In this document: in pieces, positions 1-64,000 of the stretch
How positions within the stretch are numbered: the stretch's first letter is position 1
Layout: the number at the start of each line of letters is the position of its first letter
DNA from: Cymbomonas tetramitiformis
Lineage: Eukaryota; Chlorophyta; Pyramimonadophyceae; Pyramimonadales; Pyramimonadaceae
Assembly (NCBI GenBank): GCA_001247695.2
Contig: LGRX02003538.1
Span: 1 to 64,000 of the forward strand
Direction of reading: 5' to 3'
Length of the DNA stretch: 64,000 nucleotides
Position numbers and translations under genes: made by a program
Notes under the pieces: model-generated
Database searches by the model: none
Seen by the model: the letters and a program-made list of their open reading frames with translations, nothing else
What the model was told of the DNA's origin: nothing

Positions 1-352
1 TCGTGGTCGAAATCTGAGTTGAAACTGATTTTGTCGCCGAAAGAGCCGGCGATTCCCCCACTCCAACATCGCAAAACTTTCCGTTCGAAATTCCAAAAAC
101 AGCGGTCTCGGCCGAAACACCACCAACTTGTGGCTCACTAGCCACCAAGATGTTCAAAACAATCGGAGAATTCTCGGTAGAAACTGCCGAAATCTGAGCC
201 GCCTCACGGAAATGCGAAATAGCTAAATGCATGGAAGAGCATAAAGATGTGAGTTGAGATCTCTTGAGAGTTGAGACTCTCGCAAAACCAGTGTCGACAG
301 ATCCCAAAAGAGCTAGGAGCTCTTCACTCTCCAAAATCTGCGCTGAATTCAT
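1..352 (-). CDS. gag-like protein of TR-GAG#3, N-terminal part
   Basis: The open frame starts at the ATG at 352-350 and runs off the window. The N-terminus (MNSAQILESEELLALL) matches the other two family members (MTSTQILESEELLALL, MTSSHILESGELMALS), which fixes the start. Unlike those copies, this stretch has no frameshift. No known domain is visible: there is no zinc knuckle, protease or reverse transcriptase. Calling it gag-like rests only on its being the sole ORF between LTRs. The function is unknown. Confidence 0.6.
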   Translation of the reverse strand, partial: MNSAQILESEELLALLGSVDTGFARVSTLKRSQLTSLCSSMHLAISHFREAAQISAVSTENSPIVLNILVASEPQVGGVSAETAVFGISNGKFCDVGVGESPALSATKSVSTQISTT

Positions 353-588
353 AATCGAATAAAGAAGCGAATACAAATCCAAATAAAGATCGCAAACGAA
401 AAATCGTCGGAGAGCACCACCTCGTCGAAATCACCCAAAGCCGTAAGCAGCCGCCTCCAGAAAATACGTAGAATCTGTCCTAAAGCGTCCCACAAGGCGT
501 GGAGACGCTTAACCGAAAGATAGGGCGGAAATAAAATAAAATTCTACGCTAAAATTCAGTTCACGCAAGCGTGAGAAGGACCATAACC

Positions 589-765
589 TGCTGGAAACAG
601 CAGCTCAGGCAGTGAGGACCCGCTGCCGACGGTGAAACAACGGATCACTAAACTCGGATATACGAACGATATATACCCGAGATGAGTGACACAGGCTGAC
701 CACCGAAGATGACATACAGGAATGACACTAGACTGTACGAACTAGTCGTAGTGTCAATTCCAGCA
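589..765 (-). repeat. LTR (177 bp) of TR-GAG#3
   Basis: Same 177-bp repeat as at 9551-9727, 12044-12220 and 14274-14450, and the 3-prime LTR at 45233-45411. It begins TGCTGGAA and ends TTCCAGCA on the minus strand, with GGTTATGG just inside, the primer-binding position. Confidence 0.85.
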
Positions 766-790
766 TGGTATGCTACAGACTGTATGTCAT

Positions 791-944
791 TATAATAATA
801 ATAATAATAATAAAACATTTACGCTAGCAGAAGGGACAATGTCCTGAGAGTGCGGTAACCCTGCAAAGCAGGCTAGTGAAAACACTAGGGGCTACTCCCT
901 CTACTATAGCGCGCCCACAAAGGGGCTCAACCCACTTTTCAGCA
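791..944 (-). mobile_element. SINE-like short interspersed repeat with TTA-repeat tail, copy 1
   Basis: About 135 bp here recur almost unchanged at 46,033-46,177. Read on the minus strand, the unit starts TGCTGAAAAGTGGG and ends in a run of ATT/TTA triplets, as SINE and LINE tails do. It holds two perfect short hairpins, CCTGC/GCAGG and CTAGTG/CACTAG. No convincing Pol III A and B boxes are visible, so the SINE label is an inference from the tail and the dispersed copies. Confidence 0.5.
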
Positions 945-1242
945 CTGATCAACTGACGGTCAACTGACGTAACAGTATGCCAATCCACTTTTTTTCACGG
1001 GGAAGCCGATTCCCCCCCCACTGTATGGGGGGCCTGCTTCTCCTTTGCGTCACCCCTCGCTGTGTGTGGCATGTGTCACACGTGACCGTGTCTCCGTCAC
1101 TTTAGCCTGCTCTAGTTAGACAGTCAGTCCGTATGTCTTCCCAGTTTATGCTATTCCGTTTCCGAGCACCCGGCACTGTGTTTTCTGTGACATATCGTGC
1201 ATATATATATCTTATATATATACCCTCAGTTCTCCCTTTCTG
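945..1242. other. no gene recognised; degraded repeat
   Basis: No coding signal. It includes a GGGGAAGCC...CCCCCC segment near 1000-1090 that looks like a decayed relative of the LTR at 1243-1477 and 2722-2957. Confidence 0.4.
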
Positions 1243-1477
1243 TCAAGACAGACTTTCGCCCCCCCCATAAAATGGGGGCGATTGTCTCTTCCTGTTTCAC
1301 CCCTCGCCGTGTAGTGTCACTTGCATCTTGCCTGCCGTCAGTTCCGTCTGATAATAAAACACCTAAGTTATTTTATTGTCTCATCTTAGTCTTCGTGTGT
1401 ATTTGCGAGTGCCCGACTGTTTTTTTTGGAGTCCAACCTGAATATATATCACAGACATATTTCAGGTTCTCCATTAG
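1243..1477 (+). repeat. upstream LTR-like direct repeat
   Basis: Matches 2722-2957 over about 230 bp with few differences. It contains a C-run/G-run hairpin (AGACAG...CTGTCT) at its start. Confidence 0.65.
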
Positions 1478-1566
1478 GTTATGGTGCCCTTACACGCTTA
1501 TTTTTACGTACCTCGTTGACTCGTTGACAACGATCGCTTCGCGCCCTACGATTCTATCCGACATTT

Positions 1567-1775
1567 TTTTTAGTACCGACATCTTCCTAGTACCGACATC
1601 TTCCTAGTACCGACATCTTCCGACAATTTACTTCCGACATCGACCTCCTTGCCTTCGCAAAGGTCACCCTTAGTCCCGACATCTCGTTCTAGTACCGACA
1701 TCTTTTACGAGTACCGACATCTAGCGCACTTTTTCGTGCCGCGTGACCACTCAACTAATACCGACATCTACGCCT
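1567..1775 (+). repeat. short tandem motif AGTACCGACATCTT
   Basis: Three adjacent copies of a 17-bp unit near 1571-1620 and further scattered copies to 1775. The CCGACATCT core also occurs in the terminal repeats of the Mutator-like element at 32,825, which may be coincidence. Confidence 0.6.
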
Positions 1776-1818
1776 TCAACACTCTGGCCAGCAGCACCTC
1801 TGCTGCCGGAAAATTGGC

Positions 1819-2430
1819 TTACCGCACGACGTTTTTGACGTCACCACCGTTTTCCCCGCGAAAATCTATCCCGAATTGACCTTCCATCGCTGGATTCGGT
1901 TGATTTTTCAAAAAGTTATCTCTCCGCTTGGGAACCCTATCTTTTGGTCCGCAGAGTTCTGCAGCTTGCTGTCGGCCATGTTTGTTGAGCTCCAACGTGC
2001 TCGCATGGCCGCTGTTCGGGATGCTCTTGCGTCCCTTCGAGCGCATCGGCAGCTTTTTACCGCGGACTATGGTCTGGTGGTGTCTGGTGGTGCTTATGCA
2101 CCAGACACCAAAGTCGAGTCCATCAAACCCATCGTCGACATGAGCCTTGACCACTACGAGCTCACCCCACAACATCCTCCACTCTCCCCTCCACCCTGCG
2201 TGCCCCTTGGCCACTGTCTGGTGGTGTTTGGTGGTGCTGCGGCCCTCATCCCACCGCGTTTCCTCTCTGCTTTCGCACTTGTGTGCGGCGGAGTGGAGGC
2301 ACACCTCATCTTCCACCTTCGCCTCTCTCAGAGTGCCCGCGTCACCGCACGCGCTCTGGTGGTGCCGCCCACCCTCGCCCCGCACCGCGTGGGCGTTGGT
2401 TGACCGCATCCTGGCGGCGCTAAACTTCAT
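1819..2430. other. overlapping open frames on both strands, no gene recognised
   Basis: A 175-residue frame on the plus strand (1876-2403) and a 203-residue frame on the minus strand (1819-2430) overlap almost entirely. Neither has a recognisable domain. The stretch is locally GC-rich and holds the repeated phrase GTCTGGTGGTGT. It lies inside the putative small LTR element and could be a decayed internal region. I do not call a gene. Confidence 0.3.
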
Positions 2431-2721
2431 CCGCCATCGAGAGCTACGCCGCCATCCACCCTCGACCGCTAGAGCCTAGGATTGCCGGCTGGCCTGCGGG
2501 AGTAGCTTATCCCCGCAGCACATGCATGGGCGTGAGCCCCTAGAGCACGCATCTAGAGACCAACGCAGGCGGAGCCACACTAGTTGGGTTGAAAAAGACC
2601 CCTTTGGGTCTCACAAGATGTATGTTTCCTTAGGGTTTCGCCTTTGTGCTTGCCGTAGGATGTTAGGCCTGGCCTGGCAAGTTGGCATCGTGGCACCTCA
2701 CACCTTCAGGGTGAGACGGTG

Positions 2722-2957
2722 TCATGGGGAGACAGACTTTCGCCCCCCATAAAATGGGGGTGACTGTCTCTTCCTGTTTCACCCCTCGCCGTGTAGTGTC
2801 ACTTGCATCTTGCCTGCCGTCAGTTCCGTCTGATAATAAAACACCTAAGTTATTTTATTATCTCATCTTAGTCTTCGTGTGTATTTGCGAGTGCCCGACT
2901 GTTTTTTTGGAGTCCAACCTGAATATATATCACAGACATATTTCAGGTTCGCCATTA
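2722..2957 (+). repeat. downstream LTR-like direct repeat
   Basis: Starts TCATGGGGAGACAG and ends CCATTA. The same TCATGGGGA start is shared with the LTRs at 44,336 and 44,727, so the two families are related. Confidence 0.65.
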
Positions 2958-3727
2958 GTGAGAAGTATACAGGTATTCCAAGGCGAATACTTTTTTTGAG
3001 CCTTTGAACGACCCCATCCGCAACCGCACCAGCTTCGTTTGCAGTCGCGACTGCAAGCTAAGTTGATGCGGTTTAAGATGGGGTGGACCCCCATGGGATG
3101 AAAAGCTTGGCAGTCGAGGGGTTTTCGAGCGTTTCGTCAGCGCACGACACTTGGCACTGATATTATTGATAGTAATATCAGTTCACCCTCGCTTAAGCGC
3201 AAGCACTTTCATTAAGTATACTCGAAACGAGCGCATCTTAACATTGAGCTTTTTGGGTTTGGGTTTGAATGTTCCCAAACCCAAAAATGCCAAACAGTCA
3301 AGGCCTTCCCGAGCGTTCTAGCACGCGAGACTTGGCACAAATATTTCTAACATATATTTCTTCAAGTCATCCAACGCACAGCATCCGAAACGAACTGTGC
3401 GCAAAACGGCAGATCTATTTCTTTGGCAGATTTATTGGGTTACGGTTTGTTTCCCAAACCCAACAAATCTGCCTTAGAAATAAATCGCGCGTTTCGCGCA
3501 CAAATTACTTGAAGCCTTGAGCTTCAGGTAACTTAAAGATATGTATCTAGGCCGTGTTTGTGCCAAATTTCGTGCGCTAGAACGCACGGGAAGGCCTTGC
3601 CTGTTTGGCATTTTTTGGTTTGGGAACACGATTCAAACCCAAACCCAAAAGGCTCAATGCTAAGATGCGCTCGTTTCGAGTATACTTAATGAAAGTGCTT
3701 GCGCTTAAGAGGGTGAACTGGTATTAC

Positions 3728-4306
3728 TGTCAGGGTTATGACCGATGACATATGTGGCATCCATGTCATACGTGTCATACCTGTCAGACATGTCATACCT
3801 GTCAGACATGTCATATCATGTCATGTCATGTCGTGTCATGTCATGTCATATATTATAATGACAGACAGTCGTCAGTACGGTCGACTATGATATGTACAGT
3901 CATACCATCTGTCATTTACTCAAGGTGAGACTTGAGTGACACCTGTCATCGAGAGGCCAGGTTGTGGACTCGAGATGGCAAAGCAAGATGAAGTCTTGAA
4001 GAACCGAAAGTGTTCGGAGAAAACTCATCTTCGCTTCAAGCATGTTCTGAACAAGCATGCGAGTATCATATGGCTTATTCGTTCAGCCGATACTGATTGT
4101 TCAACCAATGCCTTGGGTTCACAACCCAATTGTGGTGGTATCTATGAGATACGGGGCATTGCGTAAATGAGGTAGCGTTGAGCTACAGCAGTCACTTCTT
4201 GAGAAGCGCTGCACTCATATCCACACGTACTCTGCGTGAGCTATTAACGTTCAATAATAGCCTCACTTTATATCATATCTATTCGCTTGCTAGCGAAGCC
4301 CTATCA
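3728..4306 (+). repeat. 5-prime LTR (579 bp) of the deleted Gypsy-B derivative
   Basis: Begins TGTCAGGG, ends CCCTATCA. The first 120 bp form a TGTCAT-rich minisatellite that varies between copies. Confidence 0.85.
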
Positions 4307-5348
4307 GTTGGTATTCTCCGTCTCGTCAAGGCGACGAACGAGGACGCATCTAGTGTGAGTGCAGCAGTAGATATTGAATTTTGTGTGCGCAGGTTTGCGG
4401 AGCGCGTATATCATCAGGCGCCGCAGTCGCACATATCAACATATCTGCATAATATCGACCGCTGCATAATAAACAGCGAAAACAGTGCGCGAGGAGACAT
4501 CGTCGTAATCGCAGTTGTTCGTACATACCGTCAGAGATAACAACGCGAGAAGGTGTGCATGCAGCATGCCGATCGCACATATGCGCAGTTATCATTCGCA
4601 ATTGTACGAGATTCGACATATTGAGACGCGAATGAATAAATCATCATCAGAATATGATCCGTGCGAAAAATGGCATTTGTATCATATGCCGTTCACATTG
4701 CGACAGAGATGTGCTCATTATTCGCAGCGCGCACAATAGCGATTTTGATAATCACAATAAATCGCTACTGCACTGAACGATTACCTTGCAGTTTTTGATG
4801 ACGAGATCAGTGTGCATGGTGTCATCAAAATATCGTCATTTCAAATAAGTTGCAATAATCACTCGTCTGCGCGCATCATGATTATCCTTGACAGAATATG
4901 TACATACCTGTTGGAATTATCATGAACAGATGACGCATGATGACAGTATAATATGCAGCATGCCATACAAGTCTGTGATGCTTGCCGAGATAGTATTATC
5001 CATTCACTGTCAGATTCACATACAAGCTTGCAATCATGAGTGTGTACTATATGTTGTGTGAGTAGCTATACACACACACACACACACTCAGTATGACAGA
5101 TAAGTGGATGCTCTGCAGCAATATCCTGGTGTGTACAATTATTTGGGTGTGCAGTGATTATAATACTTGCAGCACCACACACACACACACACTTGCAGTA
5201 TATACTAATCATTCAGTATATACTAAGTGCATGCAGCAGATGTACATTATAATACATGTGCATTATAATAATGAGCAACTATGCCATTGTGACATGTGCA
5301 TACATTTATGCATTCAGCTTGATCACGTTAGCAGTTGTCATGCATAAA

Positions 5349-5373
5349 CCAGCTTGATCACGATAGCAGCTGG
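5349..5373 (+). promoter_or_regulatory. leader stem-loop with palindromic TGATCA loop, copy 1
   Basis: Perfect 6-bp stem CCAGCT/AGCTGG closing a 13-nt loop that contains the self-complementary TGATCA. A degenerate copy precedes it at 5315-5337. Exact or near-exact copies occur at 5978-6002 and 15024-15048. Confidence 0.55.
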
Positions 5374-5977
5374 TATATATGATCTCATATAATAATGCAT
5401 CAGACATTGCACAAAAGCATACCTGCTGTGCATGTAAACTATATTTGAACCCATATGGTGTAAGGTGCCTATTCAGTGGTCTTAACACAATAATTAGCTC
5501 AATATACTCTGACGCAGGATTTGGGATGAGTATATTTGTTCTATTGTGGATCACTGAAAGGAATGCTCACCGGAACTATATGTGAAATAAATCAAAGCAG
5601 CTCATCACTGCAGATGAGATATGCAGGATTACAATCATTAACTAAGCTGATATACATCATATTAAATACATTCTGTGATTGGTATACATATCATCCTATA
5701 TGATAGACCAACTTGGTATAGTGTAATGAATCAGTAATTACCTATATACAAGTGTGTGTAGTAGCACAAATCCCACACACACACACAATGTACTCAATCA
5801 GAAAGTACATGTACATAAGTCGCTGCATACACAAGTCACTGCAACTTATGTGTATGACATTACACTGATTCACAAGTGTAATAAATAAGTCACTAACACT
5901 ACTATGTAAGTTGACAATGCACTGACTCGAAAGTGTAATGATCAAGAATCATATCAACACATAATACATAGTACCAT

Positions 5978-6002
5978 CCAGCTTGATCACGATAGCAGCT
6001 GG
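5978..6002 (+). promoter_or_regulatory. leader stem-loop with palindromic TGATCA loop, copy 2
   Basis: Same stem and loop as 5349-5373, 630 bp further into the same leader. Confidence 0.55.
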
Positions 6003-7583
6003 ATGTCAAGTGATGGCGATAAATATGGGACAGAATCAACCAACATGCTGTAGGGTTGGATGGAGAAATCTCCATACCCGAAGGCATTATACAATGCTCA
6101 AATAAGCAGTTGGTCACTGCTGAGCATTGTCCATTCGTCTCACATATCATCGCTGGAGCAACAACAACAACTACAATGCATTATGACAATTGATTCAGAA
6201 TTGATCATTTCAAATTGCATGTACACTCTCAGATCAGTAACTATATATTGAACGGATAGAGGTTGTTGTGGACATTACACACACACACTGTTGTGTTGTG
6301 TGAGACTGCTTAGATATATTTATCAAGCTATGTCCAAATCTACTTGGAAACTAAAGATATCATTTTGATACTCTTTCAGTAAGTAGATAATAGGTTCTGA
6401 CAAGTTATCACTTAAGTTATCATACTTAAAGTTGATATTCCTAAAATAAATCTTGGTCCATTTTCCATGGGTTTAAATCAGCAAAACCCATATGTGTGTG
6501 CAATCACACATACTGACCATCAGATATCTTCACTAAAAAAGCCATGAAAAATGTCATGTGCAAAAGTGAGATAAGTTACGTGAGTTCTGTAGGATGCACA
6601 TTACACAACCACTGATATATATGTACTATAGTACATATATAAGTGGCCAAAAAAGGTGGAAAATGGGTAAAAATCGTTGGCGATAAATTTCAAAACTGAA
6701 AATCCGACTCCATTTTTTCACGAATTGTGATTTTATACCTATTAAGGTATCTGAAAAACATAATGTGCATAGTCATATCTCGTGTAACACCCTAAATATC
6801 ATGTGTGTAACACCTAGGGGTATACATAGTTGCTGTACCAAAATACGTAAAAAAAACTCACACGTATGATTTGAAAATGAAAATTTGGGTTTCATTTTTT
6901 TCGTTACCCTATTTTATTAGCTATTGAAAAATATGCTCAAAATAGTACAGCACCTGTAACGCCCTAATATTATATATATTCACGTGTACAATTACAGGGG
7001 TGTAACATACCTCCTAAATACCACATGATACACAGTGAAATATTAAATGCAGTTTTGTTTCAATTTCTTTGAAAAATGTTCATACTGCTTTGATTTGACA
7101 TATTTTAGGGTTACTGATAACAAGTAACACCCTAATATCACTGTGGAAGATAAGGGTCACTGTAACACTGTATACCCTGAAATGCCACCTATATAATAGG
7201 AAACACTTTATGTTTGGCATTATATCATGCTGAAATCAGCACAGTCATGACAATATATCGGGCAACAACCCAAGAACTGTCGGGCAACAGCCCAAAAACT
7301 GTAGGGCTGCAACCCTAAAACTGTATAAGCTGCTTCCTATAAGGACTGCATGCTATATTGTGAGGTATTAAGGCACTTGACAACTGCCTGTGGGTTCACA
7401 CTTCCTTGAGGGGGGAAGAAGGTGGATATATACATACATCACCTCATTATTATGTGCAGAAATAATACATGTACAATATATATAGATATATAACATATTA
7501 TATATCACACACACACACACACACACTCAGCCAGTTGAAGGTATTTTGGTGTTGTGTTATGTTTTATAGATGGCAGAAGAACC

Positions 7584-8174
7584 ATGACCGATGACATATG
7601 TGTCATTCATGCCATACGTGTCATACCTGTCAGACATGTCATATCATGTCATATCATGTCATGTCATGTCATGTCATGTCATGTCATGTCATGTCATGTC
7701 ATGTCGTGTCATGTCATATATTATAATGACAGACAGTCGTCAGTACGGTCGACTATGACATGTACAGTCATACCATCTGTCATTTACTCAAGGTGAGACT
7801 TGAGTGACACCTGTCATCGAGAGGCCAGGTTGTGGACTCGAGATGACAAAGCAAGATGAAGCCTTGAAGAACCGAAAGTGTTCGGAGAAAACTCATCTTC
7901 GCTTCAAGCATGTTCTGAACAAGCATGCGAGTATCATATGGCTTATTCGTTCAGCCGATACTGATTGTTCAACCAATGCCTTGGGTTCACAACCCAATTG
8001 TGGTGGTATCTATGAGATACGGGGCATTGCGTAAATGGGGTAGCGTTGAGCTACAGCAGTCACTTCTTGAGAAGCGTTGCACTCATATCCACACGTACTC
8101 TGCGTGAGCTATTAACGTTCAATAATAGCCTCACTTTATATCATATCTATTCGCTTGCTAGCGAAGCCCTATCA
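7584..8174 (+). repeat. 3-prime LTR of the deleted Gypsy-B derivative, 5-prime end clipped
   Basis: Matches 3738-4306. The first TGTCAGGGTT is replaced by leader/gag sequence at the deletion junction. The TGTCA minisatellite is longer here. Ends CCCTATCA followed by the duplication ATTAC. Confidence 0.85.
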
Positions 8175-8242
8175 ATTACTATCAATAATATCAGTGAATA
8201 ATATTAGTGCCAAGTTTCGTGCGCTGAAACGCTTGAAAACCC

Positions 8243-9550
8243 TGCTGAGATTCAGTAGTTCAGTACCACGTATGGCGTATGACAGTGACAGTGACAGTAC
8301 AGTGACTTCCTACCTGTACTCAGTAGTTCGACTTCGGTAGCTTAGACTGTGACACACGATATGATTGCCTAGTGACGGCCTCAGAGCTTAGATAGCCTGA
8401 GAGTCGTGTATTCATTTCTATCTTTTGAGATACCCGATTGCCTCGCTCAAACCCTACGGCGTTCAGCGTTTTCACTGTGTCACTAGGACATTCTAGTAGG
8501 CTATAGGCCCACCACTTGCCTAAAGTGGTTTTGATTCAAAGCCACTAAATGGCTGGCTAAAGCTGTAGAGGGGCGAGCGTGGCTGAGTAGGTAGAATGTT
8601 GCGGGGCGCCGCGTTTTCGCGGTGCAACTGACTGCGTAGATGATGAGGTAAGCGCGACGAGTGGCGGAGGAGAGTATGGAGGAGAAGGGTCAGAGAGCGC
8701 TGGGGCCCCCGACTGTATGCAGCATCGCGCAGAGTATGGCACCTAGTGGCTCGCGACACGTTAACATGGGACATGACAGCGGATTCGACAAGCGCGAGGA
8801 CCTCGACCCCCCAACTCTTACTTTCCGCCCAACCCCACCGCTCCGCACTTTTCCTCGTGACTCTATGCTTCTTTACCCGTGTCATTTTACCTTAATTCGC
8901 CACGCTTGCCGCTTGTTCGTGTTTATTGAGCGCATTTACGGATCTTACGGTCGAGTTGACCGTTTTTGGACGCTTGGCGTTTACGGAGTTTTGGGATCCA
9001 GACATTTTCCTTTGGGGGATATTTTTACTTCGCCAAACCCGGCCGTGTCACTGAGTTTCGTGAGCATCGGAGCAGATTTTGAATTTATTTCAGATTTGGC
9101 TCCTTCCTTGAAGGGGGCTGATTGCCTCGCTCAAACCCTACGGCGTTCGGCGTTTTCACCGTGTCACTAGGACATTCTAGTAGGGACATTTTAGGGGTTT
9201 CGGAGGTTTCAAGGGCGCTTGCGGCCCAAATTACTCGCCACGGCCCATTTTTTTCCTCCTCCAGCGCGCCAGCTGTTTTCCATCATTTTCTTGTACCAGG
9301 CACCCCTGCACGAGCCCTGCTACCCCTTGCCACCCCGCCCAACCCCGTACGCCCGATATTTATCACCTCGATTTATGTCAATGTTTTTGTCATTCCTCCA
9401 AGCGCCCAGCCATCGTTGACGTGTAAACGCCCTTCATCCATATCCGCTCGACGCGGTGTGGGATGCCGGCCAAGGCTCTATATCGATATTTTCGATAACC
9501 GATACTATCGATATATCGTATTTATCGCCGATTATCCGGATTGCAATATC
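8243..9550. other. intergenic DNA with a 65-bp direct repeat, no gene recognised
   Basis: Open frames here lack recognisable domains. A 65-bp block starting GATTGCCTCGCTCAAACC occurs at 8436-8500 and again at 9120-9184 with three or so differences. Confidence 0.5.
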
Positions 9551-9727
9551 TGCTGGAATTGGCACTACGACTAGTTCGTACAGTCTAGTGTCATTTCTGT
9601 ATGTCATCTTCGGTGGTCAGCCTGTGTCACTCATCTCGGGTATATATCGATTGTATATCCGAGTTTAGTGATCCGTTGTTTCACCGTCGGCAGCGGGTCC
9701 CCACTGCCTGAGCTGCTGTTTCCAGCA
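9551..9727 (+). repeat. 5-prime LTR (177 bp) of TR-GAG#1
   Basis: Starts TGCTGGAATTGG, ends GTTTCCAGCA. A primer-binding-like TGGTCCC begins five bases further in. Confidence 0.85.
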
Positions 9728-9961
9728 GGTTTTGGTCCCTCTCACGTTCGCGTGAACTGTATTTTAGCGTAGAGTTTTATTTTATTTCCGCTCTATCCTT
9801 CGGTTGAGCGTCTCCACGCCTTGTGGGACGCTTTAGAGAACATTCTACGGATTCTCCGGAAACGGCTGCTTTCGGCTTTGGGAGATTTCGACGGGGTGGT
9901 GCTCTTCGGCAATTTTGCTTGCGATCTTTACTTGATTTTGTTTTCGTTTATCTATTCGATT

Positions 9962-10875
9962 ATGACTTCTTCGCACATTTTGGAGAGTGGAGAGCTTATG
10001 GCTCTCTCGGATTCTGTTAGCGCTGGTTTTGCGAGAGTTCACACTCTCAAAAGGTCACAGATGATCTCTTTGTGTTCGCATCTATGAGCCTAGCTATTTC
10101 GCATCTTCGTTCGCCGCAGATTCACCCGCAGCTTTTGACCGCAGATCCGCCGATTATTTTAGAGATCGTTGTGGCTGGGGAGACCACAGTTGGTGGTGCC
10201 TTGGAGGCCACTGGTTCCGGAGATTTTCGCGGTTCAAAATTGCAGCTTTGCGACGTAGGTGTTGGGGAATCGCCGGTTATTTTGACGGAGAGATCGGTCG
10301 CGACGCAGATTACATCCACAAGACCCTCGCCTAGTATTGCTAGGGCGAGAGACACTGTGCCACAGGCCCCTCCTGTGCGCACAGAAGTTCACTTCGTTCA
10401 CGCGCCCGCTCTATCTGAGCCTCCCTATATGGGCTCTGGGGACCGGCATTTTGAGGAGCATGACACTAGTGAGGACGATGAATCGGAGAACCCCCCTGGG
10501 TACTACGATGATTCTGACAGTTGTGAGGTAGTAGAAGTGGAGCATGATGGCCACTTGGCCGCTCCGCATTTTTCGCACGATCTTCTGGAACAGGAATTCG
10601 AGTTGGGCACAGGTTCCCAGCCAAATTCTTATGGCGGAGTTTTGGAGCCCCCACTTGGGGAGGAATTTTTACCGCAGAGCGAGTTTAATGTTGGCACAGT
10701 TTCTTTTGGGGATGAGCCTGCAATGAACCACGAGAATGAGTACACCGCAGAGGAGTGGGCTGCCTGGGAGGCAGGGGCCTACGATTCCGATGGAACTGGT
10801 GGTGCAGATTTTTATGATGAAGATTCTTCCTATGGGGAAGATGCTGGTTACGATTCTGGCGGTGGCTACTATTGA
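9962..10875 (+). pseudogene. gag-like ORF of TR-GAG#1, one frameshift
   Basis: Starts at the ATG at 9962 (MTSSHILESGEL). The frame is broken near 10,070-10,087, where about two extra bases are present compared with the other copies. It continues in the next frame from SMSLAISHL to the stop at 10,875, giving about 304 residues in all. The C-terminus is strongly acidic and aromatic (EEWAAWEAGAYDSDG, then repeated Asp/Tyr/Gly to the end). It has no zinc knuckle or enzyme domain. The family resemblance across three copies shows it was once under protein-level constraint. Its role is presumed structural (gag), not proven. Confidence 0.6.
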
Positions 10876-10894
10876 AATCTTTAAACAGGCAGGC

Positions 10895-11540
10895 TGTCAG
10901 GGTCATGACCGATGACATATGTGTCATACATATCATACGTGTCATACCTGTCAGACATGTCATACCATACAGGATCATGACCGATGACATATGTGTCATA
11001 CATGTCATACGTGTCATACCTGTCAGACATGTCATACCAGGTCATGTCATGTCATGTCGAGTCGTGTCATATATTATTATGACAGTCGTCAGTACGGTCG
11101 ACTATGACTGTACATGTCGCCAGATGATAAGTCACATCATCTGTCATTATTCAAGGAAAGACTTGAATGACCCTGTCATCGAGAGTTCGTACGTCGAACT
11201 CGAAGATGGCAAAGCAAGATACATCTTGAAGTAACAAACAAGAACCATCTTGGCTTTAAGCATGTGCGGAACACGCATGCGCAGTATGAACGAACTATTC
11301 GTTACCACAATACTGGTCGTTCAACCAACGTCTCGGGTTCACAACCCAATGGCGGTACCATCTATGCGATGGGAGACGTATGGTATAGATGAGCGAAGCG
11401 TTGGGCTTCAGCAGTATCTTCACACAGAAGTTCTGCAACTCATCCCGCTATTATCTGACGCTTGTGTTTGCCGTTCCACAGCACAGCGCATATTTGTATT
11501 TTGTATGATATATTGAGGGCTTACTTATCTAGCCCTAACA
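10895..11540 (+). repeat. 5-prime LTR (646 bp) of Gypsy-B
   Basis: Starts TGTCAGGG and ends CCCTAACA. It begins with a TGTCAT-rich array. A few substitutions in that array separate it from the LTR at 43168. Confidence 0.8.
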
Positions 11541-12043
11541 GAATGGTATTCTAATTTAGCTCGTCAAGGCACGAACAGCACGAGAACTCAATTGTGTGCA
11601 GCGCATAGATATCATTAATTTGTGTTGACAGGTTGCGGAGCACATAAGGCGACGCACTCGCATAAATCGAATATTTGATATATCCGCTGCAATAGCGAAG
11701 ATAGCGTGCGAGAAAATTGTCGCGTTCGCAGAAGCGCACTCGCAGGATACAGCTGATCGCATATACTACACGATAAGGTGTGCATATGGCATACATCCGC
11801 GCAGCAATGAGATGTACTCACATAAATGGTTCGCAGATGTACATATGTTCGCAGATGCGACGCGGAAGCATAAATCACCAGCGGAATCGTTATCTGCGCG
11901 GAAAGTCATCAGCGCAGCATTACAATTTTCGTGATTGCACCAAATTGCTTTTTGTACGGCTTCATACATGTTGACGCGCGATAGACTAATTTGCAGTTGG
12001 CAGCATGCGCGATGGTCGCATGTTTTCGCAGAAGTGGATCGCA
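11541..12043 (+). other. Gypsy-B leader, first segment
   Basis: Non-coding. It begins GAATGGTATTC (primer-binding context) and stops at the TCGCA duplication of TR-GAG#2. Short open frames here are not conserved. Confidence 0.6.
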
Positions 12044-12220
12044 TGCTAGAAACAGCTGAACAGGCAGTGGGGACCCGCTGCCGACGGAGAAACAACGGAT
12101 CACTAAACTCGGATATACAAACGATATATACCCGAGATGAGTGACACAGGCTGACCACCGAAGATGACATACAGGAATGACACTAGACTGTACGAACTAG
12201 TCGTAGTGTCAATTCCAGCA
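12044..12220 (-). repeat. 3-prime LTR of TR-GAG#2
   Basis: 177 bp, differing from the 5-prime LTR at 14274-14450 at only a few positions. Confidence 0.88.
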
Positions 12221-12410
12221 CACCACCTCATCTGAGGTGGACCAGCTAGTGACACTCACCACCCTAGCTACTAGAGTTTACAGATAAATGTCATGATGTT
12301 AACTCTAGTTAGCTAGTCAAGTCACAAGTGGCGTGATGAAAGTACAGGCTAGCAAAATAAATACTTGCTAAGCCTAGGAAATTGCTAGGATCATTCTGGT
12401 TTGCTAAAAT

Positions 12411-13303
12411 TAATACTTTGCCAGCTAGTGGTGGGTGCTCCCCACAGAACTCGCCTGTCGGCATGTGATGGAAGAATCATAAAACAAATTTTGCCTGTCG
12501 GTTTAACTCGAATATACTGTGAACTGGAATAGGTCTGCTGCCCGAAAATGTTCATCTCATTCGTTCAAGCTGCCCGCAAGTGGTCAAAATGAATAACAGG
12601 ATTCTAGTTTCCAAAACAACAGCAAGTGGTGGAGAAATGAAACAGAGAGCACCGCCTGTCTGTTTAAAGAAAATTAATAGTAAGCACCACCAGAATCGTA
12701 ACCAGCATCTTCCTCATAATAAGAATCCTCATCATAAAATTCTGCACCACCAATTTCGTCGGAATCGTGGGCTCCTGCCTCCCAGGCAGCCCACTCCTCT
12801 GCGGTGTAGATGTCCTCGTCATTCTCGTACTCAACGGCAGGTTCATTCTCAAAAGAATTAATACTTTGCCAGCTAGTGGTGGGTGAACCCACAATCCTCG
12901 CCTGTCTGCATGTGATGGAGAATGTAAAAATAAGTCTGCCTGTCGGTTTAGCTTTAGCTCTGCTGCGAACTGAAAAGGTCTCTTGCCTGTAAGTTGTTCG
13001 TCTTAATTGTGAAAAGCTGCCCGCAAGTGGTGAGACATAAAACAACATCCTTCAGCCCAAAACTACAGCAAGTGGTGGAGAATGCAAGTGGGAGCACCGC
13101 CTGTCTGTTTAAAGAAATCAATAGTAGTCATCACTAGAATCGTAACCAGCATCATCCTCATAATAAGAATCTTCATCATAAAATTCTGCACCACCAGTTC
13201 CATCGGAATCGTGGGCTCCTGCCTCCCAGGCAGCCCACTCCTCTGCGGTGTAGATGTCCTCGTCATTCTCGTACTCAACGGCAGGTTCATTCTCAAAAGA
13301 AAC
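12411..13303 (-). repeat. tandem duplication of the gag-like C-terminus plus 3-prime UTR
   Basis: Two units of about 446 bp (12411-12856 and 12857-13303). Each carries the last 65-70 codons of the gag-like ORF and the CCACCACTTGC...CCACTAGCTGG non-coding section. The downstream unit has lost the link to the rest of the ORF. Confidence 0.7.
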
Positions 13304-14037
13304 TCCGCCAACTGAAAAAGCCATTTTGCGGTAAAAACTCTTCCCCAAGTGGGGCCTCGAAACTTCCGCCATAAGAATCCTGCTGAAAACCTGTGTCCAG
13401 CTCGGAATCCCGTTCCAATCGATCGGACGAAAAAATGCGGAGCGGCCAAGTGGCCATCTTGCTCCTCTTCCTCCTCACAACTGCCGCTGGAATCATCGAA
13501 ATACCCAAGTGGGTACTCCGATTCATCCTCTTCCTCACTAGGCAAATACTCCTCATAACTGCGAACAACCCCAGAGCCCATATAGGGAGGTACAATGGGA
13601 GGTGCATGGACATAGTGAACTTCCGCGCGGACAGGAGGGGCCTGCCGCACGGTGTCGCTCGCCCTAGTGGCACTAGGGGAGGGTCTAGTGGTTGAAATCT
13701 GAGTAGAAACTGACTGTAGCGCCAAAATCGCCGGCGCATCGCCCACTCCTATTTCGCAAAACTTTCCGTTCGAAATTCCAGAACCAACGGTCTCGGCCGA
13801 GACACCACCAACTGGTGGCTCACTAGCCACCAAGATGTTCAAAACTATCGGAAAATTCTCGGTCGAAACTGCCGAAATCTGAGCCGCCTCACGGAAATGC
13901 GAAATAGCTAAATGCATAGAAGTGCACAAAGAGATGAGCTGTGATCTTTTGAGAGTCGAGACTCTCGCAAAACCATTGTCGCTAGATTCCAAAAGAGCTA
14001 GGAGCTCTTCACTCTCCAAAATCTGCGTTGAAGTCAT
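13118..14037 (-). pseudogene. gag-like ORF of TR-GAG#2, two frameshifts
   Basis: Starts at the ATG at 14037 (MTSTQILESEELLALL). It runs in frame to DGHLAAPHF, where a T-run near 13,425-13,432 shifts the frame. It then continues as SSDRLERDSELDTG...NGFFSW, shifts again near 13,300, and ends with the acidic tail closing in DDYY and a stop at 13118. About 305 residues in total. The order and sequence of blocks match the copy at 9962-10875. The serine- and glutamate-rich middle and Asp/Tyr-rich tail suggest a disordered protein. No homologue is recognised. Confidence 0.6.
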
Positions 14038-14273
14038 AATCGAATAAAGAAGCGAATACAAATCCAAATAAAGATCGCAAACGAAAAATCGTCGGAGAGC
14101 ACCACCTCGTCGTAATCACCCAAAGCCGTAAGCAGCCGCCTCCAGAAATTACGTAGAATCTGTTCTAAAGCGTCCCACAAGGCGTGGAGACGCTTAACCG
14201 AAAGATAGGGCGGAAATAAAATAAAATTCTACGCTAAAATTCAGTTCACGCAAGCGTGAGAAGGACCATAACC

Positions 14274-14450
14274 TGCTAGAAACAGCAGCTCAGGCAGTGG
14301 GGAACCGTTGCCGACGGAGAAACAACGGATCACTAAACTCGGATATACAAACGATATATACCCGAGATGAGTGACACAGGCTGACCACCGAAGATGACAT
14401 ACAGGAATGACACTAGACTGTACGAACTAGTCGTAGTGTCAATTCCAGCA
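14274..14450 (-). repeat. 5-prime LTR of TR-GAG#2
   Basis: Starts TGCTGGAATTG and ends GTTTCTAGCA on the minus strand, followed by GGTTATGGTCC. Confidence 0.88.
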
Positions 14451-14455
14451 TCGCA

Positions 14456-15991
14456 GCTTACAGCATGCATGTCAATTACATGCACGCGCTTGTATGAATC
14501 ACATTCAAAAATTGTTCAGAATGATATATAGCATAGTAATCATCGACGGAATTTTGATCCGTATACATGTCAGCGCTCGTATCATGCGCTGATAAATGGC
14601 AACGACGATACATGTTTTTCATCAGCAGCGCGCCCTATTGCATAAGTTATTTGCAGCGTGCTATGAAAGATTTCAATTTACGATGATGATGATGTCGAGA
14701 TGTTGTTAAGATCAACTGCACAATACATACTTACATTAAAATACTCTGCACAACAACTAATACTCGCAGGCATATTTTGGACGCATGCATGATTGACATC
14801 TGATATTATACTGCAGCACACACCACATATTGATGACTGCACAAATATTCAAGTTGTCAGCATTTCATGCTTATCTCAATATAGTGTGCAAGATGTTTAT
14901 TTAAACACACACTAACATGCAGCACACATTACATGCAGCATCTAAGTATATACACATTCTATACTGAATGACTGCCACACTGTAAGTTGTGCATGCATCA
15001 TCATAACAGATGTTATATATTATCCAGCTTGATCACGGTAGCAGCTGGAATAGATGGCATCAAATCACAATACATTAGACGTGCACAAAAGCATACTTGC
15101 AGTGCATGCTAACTATATTCGAACCCATATAGTGTAAGGTGCCTGTTCAGTAATCTTAACACAGTAATTAGTTCGTTATGTCCCGGTGGAGTCGAGATAC
15201 TCCTCGGACCACATATCGTTCTACTGTGGATCACTGAAAGGATTGCTCACCGGAACTATATATGTGAAATATATACCAGCAACTCATTTTGTAAATGAGA
15301 TTATCTTGGAATTACAATAACCTCTAAACTAATATATCATGCTAGATCTATTCAGTGCATGGTATACTGATTATCCTGCATGATAAACTGTCTGGAAATA
15401 TTGTAATGTCCAGAACTTATCTTTCTGTAAAGTGTGTAAAAGTGAGCACACACACACACACTGTGGCAAAAAGTACTAATCAATAAGTACTATACATACA
15501 CACACTGCATTACTGTATGTATTGATATTCACTGATTCGTAGTGAATTGACCAACTTTAATATCTATCATGAATATGATAATGTAGATAACACTTCACAA
15601 ACACATGTGCGTGTGAAGTGTCAGTGATGGCGATAGATATGGGAACAGATAATCCAACATGCTGAAGGGCTGGATGGAGTTATCTCCAGACCCGAAGGCA
15701 ATATACTGTGCCCATGCAACAGCTGGTAACTGTTGGGCGCAGTCCATTCGCCATTCCACATATCATCGCTGGAGCAACAACAACAAGTACATTGCATAAT
15801 GACAATTGATACAGATTTGATCAGTTCAAAATGCATGTAACTCTTTCAGAGCAGTAACTATATTGACATCTGATAGAAGTTGTTGAGGACAAGCACACAC
15901 ATACAAATGTGTTGTGTCAAACTGCTTTGATTATATCAAGCAATGTCCTGATATGTTTAAAATAAGAGATATCATTTTGATAAATCTTAGA
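14456..15991 (+). other. Gypsy-B leader, second segment
   Basis: Non-coding leader from the TR-GAG#2 insertion point to the Chromo-A insertion point. Blocks at 15010-15290 and 15600-15900 align with 5340-5590 and 6010-6260 of the deleted copy. Confidence 0.6.
15024..15048 (+). promoter_or_regulatory. leader stem-loop with palindromic TGATCA loop, copy 3
   Basis: Same CCAGCT/AGCTGG stem. The loop differs by one base from the copies at 5349 and 5978, outside TGATCA. Confidence 0.55.
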
Positions 15992-15996
15992 GCACA

Positions 15997-16423
15997 TGTA
16001 GGAGTCTACACCTTGACTTCTTCTCTTCTTTACGGTTTCGGACTTATACTATCTACACTTATTAAACGACCGCACGAGGTATGATTACGCTTGGTCAACT
16101 AAAAGACTTCGGTTTCGTAAATCTTATTAGTTATGCTTTTGCTTTCAAGTGCATGCTTTCAATACACAATATACAGCAGTTACGGCTCTTACTTTTTATG
16201 TTACAATTCACAGTTCAGTTCATCTCTCCGAAACGGGTTACACTTAGAGTTCTTATACATTCAGGAACTCTTTCCATAACTCAACTGTACTGAGTACTCC
16301 GTACAACAGTCTAGGCACCTCACATCAACATCATTCTGATCGGTCCTACTGTACTCCGTACTGAGTACTCCTGCGTTTTATACTTAGCCGTTTTTCTTGC
16401 TCTTGTGCTTGCCTCCTAGCACA
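15997..16423 (-). repeat. 3-prime LTR (427 bp) of Chromo-A
   Basis: In plus orientation it starts TGTAGGAGTC and ends CCTAGCACA. Same length as the LTR at 30173. Confidence 0.95.
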
Positions 16424-16441
16424 ACTCCCCCCCCCTTAGGG
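16424..16441 (-). other. polypurine tract of Chromo-A
   Basis: On the minus strand CCTAAGGGGGGGGGAGT lies directly against the 3-prime LTR, the expected primer site for plus-strand DNA synthesis. Confidence 0.75.
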
Positions 16442-16479
16442 AAGGTCACGTCCACGCTGACCACGTCGGATCAGTAAAG

Positions 16480-17130
16480 TTTTTATACAGATCTTCTACT
16501 GTTGCTCTGAATGATTATACAGGTCTCAGCCGCCTGTTGTCTGGGATGACATTACACTTCCCAAGACACACCGCAATAAGGAGATCGACCTCTTAAGCAC
16601 AAGGGTCGGCCTCTCACCGGTCTGCCATCTGCACTACCAGGCTCCCCCAAGGCTCAAGGTCTCACATCCATTACCACGCTCAAGGTTTTAAACCTCCCAA
16701 CACGGTACACTTACAGGGGATGACAATAGGTTTGCCAATTACCTGACAGTTCTCGGGATGCCGGCCCGGAGGAAAGGTTTTAAACCTTCACCGCCTCCTC
16801 GGAGTGCTAGAGCTTTTACCCAGATCTCCAACTGCTGCCCGGTCGTGCCAGGTCCGGAGCCAATGCTCTCGTGAAATGGATTATACAGATTTCCACCTGT
16901 TGCCTGGTCGCGCCGAGGCTAGAGCCACTGCTCACTTGGATAGATTACCCAGGTTCTCACCTGCCGCTTGGTCATACCAAGGCTTAGAGCCACTGCTCAA
17001 ATGGATTATACAGATTTCCACCTGTTGCCTGGCTGTGCCGAGGCTAGAGCCACTGCTCTCTCGGATGGATTACCCAGGTTCTCACCTGCCGCCTGGTCTC
17101 GCCAAGGCTGGAGCCACCGCTCTTCCCGAC
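16480..17130 (-). repeat. tandem 65-70-bp repeats in the Chromo-A 3-prime region
   Basis: About five imperfect units sharing TTCCACCTGTTGCCTGG or TTCTCACCTGCCGC and GCTAGAGCCACTGCTC. No coding function is evident. The repeats lie between the pol stop codon and the purine tract. Confidence 0.7.
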
Positions 17131-17144
17131 GCTCCCCAACGCTC

Positions 17145-20100
17145 TCAATCGCTAAGACCACTCGCGTCAGATTCCCATCCGCCCTCAGGTATGATCGTCA
17201 CCTCAGCTCGCACTCCCGCTAACGCTATCGGTTCCGGCTCAAACTCGGGCGGGTCACTCTCAACAACAGCTGACTGGACTAAAACGCTCATCTCGCTCAG
17301 ATCCTCCCTGACAAGCAGTTCAGACAGGAACGCATGCACCTCTTCATGTAGGGTCAGGTTGTGGAAAAGCTGTTTTAACAGTGCTGACGGAATCCCATAC
17401 AAATTCTCTCGCGCTCCCATGCCCTTCGCGAACACACCTCCGGCTCTCATCGCGCGCCCTCCTTGCGCTACTTTCTCGTGCCTACCGTGCTGCCGGAAGA
17501 ACTCGCAAGGCGTATCGGAATCGCACACTCGCAAGGGTGTGCGCAACGGAACGTTGGTCCAGATGTGCGTGGGCTTCCTGTATGCGGTCCCGTATTTGCA
17601 GTACGTGACGAGGTGCGGAGCTGGTAGATTGCTCATGCAGCGACGCGTGTGCAACCCGTGGGGCTCTCTTCCCCTCGGGTTCTCAATGAAGTATGCTTCG
17701 GGCCTCAAGTACCGGATGATCTCCAATGTCCTACGAACTCGCCTGTCCGCAGCACGCAAATCTCGGATGCCTACCGTCTTCGCTTGGCTGTACTCTGTGC
17801 AAGGTGGGCTAGCCCAGACTACGTCGAAGTGTCCTGGTCTGAACTGTCGGTAGTCCCATCGCATGATATCCTCGCAATGTGTGGGGCCCCACTTGGGCTG
17901 AATGTCTACGGCAACTACTTCGCTGTTGGGAAATTGCTTAGTGAACTGCCTCTCGACTGACCCGGTCCCACAAAACAATACAAGAATCTTAGACTGGCCG
18001 ACTGGCTCCTTCTCAAGTGCTGCGGCTCCGTTGACTGGCGGCAGGGTGCTCTGAGCAGATACTCTCGCGAAAGTTCCTACTTCCTCATCAAACCTCTCCT
18101 CTGGCACCCATGGCATTGCTCCGTCTACCTTGAGCTCCTCCGATAGCGTGGTCCATACCGCTCCTGCGGACTCGTCGCGTCTCTTACGGACCCTAAGCTT
18201 CTCTCGCTCCACTCTCTTAGCCTCGATCCTCTCAAACTCCAACAACGCTCGGTTGGGAACACCGGGCCTGCCGGCTCCGTCCCACTCCAGATCCTCTCGG
18301 GTCTTCCACTCGTTCTCACTGCGGGGCATTCCTGTCCACTTGACCAGGTACTCTGTCCACCTCCTGCCCTGGCGCTGGCGCGTGCGCGAACGCTCCACCC
18401 TCTCGACGTGGGTTTCCTTGCGCCCGCTGACGTCCAACGGAGGAGGGGGAATCTCCTTAGCTCTCTCAACGAAGCGGCTGCCCGACTCTACTGGCGAAAG
18501 CCGGTCCACGGTAAACACATCGTGCACTTTCCACTGCTTAGGCGTCTGCAACCTATAGGCCGACGGTGCACCTCTATCGCTCGCGGGAAGGGCCATCTGC
18601 CTGTCGCTGTGAAAGACTTCCAGCACCCGAAGGGGCCCAAGGCGCTTCTTAAGCAATTTCTTGTGCAACCCGCGGTCGCCCGGCTGGGTGAGGTGCGTGG
18701 CATCCACCCAAACCTCATCGCCTACTGCGTAACTCCTGGACCTGTGACGCGCGTCGTACTGGGCGATCTGTTGCTGCTGAGCTAAGAGCAGCTTCTCCCT
18801 AGCGAGCTGCAACTGGCGAACAAACTGGCGGGCTGTCTCGTGGGCTGTACCCTTTTTTACTGCTGCGCCCCTCCCCCCCTTAGCTCGGCCTCTCCGTGAT
18901 GCAAGTGCTGCCTCCACGAAGAAGTCCAGCTGAGAGGCCGGAGCGTGACCATACGTCAGTTCAAAAGGGGTGAATCCCGTGACGGCGGAACGAGAGTCAT
19001 TAATGGCGTACTCGACCGGGGTACACCATAAATCCCAATCGTGCTGGTTGGCGTCGACATACGCGCGCAACATGCGTTCGACCGTGTGGTTTGTGTGCTC
19101 TGCCTGCCCATCACCTTGTGGGTGGTACGGCGTGGTAGAGGCAACCTGGACTCCCATCAACCGATGTAGCTCGAGATGCATCTCATCCCTGAAGCGGGAG
19201 TCCCGATCACAGACGATCTTCATGGGAGCGCCGTGCAAACGCCACACTTGGTCGAAATACATGCGCGCGATCTGTGCAGCTGAGCTGTCAGCGTAAAGCA
19301 TGGGGACTACGTGCACCATCTTGGACAACTTGTCCGTGAAGGTAGCAAACGCGTCGTACCCTCGCTCTGTGCGGGGCAGCCCAGTGACGAAGTCGATACT
19401 AACCACTTGCCACAGTCTTACTGGGACTTGCAGGGGGTTAAGCTGACCGTCTGGATACCCGTTGCGTGGCCGGGTCTGTTGGCACACAACGCAGGATTTG
19501 CACCAGTCGGTGACATCCTTGCTCATGCGTGGCCACCAAAAGCGACGGGATACTCTGTCCAGTGTCTTATCCCTTCCTGTGTGCCCTGCTGCTGGGGACT
19601 CGTGTGCTTCGCGCATCACCAGCTCTCTGAGGGGGGAATCCTGAGCTAGCACTAGCTGATACCGCCCTTCTGCCACTCGCCATATCATGTTGTCTACCAT
19701 GCGAAATGTGTCTGTCCTCTGATGTGGGGCTGCGATCAGTTCCTCCTTCAACGAGCTGAGGTACTGGCTGCGTTCGTATTCCGCTTGCAAGGCGCGGACG
19801 AACTCATCAGCCTTCAGTGGGCCTGATGCTGCCCTGGCCCTTGCTGCAACCCCTGTAGTGACTAAAGGCTCGTCGGGTTCTGCCTCACTGTCCTTTCGCG
19901 CAGGCGGCGCTCGGGGCTTTGCCCTGCTGGCTGCTGGGGCCCACACCAGAAGGACCGGCCAGCGCAGCGGGGGTCGACCTCCATCAGGGGACTCGAAGAG
20001 GTGGTTGGGACGACCTTTTTCGTCCTTCGTGTCAAAGACTTTGACCGGATGAAGCCCATACTTGGGGTGAATCAACCGTCTCCAGGGGGCGTCATAGTCT

Positions 20101-23057
20101 GGCAGAAGGAACATCGCCGAGGTGTTTTCCGGATCGGCGCGCCACTCAGCAAGGAAATGCCGAAGAATTCTTTCTATCAAGTCTGAATCCTTCGTGTAAG
20201 GGGGGTTGCACCAAACGTGTTTCCCGCGCCACTTTTCCTTCAAGCAATCGGTCCAATAGGTGTCAACCTGCCGGTTAACGCCCATGGAGTCGCAACACGC
20301 GTCAACGTCAAACACCCCGTACTGGGCCGCTATCTCCTCAAAGCGCTCCCTGATCAGCTTCCAGTCCTGGCGATCTACGACCTGGTCGTAGTGGGAGCTA
20401 CTTTCTGGGGGCTTAACGGGCTCAGGTACCTTTCCGGCCGCCTTTGGATGACTCTGGGCCTCAGGGTGGGGGAACTTCGGGTGACTCTGGACTTCTGCTG
20501 TGGCCTGTTCCCTAGCTCGGTCTGCTCTGGTCATGACTGCTAGCGATTCGGCATCCCTCAAGGATTTCTCGCCTACTGCTAGGGTGGCAGCTGCGTCCAG
20601 CCAAAGGGCCGGCGACTCTACCCACGTGAGCCCATTCAGATGGGTGAGCTCACCAATGACCGGTGCTGGACTGGTGGGAGGGACGGACTCGTCCTCGGAA
20701 TCACTATACTCGAAGGTGGCGCCTAAGACAGATGTGGGATCCTCGTCCCCTTCGCATCTCTTGCCTTTCGGCTCAGAGTACTCGGGTCCATCAGATCCAT
20801 CGGTGGTGCGATCCACTGCCCCGAGGACAGAGGTAGGATCCTCGTCCTCTTCGGACCCCTTGCCTGCCGGTGCGGAGTCTCTGGGCCCATCCGTGGCGCG
20901 ATCCACAATCCCTTTTTCCTTCAACCCTTCTCTGGCTGACATTTCCTGATAGTCTGGTCGCCGGGACTGCGCGTCTGGTACTACTAAACAGCGCCCTGGC
21001 ACGTGCTCCATCTGATGGACTCCTACCTCTACCAAGTCCTCGTACCAGCGAGCCTGACGTCGGCTGAGCTCCCTAGCTGGGGCGAAGAGCCACTGAAGGG
21101 GTTTATGGTCTCCCATGAGCTTAAATGATGTGAAAATCAGATAATGTCTCCAGGTGACCGTGGTGCAGTGATGGATGGCACAAAGCTCCCGTTCCCCAGC
21201 GTGATAGTTCTGCTCTGCGCTGGAGAACTGCCGGCTTTCAAAGGCCAAGGGCTGTAAGCCTCGTCCCTGATCCTGCATGAGTACACCCCCTAGTGCTACC
21301 CCACTGGCATCTGTCTGCACAAAGAAGGGTCTGGAACCGTCTGCTGCACCCTTTTGATCGGGTAGGGCCAAGGCTGGGGAGGAGATCAAGGCAGTTTTTA
21401 GCTGTTTAAATGCTGCCTTTTCATTCTCGCCCCAGGTCCAGTCCACGCCGGATTTGGTGAGGCGGGTCAACGGGTACGCGATATCTGCGAAGTTCTGGAT
21501 GTACCTCCGGTAGAAGCCACACATGCCCAGAAACTGTCGCACGTGTGTGACAGTTTCTAGGTCTGGCCAATCGCGTACCGACGCAACCTTATCCTGCTGT
21601 GGACGACATCCATCCCGATCCACCACATGCCCTAGGAACCGGACTGATCGCTTGCACAATTTGACTTTCGACTTTTTGAGGTAGACGGAATTCTTTCGAC
21701 ATGCATCCAGGACCTGGCGGAGGTGGTCGAGGTGTACCTCATGGGCGCTCTTACCCGGAACCTCAGCTGAGAAAATCATGATGTCATCTACAAATACTCT
21801 GCAAAAGGGTAGGTGCCCGAGGTACTGTTGCATCATCCTTTGCCAGGTACTTGGGGAGTTTGACAATCCCATAGGCATGACCAACCACTCATACGCTCCA
21901 AAGTGCGTAGTCATTGCGGTTTTCTCCACGTCCTCTGCTTTCATAGGGACCTGCCAAAATCCCCAAAGGGCATCCATCGTAGAGAAGACGGTAGCCCCTT
22001 GTAGATCATCTAAGAGACTCTGGACATCCGGGAGGGGGTACTTGTCCTTGACTGTGATCTCATTGATCTGTCTGTAGTCAATGACTAGACGCAACTCCTT
22101 GGGATTACTCGGCTTGGGGACCATCAGCACAGGGCAGCCCCACGGAGAGGCCGAGGGTCGTATGTACCCTTTGGCTAAGAGCTCATCTAGCTGTTGCCGG
22201 AGTTGCCGCAACTCCTCCTGCGACAGCTTGTACCCTCGCCGGTGCAAGGCGTTCCCACTCCAATCTGGCCTGAGCCGGATGCCGGACTTGAATTCCCTTG
22301 ACTGGACTGATTCCGGCAGCTCTGTGCAAATGATATCTGCGAACTCCTTTTCCAGGTCCCTAAGCTGCTGCCAGATTTCCGGCGACACCGTCTCGTCTAT
22401 CTCGTCCTCCGGCGGTTCCGGGGAGGCCTGAGCAGTCTGTGGGGCTGGCGGCGAGGTAGTACTTGGCGGGGCGGCCGGTACCGGCGGGTCTGTGGTCTGC
22501 GGAGCTGGCGGCGGGGTAGTGTCTGGCGGCACGACTGGTGCCGAGGCTCGCGACTTCTGACTCTGAGGACTCGGGACAGTGGGGACTTTTGGTCCCGGCG
22601 GCTGCTCGGTGGAGGGGCCACTTTCAGCACCAGGCTGACCGACTGCTGCGACCTGGTCACGCCAACGCACTCGCTTACGCCGTGCTCGGGGTCGTCGCTC
22701 CGCGACCAGACCCCGGCCCTGCTGGAGCGCCGCGGCTGCCTGCGCGTGCCAGGTGGGTGGCTTCCCGGCCGCGTGATCCTCTATCGCCTGTCTACGCACC
22801 GCTGGCGGAAGCAACGCAAATGCTCCGTTCGCCTCCTGTTTGCTAGCGAAAAAGCTGAGAGGGTCAGGGTGATCCCCGGCCTCGTCGACCGTACTCGCAA
22901 ATCCCTGTGGCCTAATATCCTCGACCACCGCCCCTACTCTCTGCAAATGACACGCTCCTTCCACGTCACTATAGCCGGACTCGGAACTGTCCGAGACCAA
23001 CCCTCCCGGCCCCTCAGACTCCTCAGCTCCGTCCGGCACCGTTGCGCTGGGACGCAC
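17145..23057 (-). CDS. pol: Chromo-A pol: RT, RNase H, Dam-like MTase, integrase, chromodomain, C5-like MTase
   Basis: One uninterrupted frame of 1,970 residues. Residues 1-230 are acidic then Pro-rich. Reverse transcriptase spans about 290-490, with catalytic FVDD at 422-425. RNase H spans about 575-700, with TDAS, GERE and GDHK carrying the acidic residues. About 700-885 is a low-complexity insert with an internal repeat (EDEDPTSVLGA). About 890-1045 is a Dam-like adenine-N6 methyltransferase with FDVDAC and the NPPY catalytic motif at 951-954. Integrase spans about 1140-1400, with an HHCC zinc-binding motif and a DDE core (SIDFVTG, CDRDSRF, QAEHTN). The chromodomain is at 1548-1600 (YLVKWTGMPRSENEW). 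About 1692-1900 is a C5-cytosine-like methyltransferase: FCGTGS, DIQP, SPPCTEYS, ENPRG, KPTHIWTN. The frame stays open about 17 codons upstream of 23057 and joins the protease frame at a run of eight G by a -1 shift. The RT, RNase H and integrase catalytic residues are present and the frame has no stops, so it is probably active. Confidence 0.93.
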   Translation of the reverse strand: MRPSATVPDGAEESEGPGGLVSDSSESGYSDVEGACHLQRVGAVVEDIRPQGFASTVDEAGDHPDPLSFFASKQEANGAFALLPPAVRRQAIEDHAAGKPPTWHAQAAAALQQGRGLVAERRPRARRKRVRWRDQVAAVGQPGAESGPSTEQPPGPKVPTVPSPQSQKSRASAPVVPPDTTPPPAPQTTDPPVPAAPPSTTSPPAPQTAQASPEPPEDEIDETVSPEIWQQLRDLEKEFADIICTELPESVQSREFKSGIRLRPDWSGNALHRRGYKLSQEELRQLRQQLDELLAKGYIRPSASPWGCPVLMVPKPSNPKELRLVIDYRQINEITVKDKYPLPDVQSLLDDLQGATVFSTMDALWGFWQVPMKAEDVEKTAMTTHFGAYEWLVMPMGLSNSPSTWQRMMQQYLGHLPFCRVFVDDIMIFSAEVPGKSAHEVHLDHLRQVLDACRKNSVYLKKSKVKLCKRSVRFLGHVVDRDGCRPQQDKVASVRDWPDLETVTHVRQFLGMCGFYRRYIQNFADIAYPLTRLTKSGVDWTWGENEKAAFKQLKTALISSPALALPDQKGAADGSRPFFVQTDASGVALGGVLMQDQGRGLQPLAFESRQFSSAEQNYHAGERELCAIHHCTTVTWRHYLIFTSFKLMGDHKPLQWLFAPARELSRRQARWYEDLVEVGVHQMEHVPGRCLVVPDAQSRRPDYQEMSAREGLKEKGIVDRATDGPRDSAPAGKGSEEDEDPTSVLGAVDRTTDGSDGPEYSEPKGKRCEGDEDPTSVLGATFEYSDSEDESVPPTSPAPVIGELTHLNGLTWVESPALWLDAAATLAVGEKSLRDAESLAVMTRADRAREQATAEVQSHPKFPHPEAQSHPKAAGKVPEPVKPPESSSHYDQVVDRQDWKLIRERFEEIAAQYGVFDVDACCDSMGVNRQVDTYWTDCLKEKWRGKHVWCNPPYTKDSDLIERILRHFLAEWRADPENTSAMFLLPDYDAPWRRLIHPKYGLHPVKVFDTKDEKGRPNHLFESPDGGRPPLRWPVLLVWAPAASRAKPRAPPARKDSEAEPDEPLVTTGVAARARAASGPLKADEFVRALQAEYERSQYLSSLKEELIAAPHQRTDTFRMVDNMIWRVAEGRYQLVLAQDSPLRELVMREAHESPAAGHTGRDKTLDRVSRRFWWPRMSKDVTDWCKSCVVCQQTRPRNGYPDGQLNPLQVPVRLWQVVSIDFVTGLPRTERGYDAFATFTDKLSKMVHVVPMLYADSSAAQIARMYFDQVWRLHGAPMKIVCDRDSRFRDEMHLELHRLMGVQVASTTPYHPQGDGQAEHTNHTVERMLRAYVDANQHDWDLWCTPVEYAINDSRSAVTGFTPFELTYGHAPASQLDFFVEAALASRRGRAKGGRGAAVKKGTAHETARQFVRQLQLAREKLLLAQQQQIAQYDARHRSRSYAVGDEVWVDATHLTQPGDRGLHKKLLKKRLGPLRVLEVFHSDRQMALPASDRGAPSAYRLQTPKQWKVHDVFTVDRLSPVESGSRFVERAKEIPPPPLDVSGRKETHVERVERSRTRQRQGRRWTEYLVKWTGMPRSENEWKTREDLEWDGAGRPGVPNRALLEFERIEAKRVEREKLRVRKRRDESAGAVWTTLSEELKVDGAMPWVPEERFDEEVGTFARVSAQSTLPPVNGAAALEKEPVGQSKILVLFCGTGSVERQFTKQFPNSEVVAVDIQPKWGPTHCEDIMRWDYRQFRPGHFDVVWASPPCTEYSQAKTVGIRDLRAADRRVRRTLEIIRYLRPEAYFIENPRGREPHGLHTRRCMSNLPAPHLVTYCKYGTAYRKPTHIWTNVPLRTPLRVCDSDTPCEFFRQHGRHEKVAQGGRAMRAGGVFAKGMGARENLYGIPSALLKQLFHNLTLHEEVHAFLSELLVREDLSEMSVLVQSAVVESDPPEFEPEPIALAGVRAEVTIIPEGGWESDASGLSD

Positions 23058-23107
23058 GCTGACTTCACTATCCTCGGACCCGGAGGAGGGTTCTGACGCT
23101 AGGCCTG

Positions 23108-24600
23108 CTACAACATCGTTGGGGGAATCTTCGTCGGAGTCTCCCCCCCCTTGTTGCAGGCCAACGCGCCAAAAGTCCCATCGGGGCCGAGGTAGACGAC
23201 GAAAGCCTGCTCCTCTCTGTTTCGGAGGGTCCGCAGGTCCCGGCGAGCTCGACGTTGGCTCAAAAGGACTCCCTGTACCAGTGCCATTGCCGTGTCCTTG
23301 GACCGACTGGGGTCCGGTGACCCCGGCGAACAGCCGGTGATGACGACCTCTTCCCTGCCCTTGGTGAACCGGACCGAACCCCAGTTCTTATAATCCAGCG
23401 TAACCGGGGAAAGGTTCGCCAGCCAAGGACCTCCCAGGATGACATCCACCTTGAGGTCGAGTGGCATTACCCGAAGCTCAACCTGCTGGCCGTAAGACCC
23501 CTTCGACGTCTCAGCAAGGAGCTTGGGCCTGATGCAGGAATTAGCATCATATGTGGTGCCGTCAGCCACTCGAACCCGCATGGCTTGCTCGTGGCGCACC
23601 GGCTTGACGCCGGAGAGCCTCTGCAGTGTACTCTTTGCGATGATATTGGTGGATGCTCCCGAATCCACTAACACCTTGACTCTGACGCCCGCAATCCAGG
23701 CCCAAAACAGCAACAACGTCGGTGTGCGACTGTGCCTGTCGAAACTCCTCGGGCGCGCTCCCATCGAGGACACCGCTGCCAGGGACTCACACCAGCTCGG
23801 ACTGATATCGCCGTCCTGCATTATGCAGTCCAGGCGGGTGACTGACGTTTCTGCGTCGGAGTCACAGTCCGGGAGGCAGTAAGTACACGCGTCCGCTAGC
23901 AGGCCGATGGCGACTGCTTTCTGAACTGCGCTGCGCTCTGGGAAGTCTGGGGGGGACACCGCGACTTGGACTGACGCTGCAGCCAGTTTAGCCGCTATGT
24001 GCTTTCTGACTTGCTCGTCCCGGTGCATCAGCTCATTGTCTTGCTGAAGTTCCCTATTCTCCCTTTCCAACTCCTCCTTTACGAAGGCGTGGAAGTCCGC
24101 ATGGCGTTCTGTTGAGGTAGAAGCCGGGTCCCTACCCTCCAACTCGTATCTGCGCTGCAATCGAGAGGTTCGAAGCGCCTTGTCTTCAGGAGTCAGCCAT
24201 GGTCTGCGTTTCGGGCCCAAAGCCTGGCGAGCCCTGCTTCGGGTCAACCACGGCCGACTGGGCTTTGAAGTTCTCTCTGGTGGTGAGAGTTCTTCTCCCT
24301 CGGCAGGCTTGGGCTTGGCAACGCGAACAAACCGTCCGAACTCCTGATCCAAGATGGCTTTGCGTCGGCGATTGAACTCGCGCACCCTGACGAGCCGCTT
24401 CAAGCGCTTATCTAACTCTTCTCGATTCAACTGGGGCTTACTAGTCGTGGGTCCAAGCTTCTGGCTCATCCGCCTTTGCCCTGCCCTCCAAAGCGCAAGG
24501 GACTTGACCGGCCGGACCTCCGACTCTTCCAGCTTTAGATACCTTTCTAGCGCCCTGATGGCGGAACGCAGGCGAGCACTTGGCTGCTGGGCCTGAAAGG
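23108..24600 (-). CDS. Chromo-A protease frame
   Basis: A 453-residue frame from the ATG at 24469, open further upstream to about 24,690 (VRKAFQAQQPSARLRSAIRA...). The N-terminal half is Arg/Lys-rich and partly coiled-coil (EELERENRELQQDNELM). The retropepsin-like aspartic protease lies in the C-terminal half, with active-site LVDSGAS and the downstream VILGGPWL motif typical of Ty3/Gypsy proteases. It would process Gag and Gag-Pol. It ends at 23108 after GGETPTKIPPTML, and the pol frame takes over one base back at the run AAGGGGGGGGAG. That junction is either a -1 slip on G-GGG-GGG or a one-base loss. Confidence 0.8.
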
Positions 24601-25110
24601 CTTTCCTAACTCTGGGGGTAAACGCTGAGCTCTGAACTTCCAGTGCCCGCGAACTCTCGCAACATCCGACCCCTGGTTCTCCAGGTGCTGTTGGTAGACT
24701 GCCCGTGGCTCAACTGTGTGGCTCGACCGGTTTTTACCCCGGGTGTCCGCACCGGTGATCCAACAGAGCAGCTCCCACGGCTCCTCGGGACGCGGAACTG
24801 AGGCGGTTGCTGGGGTTCTGGCGGACTTCCAGAAGTTTGCCTGCTCTCTTTGGACGCGCTGCTCGACCTGTTCCCGCTCAGGAGGCGCTGGGCTTTCCGT
24901 GCGGGTGGCGGCTAGCATGTCTAAACCTTCCTGCTCATACCTCTCGACTCGACTCTGGCTCTTGAGGTGGCGCCTGGCGCTGCCACTAAGGTGACTCCCA
25001 CACCTTCTCCACCTATCATGCAGCACCTGCATCGCTGTGGACGCCGGCGCGGGGCCCTTTTGTCCCCCTGACCCCGCAGTGACGGGGCCCGCGCCCTTTA
25101 CCGCGGGGAG
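24547..25110 (-). CDS. Chromo-A linker frame between Gag and protease
   Basis: A frame open from 25290 overlaps the end of gag, in -1 relative to it. From about residue 85 it looks like real protein: charged, helical, Glu/Arg/Gln-rich (SQSRVERYEQEG, REQVEQRVQREQANFW, PRPEEPWELLCWI). It loses sense near 24,600-24,690, where the protease frame, again -1, picks up. The simplest reading is one continuous Gag-Pro-Pol chain broken here by single-base offsets. Whether these are programmed shifts, decay or assembly indels cannot be told from sequence alone. No domain is recognised. Confidence 0.5.
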   Translation of the reverse strand, partial: LPAVKGAGPVTAGSGGQKGPAPASTAMQVLHDRWRRCGSHLSGSARRHLKSQSRVERYEQEGLDMLAATRTESPAPPEREQVEQRVQREQANFWKSARTPATASVPRPEEPWELLCWITGADTRGKNRSSHTVEPRAVYQQHLENQGSDVARVRGHWKFRAQRLPPELGKPFRPSSQVLACVPPSGR

Positions 25111-28100
25111 GACGCCCCGGGCTGGGGAGCGTCCTCCTGGACAAAATCCAAACCGATGGCAGCCAAAGCTTCCTCCACCGACTCGTCCCCTATCAACGCC
25201 AGGGTGTCCTCCAGGAGGCACTTGGCCCACTCCTTCGGGCGCTGGCTCGCCTGCGGACAGTCGCGGGCATAATGGTCCATGCTCTTGCACAGACGGCAGC
25301 CCTCGTACTCTGGGGAGCCGAGTCGTTGCCCTGTGGGTGTCGGAGCGCCAGCGGATGTCGCCATGGCTAGCAGCTCCTCCGTGACATCTACGTGGGCCAG
25401 CAGCTGGACCGAGCGGCTCGTCTTATCCTGGCTCTGCCGCAACTCCCGCTCGGCCTCTATGGCCCAAGTCAGGAGTTCGTGGCGGCCTTTACTGGCCGTC
25501 CGGCTCAGAGTCAGGACCGAAGCGCCTTTCCTCTCGGCTATAAGGAAGACCTTCCTCCTTATCTCCGGTATCAATCCCGTAAGGAATATCTCCAGCAGCT
25601 CCTCTTCCGGCACCGGAGAGGTGAGCTCGTGGGCAGCCAGCATGCTCACGATGTCGTGAGCAAGGTGCACCCCGTCCCAGAACTCGCGGACCGTGCGAGT
25701 CTGTCTGTCCTGACTTTGACGCACGCGACGCAGGAACGGACCGATCGACGCCATTTCCCCCTTGTCGGGCATCACGAGCTGCGCCAAGGGAACCACTATG
25801 ACGTCCAGGGTGAGGTTCTTACCTTCCCGAGCCTCCGTCAACACCGAAGAAAGCTCGCGGTACTCGGAGCTGAGTTTGCCGAAGCAGTGTCTGGCCACTT
25901 CTGACAGCAGGGAGTGGTCCGACAACACCTTCTCCTCACCCCCGCTCTCTAGTGGTCCCAGACGCGCCATCTCCATGGCGTAGCGCACCGGCTCCAGTTC
26001 CCGAACCTCCCTGACCTGCCGAACAAATCGGAGGAGCCGACCAAAGACGTGGGACGACCCCTCCACCTCTGTGTGGTATTTGTCCACTGCCTTCTCCATG
26101 GCTCTGAGGGCCTCCTTGAGAGCGTGCTGCTCGTCCTTACGACTGTAATGGCTCCGGGGCTCCCTGTAACGAGAGGAAGACGAGAAGGTGAACTGGCTGT
26201 CGCCATCCCCGTCTTCGCCATCGCCGCCAGGGTCCTCGCCCGGACTCCCCGGGCCTCCCGGCCCTCCAGGGTCACCGCTCCCCGAGCCATCAGGACCACC
26301 ATGACTGCTGGCACCGGGCATCTCCGAAAGCTCGTTTGGCTCCGAGTGCTCCAGTTGAGGGACCATCCCCCCCCCGTCTCCCGGTGTGTCTGCCGCCGTA
26401 GGAAGCGGAGGTGGCATCACAGCCGGAAAGTGGTCGAAAGCACCGGGCCACACGTCCGCGGCACAAAACCCACACACCGGCAGGTACACCTTTTTCATGA
26501 ACGCCACCACACTCTTCTTAGCGCTTGCCTGACACGCCCACATACGCACCGGGCTCTCCTCGTGCCCGCACCCACAGCGAGCGCAGCTCTCTGCGACGGA
26601 CGCCAAGGCCGTCGTGAGACTGCGAATCACCTGGGCCCCGAGGACCCTGTCCTCGTCCGAGATCCTTGCCTTCAGGCACTGCCTGATCTGGTTGGTAGGG
26701 TGTAAGCACCCGGCGACCTGACCAAGGGTGCGATACCTACGAGCAGCGTCGTAAAACAGGCGCTGGGCTTCGATCCCCGAGTTGGCATACCCGGCCACGT
26801 GTTTCCGGAGGGCGTCGCAGACCTGTATAGGAAGGGAAATAAAGTCCCATGAGTGCGGCGGAAGCGCTGTCACGCCCGCGCGCGACTCCTCCGGAGGGCT
26901 TTGAACGCCCCGGTTCTCGACGTCACAGGTGACGACGGAAGTCGGCTCTACCAGCTCATGTCCCTCTCGGGAGATGGGCGTCTCCTGAACCGGACTCGAC
27001 GCTGCCGCTGAGGGCCCCCGAGCGTCTGACTCCACGGGCCCTGGGGGCGAGGCCTGAACCAGGGCGAGCCTTTGGACTTGTGACTCTATGACCGCCTGCA
27101 GCCTCTCCTCCAGCTGGGCCTCAGCTGCCGCTCGCCGCTCCTCAGCGGCTACCTGCTGAGCGACGCTCTCGTCGACAGCCAACTGCCGGGCAGTCTCCCG
27201 GGCTTCTGCGGCCAGCCGGTCTGCAGCCCAGCGCGCTTCGACAGCGCGTCGCTCGGAGACCCTGCGTTCCTCGGCAGCGCGCTGATCGGAGATCCTGCGC
27301 TCCTCGGCAGCTCTTTGACTCTCTTGGAGTTGCCGAGACAGCTGTTCCAGGCGAGCCTCGGCAGCCGCCTCCCGAGCTTGCGACTCCTTCTGCCAGGCTT
27401 CTTTCAGCTCTTGCAGGTCCTGACTGTTCCTGCCCGAGGTGGACTCCGGGGACGACGACGTGTTCCCTGAGGAAGTCGGACCGGGGTGCGGGGCCGATGG
27501 TGCTCGACTGGGCTTCCGGGTGCGAGGCACCGGGCGACTGGGGCCGCTCGGCTTAGGCGCCTGAGTCCTGGGCCTCGGACGTTCCGCAGGATGCTCTTCC
27601 TCCGATGAGGACGAGAGGGGAGCAAACCGGTTCGACCAGTTCCCACCGGGGGCTGCGGAACCCGGAGGTGCTGCACCTGACTTCCTAAGACCCCTGTGTG
27701 ACTTCCGGGTGCAGCCGCTCATTCTGACGGCCGCGACGACCGCTCTCCTTACCTCCTGGAGGTCCGCCCCTTGGCGTACCAGCTCCCCTGGTCTGCCGGC
27801 GTTGATGGCAAAGACAGGGAATCTACACCTCCCAAGGGAGTTGTGAGGGTCCTCGCGCTTTTGCTGCATCAACACCCTGGACTCGGAGACTGACTGCTGG
27901 TGGATCTCCAGGCGATAAGCGCCGTCCTCGGAGAGCCCATAGTCCTTGAGCTGGAACCACATTAGCCCTGACAGCGGGTGGTCTTTCCCCAGGCGCTTTA
28001 GGCCTCGACGGATGTCCTGCCACATAGACTCCTGGTCGGAATCCGAGCAAGAGCTGACACCGGATGAGGTTCCCGCCTTCCTTACCGGACGGCGGGCACT

Positions 28101-29192
28101 CGTTCCCTGGGACGAGTCCGAGCTGACTGGGGTCGTCCTGGGGAGCCGGCGCCACTCGCGAAGACACCTCCTGCCCATCTGGGTCATCCGGTGTCTCCGG
28201 GCTCCAACCCACCGGGTGCTCCTCTCCTTGGCGAGCATCGTCTGCTGGTGCCATGCCATGAAGACAGCTCCAGCTTGACGTCTGCCTCTGCGCCACAGAC
28301 CCTGTGTCTGGACGACATGCTGGCGCCATGCTGCGAAAGCGGACTCGACCCGGCGCCGACTGCCTTTGTCAAACAGGCCTTGAAGTTGGGCGACCTGTTG
28401 GGTGACGTCATTCCACGCTTGGAATGCCAGGCGCTGGAGCTCGCGCTGATGCGCTGACTGGTCCGTCCTGGCCCTCCATGCGACCCACGCAAGCCGCGCT
28501 GTTGCGCGCTGACGAGATGGCAGGGAGACTCTCGCACGTCGTTGCGCTGAATTCAGCGCCCAGGTGCTCCATTGACGGAGGGCCAATGCGAGCATGGATT
28601 GACGTCGCTCTCCTCGCCAAGCCGGATTGGGCCGGATGCGAGACTCGCGCCCCCGTGACTGGACGACGTCCAGCTGCTCTGGGCGCCGGACATCATCAGA
28701 CTCCCCTTCTGCCGGGGGGCTCCAGTCACTGGCTCGGTAAATCTCAAAGCGCCCTGGGGCACTGATGAGATTCCCTTGCTCGCTCCCCACGAGGGAAGAG
28801 AGGGAGGACGCTGCCGGTCCCGACGTCGGTTCCTGACGGACGACCCTACTACTCGCACTCTTGCTGGACGCAGGGAGTGGGGAGAAGGGAGCTGCCGAGG
28901 GGTTCAACCCCTTAGCAGAGCGGTCCGAGTCCGACCCGGAGCCGGCGCCTGCCGCCGGCGGTGCCGGAGCCTCGGGCGACGCACGCTTCCGGCGCGCCGG
29001 CTGCCGTAGCGCCGAGCTCAATGCGAGCTCGGACACTGGCTCAGCTCCACTGACCCTCGCTGGTGAAGGGGCTTTTGGTGGCGAGGCCCTACGGGGCCCA
29101 CCAGACAACCCTGGAGGGGCTCTCAGGGGCGTGCGCGCCGGTGTAACCTCGCGGGCTTCACCGCCGTATTGGCGCGCAAGCGCGCGCCGCAC
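25098..29192 (-). CDS. gag: Chromo-A Gag, 1,364 residues
   Basis: Much longer than usual Ty3/Gypsy Gags. Residues 1-150 are Ser/Pro/Ala-rich. Residues 200-350 contain repeated W motifs (LAWVAWR, LAFQAWN, AFAAWRQ, VFMAWHQ, CLREWRR) about 20-40 residues apart, resembling centrin-binding Sfi1 repeats. Residues 590-715 are a Glu/Arg/Ala coiled coil with RAAEERR repeats. Cysteines at 870-912 (CARCGCG, CGFC) may bind zinc. A Gly/Pro/Asp-rich stretch (960-1000) precedes a capsid-like helical region (about 1030-1255). A CCHC zinc knuckle (CRLCKSMDHYARDC) follows at 1299-1312. The frame begins with GTG right after a stop. The likely true start is the ATG at 29404 or 29398 in the preceding frame (MYSDEEECLG), joined by a -1 step at a run of nine G. 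Confidence 0.8.
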   Translation of the reverse strand: MRRALARQYGGEAREVTPARTPLRAPPGLSGGPRRASPPKAPSPARVSGAEPVSELALSSALRQPARRKRASPEAPAPPAAGAGSGSDSDRSAKGLNPSAAPFSPLPASSKSASSRVVRQEPTSGPAASSLSSLVGSEQGNLISAPGRFEIYRASDWSPPAEGESDDVRRPEQLDVVQSRGRESRIRPNPAWRGERRQSMLALALRQWSTWALNSAQRRARVSLPSRQRATARLAWVAWRARTDQSAHQRELQRLAFQAWNDVTQQVAQLQGLFDKGSRRRVESAFAAWRQHVVQTQGLWRRGRRQAGAVFMAWHQQTMLAKERSTRWVGARRHRMTQMGRRCLREWRRLPRTTPVSSDSSQGTSARRPVRKAGTSSGVSSCSDSDQESMWQDIRRGLKRLGKDHPLSGLMWFQLKDYGLSEDGAYRLEIHQQSVSESRVLMQQKREDPHNSLGRCRFPVFAINAGRPGELVRQGADLQEVRRAVVAAVRMSGCTRKSHRGLRKSGAAPPGSAAPGGNWSNRFAPLSSSSEEEHPAERPRPRTQAPKPSGPSRPVPRTRKPSRAPSAPHPGPTSSGNTSSSPESTSGRNSQDLQELKEAWQKESQAREAAAEARLEQLSRQLQESQRAAEERRISDQRAAEERRVSERRAVEARWAADRLAAEARETARQLAVDESVAQQVAAEERRAAAEAQLEERLQAVIESQVQRLALVQASPPGPVESDARGPSAAASSPVQETPISREGHELVEPTSVVTCDVENRGVQSPPEESRAGVTALPPHSWDFISLPIQVCDALRKHVAGYANSGIEAQRLFYDAARRYRTLGQVAGCLHPTNQIRQCLKARISDEDRVLGAQVIRSLTTALASVAESCARCGCGHEESPVRMWACQASAKKSVVAFMKKVYLPVCGFCAADVWPGAFDHFPAVMPPPLPTAADTPGDGGGMVPQLEHSEPNELSEMPGASSHGGPDGSGSGDPGGPGGPGSPGEDPGGDGEDGDGDSQFTFSSSSRYREPRSHYSRKDEQHALKEALRAMEKAVDKYHTEVEGSSHVFGRLLRFVRQVREVRELEPVRYAMEMARLGPLESGGEEKVLSDHSLLSEVARHCFGKLSSEYRELSSVLTEAREGKNLTLDVIVVPLAQLVMPDKGEMASIGPFLRRVRQSQDRQTRTVREFWDGVHLAHDIVSMLAAHELTSPVPEEELLEIFLTGLIPEIRRKVFLIAERKGASVLTLSRTASKGRHELLTWAIEAERELRQSQDKTSRSVQLLAHVDVTEELLAMATSAGAPTPTGQRLGSPEYEGCRLCKSMDHYARDCPQASQRPKEWAKCLLEDTLALIGDESVEEALAAIGLDFVQEDAPQPGASSPR

Positions 29193-29404
29193 TCCCCCCC
29201 CCTCTCACGGGAGCGCCAATCCCGGCTGTCTGACCCGCCAGCTGCGCCCCAGAACTCCCCAGAGCCTGGGCCAGCCGACAGGCCCGCAGCGCGAGACCCC
29301 GACCGACCGGACCCCACGGCTGAGCCGGGGGCGGCGCCGGCCCGACCCCCCCCACGCCGGCCCGACCGACCGAGGCATTCCTCTTCATCTGAATACATGG
29401 GCAT
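29193..29404 (-). CDS. probable N-terminal extension of Chromo-A Gag in the adjacent frame
   Basis: An ATG-initiated frame (MPMYSDEEECLGRSG...) runs Gly/Ser/Arg-rich to GAG AGG GGG GGG GAG. There the long gag frame lies one base back. It supplies the only sensible ATG for Gag. The junction context (A-G, GGG, GGG, GAG) is the same as at the protease-pol junction. Confidence 0.45.
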
Positions 29405-30172
29405 AGTATGCGTGCTATGCGTGAGACCTAATTTAGCTAAAGCCGAAAGTGTACACGACACACGTGGCAACTAGCACCCGCCGATCTAGAAATTTACCAC
29501 TTGCGCCCGAGCACAAGTGGCTACACCGGCCGAGGCGCGGAGATTTCCGGAAAGGAAGATCCTAGAAAGCTAAAGCCCCATGGGGGACATCAAACGTTGC
29601 ACGCTCGCAAATTAACCAATCGAAAAGCGGTTGGTGTGGCAACTAGTACCCGATCCCAGGAATACGCCACTTGCGCGCGAGCACAAGTAAGCACACCGGC
29701 CGAAGCGCGGAGATTCCCGAATAGGGGGGACTAGAAGGCTAAATTAAAGGTAGGGGAAATCCCGAACCAACCCCGAATTTCAGCAAAGGCTTACGCAAAA
29801 TTGAAAAATTTGCGCAGCGCTTCCGCCGCGAAGGGTCGGAATTGCCGAAAAACGGAGACGATTTGGTTTTCCCGCACCTGCGAGTCCAAAAGCACGTATA
29901 TGCGTGCTATGCGTGTATGCGTGCTAGGACTAAGGCAACGCGCGCACCTTAAAAGATTGTCGTCGGGCTAGATTCCTCCACACCGACGCGGTCCCAAGCG
30001 ACCTGGAACCCTCAATCCCACACACCACCGCGCAACAAGAACGAGAGCACAGGCATTCTCGATTTCGTAGTGCAAGTACTCGCTAGCTAATCGCACAAGG
30101 CGGGGCGGGCTGATCAGAATTTGCGCAAGAAAGACAAGGAAGCAACGTGAAAACACGAACTAATTACCATTT
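29405..30172 (-). other. Chromo-A 5-prime leader with primer-binding site and internal duplication
   Basis: Three bases inside the 5-prime LTR the minus strand reads TGGTAATTAGTTCGTG (complement of 30154-30169), a candidate tRNA primer-binding site. Two imperfect copies of about 110 bp (29467-29580 and 29638-29745) share ACTTGCGC and GAGCACAAGT. No coding frame is supported. Confidence 0.6.
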
Positions 30173-30599
30173 TGTAGGAGTCTACACCTTGACTTCTTCT
30201 CTTCTTTACGGTTTCGGACTTATACTATCTACACTTATTAAACGACCGCACGAGGTATGATTACGCTTGGTCAACTAAAAGACTTCGGTTTCGTAAATCT
30301 TATTAGTTATGCTTTTGCTTTCAAGTGCATGCTTTCAATACACAATATACAGCAGTTACGGCTCTTACTTTTTATGTTACAATTCACAGTTCAGTTCATC
30401 TCCCCGAAACGGGTTACACTTAGAGTTCTTACACATTCAGGAACTCTTTCCATAACTCAACTGTACTGAGTACTCCGTACAACAGTCTAGGCACCTCACA
30501 TCAACATCATTCTGATCGGTCCTACTGTACTCCGTACTGAGTACTCCTGCGTTTTATACTTAGCCGTTTTTCTTGCTCTTGTGCTTGCCTCCTAGCACA
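30173..30599 (-). repeat. 5-prime LTR (427 bp) of Chromo-A
   Basis: Plus-strand ends TGTAGGAGTC and CCTAGCACA, followed by the target duplication GCACA. Confidence 0.95.
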
Positions 30600-30604
30600 G
30601 CACA

Positions 30605-31580
30605 GACCTATGCTCAAAACATATCATAGATTGATAAATATCACTAAAGTGGATAATCCGCTTAAGTTGATGACTCTATATATATATATCATCAGAAAGT
30701 ACATTTACTGCCATGGGTTTAAATCAGTAAAACCCAGAAATGTGATCAACCTCAGATGTTGATATACAGCATAATTCACTTTTATGCCATGAAATTTGTC
30801 ATGTGCAAAGGAAAAGTGATTTGCAGTACTTCTGTACTTTGCAGTCCACACACACACAGAGATATGTATATATATATATATAGCCAAAAACGGCCAAAAT
30901 GGGTAAAATCCGTTTGCGATAGATTTGAAAATGGAAAATCGGACCCTATTTTATTTGATAATATGATTTTATACCTATTGAGGTATGAGAAAATCATAAT
31001 GACACATGTCATATCTCGTGTAACACCCTAGATAATAGGTGTGGAATATGTGGGGGTTACATAATGGCTGTAACACTAAATCGGTCAAAATGCTGTACGT
31101 GAAATACATTTTGAAAATTTCGGATTGATTTTTTTTTGCTAAAATGAATATTTAGCTATCAAATAATAATCCCTGATTTATGCAGCATGTGTAACACCCT
31201 GTAACACCCTAAAATTGAATGTGTGTGTCAGGGGTGTAACATACCTCCTGAAAACCACTTAACATTCAGTATGGTATCAAATGTAGTTTTGCTTTAAAAT
31301 GGTTGCAAAATATTTATACTGCTTTATTTTTACCTATTTTAGGGTTACTGATACCATGTAACACCCTAATCACATTATTGGGTATATGGGCCACTGAAAC
31401 CTAACATGCCCTAAAATGCCACTGTATATTCGAAAAACTTCGTGTTTGGCATTAACATATCATGCTGTATTCGACACAGACATGATTATATATCGGGCAA
31501 CAACCCTAAAACTGTAACAGATGCTTCCTATATGGAATGCATGCTATTTATGAGGTACAGGCAATTGACAACTGCCTTAT
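30605..31580 (+). other. Gypsy-B leader, third segment
   Basis: Continuation of the leader after the Chromo-A insertion. It includes a CA-repeat, a TATATA tract and several GTAACACCCTAA motifs. It ends abruptly at CTGCCTTAT, where a duplicated segment follows. Confidence 0.6.
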
Positions 31581-32262
31581 AATAAAGAAGCGAATACAAA
31601 TCCAAATAAAGATCGCAAACGAAAAATCGTCGGAGAGCACCACCTCGTCGTAATCACCCAAAGCCGTAAGCAGCCGCCTCCAGAAATTACGTAGAATCTG
31701 TTCTAAAGCGTCCCACAAGGCGTGGAGACGCTTAACCGAAAGATAGGGCGGAAATAAAATAAAATTCTACGCTAAAATTCAGTTCACGCAAGCGTGAGAA
31801 GGACCATAACCTGCTAGAAACAGCAGCTCAGGCAGTGGGGAACCGTTGCCGACGGAGAAACAACGGATCACTAAACTCGGATATACAAACGATATATACC
31901 CGAGATGAGTGACACAGGCTGACCACCGAAGATGACATACAGGAATGACACTAGACTGTACGAACTAGTCGTAGTGTCAATTCCAGCATCGCAGCTTACA
32001 GCATGCATGTCAATTACATGCACGCGCTTGTATGAATCACATTCAAAAATTGTTCAGAATGATATATAGCATAGTAATCATCGACGGAATTTTGATCCGT
32101 ATACATGTCAGCGCTCGTATCATGCGCTGATAAATGGCAACGACGATACATGTTTTTCATCAGCAGCGCGCCCTATTGCATAAGTTATTTGCAGCGTGCT
32201 ATGAAAGATTTCAATTTACGATGATGATGATGTCGAGATGTTGTTAAGATCAACTGCACAAT
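31581..32262. repeat. 682-bp duplicate of 14043-14724
   Basis: Carries the LTR and leader of TR-GAG#2 plus 274 bp of adjoining Gypsy-B leader, in the same orientation and apparently identical. It must postdate the TR-GAG#2 insertion. Confidence 0.85.
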
Positions 32263-32824
32263 TGGCTGTAACACTAAATCGGTCAAAATGCTGTACGTGA
32301 AATACATTTTGAAATTTTCGGATTGATTTTTTTTTTGCTAAAATGAATATTTAGCTATCAAATAACAATCCCTGATTTATGCAGCATGTGTAACACCCTG
32401 TAACACCCTAAAAATTGAATGTGTGTGTCAGGGGTGTAACATACCTCCTGAACACCACTTAACATTCAGTATGGTATTAAATGCAGTTTTGCTTAAAAAT
32501 AGTTGCAAAATATTTATACTGCTTTATTTTTACCTATTTTAGGGTTACTGATACCATGTAACACCCTAATCACATTATTGGGTATATGGGCCACTGTAAC
32601 CTAACATACCCTAAAATGCCACTATATATTCGATAAAACTTCGTGTTTGGCATAAGTATATCATGCTGTAATCGACACAGACGTGATGATATATCGGGCA
32701 ACAACCCTAAAACTGTAACAGATGCTTCCTATATGGAATGCATGCTATTTATGAGGTACAGGCAATTGACAACTGCCTTATATCACACTTCCTTGAGGGG
32801 GGAAGAAGGTGGATATATATATAT
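32263..32824 (+). other. Gypsy-B leader, second diverged copy of the 3-prime part
   Basis: Repeats 31064-31580 with scattered differences, then continues (ATATCACACTTCCTTGAGGGG) to the Mutator-like insertion. The same continuation occurs at 7400 in the deleted copy. Confidence 0.65.
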
Positions 32825-33090
32825 GGGATAAGTCTACATCGGGGGCCGAAATTTGATTTAAATCCACATCGGGGTCGACATCTCATTTTAATTTACATCG
32901 GGGCAGACACTTCATTTTAATCCACATCGAGGGCGGACATCTCATTTTAATCCACATCGGGGTAGACATCTCATTTAATCCACATCGGGGGCCGACATCT
33001 CATTTTAATCTACATCGGGGGCAGACAGGCCTAAACGTTGCACATCGGGTGTAGACATCTCATTTTAATCCACATCGGGGGTAGACATTT
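32825..33090 (+). repeat. left terminal inverted repeat of the MULE, made of tandem subunits
   Basis: About seven imperfect 36-bp subunits. The outermost GGGATAAGTCTACATCGG is mirrored at 36754-36771. Confidence 0.85.
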
Positions 33091-33130
33091 CATAGCATGC
33101 GTAGACACACTTACATCTGAAACCTAACTT

Positions 33131-35998
33131 GTGAATGCCAACGAAGCCGCATTATTTCTTTTGCATGACATGCGGGAAACACGCAGCAATGCTAAAAGAC
33201 CACCTCCAGACCCACTTCCAACAAAACAGCAGCCGAAACGCGCTGCGAGATCCACTGTTGCTCGCGAGGTGGAAGAGGATGTGCGGCCGGCCGCCACTGC
33301 TGGCACACCTGACCTAGAAGACCCAGATTTAGACAACAATCTTTTGAAGCTTGCGGGTTGCCTGCCTAACGTTTTACAGCTGGCGCAAGCGGACTTCTTA
33401 ACCGCGCATTCAGCGACGTTCCTGATCCCTGGGGATATATTATTTCATCCAGAACATGGCTTTGTTATCTTTGGGCGCACTGGCAGTCGCACTCGCCCCT
33501 CCCTCACAATTCAGAGCTTCCAACTTGGTGAAGATGTCGCAACACAAATTGAAACCTTGCTTCTTTCACCTGCGGTGTATGATATTGACAACGTCTGCGA
33601 CCTGCAGTTCACCAACCTCAACGTCACAACCTTCTCTTGCTCCCGCCGATCCAGCGTCTCGCATTTGACTGTCGGCTTGAAAACTGTTCCCGCGTATCCA
33701 GACGGCATGGAGGAAATGCTAGCAGAGGCTGCGGCAGCTGCTGAGGCTGAACGCAACAACATGTCTGCCAGCCAGGACGAGGAAGATGCGGAGGACGAGG
33801 AAGAGGCGGCGTTACTGAATATATCCGATGAGGAGGAGGAGGAGGAGGGTGTGGAGGACGAGGCGGTTGGTGTGCAGGAGGGAGGAGCGGCAGCAGAACC
33901 AGCAGAAGCATACACCAATCGGCGGCGTGAGCAGAAGCCGCGCCTGTCTGCTAAGCGGCGTAGGGTCATGCAGGTTGAGGCTGCCACTCGACTAGCACAA
34001 GGAGGGCCGGAGGTTCTACCTCCACGCGAACTGGTTTCCTTGCGAGCTGTTCCTACCAGTGACCTGATCCAGGAGGGGCTCGTTGTTGGCAGCCGCGACA
34101 GCGCCCTTCTTCTGACCGCTGAGGTGGAAGAGCGCGATGGCAAGCTCGCCTCGTATGCCAAGAGTTTCCACAAGGGCTTGGGCAAGTTCTGTGGAAAAGG
34201 TCACCTCCAGTTGCTCGCAGGCTGTGGCGTGGACTCCGAATGCAAGCACTGTGTGGAGTGGAGGCCTGCGCAGGTGAAGGATTCCGAGGGCGCTTGGCGC
34301 TGTGTGTCTTTCCAGGCGCACACCTGCACCGCTCTCAATCAGGTGAAGGCGCGCACTGCCAGCACCGCGTACACACCTGCGCAACTTGCCCCCATCGCGT
34401 CGAGGAAGCTTGTGGAGAACCCTAAGTACGACGCAACCGGCCTGAAAAGCGATCTCCGGCGATATCTCTGCTTGGACCCTACTCGCAGTTTCGTACAAAG
34501 CGTCATGACCATTGCTAGAGCGAAGCTGAACGGCGATCCTTCAGGGGAGCTGGCGAAGCTGCCTGTACTTGCTCAGCTTCTTCGCGAGCAAGGACACAGG
34601 TGCGAGGTCCACACGCTGGGGGCCAAGGAAATGGAGGCAGTGCTCGTGGATATCGAGCACAAGGAATTCTTGCAGGAGCAGAAGGCGAAGCCTGTAGGTC
34701 AGCGTGATCGGTGGGATAAAAAAAAGGCTCACAAGTACCCCGTGGAGGAGGGTAAGCAATACTGCCTCGGGTGGTCCTTCGCTCCTTGCACGACGATTCA
34801 GACGTTAGACAAGTGCATTCCTGTGAGCTTTGGGGACGGGGCGCATATGCGCAACAACTCAGCAGGGATCCTGATGAGCACGGTGACTCGGGACGCCAAT
34901 CACCACGTGGTGCCTATGAACTACGCATGTCTCCTCATGAACGAGTGTGAGACCTCGCATAGCATGCAACTGATCTTCTCGAAGGAGGCCTACGGTGACG
35001 TCTATGACCACCCCGACCGCCGAGAGGTCTCGGATAAGGACAAGGGTTTGGCGGCTGCTTGGGACACCGTGATGTGTAACGGCAGTCTTTTGTTCACCCG
35101 TGCTCGTCACCGTGCGGAGGGTGTGTCCACCACGATCAGGCCTGGCGGCTCGGAAGCCCGGGCGTTGTTTCAGCAAGCGGTGAAGGCACCGACGATCCCG
35201 AAGCTTGAAGGGATCAAGGCTCAGTATTCCACACGTGCAGCGGAGTACCTTGGAAAGGCCTCTGATCAGTCACAATACATGGCGGTTTGCGGTAAGCTTC
35301 ACGGTCAATCCGTGAATAGCTGCGTGGAGTGTATGAACGCGGCCAATGAGAAAGTGCGGGCAGACTTTAAGGAAGGTGTGTTCATGACGAAAGCCCTCCT
35401 GACGACCGTCGGCCTGTGTGAAAAGAGGTTCACTGAGAACAAGGCCAAAGCTCAATCGGCCACCGGCCAGTTGCCACCCGCCGTGATCTTGGATGTTGCG
35501 GAGTCCATGGAGAAGGCACTCACCATCACGAGCGGAATCTCCTTTACTTCAACTGACAAGGTGGTTGCCAGGGTTGCCTCCACGGTGACACCCGGGGTGC
35601 GCTACATTAGCACGCTCAGAGCTGGTGAGTCGGCGCAGTGTGATTGCGGAGTCACGGCATTGTCAGGCTTGCCTTGTCACCATAACTTGGCGCATGCGCG
35701 GGTGACGGGAAGGAAGTGGGAGGACTACGTGGACCCCTTGAAGACCACCGCTCAGTGGAAGATGCAGTATCCCGCGCATATGGTTTTCCCTCCTGTGCCA
35801 AACTTGCTGGATTGTGAAGCGCACCCTGCTTATGACCCAGACTTGCTGCTCCCACCTGTGGCGGCAAAGAGGAAGGGCCGCCCAAAGATGCAGAAGCGCA
35901 AGCTGGGGGTCTTGGAGAGGATCGGTTCCAAGAAGGCATCCAAGTGCAGCAAGTGCGGTAAAGCAGGACACCGCAGTGATAAGTGTAATAGAATCTAG
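33131..35998 (+). CDS. MULE transposase with SWIM finger and zinc knuckle
   Basis: A 955-residue frame. The acidic N-terminal third is rich in Glu/Asp (about residues 195-260). The transposase core has FGDGAHM (first Asp near 567), MNECETSHS, VSDKDKG (second Asp near 633) and a candidate Glu in NSCVECMNAANE. A SWIM zinc finger (CDCG...LPCHH) lies near 836-850 and a CCHC knuckle (CSKCGKAGHRSDKC) at the C-terminus. This order is typical of Mutator-like transposases. The frame opens at a GTG. An ATG at 33135 in another frame starts MPTKPHYFFCMTCGKH, whose Cys/His spacing looks like a zinc finger, so the true N-terminus may begin there and join by a small shift or intron near 33,200-33,290. Confidence 0.85.
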   Translation: MNANEAALFLLHDMRETRSNAKRPPPDPLPTKQQPKRAARSTVAREVEEDVRPAATAGTPDLEDPDLDNNLLKLAGCLPNVLQLAQADFLTAHSATFLIPGDILFHPEHGFVIFGRTGSRTRPSLTIQSFQLGEDVATQIETLLLSPAVYDIDNVCDLQFTNLNVTTFSCSRRSSVSHLTVGLKTVPAYPDGMEEMLAEAAAAAEAERNNMSASQDEEDAEDEEEAALLNISDEEEEEEGVEDEAVGVQEGGAAAEPAEAYTNRRREQKPRLSAKRRRVMQVEAATRLAQGGPEVLPPRELVSLRAVPTSDLIQEGLVVGSRDSALLLTAEVEERDGKLASYAKSFHKGLGKFCGKGHLQLLAGCGVDSECKHCVEWRPAQVKDSEGAWRCVSFQAHTCTALNQVKARTASTAYTPAQLAPIASRKLVENPKYDATGLKSDLRRYLCLDPTRSFVQSVMTIARAKLNGDPSGELAKLPVLAQLLREQGHRCEVHTLGAKEMEAVLVDIEHKEFLQEQKAKPVGQRDRWDKKKAHKYPVEEGKQYCLGWSFAPCTTIQTLDKCIPVSFGDGAHMRNNSAGILMSTVTRDANHHVVPMNYACLLMNECETSHSMQLIFSKEAYGDVYDHPDRREVSDKDKGLAAAWDTVMCNGSLLFTRARHRAEGVSTTIRPGGSEARALFQQAVKAPTIPKLEGIKAQYSTRAAEYLGKASDQSQYMAVCGKLHGQSVNSCVECMNAANEKVRADFKEGVFMTKALLTTVGLCEKRFTENKAKAQSATGQLPPAVILDVAESMEKALTITSGISFTSTDKVVARVASTVTPGVRYISTLRAGESAQCDCGVTALSGLPCHHNLAHARVTGRKWEDYVDPLKTTAQWKMQYPAHMVFPPVPNLLDCEAHPAYDPDLLLPPVAAKRKGRPKMQKRKLGVLERIGSKKASKCSKCGKAGHRSDKCNRI

Positions 35999-36487
35999 CT
36001 TTCCAACTTAGTGCAGTTAAGTTCAATTGCTAAGTGCTCTTAAGTGTTGTGAAGTGTTGAAAAACTTCAGACTAAACTACTGAGAAGTTGAATTCAGTGC
36101 TGAGTGCTGATAAGTTAATGCCAATGAAATTGAAGCATTCTAAGATGAAATAATGCATGCTCACAATTGGCATCACGCATCATTAAGTGATGCATTTGCA
36201 CACGGAATATTAATGAATGCTTACAATTGGCATCACTCATCAGCAATTGATGCATTTGAAAGTACATGATGTAATGCATGGATGCTAGGATGATCTGGGA
36301 TGTAATGGCGATTACATGATGTAATGATGTAATGATGCAATGATAATGATAATGATAATGATGTAATGATGATAATGATGTAATGATGTAATGATAATGT
36401 AATGATGATAATGATGTAATGATAATGTAATGATGTAATGTAATGATGAGCATGATCTGGGATTGAAATGCAATGCATAATTATCCC
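35999..36487. other. MULE 3-prime non-coding region with ATG-rich microsatellite
   Basis: Contains two copies of a CACAATTGGCATCA segment (36170-36240) and a GATGTAATGATAATG microsatellite at 36300-36450. No gene. Confidence 0.6.
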
Positions 36488-36771
36488 CGATGTGGATTAA
36501 AATGAGATGTCTACACCCGATGTAGATTAAAATGAGATGTCAGCCCCCGATGTAGATTAAAATGGCATGTCAGCCCCCGATGTAGATTAAAATGAGATGT
36601 TTGATGTAGATTAAAATGAAGTGTCTGCCCCCGATGTAGGAATTAAAATGAGATGTCTGCCCCCGATGTGGATTAAAATGAAATTAATGCGCTTCGATGT
36701 AGATTAAAATGAGATGTCGGCCCCCGATGTGGATTTAAATGAAATGTCGGCCCCCGATGTAGACTTATCCC
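36488..36771 (-). repeat. right terminal inverted repeat of the MULE
   Basis: Tandem subunits CCCCCGATGTAGATTAAAATG and variants, in inverted orientation to the left end. Confidence 0.85.
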
Positions 36772-36913
36772 TATATATATACCTACCTCATTATTATGTA
36801 CGAATGTACTACATGTATGTAAATATACAGATATACCATATATAACATATAAATCACACACACGCAGTTAGTCGATTAGCTGAAGGTATTTTTGTGCTGT
36901 GTTTTGTTTTTAG

Positions 36914-38275
36914 ATGGTTGCACTCGAAGAGGAAGATCCATCGACATGGTTTTTCGACATTCTTGGTTCATATGATGCATTCAGCCGGTTTAAAGTCCCG
37001 AAATGGATCGCTGGTTATGCCGACACACAAACCATATATGACCAGATAGGCTACTATGACAACATCAGTCGTATGAAGCCAGATATGAGCCGATTTAGGG
37101 ATCCAGCTAATGAGCCTAAGGAACCAGAAAACGAGTACACAGAAGATAATCCTCCGATGGTTTTTACAGATCCAGATTCAGATTCAGTCCCGGCACCAGC
37201 TCCACCTAGTTTGGTCCCAAAGGTGAAAATGACACCACCTAGGGAATTCAAATCAGGACAGGACGCAGAAGTCTGGTTGGACACGGTGGACAGATATTTC
37301 CAGTTCACCTATCCAGGTGTCAAGGATAAGGACTTGATTACAGTGTTTCTGACTCTTATTCAGAACAACGACAGACACTATTTTCAGGTCTTGGCACAAC
37401 AGCCACATGCCACCTATGAAATGGTCAGACAGACATTCCTCAGACAATTTGGTAATCCTCACAAGAGATCAGTAGCCAAGAAACACCTTATGGCACTGAC
37501 TCAAGGAACCCAAACCTTTGCAGATTATTTGCGCACATTCACATCACTGGCTTCTCTAGCAGCAGTTGATTTGAATGATGTGCTAATAAAGGACAGATTC
37601 GTCACCAGTATGGATCCAGATCTCCGCAGACAGTTCCAACTCAAATTCCTGACAGAAGAGCAAAGGAACAATCTGTCGTGGCAAGAAACCACACAGATAC
37701 TGCTTGATTTGAATTATGTCATTCATTCAAAGCAGTCAGAAACCCTTCACTATCGGGGTCAGAAGGAGCAGTCGTCAGGAGGTCCAGCCAAGAAGGACAA
37801 GGACAAAGGACGTGGCCAGAAGCCATATGACAGATCCAACAGAAATCAGAATCAGAATCAGAGTGGCAGCCAGAACTCCAATCAGAATCGGAACAAGGGA
37901 AAATGTGGAAAACGCAAGGGCAAAGGAAAAGGGAAATCACAGAATCCTCAGTCTTGCAATCGTTGTGGTCGTGTTGGTCACATCGAAAAGGATTGTTATT
38001 CCACTAAGACCCCAGATGGAAAGGAGATTAAGGGTAAGCCACCAGCTCAGAGTCCTTTCCAGAATCGGAGACAGCAGCAGCAGAATCAGGGTGCTAAGGA
38101 TGGGTCCGGCAAACTCATCAATACGATCAACACCTTGGTTAAGGAACTGAAGAGTCAGCACAGCATCAATGCAGCAGTTGCAACTCCAGCTCCAGTTCCA
38201 GCTTCAGCTCCAGCTCCTCAGGGAAACTCTCAGGGTACTGCACAGGTACCGGTGTTGAGAGCACCCCGAGGGTAG
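36914..38275 (+). CDS. gag: Gypsy-B Gag
   Basis: 453 residues from the ATG at 36914, in the same TTTTTAG-ATGG context as the remnant start near 7570. Residues 105-270 form a retrotransposon capsid-like helical domain (EFKSGQDAEVWLDTVDRYF, then LMALTQGTQTFADYLRTF), as in PF03732-type Gags. Residues 280-345 are a basic, Gln/Asn-rich linker. A CCHC zinc knuckle (CNRCGRVGHIEKDC) lies at 348-361, and a Pro/Ala-rich tail leads to the stop. Pol lies in the -1 frame and overlaps the last 133 bases. Confidence 0.9.
   Translation: MVALEEEDPSTWFFDILGSYDAFSRFKVPKWIAGYADTQTIYDQIGYYDNISRMKPDMSRFRDPANEPKEPENEYTEDNPPMVFTDPDSDSVPAPAPPSLVPKVKMTPPREFKSGQDAEVWLDTVDRYFQFTYPGVKDKDLITVFLTLIQNNDRHYFQVLAQQPHATYEMVRQTFLRQFGNPHKRSVAKKHLMALTQGTQTFADYLRTFTSLASLAAVDLNDVLIKDRFVTSMDPDLRRQFQLKFLTEEQRNNLSWQETTQILLDLNYVIHSKQSETLHYRGQKEQSSGGPAKKDKDKGRGQKPYDRSNRNQNQNQSGSQNSNQNRNKGKCGKRKGKGKGKSQNPQSCNRCGRVGHIEKDCYSTKTPDGKEIKGKPPAQSPFQNRRQQQQNQGAKDGSGKLINTINTLVKELKSQHSINAAVATPAPVPASAPAPQGNSQGTAQVPVLRAPRG
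38221..38250 (+). promoter_or_regulatory. candidate -1 ribosomal frameshift site between gag and pol
   Basis: In the gag frame the bases read G GGA AAC (38221-38227), a classic X XXY YYZ heptamer. Six bases later comes a perfect 5-bp stem GGTAC/GTACC with a 7-base loop (38234-38250), followed by a second small hairpin GGTG/CACC. The pol frame is open from 38143, so a -1 slip here fuses Gag to Pol exactly. Confidence 0.7.
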
Positions 38276-41200
38276 ATCAGCCTGAAGATGCCACTGAAGC
38301 AAGTGGCCGGGTTGAGAGTATCTCAGAAGAAGTCCTTTCCAGTCTGACATTGCAGTTTCAGCAGATGGACACTCCCTCAGAGCACATCGCACAGATGCAG
38401 TCTCAAACAGCACAGCTGAAATCACAGAAGAAGCTGTTGTTGTACAAAGGGAAAGTATATGGACAGAGTACTCACATTTTGGTAGATCCAGGAGCCACAT
38501 CGTCTTTCATTGACAGACAATTCGCTGCTCAGCTTGGTATAGCACCCACAGACTCTTCATCGTTTTCAGTGGGATTGGCTGGAGGAAGCCAACTACCATG
38601 CACATCCTATCTTCCCAAAGCTACATTTACGCTGGACAAGTATAAGGATACAGAAGATTTCTACATCATTGACATGAAACCATTCACTGTCATTCTGGGT
38701 CAAGATTGGTTGGAGAGGAGAAATCCACACATTGACTTTCAGACCAAAAATCTGACGATCACTAGGAAGCATTCATCAGGCTCCAGTATTCGCACAGTAT
38801 TGTCCAGAGTTGAGCAGACTCCAGACTCAGATGACCTTCCTGAAATGGAATTGGTCAGCGCCACCACCATGAGAAAGCACCTTCGTCGTATTCGATCCAG
38901 TGGTTCGGCTGAAGAAGCCGTAGCTTATCTCTTCTTTCTCTCAGAGGTCGACGGTGAACTAATCTTTATAGCATCAGACACAGACACCACTATGGAAGAC
39001 CCCGAGGTCACACCAGCACGTGATCAGATGAGAGAAGACTTTTCAGACATATTCCAGGAGGATCTTCCAGCTGGTCATAGGCCAGAACGGTTTGAAGGTG
39101 GTTATCATCGAATCAACATTGAACCTGGGCACACGCCACTATCGCAACCAGTACGTACCATTCCAGTACCCATGATGGAAGAACTCAAACGACAGATCAT
39201 CAAATATGTCGACTTGGGTATCCTTCGTCCGTCATCATCTCCATATGGATGTCCTATCATTTTCGCTCCTAAGCCAGGTGGGAAGTGGAGGATGTGCTGT
39301 GATTATCGAGCCCTTAATAACATCACAATTAAGGACACGTATCCATTGCCACCTCACGACACCCTTCTTGAACAGCTAAAAGGCGCACGATGGTTTAGCA
39401 GATTTGACTTCAATCAGTTTTTCCATCAGATCCCTATACATCCAGATGACATTCACAAAACAGCTATTCGCACCAGATACGGTTCCTATGAGTGGACAGT
39501 CATGCCTTTCGGATTGACCAATGCTCCTGCAACAGCTCTACGTGTAGGAAATCGGGCATTCTTCGACTTCATCGATCGGTTCCTTGTCATTTTCATGGAC
39601 GATACCATCGTATACAGTCCGGATTTTGACAGCCACGTGAGTCATGTCCGACAGTTTCTCCAGCGTTGCAGAGAACACCAGTTCTTCATCAGGCCTTCCA
39701 AGGTGGAGTTGTTCGTCAGATCCATAGACTTCATCGGACATCACATCTCTGAAGCAGGCTTGTCCATCATCGAAGACAGAATCCGAGCAGTTATGGCAAT
39801 TCAGCCTCCAGTGTCTTATGGTCCTACCGTTGGAAAACAGCCTCTACGCCGTATGGCTAAAGACGGCAAGTCATCCCTTCGGTCATTCTTGGGCATGGTC
39901 GGTCAATTCAGGAGATTCATACCAAAGTTCTCCAAAGTTGCCGAGCCGCTCAATCGTCTCCTTAAAGATAATGCAGAGTTTGTCTGGGAATCTGAGCAGC
40001 AGCAGGCATTTGATAACCTCAAAAGTGCCATCTGTAACGCTCCAGTACTACAGCTTCCAGATCAGAAACTGCCATCTATTATGGAGGTCGATGGATCAGG
40101 CACACACGTTGGTCAAGTGATACTCCAGGATCAAGGAAAAGGTATGAAGCCATGTGGCTATCACAGCGTCACTCTATCCGATACACAGAGACGTTGGCCT
40201 ATTCCTGAGATCGAGCTATTTGCCATTGTGGAGGGCTTCCGATTCTTTCGCCACATCTTGTTGGGAGCTCCTGAGACCATTGTACGCTCAGATCATCAGC
40301 CACTGGTTTATTTCCAGACCAAATCCACACTGAGCCCCAAACAGGCACGGTGGTTGGATGAGCTCTCCGAGTACAACTTCCGTATAGAGCATATTGCTGG
40401 CGATAAGAATAAGGTCGCAGATGCACTCACTCGTATCTCTGCACTTTTTGAACTCACTGATTGTCTTCAGCACATGTACATCAGCGAGGTCATGCCATCT
40501 GCAGATCCTACATTTATTGCTCTTATATCTTCTTCATCAGCTCATCAGCTACACGACATCATTATATCCGAATATGATCGTGATACATTTGCACAGACTA
40601 TTTTGGCTAAACTGACATCATCGACTTCATCACAGTCAGTCAGCAGCTACAGCTTCGAGCTTATTCAGGGGTTGATCTATCGTAATACCATATATGGCAG
40701 ACAGCTGTACATTCCACCAACAGCTAAAGTCCCTACAGATGACGGTGAGATCACACAGCTTCGCCACATTCTCCTTCATGAGTGCCACTCAGCCACTATT
40801 TCTGGTCATGTAGGCAAAAATCGCATGCTTCATCTTCTGCGTAGCCGGTATTATTGGCCAGGAATGACAACGGCAGCCATCAAGTACATTCGGGAGTGCC
40901 CCGTTTGTCAGCGCCAGAAAACGAGGCGACACAAGCCTTATGGTCAGGCACATATACGATATTCCGTGCCTAAGACAAAATGGCTAGATGTATCTCTTGA
41001 TTGGATCACTGACCTGCCTATCACCACTAATGGGCACGACAGTATATTTGTGGTGATGTGCCAATTTTCTCATCGATGTCATCTCATTCCCTTCAGCATG
41101 ACCTGGACAGCTCAGCATACTGCTTCTATCTATATGCAGCATATCTTCAAGCTCCATGGTCTTCCGAGGAACATCATCTCAGATCGAGACCCCAGATTCA

Positions 41201-42138
41201 CCTCTACATTCTGGCAGACACTGTGGAAATCTACTGGTACAAGATTGTCTATGACGTCCTCACACCATCCACAGTCGAATGCTGCCAATGAGAGGAGCCA
41301 TGCCTTCATCGAGGATATCCTCAGGTACTTTTCAAATTGTTGATTCATGATTCGATTTCACCATCCTCTGGTTTATAAACTGATTAGATGGTATTTTTTC
41401 ATCCACAGGTGTTGTTGCAATGATACTTCAGCGAATTCGTGGGAGGACAAGTTGCCTCTGGCGGAGTTTGCGATTAACAACACAGTTTCTGCATCAACTG
41501 GTTATTCACCATTTTATCTCGACTCGATGGCGCAACCACTTTCGCCTCATGACCTGGTAATCACTATTCCGCCAGAAGCTCCTGTTCCAATACAAAGAGC
41601 TATTCGAGATCATTTTGACCAGTACTCGGCTGTTCATGCCAACGCGGTAGACAACATTTTCCGAGCAGCAGAAATTAGCCAAGCCAGATTCAATAAGACT
41701 CACATGCCTCGACAGTTTGCAGTTGGGCAGAAAGTTCTTTTACGGACCGAGTTTATTCAATGGACTGGTTTGACAGAGGCAGGCAGACACTTTAAGCAGC
41801 CATATATTGGGCCGTTCACCATTTCCAAAGTGCTTAGCCATGGCCGTGCATACGAGTTAGATTTCGGAAACCTCGATATCCGTATTCATCCGGTACAGCC
41901 TGTATCCAGATTAGAGCTGTACAATGACTCGATCCAAGCACCTTTGCCTCTGCCACAGATGATCACCGAAGAAGGGCAACCACTGTTTGAGATATCACAT
42001 ATACTCTCGGATAAGTTTACTAGAGGTGTCAAATACTATTTAGTGCGATATGCAGGCTACGGCCCTGAGCATGACACCTGGGTCAAAGCCACAGAGCTGA
42101 CCAATGCAGCAGACATTATAGCTGCCTATGAAGGCTAA
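38227..42138 (+). CDS. pol: Gypsy-B Pol: protease, RT, RNase H, integrase, chromodomain (one intron)
   Basis: The exons are 38227-41324 and 41409-42138. The protease active site LVDPGATSS lies near 38,480 (Pro in place of the usual Ser/Thr). Reverse transcriptase spans about 39,100-39,650, with FMDD at 39,592-39,603. RNase H spans about 40,070-40,420 (VDGSG, EIELFA, SDHQ). Integrase has an HHCC zinc site near 40,770-40,915 and D, D, E in SLDWITDLP, SDRDPRF and NAANERS. The chromodomain lies near 42,000-42,130 (YLVRYAGYGPEHDTW), which makes this a chromovirus. Removing the 84-bp insert joins ...AFIEDILR to CCCNDTSANSWEDKLPLAEFAINN, the usual integrase sequence. No stops or frameshifts remain, so the proteins look intact although the 5-prime leader is wrecked by insertions. 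Confidence 0.92.
41325..41408 (+). other. 84-bp intron inside the Gypsy-B integrase
   Basis: Starts GTACTTTTC and ends TTTTTTCATCCACAG, contains an in-frame TGA, and is flanked by exon ends TCAG and GTGTTG. Excision restores the conserved integrase reading frame without any other change. Confidence 0.75.
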
Positions 42139-43153
42139 ACATTATATTAAGCCTCATGCCCTTACTTCTTGTAATATATACTAATACATGTCGATCATCT
42201 ATATACCTTGCTCTTAATGTTTTATCATTATGTTGCATAGAAGCAGGAAATTGATCCTTCCTTGCTAAAGGTGTAGTGAGCCTTGTACAAATCATACCCT
42301 TGCACAGATACGCACATGCGAGATATCATATCTGTGGATAAATAAAAACTGCTAAATGCTACCTTTGCCAAAGCCGTGGTTTGTCATCGGATTCTTGGCC
42401 AGTCATCCGAAGCTACCGGAGATATCGACTGAGGTAGACGGAGTTGTGATCCTAAGTTGTGCTTGACAAACATAACTAAATAAATTTCACATTAGTACGT
42501 GGCGAATCCATTCTCACTCATCGCGATAGTAGATGTTCGTCAAAGCGTGCGTACTGGACCATATTAGAGTGAGCAGACCGGGTAAAGATTATAAGTCCAA
42601 TCCCGTTAAGCAGGGCCACTCTGTTTGCAATAAAACAAGCCCCCGGTGAAATAACTCCGGAAACAAACACGGGCTCCCCGTTGCCGCCTATGATCCTCCA
42701 AAGTAGCTTAAGGAGGGGAGGAAGGGTTGGGTGCATTATATCAGGCCGAGAATCGTTCGATTATAAATCGTTAAATCGTGGGATCATCGTTCGCAAAGCG
42801 ACGACGGCTAGCGCAAATAATCCGTAACGTACACTTCGGATGCTTTGAATCGTCACTCTGACGCACGATACGTGTGGATCAATCAGTAATCCAGCGTCAA
42901 TCTGTATCACGAAACGCAATTCATTGAACCTTGAAACGTCACTCTGAAATACGATACGAACTTCAAAGGGGGCTACATCCTAAGAACTGTAAGGTGAGGG
43001 ACTAAAGTGGACTCAGTTCCCCCCAATAACCTAAAAGCACCATGAGGGACGCCTCAAATCGGTGTAAGAAGACTGGTACCAGCAAGAAGCGACAACAACA
43101 AAGACATCATAGACATATACAAAGGTATGCCCGTTGTGAGGTCACAACTCTTT
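42139..43153 (+). other. Gypsy-B 3-prime non-coding region
   Basis: About 1 kb between the pol stop and the purine tract. No coding frame or known RNA is recognised. Confidence 0.55.
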
Positions 43154-43167
43154 TAAGAGGGGAGATC
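43154..43167 (+). other. Gypsy-B polypurine tract
   Basis: AAGAGGGGAGATC sits directly before the TGTCAGGG start of the 3-prime LTR, as expected for plus-strand priming. Confidence 0.7.
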
Positions 43168-43813
43168 TGTCAGGGTCATGACCGATGACATATGTGTCAT
43201 ATGTGTCATACGTGTCATACCTGTCAGACATGTCATACCATACAGGATCATGACCGATGACATATGTGTCATACATGTCATACGTGTCATACCTGTCAGA
43301 CATGTCATACCATGTCATGTCATGTCATGTCGAGTCGTGTCATATATTATTATGACAGTCGTCAGTACGGTCGACTATGACTGTACATGTCGCCAGATGA
43401 TAAGTCACATCATCTGTCATTATTCAAGGAAAGACTTGAATGACCCTGTCATCGAGAGTTCGTACGTCGAACTCGAAGATGGCAAAGCAAGATACATCTT
43501 GAAGTAACAAACAAGAACCATCTTGGCTTTAAGCATGTGCGGAACACGCATGCGCAGTATGAACGAACTATTCGTTACCACAATACTGGTCGTTCAACCA
43601 ACGTCTCGGGTTCACAACCCAATGGCGGTACCATCTATGCGATGGGAGACGTATGGTATAGATGAGCGAAGCGTTGGGCTTCAGCAGTATCTTCACACAG
43701 AAGTTCTGCAACTCATCCCGCTATTATCTGACGCTTGTGTTTGCCGTTCCACAGCACAGCGCATATTTGTATTTTGTATGATATATTGAGGGCTTACTTA
43801 TCTAGCCCTAACA
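43168..43813 (+). repeat. 3-prime LTR (646 bp) of Gypsy-B
   Basis: Same length as the LTR at 10895, with only a few differences, mostly in the TGTCAT array. Ends CCCTAACA. Confidence 0.8.
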
Positions 43814-44075
43814 GAATGGTATTCTCGTCAAGGCACGAACAGCACGAGAACTCAATTGTGTGCAGCGCATAGATATCATTAATTTGTGTTGACAGGTTGC
43901 GGAGCACATAAGGCGACGCACTCGCATAAATCGAATATTTGATATATCCGCTGCAATAGCGAAGATAGCGTGCGAGAAAATTGTCGCGTTCGCAGAAGCG
44001 CACTCGCAGGATACAGCTGATCGCATATACTACACGATAAGGTGTGCATATGGCATACATCCGCGCAGCAATGAG
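43814..44075 (+). other. extra Gypsy-B leader after the 3-prime LTR
   Basis: Begins GAATGGTATTC and matches 11541-11813 except for a small insertion there. A normal element would end at 43813. It stops abruptly and TR-GAG#1 internal DNA resumes. Confidence 0.7.
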
Positions 44076-44335
44076 ATGCTGTGTTCCTATCTCTTTTCTC
44101 CACCACTTGCTGTAGTTTTGGACAGAAGGATGTCGTTGTACTTCTCACCACTAGCGGGCAACTGTATCAATTTAGACGAACATTTTTTATGGCAGGAGAT
44201 CTTTACAGTTCGCAAAGAGTGGCATGAAGAATTAAGGCTAAACCGACAGGCAGACTTATTTTTACATTCTTCCATCACATGCAGACAGGCGAGATTTGTC
44301 AGAGCACCCACCACTAGCTGGCAGAGCATTCATTC

Positions 44336-44647
44336 TCATGGGGAACGCAATTATTTCCCCCAACAGTCGCGGCGGAACCAGCCGCGTGCCCCGCGGGTCC
44401 AGCGGGGTACCGACAACGGCAGATTGGGGGGAAAACAGAGCGTTCCTTCGTGTGTCACTCTTCGCCGCCTACGTGGCACTGTGGGGACTCAGTACTCTGT
44501 ACCGCACCAGAATCGCCATCAAAAGCCAGAGTAGCTCAACGGCAGAGCGCTCGTCCGGTATGCGAGAGGTCACGGGCTCGATCCCGGCCTGGCTCACCTT
44601 TTTCGGGCTTCTGGTCTAGCGGTGTCACAGTTTCTGTTTCCCCATGA
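44336..44647 (+). repeat. LTR 1 of the miniature element
   Basis: 312 bp. Internal hairpin-rich start (CAGTCGCGGCGG...), tRNA-like unit, T-run, then the TTCCCCATGA end. Confidence 0.75.
44525..44598 (+). tRNA. tRNA-like Pol III unit, copy 1 (degenerate, Thr-like anticodon GGT)
   Basis: The D arm (GCTC/GAGC) and the 5-bp anticodon stem (CTCGT/GCGAG) are intact. The anticodon triplet would be GGT, but position 33 is C where T is near universal. An A-box (TAGCTCAACGG) and B-box (GGCTCGATCC) are present, and TTTTT at 44599-44603 is a Pol III terminator. The T loop is one base short and the acceptor 3-prime strand lacks two bases (GCCAG/CTGGC pair only). A functional tRNA is therefore doubtful, but transcription is plausible. 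Confidence 0.5.
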
Positions 44648-44726
44648 GGTTATGGGCCCACCACGCTTCCACTGCGCATCGCGGTTGTGTGGTTGTGCCA
44701 CGTAGACACTTCAGAGTGAGGTTGTG

Positions 44727-45040
44727 TCATGGGGAACGCAATTAATTCCCCCAACAGTCGCGGCGGAACCAGCCGCGTGCCCCGGGTCCAGCGGGGTACC
44801 GACAACGGCAGATTGGGGAAAAAACAGAGCGTTCCTTCGTGTGTCACTCTTCGCCGCCTACGTGGCACTATGGGGACTCAGTAGCTACTCTGTACCGCAC
44901 CAGAATCGCCATCAAAAGCCAGAGTAGCTCAACGGCAGAGCGCTCGTCCGGTATGCGAGAGGTCACGGGCTCGATCCCGGCCTGGCTCACCTTTTTCGGG
45001 CTTCTGGTCTAGCGGTGTCACAATTTCTGTTTCCCCATGA
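44727..45040 (+). repeat. LTR 2 of the miniature element
   Basis: 314 bp. Differs from LTR 1 by a few substitutions and by indels of two and four bases. Confidence 0.75.
44918..44991 (+). tRNA. tRNA-like Pol III unit, copy 2
   Basis: Identical to the unit at 44525-44598, again followed directly by TTTTT (44992-44996). Confidence 0.5.
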
Positions 45041-45232
45041 CATTCTAGCAAACCGGAATTGGTCCTAGCTATTTCCTAAGCTTAGCAAGTATTTATCATG
45101 CTAGCTTGACTTTCTTCATGCCACCTGTGACTTTGCTAGCTGACTAGAGTTACCATCTCTTTACATTCTCTGCAAACTCTAGTAGCTAGGGTGGTGAGTG
45201 TCACTAGCCGGCCCACCTCAGATGAGGTGGTG

Positions 45233-45411
45233 TGCTGGAATTGGCACTACGACTAGTTCGTACAGTCTAGTATCATCGTTCCTGTACGTCATCTTCGGTG
45301 GTCAGCCTGTGTCACTCATCTCGGGTATATATCGATTGTATATCCGAGTTTAGTGATCCGTTGTTTACCGTCGGCGGCGGGTCCCCACTGCATGAGCTGC
45401 TGTTTCCAGCG
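45233..45411 (+). repeat. 3-prime LTR of TR-GAG#1
   Basis: 179 bp, in the same orientation as the LTR at 9551 and more diverged than the TR-GAG#2 pair. The last base is G instead of A. It is followed by the duplication ATATC. Confidence 0.8.
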
Positions 45412-47247
45412 ATATCAAACTATCGATTGTGCAGGTTTTGATGCTCCATATTTTATTTATAACAAATTACATATAAATGCCCAAATAATCGATTATTTAT
45501 CGATTGTGCCGATTATCGATACCATTTTTCGGATATCGGATAGTATCGATACCAAAAAACCAAACCGATACCGCATAGAGCCCTGATGCCGGCACACCAC
45601 CGCGCCCGCACCACACGCTCCGCCGCCCACTGAACATTGCACGCACAACACTAGCGACTAGGTCACCCCCAAGATCTCGGGGGTTGCACATCAAAAGAGA
45701 TACAACACGATTTTTCTAAATTTTAGACGAAATTCGTTCAGTGAGGGGGGGCTAACCCCCTCCCCCCCCTTCCTCGCACACTTACGGTCAGCTGCCTGTG
45801 CCTCGAACGGATCGATGGGGAGGGAAAAAATCAGAGCGATGAAAAAAGTCGCATTTAAGGGTAGGGTGCCGGAAGGCTTCAAAACATTTTCTGGAATTAA
45901 AGTTGATAGCAAATCCCATATTTAATCGATAAATAAAATAATTACTTTCAAAAATTCCTAGAGGCGAAATTTGCAACATGACCCCCTATTTTTATTGGCT
46001 AGGGTCCAAGAATGGGGTGTCGACGTGGTATCAAAAAAAATAATAAAACATTTACGCTAGCAGAAGGGACAAAGTCCTGAGAGTGCGGTAACCCTGCAAA
46101 GCAGGCTAGTGAAAACACTAGGGGCTACTCCCTCTACTATAGCGCGCCCACAAAGGGGCTCAACCCACTTTTCAGCAGGGTGACATCTAGAGAAAAAGCA
46201 AGGTGCTAAGCAAAAAACTCTAGAAGGTGGAGAAGCAGCCATGGCCGGGTGAGTGGAGGGGTGGCTGAATCTGAGCGGTGGGGAGGGAAGTCGAAGAATT
46301 AAGGGGGTATTTGGAGACGTTGAGGAAGGGGGTCAGGGTGGGCGGGGAGAGGGGGGGGTGGTGGGGGAGGGGAGAGGGGGGCCCCTCCCCTAGGGGACGG
46401 GGAACCACCTTATATTGCAAGACTTTTGAAAATTACTGCAAAAGAGTTTGAAGAAAGTCGTTTGATTGCTGCACAGCTTCTGTTTCTGTCATGGTCTCAC
46501 TGCTCGAGATGTCAACTGTATGCGGGTCAGTGTTTAAGGTGGTGGGGGTGTTTAACAGAAACAAGTCTCGCCTATTTCTGGTGTGTTGCCTACAGATTCT
46601 TGAAAGTTTTTTAAGGAGAGGTTTAATCTTGCCACGGGGAACACCTATCGTGTTGAGGACAGTACCGAAAAGAGGAGGGAGGTACCAATTTCGAGATCAA
46701 TTTTTTGTAGAATAAAAACAAGCAGATTAAGTAATACAATTGCCATAAAAATTATATCTCGAAAATGATTCGATAGAATCGCCTCAGATTTTTTTGATAC
46801 CACGTGGACACCCCATTCTTGGACCCTAGCCAATAAAAATAGGGGCATGTTGCAAAATTCTGCGCTATAATTTTCAACAGGTGGCATCTTTACAATGTAA
46901 TTTTAATTCTGCTAAGTATGGAAATTGTAATCAGTATTTTTTAATTCGTGGGAAGCTGGCACCCTACCCTTAAGATTTCTTTAATTCTAGATTCTCGACT
47001 TTATATCCGATAGATTTTAGCCGGCTTCGAACCGGCCGTTGCGGTTCGGACTCGAAAACGAAACTGCTCTGGTCAAAAACGAGCTCGCTTTCTCATCTGG
47101 CCGAACAGACGTGCTTTTTAGAATATATGGAGAAAGGCTTCTGACTGAAACGAACGCAGCGGAGAATATATATACCCTGATTACGGTCAGGTATAGGGTG
47201 AGGCGTACAAGTGTGCTCTATCGTCTTCAGTTCTTACCTTCATAAAG
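45412..47247. other. intergenic DNA before the host gene, with an inverted repeat
   Basis: No gene recognised. Imperfect inverted arms at about 45855-46040 and 46788-46985 share TAAGGGTAGGGTGCC and a 60-bp core (ATTTTTATTGGCTAGGG, AATGGGGTGTC). The interval between them holds the second SINE-like copy. A TATATATACC tract at 47167-47176, about 75 bp before the start codon of the downstream gene, may belong to its promoter. Confidence 0.5.
46033..46177 (-). mobile_element. SINE-like short repeat, copy 2
   Basis: Nearly identical to 791-944 over its whole length, including both hairpins and the CAGCA end. The A/T triplet tail is shorter. Confidence 0.5.
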
Positions 47248-47424
47248 ATGTGGAGCGAGCTCTCGAAACTTGCCGATAGCACTGACGACGAAGAGAATGA
47301 GCATGACCAGGAGGATGGCTTCGCTTTTGAGGGTTTGGGGGCATCTCTGCAGTCTCTGCAAAGCAATATGAGGCATGGGGTGACATCACTCACCGCGAAT
47401 TTGGAGGAACGCACAAAAAAACTG
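47248..47424 (+). CDS. exon 1 of the coiled-coil gene
   Basis: 59 codons from the ATG at 47248 (MWSELSKLAD) to ...NLEERTKKL, donor GTGCGC at 47425. Joins in phase 0 to AVADKISGIKSGM at 47535 after a 110-bp intron. Confidence 0.75.
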
Positions 47425-50400
47425 GTGCGCTCACACCGCAGTTGTTTCATCTTGCTCTCAAAGGGAGCCCTGGCACGCCCGCTCTTGGGGCTGATCGCTT
47501 GTGACTGTTGCGTCACCGCCTTTGCGCCTCGCAGGCGGTGGCGGACAAGATTTCTGGGATTAAAAGTGGTATGAAGAGTGGAATCGACTTTATGGCGAAA
47601 AACGTGCTGACCATAGAGCCGGAGGCTTCCTCAGCCCAGTCGCATTCCGCGAAGAGTCCTGCTGCAGGTTCAGGCGAAATTTCCGAGGCGGACAGGCAAG
47701 ATCTCGAGGGTAAGACCGATGAAGAAGAGAGTGGGTGGAACGACGCCGACCTGGAGGAGATATCTTTGGACTCACTGGCGGACCCTTCCGGAGATTTCGC
47801 GACTCCAGCAAAGTTGCGCGGAAATGAAGAGGGAGGAAAAGCCGATCCTTCACTCGGATCTAAGCACGGAGCTTCTACTTTACTCGACATTCCGATCACA
47901 GCCGAGGCCCCTGTCGCGAAGGCTTCGATTGCTCGTGGGCGTTCCTCAGGCACGAAGGACGCGAGTGGCTTGGAGGCGCAGGTGACCAAGCTGAAGCGCC
48001 AGCTATCCAGCGCGCAGAAGAAGGCCGCGCGCGCGGATGAAACGATCAAAACGCTCACAGAAGAAAATGTGAATATGCACCCCTTCCAATCATATCCCCG
48101 ACCCCAAGTGGCGCCACAGCACCGACATGTAATAGGGAGGCAGGGACGCCGTTTCTTTCAGAACGATTGCAGCTCGCCGGGTTAGATCCCGTGAACCGGT
48201 ATTTCGACCTCCACCATGCCAGGATGCAGAGAAGCGGGACAGCCATGCATGATCGCGCCGAGTTCGCTTTCACACTGCTCGCGCGGCATTTCTGTGCGCC
48301 CCTGCAAGAGTGACATGCACACGTATATTAGGATAGAAGCCCGTCTGCGACGCATCGTCTTCGGGATCTCTCTCTCCGTTCGAAGCGATTCCACTTCCCC
48401 TGCGGCTCCAATCCCTCTGGCACACGAAGAACCCCACCGTTGTATCACTCTCTCGCCTCCTCTTGCTTCGGGGTCTCCGCGCTGGAAAGCGGCCGCGACG
48501 AGTCGCGGGGTGGCCTGAGGCCGGGCAACCTGCTCCGCGACTGTGTTGCATGCCATGCTCCGCGCGCCTATTCCGCGCACGCGAGACGTCAAGCACGCCT
48601 CCCCTCTGCTCCGCGTTTCGCAGCGAAATGCATGCTGAACTTGCCAGCCCCTCCCATGATTGCAGAGCCCGGGACAACACGGAATCTGTTCCATGTTCCG
48701 GAATCTGCTTCAGGTTTCTGAACCGCCTCTTACCACCATCTGCCATCGCGAGGCCACGTGGCAGGACACGCTGATGGCTGCGGGCCCGGCGAGGCTGACA
48801 CGTGGCAGGGCAAGCTGATGGCTGCGGGCCCCGGCGAGGCTGCCACGGAGGCTCCGAAGATGCCTGACTTGGCAGCCGTGGAGGAGAGGGCACGGCAGCT
48901 CGAGCTGAGCTTGGAAAGGGAGTCAGAGCGGGCAAAGCACGCTGAGCTGGAGCTCGAAAAGAAAGGTGCACCCCATGATCTCCCAAGTGCCCCTCCAAGC
49001 AGCCCCTCACCCAGTGCACACCCAGCGCCCTCCGCCTCCGTATGCCTGCCCCCTATATAGTGTCCCCCTTTCCGTGAAGCTCCTCGCTGCCCTGCGAAGC
49101 CGCCTCCCCCTGTTCAGCGCCCTCCCCCGCCACCCCGTGCGTCACTGCACAGGCACAGTGCCCATCGCTTGGGCAAGGCTTGCTTCCCCGTGCATGCCCA
49201 CCCTTGTGCCCCCCTCCCCCTCCACCCTTTCGCTCCCCCTCCTGCATCACCACGTGGGGGCTCCTCCACATGGCTGCCCCCCCACAGCTTTTGCTTCGTG
49301 ATGTGCAACCTTCACGCTCACCTGGGGGTTTTAGGAGCTTCTGACCGACTCGCCGGCACTGGGCAGCAGAGGCGGACATAGAGGCGAAGATAGAGAAGGT
49401 GAAGGCCCAGGCGCGGCAGAAGATGAAGGCTGCCACTGAGGGGAAGAAGACTGCTGAGGAGGGTCTCGAGGAGGCGAAGGTGAGTATCCCGCTACCCGGG
49501 CGCCTGTGCTCTAACAAACCCTTGTCAAGCACACAGATCTGCTTTGAGTACGGCGGGGTCAAACCCTGACAAGCACACACATCTGCTTTGAGTGCGGCGG
49601 GGTCAAACCCTGACAAGCACACACATCTGCTTTGAGTGCGGCGGGGTCAAGCCTGACAAGCACATCTGCTTTGAGTGCGGCGGGGTCCCGTCCTGACAAG
49701 CACACATCTGCTTTGAGTGCGGCGGGTTCAAACCCTGACAAGCACACACATCTGCTTTGAGTGCGGCGGGGTCGATCCCTGACAAGCACACACATCTGCT
49801 TTGAGTGCGGCGGGTTCAAACCCTGACAAGCACACACATCTGCTTTGAGTGCAGGAGAAGATTCGCCAGCTGGAGGCTTCGCTGGCACAGGCGCCCGCGC
49901 CACCTTCAGGCACGCTCCGCTTGTGTTGTGCCGGTCGCGTGCTGGAGGAGGCATGCAGCCTACTTACACTTTGATTCTCGGCCGCCCGCCGTCGGGGGGG
50001 TCCCTGGCTCGCGACGCTGCACAGTGGCCAATGTGCACAGTGGCCAATCACGACCATGCACCGGCGTCTGTAGCAGTTGTCCTCAGCACCGCGTGCTGAA
50101 GTCAGTCTTGGCATGTCGCATCCTCAGCTCTGGATGCGGTGGTCGGCCTTTACGTCCTACGAAGGCATTAGCAAGGGTGTTTAATAGGGAAGCCTGCAAC
50201 TCGGATTTCCCTATAGCATGCCCCCCTTTGCAGCTCGCACAGAGCGGTCATTCCCGGCCGTCCCTGTAGCATGCCCCCCTTTGCAGCTCGCACAGAGCGG
50301 TCACTCCCGGCCATCCCTGTGGCACTCCTCCTTGGACGACCCGCATGATAGGGTCTTCCGCGGCATCTTCCCATGCACCTGTGCTTGGTGGCTCGTGCGG

Positions 50401-53400
50401 CGGGCGCCTTGAGCGTGGCATGCAGTGAACTCTCTCAGCTTCTTGGTGCCGCGCAGCTTTGAGCGCCGCTGGGCGGCGCCCGGGGGGTGTTGAAGCGTAG
50501 AGGCGGAACGGGCGCGGGCGCTGGGTCAGGCGCCGAGGAGGAGGCCAAGCAGCTGGCTGCGGAGCTGGCCTCGTGCACTGAACGCGCACACTCTGCAGAA
50601 GCCGCACTCGGGGTCTCTCTGCACCCTCTCTCCCCCCTAACACCCACTGGGGCTCCCCTGCCCCCCCCTGCGGTTTCTTCCCTAGCCCCCGCATCCTTAC
50701 TGCTTCAGTTTAGCCACGGCCAACCCCACTCCATCTGGCTGACATTCCCTCGGTGATTGGGCAGTGGTGCACATCCGCTACGCCTAGCCAGCGGGGGCTA
50801 TCATTGGCCACTTGAGGGAAGGCCTTGCTAGCGGGGGCTATCATTGGCCCGAAAACACGACACGAGAAGGACCCTTCAGCATTGCTCCCTGAAGTGGCCG
50901 GCCAAGGGACTTTTATTCAGGCCGGGGATTAACAACAGGGGGCTGGTGGGAGGTTGGAGGAGGCGTTGGGGTTGGGGGCGGGGGAGGGGGTTGACCAGGC
51001 GGCAAAAATGGAAAGCGAGCAGATGTCAGAGCAGCTGGCCCAGCAAGCGGCTGAGCAGCGCTCCGCGCGTGAGCGCCTCGAGGTGCGGGCCGTGCCAGCC
51101 CGCCTGCCGCCGCCGCGTGTAGCATTCTTCAGGCCACCGGCATGGCTCAAGCCAGAAGATGCCTGCACTGCCGCGGGATCGCCCTCGCATCGCAGGCTGG
51201 TGTGTGGATGCCAGACCTTGCTCAGCGGCAGCTTTGGTCACGCCCCGGGCAAGCGCTGGGGCCAGGGTCAAAAGTGGCGCCGAGGCACCACCTGGCCGCC
51301 TGCCCCAGTGTCCCCCTTGACGCCACCGGCACTTCGGGGCCCTCCGCCCCTCGCACGGGGTTGAGAGGTTGAGGTGCATGGGAGGCGTTACAGGAGGAGG
51401 CGGCTCTGGCAGCACGTCGCGCGGAGGCCGCAAAGTCTGAGCTGGCGGCGCTGAAAAGCGCTGATGCTGCTGCAGAGAAGGTGCGGAAGTTGCCAGACGA
51501 GGCCGCCGAGAGAGCGGAGCGCTGCCTCGTCCAATTGTTAGTGATGTTCGAGGCTCGTGCTTGGTGGTTGCCGGCAGCATGTGCAAGTGATGACGGAGCC
51601 CTACCTGACCCCGCTTGCATGCCTTGTGCCATCTGTTGTGGCTTATCTAGCGGCAACGCCAAAGCAGCAACACCGGACTTGTGCGCCCTATCACGGGCAT
51701 ATGGACCAGCTGAGGGGCGGGGAGTGGGGCGGGGAGGCGGGATGGTACCTTAGGGCTCGGCAGCGGCAGTGGAGGCGATGCAGGCCGAGGTGGCAGCGCT
51801 AAAGGTGAGATAGGTTGGGGCGGAGAGAGGCCAGCTTGGAGGGCAGCCTCGGCGCGGTGGCAGAAGTTTGCGCGCCTGCCTGAGCTGATTGGGCGTAACT
51901 TGTTTCGGTTGCAAGATCGTCTCGGGGCCCGCTGAGAAGGAGGTGGCGGGGAGCGCGATGCAGGCGCAACTTGCGGAGAGCCAGACCTCGATGGCGCAAC
52001 TGAGGAGCCAAGGAGGCCAGTTGGCGGAGGCCGCGCAGGAGGAGACGAAGGAGCTGCAGGCCGCGCTGGAGGAGGCGCAGCGGCAGCAGAGGGCTTTGGA
52101 GGAGGCGGCAGCCGAGGCGCAGGCACGGCAGGCAGAAGCTGCGGCGCGAGCTGAAGAGAACTGTCAGCGGCTCGAGGCAATGGCGGCTGAGCGCGGCAAC
52201 GTGGAGGCGCTGCAAGCGGAAGTCGCCTTGCTGAAGGTATACTGCCACCAGGGCGCATGCGCTGGTGCAGGCCAGGAGCAATGTGAAAGGGCGCACCCCG
52301 CTCGCACGGGCTCACGGCGCGGCCATGTGCCTTGTGCCCTGCCTCCTTAGTGCACCGCAGCCCTCAGCCCCCCCCAAGGCCCTGTGGCAGACACGACCAG
52401 CTGGGGCGGCGATCACACCCCGCAGTCAGGGTTTAGACAAGGGGCATCGGAGGCCTCCGTAGGGCTGGCAACCTGTTTGGATCGCGAGGCTGAGGAATAT
52501 CTCCCATGAGATCTGCCACCACCACCATCCTTCCTCCGCCTCGCTTCCACCTCTTTTCCCATCACAGATGCAGCCTCGCTCCACCTCCACTTCCTCTGCT
52601 GCTTCTCCGCCGGCACGACCTTTTTAGCGCTCAGCGTAGTTTTGCCTTGCCGCGGTTTCCTAGGTCAATTTGGCCTGGATGAGCCTTTCGGGGCGCGTTA
52701 TGAGGATGATTCCAGCTACCTTTGTCCTTCAGTTGCCTGCTTGCAGGATTACAACGGACTCATGCCTTTGTCACTATTCTCAGCGTAAATGTTTTATTAT
52801 TATCTGCCGGGACCCGCAGCCACGATCAAATGGTGCAGCGTGTGGATGGGCACGCCCCGCAGAGGCTCACCGCGCAGTTGCGCCCCTTGCCCTGGAGGGG
52901 GAGCGAGGTGGGTAGCAGGGGGGGAGGGGGATGTTGCTGTCACCGGAGGAGGTGTGGTGGGGTTGAGGGATATGTGGGACCGCCGGGAGGCAGGGGAGGA
53001 GAACATGGTGCTCCCCAGTGATTGCCTTAGTGCTACTGGTACTCCTTGGACTGCCAGCATGACCGCGGCTGCGCAGACAATGGGATGGAGGGGTGGGGAT
53101 GCGCTGGGGGCGCACAGGAGCAGTTGGCAGCAGAGAGCGCCGCGAGCAAGGGTGAGCCGCAGGAGGTGGAGAACGGCGCGGCCAATGGCGCAGAGAAGGA
53201 AGGGGACGCGGACGCAGCGATGCAGCAGGAGGTGCAGGAGCTGAAGGTGGCCCTGGAGGAGGCACGGGGGCGGCAGCGGGATCTCGAGGCGGCGGGGAAG
53301 CGGGCGCAGCTGGAACATGCAGAGCTCAAGGAGAAAGCCCGCAAGAAGTTGCACGCCTTGAAGGTGCGAACCAGAAGTTGCACGCCCGGAAGGTGCGCGC

Positions 53401-56400
53401 AAGAAGTTGCACGCCCTGAAGGTGCGCGCCAGAAGCTGCACGCCCTGAAGGTGCGCCCCAGAAGCTGCACGCCCTGAAGGTGCGCCCCAGAAGTTGCACG
53501 CCCTGAAGGTGCGCCCCAGAAGCTGCACGCCCTGAAGGTGCGGCCCAGAAGCTGCACGCCCTGAAGGTGCGCCCCAGAAGCTGCACGCCCTGAAGGTGCG
53601 CCCCAGAAGCTGCACGCCCTGCAGGTGCGCGCAAGAAGCTGCCGCCGTGAAGGTGCGCCCCAGAAGCTGCACGCCCTGAAGGTGCGCCCCAGAAGCTGCA
53701 CGCCCTGAAGGTGCGCCCCAGAAGCTGCACGCCCCTGAAGGTGCGCACCAGAAGCTGCACGCCCTGAAGGTGCGCCCCAGAAACTGCACGCCCTGAAGGT
53801 GCGCCCAGAAGCTACACGCCCTGCAGGTGCGCCCCAGAAGCTGCACGCCGTGAAGGTGCGCCCAGAAGCTGCACGCCCTGAAGGTGCGCCCCAGAGCTGC
53901 AGCCTGCAGGTGCGCCCAAGCTGCACGCCCTGAAGGTGCGCCCCAGAAGCTGCACGCCCTGGTGCGCCCCAGAAGCTGCACGCCCTGAAGGTGCGCCCCA
54001 GGCTGCACGCCCTGAAGGTCGCCCAGAGCTACACGCCCGGAAGGTGCGCCCCAGAAGCTGCACGCCCTGAAGGTGCGCCCAGAAGCTGCACGCCCCTGAG
54101 TGCGCCCAGAAGCTGCACGCCCGGAAGGTGCCGCGCCAGAAGCTGCACGCCCTGAAGGTGCGGCCCAGAAGCTGCACGCCCCTGAAGGTGCGCCCCAGAA
54201 GCTGCACGCCCTGAGGTGCGCCCCAGAAGCTGCACGCCCTGAAGGTGCGCCCCAAGCTGCACGCCCTGAAGGTGCGCCCCAAGAAACTGCACGCCCTGGT
54301 GCGCCCAAGCTACGCCCTGAAGGTGCGCCCAGAAGTTGCACGCCCTGAAAGGTGCCCCAGAAGCTGCACGCCCTGAAGGTGCGGCCCAGAAGCTGCACGC
54401 CCTGAGGTGCGCCCAGAAGCTGCACGCCCTGAAGGTGCGCCCCAGAAGCTGCACGCCCTGAAGGTGCGCGCCAGAAGCTGCACGCCCTGAAGGTGCGCCC
54501 CAGAAGCTGCACGCCCTGAAGGTGCGCCCCAGAAGCTGCATGCCCTGAAGGTGCGCGCGAGCCTCGTGAGAGTATGAGCGTGCATGGACCTCCCTCTTGC
54601 GCGGGCACACGCTCCTCAACCCGTGATCCTCGGGCGTGACGCAGGAGGTGGAGGCCGCGCACGGCTTGGTGGTGACGGAGGCCGCCGCGCTGCGGGCCGA
54701 GGTGGCCGACCTGCAGGTGAGAGCTCCGCCACTTGCGAAGACAGGGGAAGCAGGCGGGGGCATGACGCCATCCTCTGGATCCTTTGGACCGAAGCAGTGA
54801 TCTTTTGAGTCGTGTCAGAGGCAATGCAGCGCCAGCAATGTCCGGATGGAGGGGGGGACTCGAAATGAGGCAAGTCGGTTTATCCGGGGGCTGCTGAAGC
54901 GTTCTCGCCAGGTGCGCTGTGGTGGGCCAAGGGGTGCGCCCTCCAGGTGCAGGGTCTGCTCCTCTGAAGAAGGCACACTCTCACGCATGCCTGGCACAAT
55001 CTTGACGGCACATTCACACGCACGCCTGGCACAATCCTGACGGCACATCCGCACGCACGCATGGCACAATCCTGAGAGCACATTCACACTCCCGCCTGGC
55101 ACAATCCTGACAGCCGCGTGTGTGTCACGTGTGTCGCTGGCACTCGCACTCGCAGAGGGGAATGGGAGAGAGTCGGGGCAGGGAGCATTATCACCAGCAG
55201 ATGGGTCGAGAATGACCTGCGTGGACGGCCTCTGGCGCCTGTGACGCGGGGCTTCCGGCACTTGCGACAAAGGGCCTCTGGCGCCACACATGTGCTGAGG
55301 ACTCGCAGCGGCTGGAGTGAAGGCCTTTGGGGGGGACGATGGGGGGGCAACGCGCAGGGGCAGCTTGCTGGGAGGCCAGATGGAGGTCGCCAAGGTGAAG
55401 CAGGACGGAGCAGCAGGCCGCGCGGTGGAGGGTTGAGGTGGAGGCGGCACAACAGGAGGTGCAGGAGCTGAAGGTGGCCCTGGAGGAGGCACGGGGGCGG
55501 CAGCGGGATCTCGAGGCGGCGGGGAAGCGGGCGCAGCTGGAACATGCAGAGCTCAAGGAGAAAGCCCGCAAGAAGTTGCACGCCTTGAAGGTGCGAACCA
55601 GAAGTTGCACGCCCGGAAGGTGCGCGCAAGAAGTTGCACGCCCTGAAGGTGCGCGCCAGAAGCTGCACGCCCTGAAGGTGCGCCCCAGAAGCTGCACGCC
55701 CTGAAGGTGCGCCCCAGAAGTTGCACGCCCTGAAGGTGCGCCCCAGAAGCTGCACGCCCTGAAGGTGCGCCCCAGAAGCTGCACGCCCTGAAGGTGCGCC
55801 CCAGAAGCTGCACGCCCTGAAGGTGCGCGCAAGAAGCTGCACGCCCAGGATATCCCGGGAGAGGTGCATGAGACTGCGCCGTGAACATGCCATGAGAGCG
55901 CCTCATAGTAGGCGCGCGGGGGGGGAGGAAGGCCAGTGAGTGAGGCTCCAAGTTGTGAGCACCCGTCACTCTGCGAGGCGCCTCGCTGCCGCCGCCTCGC
56001 CGCAGGGCTCCAAGGGCGTCGCAGCCTTTTGAGCCCTCTCGCACCGCGCAGCTGGCGCATGCACACCACTACGCGCGGGGACCAGCGGATCTGGGCAGCT
56101 GGCCCTGCATCTGACGGTGAGTGCTGGAAGACTCTGTGGCAGGAGGAGCTGTCGCACGCTCAAGACTCAAACACCGCCACCGTGGACGCCTCAGCTGAGG
56201 TGGGTTTTGCCTGATGAGTGTGTGGGAGATTGAGCGGGGATGTGGGAGATGGGGGTGGTAGAACAGGAGGGGGGTGGGGAATGAGTTTGGTTTGCTGTGG
56301 CATCACAGCACGCCGCAGCTTAGGGGTCCCGGAGGCAACACGGGGAAATGTTGCTAGGTGAAAGTGTTGTAGGTCTTCCGGGGTGGCTGGCAGCTGGAGC

Positions 56401-59400
56401 CTTGAGGAGATTTCATGCGGCGCCGGCTTAGAATCCAGCCTAACACCGGCCATTGTAGGCTTGCGGCGCCGGGCAAATGTGGTGGGGTACTTGCTGCCGC
56501 CAAAGCAAGGCGCCTGATGGGGGATGATGTGCAGGTGAAAGCGATGCGGAAGAAGATGAAAGATGCACAGCAAACGTGCGAGGAAGCGACCATGCGCTCG
56601 GAGAAGGTCACCCGCTGCCACACCGTCTCGGCTTGCGCTACCTTCTTCCGCCCCCCTTGTAGCCCCATGAATTTGGGCCCGCGAAGCACTCCATCGCCCG
56701 TGCTGATCGTTAACACCGCCCGGGCACCTGCAAGGTGGCGGCGTGCACATTTTGGGTGCAGTCCTGGAGGCGGGTATGCAGTAGGGTGTGGAGCAGGGTG
56801 ACTGAGGGGCGGTGGAGATGGTACGCGCGTCGCAGGCCGAGGCCGCGAGGGAGGCGGCCGAAGAGGAGAGCCAGACGCGGAGCCGGCGCTTTGTGCACGT
56901 GCAAGCTGCCTTCAAGACCGAGAAGGCTGAGCTTGTGGCCCGCTTGGAGGTGCCGCACGCGCCTCCTCCCTCGCCCGCATGCCCTCCAGCACCTCTGATG
57001 ACAAGGTGCTTGGAGTGAACAAGTTGGTGCCGGAAGGGGGCACTTCCTGACCCCAAGTCACCTTCAGTTGCGATTCGGCACGCCACGTTGACAGACCGTC
57101 CAATGTGCCAGATCTTAAGTAAAAACCCGCGAGCTTGCGCTCCGGACCGCCGGATGTGTCAGAGCCGATGCGGCGCTTGCTCCACTTCCACAACGTGCCT
57201 GGCAGGTGTTATAGATATACACACATGTGACTTTGGGTGCCCGCAGCTAGTACTTCCAGCGGCGCCTGTTGGTGAACATCGGCCGAGCACCGGCGGTGTG
57301 CTAGTGCTTCGTCTTGATTGGATGGAAAGGCATCGTCTTGGTTGGACGCGGATTGCTCGGGACTGCCTTTGCTTCTTTCCACCACTTATGATCCGAGCCG
57401 CCCGGGAAGGCCACCCTCACCCGAGCACACAAAGCGCTCCGGGCGCAGGTCCGGGGACATGGGAGTGGGGGTGGACGGGCGGGAGAACACGGGGGTGGCT
57501 GGATGGGCACCAGGCAGTGTGCTGAAGTGATTGACCCCCTTACCAGGATACGGCGGTAGCTTCCTCGGCGGTGGCTTTCTCTGTCTGCTTTTGGGTAGAG
57601 TCGCCAGGGAAGGCCAAGCTCAGTCTAGCACGCACACCCAGCTAGGCAGGCGGTGTTGACGTGATGGTGCGGTCAATGATCCGACCAGCACCAGCTTGCA
57701 AGGTCCCCGGCCCTCGGCACAGATGGCCCGCCCCTGGCTGCAGCGGTGTCCTACATAGGATTCTGAGGGGGCCGTGTGGGGGGGGGGGGAGGCCTGCAGA
57801 CTCTGGAGAGGGGGGCCACGTCACTGCAAAAGCGCACCACCGCCGCAGAGGCCGCGGCTCTCGAGCTCGAGGAGGTGCGCCTCGCTCGTGTCGTGCCCCT
57901 TCGCCGCGGCTCGCTTCTCGCGACTCTGAGCTCCGGCTCGCATGCTTGGAGAGGGCTGAGGTGGGAAGGAGGGCGTGGAAGCTGCCAGGCAGCACTCCAG
58001 GCTGACGAGGAGCGCGAGCGAGCGGTGGAGGCGGAAGCTCTAGCGCAGGTAGTTACGCGCCGCAGCTCTCATTGCGCACAACGCACCATCGCTGTGAGAG
58101 ACGCGTCATCCCGCAGGAGGCGCTGCCCACGCAGCATGCAACGTGCCCGCCTCAAGAGGCGCCGACCGCATGATACGCCCTCACTGCGAGAGATGCTTCA
58201 TCGGTGGGACAGTGCCACAAGCCCTGGGACAGCTCAGCTCCACGCACGGACAGCGCTACCCCACGCAGGGACACCGTTCCGAACACCAGCGCAGGACCTC
58301 GCCCGGCCTTCCCCCGGAGACTGCGGTGCACAGAGCCTCAAACCAGCCGTGTCAGCGTGCCAGACCGCCTGAGCTCAGCCGTTGATTCATCACGGCGGTG
58401 AGGTGCCTGTTCGCGCAACCGGCAGCACCGATTTGGGTGTAGTTTGGAGATGGCTCGCATGGTGTGTCAATCGCGCTGGGAGCGCCTCGAGCAGCCCAAT
58501 GCCAATGCCAAGCCCTCGGCCGGCGCAGCGCAAGCACTGAGCTTGGATCGGACGGCTTGGCCGGCGCAACGCAGGCACTGGGCTTGGATCGGACGGCTTG
58601 GCCGGCGCAACGCAGGCACTGGGCTTGGATCGGACGGCTTGGCCGGCGCAACGCAGGCACTGGGCTTGGATCGGACGGCTTGGCCGGCGCAACGCGGGCA
58701 CTGGGCTTGGATCGGACGGCTTGGCCGGCGCAACGCAGGCACTGGGCTTGGATCGGACGCTCGCACCAGGTGGGCTAGGTGGGTTCTCGAGTCGAATCAG
58801 CCAAGCCCAGTTCTCAACTGATGGTGGAATCCTTTGCTCGAAAGCGTCCACGTGGCGCGTGCAGTCAAGACCTCTGACTCGAGAGGACCGGGGACCTCCG
58901 TGGCGGCATTCTCCCGATGCCCTATTGGGGAGCAACTCCTTGCACTCAAGCGCCTGCCCACCCGACCCTCCGCACGAGCCCGGATCCAAGGCAGCGCTTG
59001 CAAGTCGTGGAGCTCCAGAGCTTCTGCGGGAGCCGAGGCGGAGAGCCTGTTTCGGGTGCGAGGGGGTGTGGAGAGGGGCGCTGGCAGGAGCGGCTGGAGG
59101 AGGTGGAGATGGATCTGCGCGAGACCCGCGAGGTGCGCGGGGCTTGGGCACCTCCTGAGAGGCCGTGCGGGCTGCAACGTCTCGGCTGCGCAGCGGCCGC
59201 ACGCTCACGCCGGCGGGCCCCTCCCTGCAACCCTCGTGTGCGCCTTGGCGGGTGTGCTTATCCTTGGACGACTCCTTTGCCACAGAATGTCGGCTGCCCA
59301 GTGTACCCATACCCAGGATCAAAGGATTCAGCACACACTTCGGGACGCTTATCCGAGTTTGCACGTGGAGAACGGGACCTATTAAGCCTCACTGGGCCAC

Positions 59401-62400
59401 CGGAGCAACTCTGCAACTGCACTGCCTGCGGAATGAAGTTGTGCCTCTGAAGCCTCCGTAGTCTCCCTCTACACCCCGAGCTGCGCGAGCCATCTCCCCA
59501 CCACCAAGCCTGCGCTCAGAACCACCACCCTGCTCCCTGCCTGTCCCAAAGCCTAGTCTCAAGAGAGCTTGTCCGCCCAAAACACGCCAAGTGTCCCAAA
59601 GTGTGCGGGTGTGCTTATCCTTGGACCGACTCCTTTGGCACACCGTAGCCGCAGAAGACAGGCTGCGCTATGTGCCTACGCCGGGGATCAAGGGATTCAG
59701 CACACACTATATATGTACACTTATCCTTGGACCGAGCTCCTTTGGCACACCGCGCAGAGACCGGCTGCACTATGGCCCTCGCCGGGGATCAAGGGATTCA
59801 GCACACGCCGGAACACTTATCCGGATTCTCCGGAGCTCACTTGTGAAGAATGGGACCCCCTAAGCCTCACTGAGTCACCTGACTGCCTCTGCAGCTCCAA
59901 TGCCTGTGTGCGTGTGTCTGTTTGAATGGTACCCGATGTTACGTACCCGGCAGTGATTCATGCATATGGGCCATGTTGGCCTCCATGCTGTCTTTCTTTC
60001 AGTATGTGTTTGTGGCCCCGCCCTGTTCCTGGACGCAAGTCGTATCCACCGGGCGGATGGTGGGCCGGCTTTGGCTGGCGCACCTCGCACCATTCAGTGT
60101 GTTGCCCCTCACACGCAAACATTCAACGGTGGAGATCGGGGCGCGTGCAAGGACAGTGGATGAGGGAGAGTGAAGTGGGATGATGACCACGTAAAGCAGA
60201 AGGGCAAGCGACGCGGGAGACGCCAGGAGCAGAGGTCTTGGGTCAAGGGGGGCAAGGTGGAGAGGATGCAGAGGACGTGGTACAAGCGGGGTGAGGTGGG
60301 CGACACCGGGAGCAAAATACTTGAGGCAAGGGGGGCGAGGTGGACGACACCGGGTACTTATGTCTTTTGGGCAAGGGCGCCAAGGTGGGAGGCGCCGGGA
60401 GTAGAGGACTTGGGTAAGTGCGGCCAAGGTGGGAGGCGCCGGGAGCTTATGTCTTGGGGCAAGGGTTGATGCTTGGGTATGAAGGGAGCAGCAAGGGGGA
60501 GCAAAGTGAGGATACAGCAGGGGGGGCAAAGTGAGGATACAGCAGGGAGCAAAGTGAGGATACAGCAAGGGGGGTGCTTTCCATGGGCATGGAATTCAAT
60601 GGGTGTGGAGATAGGGGAGTGGGGGAAGGTGTGTTCAGTGGAGGCGCAGTTGAATGGGTTTTTTGGGGACCTTTGCAGTGGGAGCGAAAGATTCCGGGGT
60701 GCGGGGGGAGCAATGCTATGGGAGTAACGGAGCGGCGGCTGAGGGGGTGCGGAATGTTGCAGAGGCATAGCGCTGCGATGACGAAGCTGGCGGTGGCGGA
60801 GGCGCAGCTCTGCCTGCGCCCTGCCTTCGCCCCGCTGGCAGGCGTCCCCGCTGCAGCCTCCACCCAAACTGGTACAACCAGCCTTCGCCCTCGTGCATGG
60901 CGCCGGTCCCCGTTTCCATCTCGCGTGGCATCGCCGGCCGGTGCCACGTGAACATGCCACCCTCCAAGCCCCGCATTGCTGGGCGCCCTGCGCTCCTCCG
61001 TGTGCCGCCCACCGAGTGCCCCACACGCGCGCACACCCCGCACCCCGGACACGCCCCGCAGATCACCCCAGTCATGGAGAAACGCCACCGCTGAGCGCCG
61101 CGCACTCTCGAGTGTACCGCCCGCTGAGCGCCGCAAGCTCCTCCACGTGGAGACCTCTGCAGGGGTCAGTGAGGGGTGTGGTGGGAGGTGGAGGGCGCAG
61201 AGGAACACTTGTTGAGTGCCGCTTCTGAAGCTCCTGCGGCGCCCGAAACGGCGGCAGCGGTGCAGAGGAGCGGCCATTTGGCGGAGGCGGCAATGGTGCT
61301 GCGAGGGGTGCTGCGAGAGGAGGATGCGATCTCCCAAGCAGGGCAAGAGCAACCCTTGGTCAGGACCCCACCCTATTGGACGGAACACTGCCCCGCCGCT
61401 ACTTGAGTGGGCAGTGAGTCTGGGGAAAGCCTGTCATGCGCTGGTGTGCACGCATAGGATTCGCCTGAACATTCTTTTCACAAACCTGAGTTCACAAAAT
61501 CCTCTCGGGATCGAAACCTCGCAACCCGGTCTGAGGGAACAGGAGCTCCCCCGGCATCCACGCTCATCGTGCTCTCTCTCCGCGGATGGGGCCTGACCAC
61601 GCGCGCACTTACATGAAGTTGGTGGAGCCATCCATGTCCCTCTGTTTATTCCCGTGTGTCGGGTAGGGACCTCTCTTTGTATGAGCCACCACCGGTGGGT
61701 CGCTCAGCCAGCGGAGGTGAGCCGCTAACGCGCCGGTGGTAGATCGCCGAACCGGCTGAAGCAGGTGCCACTCGATTGCCGGGATCGTTAGCGCAGGGGG
61801 TCGAGGGTGGGGCGGCGGCGCAGGAAGTGGAGGTGGTGTCGCTAGCACAGCGGGTGGCGACGGAGCTGGAGGCCGCGGTTCTTCGGGTAAGTTTGGGCCA
61901 CCACAGCAGGTCTTCGGTCGATCGCTTCATGGCTGGTGCGCCTCTGCTCAGCGAAGGTTGCTCCGGGCTCTCGGCGCTGAGGCGCCTTGAGCTTTACTTC
62001 ACTCTGCCGAATTGCAGCCCACTGGTTGACGGTGAGCTCAAGCGCGCTTCCACCAGTCGATGCATGCTGCGCGGAGCGCTGCTCCTGGCGGATGGTCCCT
62101 GGTCACCATACGCCGTGCGGAGGGGACGAATGTGCGGTGCAAGAGTTTTCGTGGACGGAGGCGGAGAGGTGTTGAAGCACCGTGGCGTGGCGGTCACTGG
62201 ATGCGCTTGGCAGACTGAACGGGCAGAAGCCCATGTGGTGAACGGTGAAGGGAGTGTTCACCGTGACGATCAGGTGCCGCTCACAAGCTTGGAAGCCCCT
62301 GTGACTGCTTCAACCCCCCCGCTTTGCCCTGTATCGGGGTTGTGGGATGATTTTGAGTTGTTTTTCACGCACATCGCCGTATGGAACTGTTCTGCGAAGC

Positions 62401-63440
62401 GGTCCACGTCATGCTCGGCTCTAGCCGAGCAGAGACTGGGTGTGTGAAGAGCGGGGGCATGCAGCAGGTAGCGCATCTGCAGCAGCAGCTATCGGAGGCG
62501 ACACGTCAGAACGGTGAACTCAAGAGGACCCTTGCGGACGCCGTAGCAGCCAGCACCGGTGCGGCGACACCCATCCTGTGCTCACGGTTATGTACCGAGT
62601 TTTTTTTGGGGGGGGGCACTGCCTGCCGTACATTTCACGTGATGTCCTGTGCCTTGACGGCTGTCACGGGTGCCCGGTACATTGGTGCTGAAAAGCGACT
62701 GGCATAAAAGCGACTGGGATATGCCAGGAGTCCACTTGTGACCTGGCATGTATGTTGGAAGGTTGGGGAGTCCCAACACAATCGAGCGTGCCCAGTGGGT
62801 TTTGTTTAATTGCTGAACCCGCAGCCAACTGGCCTTCTGGCATGACCGCTGTGCACCAGGGAGATGGGCTTCGTGGATCCCTGTGCGTGTAGGTTTCGCG
62901 TGTTTATTCTCACTTGTGCACCTTCCGTCAGCTGTTTTCCGTTGCGATGGCTATCTGCGAGGATTTGAAGTCACGGAACGATACGGGGTGTCTCCGACCG
63001 TCGTTTGAGGGATCACGGTAGGTTGAGCATGGATCCAAGGTATTTTGGGGGAGCCGTGGTGAATTCTTGGATTTGCTTTATGTGTTGACTCCCTGCTCGT
63101 TGTATGTCGTGTAGACCCAGACGTAGCGGCAGCAATGGCGGCAGCAACGGCAGCCGCAAAAGCAAAAATTAGCTCGAGCACAACGCAAAAGATGGCACCG
63201 CCCGCAGGCGTGATGAACATGTTCTTGGGGTGCGCGGCACCACGTGTTGGACGGCAGCTGTCCGACTTGACTCCTCCCACAGGGCTCTCGCTCGCAGCAT
63301 GCACTGCTCCACGGGCTGGACGAGGACGAGGACCCACCACTGAAGAACTTGCCGAATCGGGAAAGTTACCGGAATCCACACTTGAGGCCAATGCGCCCCA
63401 GAAAAGCTCAGGGAATAATGCTGCTGAATCAAAAGAGTAA
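47248..63440 (+). CDS. large coiled-coil protein, about 23 exons (golgin-like in style)
   Basis: Candidate exons: 47248-47424, 47535-48068, 48809-48965, 49370-49479, 49855-49909, 50530-50612, 50999-51082, 51394-51480, 51754-51804, 51916-52236, 53118-53363, 54645-54716, 55438-55590, 56143-56199, 56535-56606, 56818-56949, 57800-57874, 57989-58048, 59088-59132, 61203-61358, 61797-61886, 62465-62558, 63121-63440. The phases chain without a break to a stop at 63438, giving about 1,076 residues. The N-terminus (MWSELSKLADSTDDEENEH) is acidic. From about residue 200 it is Glu/Ala/Lys/Gln-rich heptads. The C-terminus (after 63,180) is Ser/Pro/Gly-rich and non-helical. No GRIP, TM or motor domain is seen, so golgin-like is only a stylistic comparison. 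Donors are mostly GTGCGC or GTGAG and acceptors CAG. The intron after 49909 would be GC-AG. Exons at 49855, 50530, 59088 and 61203 are least certain, and some may be missing. Confidence 0.65.
47535..48068 (+). CDS. exon 2 of the coiled-coil gene
   Basis: 178 codons. A Ser/Glu/Asp-rich acidic segment (GKTDEEESGWNDADLEEISLD) precedes the first long coiled coil (LEAQVTKLKRQLSSAQKKA). Donor GTGAAT after ...TLTEEN. Confidence 0.75.
49527..49850 (+). repeat. 43-bp minisatellite in the intron after 49479
   Basis: Seven to eight units of CAAGCACACACATCTGC plus TTTGAGTGCGGCGGG plus a spacer. The last unit reads GAGTGCAG in place of GAGTGCGG, and that CAG is the acceptor of the next exon at 49855. Confidence 0.8.
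50211..50330 (+). repeat. 53-bp duplicated segment in an intron
   Basis: About two and a quarter copies of GCATGCCCCCCTTTGCAGC followed by TCGCACAGAGCGGTCA. Confidence 0.7.
51916..52236 (+). CDS. long coiled-coil exon (107 codons)
   Basis: Phase 0 to phase 0. Nearly pure Ala/Glu/Gln/Arg heptads (QEETKELQAALEEAQRQQ), acceptor GCAAG, donor GTATAC. Confidence 0.75.
53118..53363 (+). CDS. coiled-coil exon preceding the 29-bp array
   Basis: 82 codons, phase 0-0, acceptor CACAG, donor GTGCGA. It ends ARKKLHALK, and that end plus the donor is the building block of the array that follows. Its last 46 codons recur in the exon at 55438. Confidence 0.75.
53364..54556 (+). repeat. 29-bp minisatellite built from an exon end and its splice donor
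   Basis: About 40 units by length. Each is GTGCGCCCC followed by a 20-base segment AGAAGCTGCACGCCCTGAAG, so every unit holds CTGAAG-GTGCGC (a donor like the real one at 53364) and an AG that could act as acceptor. Some units have small deletions. Because 29 is not a multiple of 3, the array is open in several frames on both strands. Confidence 0.9.
54971..55115 (+). repeat. 36-bp minisatellite, about four units
   Basis: Repeats of CCTGGCACAATCCTGAC and GGCACATTCACACGCACG inside the intron after 54716. Confidence 0.75.
55438..55590 (+). CDS. duplicated coiled-coil exon
   Basis: 51 codons, phase 0-0. From EVQELKVALEEARG to KKLHALK it matches the end of the exon at 53118-53363 and is followed by the same array units in the same order. 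Confidence 0.65.
55591..55850 (+). repeat. second 29-bp splice-donor minisatellite, nine units
   Basis: The first five units carry the same variants in the same order as the first five of the array at 53364, showing that exon and array were copied together. Confidence 0.88.
58545..58758 (+). repeat. 41-bp minisatellite, about five units
   Basis: Nearly identical units of GGATCGGACGGCTTGGCC plus GGCGCAACGCAGGCACTGG in an intron of the coiled-coil gene. Confidence 0.88.
59245..59905 (+). repeat. three dispersed copies of an imperfect 100-170-bp repeat
   Basis: Copies near 59248-59420, 59606-59710 and 59722-59905 share GTGCTTATCCTTGGAC, CTCCTTTGGCACACCG and GATCAAGGGATTCAGCACAC. Possibly an old short interspersed element. 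Confidence 0.6.
60216..60570 (+). repeat. purine-rich minisatellites
   Basis: Imperfect units GGGCAAGGTGGAGGCGCCGGGAG-like at 60216-60460, then AGCAAAGTGAGGATACAGC three times at 60490-60570. Confidence 0.65.
62465..62558 (+). CDS. penultimate exon of the coiled-coil gene
   Basis: 31 codons plus one base (QVAHLQQQLSEATRQNGELK...), acceptor GCAG, donor GTGCGG. The leftover G joins AC of the last exon to give Asp. Confidence 0.65.
63121..63440 (+). CDS. terminal exon of the coiled-coil gene
   Basis: Ala/Lys-rich start (VAAAMAAATAAAKAK), then a non-helical Pro/Gly/Ser-rich tail ending NNAAESKE and TAA at 63438-63440. Confidence 0.65.
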
Positions 63441-64000
63441 ATTTGGTTCGTTTATTCCTAACCTAAGTAGGTCTTCCAATCAATGGGCGGATATTATAAT
63501 GGTCATCACTGCGATTTTGCCATGCGGATGACGGTAAAGTCATCGAAGTGACTACTTAAGCTAAGATTTGATTTTTGCGGAGAATCTATCCCAAGATGTA
63601 TGCAATTCCTCGCATTCCCAAGATGTATGTAATTCCACGGTCAGAGCTACCTGAACGCGATTCGTGCAGTGCGATAATCGGAAATCGATATACGTCCTCT
63701 TTCGATCGGCATATTTTTTCCCTCTCCTCGTTTCGTTCACCCAATCCAAGCTGTATGTAGATTCCCAATGGACTCGTTTTTCCTACCGCGTGTGTATCAA
63801 CACACGCAACTACCGTGAAACTGTAAGGTGCAGTGACAGGAGAATATATCTTGCATTAGTCATTACCCAATGTGCTCAACCTTTTTGCGCACTTGCTGCA
63901 TAGTGCGCCTGCACATATCTGTGCGCGATTTGAACCCCAATCTACAACAACGCGAAATGCGCCCGCAACTGGGCCAGAAAGAACAACAGTTGCGCACACT
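63441..64000. other. downstream intergenic DNA, no gene recognised
   Basis: AT-richer than the gene. Holds a short direct repeat AAGATGTATG at 63593 and 63620. No supported coding frame. Confidence 0.5.

What the first reader, a model, noticed from the sequence alone, without database searches (positions are those of the whole stretch)
17145..23057. Chromovirus whose Pol carries two different DNA methyltransferase-like domains
Seen directly: one open frame encodes RT, RNase H, an NPPY-type domain, integrase, a chromodomain and an SPPC/ENP-type domain, between LTRs that differ at about two of 427 positions. Known: cytosine methyltransferases have been reported in some eukaryotic retrotransposons (dinoflagellate and charophyte examples), and Dam-like domains occur in DIRS-type elements. 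I know of no Ty3/Gypsy element with both. Inference: the element may mark its own DNA with two kinds of methylation to shape silencing, target choice or cDNA protection.
Basis: partly seen in the sequence, partly recalled or inferred. Interest (0 to 1): 0.92.

Follow-up and report, generated by a model that had tools for sequence, protein, structure and literature searches.

The report
Algal retrotransposon with two DNA methyltransferases
A green-alga jumping gene carries, inside its own replication protein, two different virus-like domains that look like enzymes for putting methyl marks on DNA, and many related elements in sequence databases have the same layout.

Summary
Confirmed, and broader than claimed. 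Window 15997-30599 is an LTR element on the minus strand (427-bp LTRs, 2 mismatches, GCACA on both sides). Its Pol reads RT, RNase H, Dam-like, integrase, chromodomain, C5-methyltransferase-like. The Dam-like domain matches PF05869 (9.8e-10) and a phage Dam (hhalign 96.9%); its nearest solved fold is the cap-adenosine methyltransferase. The C5-like domain matches phrog_757 (1.3e-17); all 50 listed Foldseek matches are C5-family chains. Host inferred: Cymbomonas tetramitiformis. Of 104 Pol rows (window plus 103 hits), 61 carry both domains, 49 in exactly this order. C5 motifs SPPC/ENP stand in 57 of 57 near-complete domains; NPP[YF] in 51 of 68, with 7 changes on the tree. Overall the C5 domain is as conserved as RT and integrase, yet against the three nearest relatives it is the most diverged domain. 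Ten literature searches showed no element with both, in the listings and passages I saw. Activity, substrate and purpose are untested; the host genome could not be searched.

The parts
15997..30599 (-). whole LTR retrotransposon (14,603 bp), flanked by GCACA on both sides (15992-15996 and 30600-30604)
   Evidence: LTR pair and flanks
30173..30599 (-). 5' LTR (427 bp, TGT...ACA)
   Evidence: 99.5% identical to 15997-16423
15997..16423 (-). 3' LTR
30140..30172 (-). putative primer-binding region next to the 5' LTR (AAATGGTAATTAG...)
   Evidence: sequence; interpretation recalled, no tRNA matched
16424..16437 (-). purine run next to the 3' LTR (AAGGGGGGGGGAGT), putative polypurine tract
   Evidence: sequence; interpretation recalled
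25098..29192 (-). gag-like ORF, 1364 aa, C-terminal CCHC zinc knuckle (0.0028, below cutoff)
23108..24469 (-). aspartic protease ORF, 453 aa (PF13650 8.6e-8)
23120..23153 (-). place where homology to relatives passes from the protease frame to the Pol frame (run of eight G)
   Evidence: tblastn of P0001, P0002, P0003, P0007
17145..23057 (-). Pol ORF, 1970 aa (open frame runs 17148-23387)
21621..22286 (-). reverse transcriptase, Pol 258-479, FVDD at 422
21033..21434 (-). RNase H, Pol 542-675
19929..20375 (-). Dam-like adenine methyltransferase domain, Pol 895-1043, NPPY at 951-954
   Evidence: PF05869, phrog_111, hhalign to phage Dam, fold model
18918..19631 (-). integrase with zinc-binding domain, Pol 1143-1380, D1222 D1284 E1320
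18276..18425 (-). chromodomain, Pol 1545-1594
17343..18035 (-). C5-cytosine-methyltransferase-like domain, Pol 1675-1905 (core 1690-1868), SPPC 1750-1753, ENP 1792-1794
   Evidence: phrog_757, PF00145, fold model

Best explanation
A chromodomain-bearing Ty3-type LTR retrotransposon of a diverse lineage (one named host, the green alga Cymbomonas; the rest unnamed database proteins) that took in two compact phage/virus-type methyltransferase domains. Shown: the architecture, the folds (predicted), their spread across the lineage. Inferred: after protease processing the C5 enzyme stays on the integrase-chromodomain protein and methylates cytosines of the pre-integration cDNA or of chromatin at the insertion site, so that new copies enter an already methylated, tolerated neighbourhood; the Dam-like domain, placed right behind RNase H as in DIRS elements, acts earlier, on cDNA or RNA in the particle, and is the more dispensable of the two.
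Against: No activity, expression or methylation data here, and no codon-level selection test. NPP[YF] is missing in 17 of 68 Dam-like domains, 7 changes on the tree, so two active enzymes are not a rule of the lineage. The best PDB sequence matches of the C5 profile are a tRNA cytosine-38 methyltransferase (8.9e-5) and a 5-cytosine DNA methyltransferase (1.6e-4), so RNA is not excluded. The C5 domain is short (about 200 aa against 270-330 of solved single-domain ones), so its target preference is unknown. The 56-row group also holds two rows without methyltransferase, P0085 and P0090; the 'none' label needs 4 changes on 80 rows. The protease-Pol frame change means this copy may not be intact.
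Confidence: 0.55

Rival explanations
1. The Dam-like domain is an RNA adenine methyltransferase (like PCIF1, the cap-adenosine enzyme), modifying the element's own transcript, while only the C5 domain acts on DNA.
For: The cap-specific adenosine methyltransferase is the only molecule with Foldseek E up to 0.001 (3 rows) and leads VIA by 3 Z units (12.6 against 9.1); small domain of about 150 aa; a jumbo-phage survey says that small phage DAMs nearest PCIF1 may act on RNA (PMC7824862, passages seen). The name PCIF1 for these PDB entries is recalled.
Against: By sequence it goes with phage Dam PF05869 and matches a phage Dam; the Dam profile matches no cap-methyltransferase chain by sequence up to E 10. 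I saw no chain labelled as a phage Dam of this family in the listed PDB rows, so the nearer comparison may be missing.
Confidence: 0.2
2. The Dam-like domain is no longer catalytic in general; it is kept as a nucleic-acid-binding or structural part of Pol, and only the C5 domain is an enzyme.
For: NPP[YF] is replaced in 17 of 68 domains (SLSS, DCTK, HGWF and others); the 12 of these 17 with an RT row keep its DD, and the 13 of 17 with a near-complete C5 domain keep SPPC/ENP; lower identity.
Against: 51 of 68, the window included, keep NPP[YF]; D919 and P986 are invariant in 68 of 68; the tree needs 7 changes rather than one.
Confidence: 0.25
3. The methyltransferases serve the host: element-borne enzymes mark or restrict invading DNA viruses.
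For: Proposed for transposon-borne methylases (PMC6338049, first part and passages seen); the alga holds giant-virus and polinton-like insertions (PMC10675990, passages seen).
Against: No test here; upkeep inside a young-looking transposon is explained more simply by use to the element.
Confidence: 0.08
4. Artefact: chimeric assembly or chance motif matches.
Against: Same order in 49 of 104 protein rows, E-values down to 1e-17, confident fold models.
Confidence: 0.01

Closest known systems
KnitGypsy-Dnmt3 of Klebsormidium nitens (PMC5890265; passages and the Discussion seen)
   Same: Gypsy Pol with an added cytosine methyltransferase, reported there as under purifying selection
   Different: There the enzyme is Dnmt3-related and the passages seen report no adenine methyltransferase in it; here the C5 domain is closest by sequence to compact standalone and phage/viral proteins and is joined by a Dam-like domain
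DIRS retrotransposons with RT-RH-MT Pol (PMC3783388, PMC3266345; passages seen)
   Same: Dam (PF05869) domain placed directly after RNase H
   Different: DIRS have a tyrosine recombinase and neither DDE integrase nor aspartic protease; here DDE integrase, chromodomain, LTRs and a second methyltransferase
Chromoviruses (chromodomain Ty3/Gypsy; a Cymbomonas chromoviral pol is called related to Chlamyvir in PMC10675990, passage seen)
   Same: LTRs, 5-bp repeat at the flanks, RT-RH-IN-chromodomain order
   Different: Two extra enzyme-like domains inside Pol, 14.6 kb length
SymbioDIRS-Dnmt3 and SymbioLINE-Dnmt (PMC5890265, passages seen)
   Same: retrotransposon-borne cytosine methyltransferase
   Different: other retrotransposon classes, DNMT-type enzymes
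ParB-methyltransferase accessory protein of the DNA transposon Sola1-1_Ec32 in Ectocarpus (PMC12477816, passages seen)
   Same: algal transposon with a prokaryote-like DNA methyltransferase
   Different: DNA transposon, separate gene, one methyltransferase
Phage phrog_757 C5 enzymes and phage Dam PF05869
   Same: sequence and motif relatives of the two added domains
   Different: phage proteins of their own, not part of a retrotransposon Pol

Membership tests
Ty3/Gypsy LTR retrotransposon | direct LTRs with short target duplication | tested here: met
   427-bp LTRs, 2 mismatches, GCACA on both sides
Ty3/Gypsy LTR retrotransposon | order PR-RT-RH-IN with Ty3-type RT | tested here: met
   Pfam order, with PR and Pol in different frames in this copy; best PDB sequence match Ty3 Gag-Pol 1.6e-107
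Chromovirus | chromodomain C-terminal to integrase | tested here: met
   PF00385 1.1e-7 at 1550-1591
Chromovirus | RT groups inside the chromovirus branch | not tested
   no named chromovirus reference set was placed in the tree
Dam PF05869 | profile match above cutoff and D/NPPY motif | tested here: met
   38.8 bits against 28.1, over profile positions 8-78 of 169 only; NPPY at 951
Dam PF05869 | N6-adenine methylation of DNA | not testable with these tools
   needs an enzyme assay
C5 DNA methyltransferase PF00145 | fold, catalytic PC and EN motifs | tested here: met
   24.1 bits against 22 for the slice (19.6, below cutoff, for whole Pol); SPPC and ENP in 57 of 57; fold matches
C5 DNA methyltransferase PF00145 | cytosine-5 methylation of DNA | not testable with these tools
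   needs an enzyme assay
Eukaryotic Dnmt3 type as in KnitGypsy | groups with Dnmt3 by sequence | tested here: inconclusive
   best fold matches are DNMT3 chains, but the PDB profile search lists tRNA C38 methyltransferase, DNMT2 and DNMT1, and the nearest sequences are other Pol copies and standalone proteins; no DNMT tree was made
DIRS | tyrosine recombinase instead of DDE integrase; inverted or split repeats | tested here: not met
   DDE integrase and direct LTRs

The most novel reading that the evidence does not exclude
One Pol runs a two-step marking programme: the RT-RH-Dam part modifies adenines of the element's own cDNA or RNA in the particle, and the integrase-chromodomain-C5 part writes cytosine methylation where it reads chromatin, so the element builds its own tolerated, silenced niche at each new site.
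Probability: 0.25. Interest if true: 0.93.

Novelty: new variant of a known kind. Interest (0 to 1): 0.8.

Why it matters
Transposons usually suffer DNA methylation; here a large lineage carries what look like the writers itself, of two chemistries and by sequence of virus type. It makes it testable why a transposon would methylate nucleic acid: in the domains examined the C5 motifs are always kept while the adenine motif is lost several times. It may bear on the repeat-rich genome of Cymbomonas: LTR elements are 15.3% of its assembly (PMC10675990, passages seen), and three scaffolds above 10,000x coverage have matches to a chromodomain, RNase H and a cytosine DNA methyltransferase (PMC5741210, passages seen).

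Tried and rejected
Chance motif matches: rejected. A host DNMT as donor: not favoured, since the sequence neighbours are compact standalone proteins and viral enzymes, but no DNMT tree was made. DNA of relatives for codon-level selection: the scan with the window Pol confirmed none; the scan with an 11-member Pol alignment confirmed 5 loci of 74 stretches, each matching the C5 region only; a scan with A1 used the Dam-like slice for confirmation and confirmed none of 25. So no dN/dS. Own-genome search: unanswered 16 times, so copy number, empty sites and host DIRS elements are untested. Slippery heptamer of the standard form in the three frame overlaps: none. GATC and CpG counts: nothing decisive. 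In one search I had named a wrong integrase aspartate; recounted. The Dam-like slice found only 9 proteins, pieces of this lineage by their identity and domains, and no phage protein, in the large protein search; in phages it matched 415 of 50,697 records, weakly, none covering 80%. Its profile matches four unrelated PDB sequences at E 0.77 or worse. P0079's Dam-like stretch is seen by my profile but not by Pfam.

Rows dropped: motif counts used domains covering over 70% of the profile (68 of 71 rows with a Dam-like match, 57 of 67 with a C5 match); the identity table needed all six domains over 75% (41 of 104 rows); trees used the 80 of 104 rows with near-complete RT, RH and IN, and 71 after I left out nine long-branched rows without methyltransferase. 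One of these nine, P0085, lies inside the 56-row group, so the 2 changes are flattered; with all 80 rows the 'none' label needs 4. In one search only the 7984 candidates sharing most words were scored; one search listed 120 of 312; one search kept 80 of 564 confirmed loci.

Full report
What is there. The window holds an LTR retrotransposon on the minus strand at 15997-30599. Its LTRs (15997-16423, 30173-30599) are 427 bp and differ at 2 positions; GCACA stands on both sides. A purine run (AAGGGGGGGGGAGT) adjoins the 3' LTR. ORFs in order: gag-like 25098-29192 (weak zinc knuckle), protease 23108-24469, Pol 17145-23057. The Pol frame is open over 17148-23387. Homology to P0001, P0002, P0003 and P0007 passes from the protease frame to the Pol frame at about 23120-23153, beside a run of eight G; whether this copy is intact is therefore open.

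Pol domains. Own profiles give RT 258-479, RNase H 542-675, Dam-like 895-1043, integrase 1143-1380, chromodomain 1545-1594, C5-like 1690-1868, in line with Pfam. The best solved sequence relative is Ty3 Gag-Pol, 1.6e-107.

The lineage. Searching with Pol 870-1905 gave 103 proteins. With the window, 61 of 104 rows carry both domains, 10 Dam-like only, 6 C5 only, 27 neither; 49 have exactly RT-RH-DAM-IN-CHR-C5. Some single-domain rows end before the place of the missing domain or start after it, so their lack is not shown. Among rows with both domains every one that bears an organism name is Cymbomonas tetramitiformis; the rest are unnamed. Window slices match Cymbomonas proteins at 99% (C5) and 100% (Dam-like), while the top long match over 870-1905 is 82%, so the host is inferred to be that alga. 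Variants: C5 at the N-terminus with a partial second one near the C-terminus (P0045), Dam-like after C5 (P0077), Dam-like at the N-terminus (P0079, own profile only), no chromodomain found (P0066, P0067), a PHD finger (P0028, P0029, P0030, P0032, P0051). In the 80-row tree all rows with a methyltransferase except P0079 fall in one 56-row group (SH-aLRT 99), which also holds P0085 and P0090 without; the 'none' label needs 4 changes. In a 71-row mixture-model tree without nine long-branched rows, P0085 among them, it needs 2. The hits were found through this region, so rows without methyltransferases are under-sampled.

Conservation. In the 41 rows complete for all six domains the mean pairwise identity is RH 59.8, IN 53.9, RT 53.2, C5 52.2, CHR 42.4, DAM 41.9. 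Over the lineage the C5 domain is held about as tightly as RT and integrase. Against this, between the window and its nearest relatives P0001-P0003 the C5 domain is the least alike (72-76%; CHR 82-88, RT 86-88, RH 86-90, DAM 85-93, IN 92-97), which could mean faster change or domain exchange. As controls, in rows with a near-complete Dam-like domain, integrase D, D, E stands in 63 of 64 and RT ends in DD in 50 of 53. DNA of relatives was not obtained, so this is protein-level evidence only.

Origin of the C5 domain. In a tree of 238 C5 domains the 53 retroelement domains lie in a 101-row set (SH-aLRT 97) with 48 standalone proteins and none of 79 IMG/VR ones. Some standalone rows look like Pol fragments (P0109 and P0132 carry a chromodomain); others are proteins of about 205 aa of unknown source. 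Phage relatives: 11 of 50,697 records, 28.6-34.4% identical over 65-80% of the slice; IMG/VR best segments reach 39%. A viral or bacterial-type donor is likely; the donor itself is not found.

How it may work. The C5 domain is behind integrase and chromodomain, so it should travel with the integration complex; the Dam-like domain follows RNase H, the position the MT domain has in DIRS Pol (PMC3266345, PMC3783388, passages seen). De Mendoza and colleagues argued for DIRS-borne DNMTs that cDNA is likely methylated on reverse transcription and that this may affect the insertion site (PMC5890265, Discussion seen). I take the C5 domain as the core of the marking and the Dam-like domain as an auxiliary activity on cDNA or RNA. 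Activity, substrate and benefit are inferred, not shown.

Novelty. Cytosine methyltransferases in Gypsy and DIRS, and Dam domains in DIRS, are in print (PMC5890265, PMC6338049, PMC3783388; passages seen). PMC12344493 speaks of DNMT3 in LTR Copia and DIRS elements (passages seen). [quoted passage not shown] in the part and passages I saw it names no element with both. Searches aimed at both in one element, or at methyltransferases in chromoviruses or Ty3 elements, showed none in their listings (open-licence PubMed Central only, no preprints, no Repbase). Passages seen in PMC11347835 and PMC12730594 held nothing of the kind. Burns 2015 noted three scaffolds above 10,000x coverage with chromodomain, RNase H and cytosine DNA methyltransferase matches in Cymbomonas (PMC5741210, passages seen); that these are such elements is inference. 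I therefore call it a new variant of a known kind.

Noticed in passing
36914-42138 (+): A second Ty3-type element (gag, PR-RT-RH-IN, chromodomain ORFs) without any methyltransferase match in Pfam; CpG observed/expected 0.59 against 0.84 in the Pol of the two-methyltransferase element.
   Followed up: partly
14043-14724 and 31581-32262: A 682-bp repeat, 100% identical, in the same orientation on both sides of the element, as if the element sits inside another repeat; 31065-31581 is repeated at 32263-32782 at 96%.
   Followed up: partly
16816-17123: Imperfect tandem repeats with a spacing of about 125 bp between Pol and the 3' LTR.
   Followed up: no
24550-25422 (-): An open frame of 291 aa in a third frame bridges the gag-like and protease ORFs; P0002 residues 1-77 match a stretch of it at E 8e-6.
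   Followed up: no
P0028, P0029, P0030, P0032, P0051: Relatives carry a PHD finger as a further chromatin-reader domain in Pol.
   Followed up: partly
L082 583-1251: Bacillus phage BM15 has three neighbouring genes annotated as cytosine-C5 methylases; the middle one is the relative of the retroelement domain.
   Followed up: no
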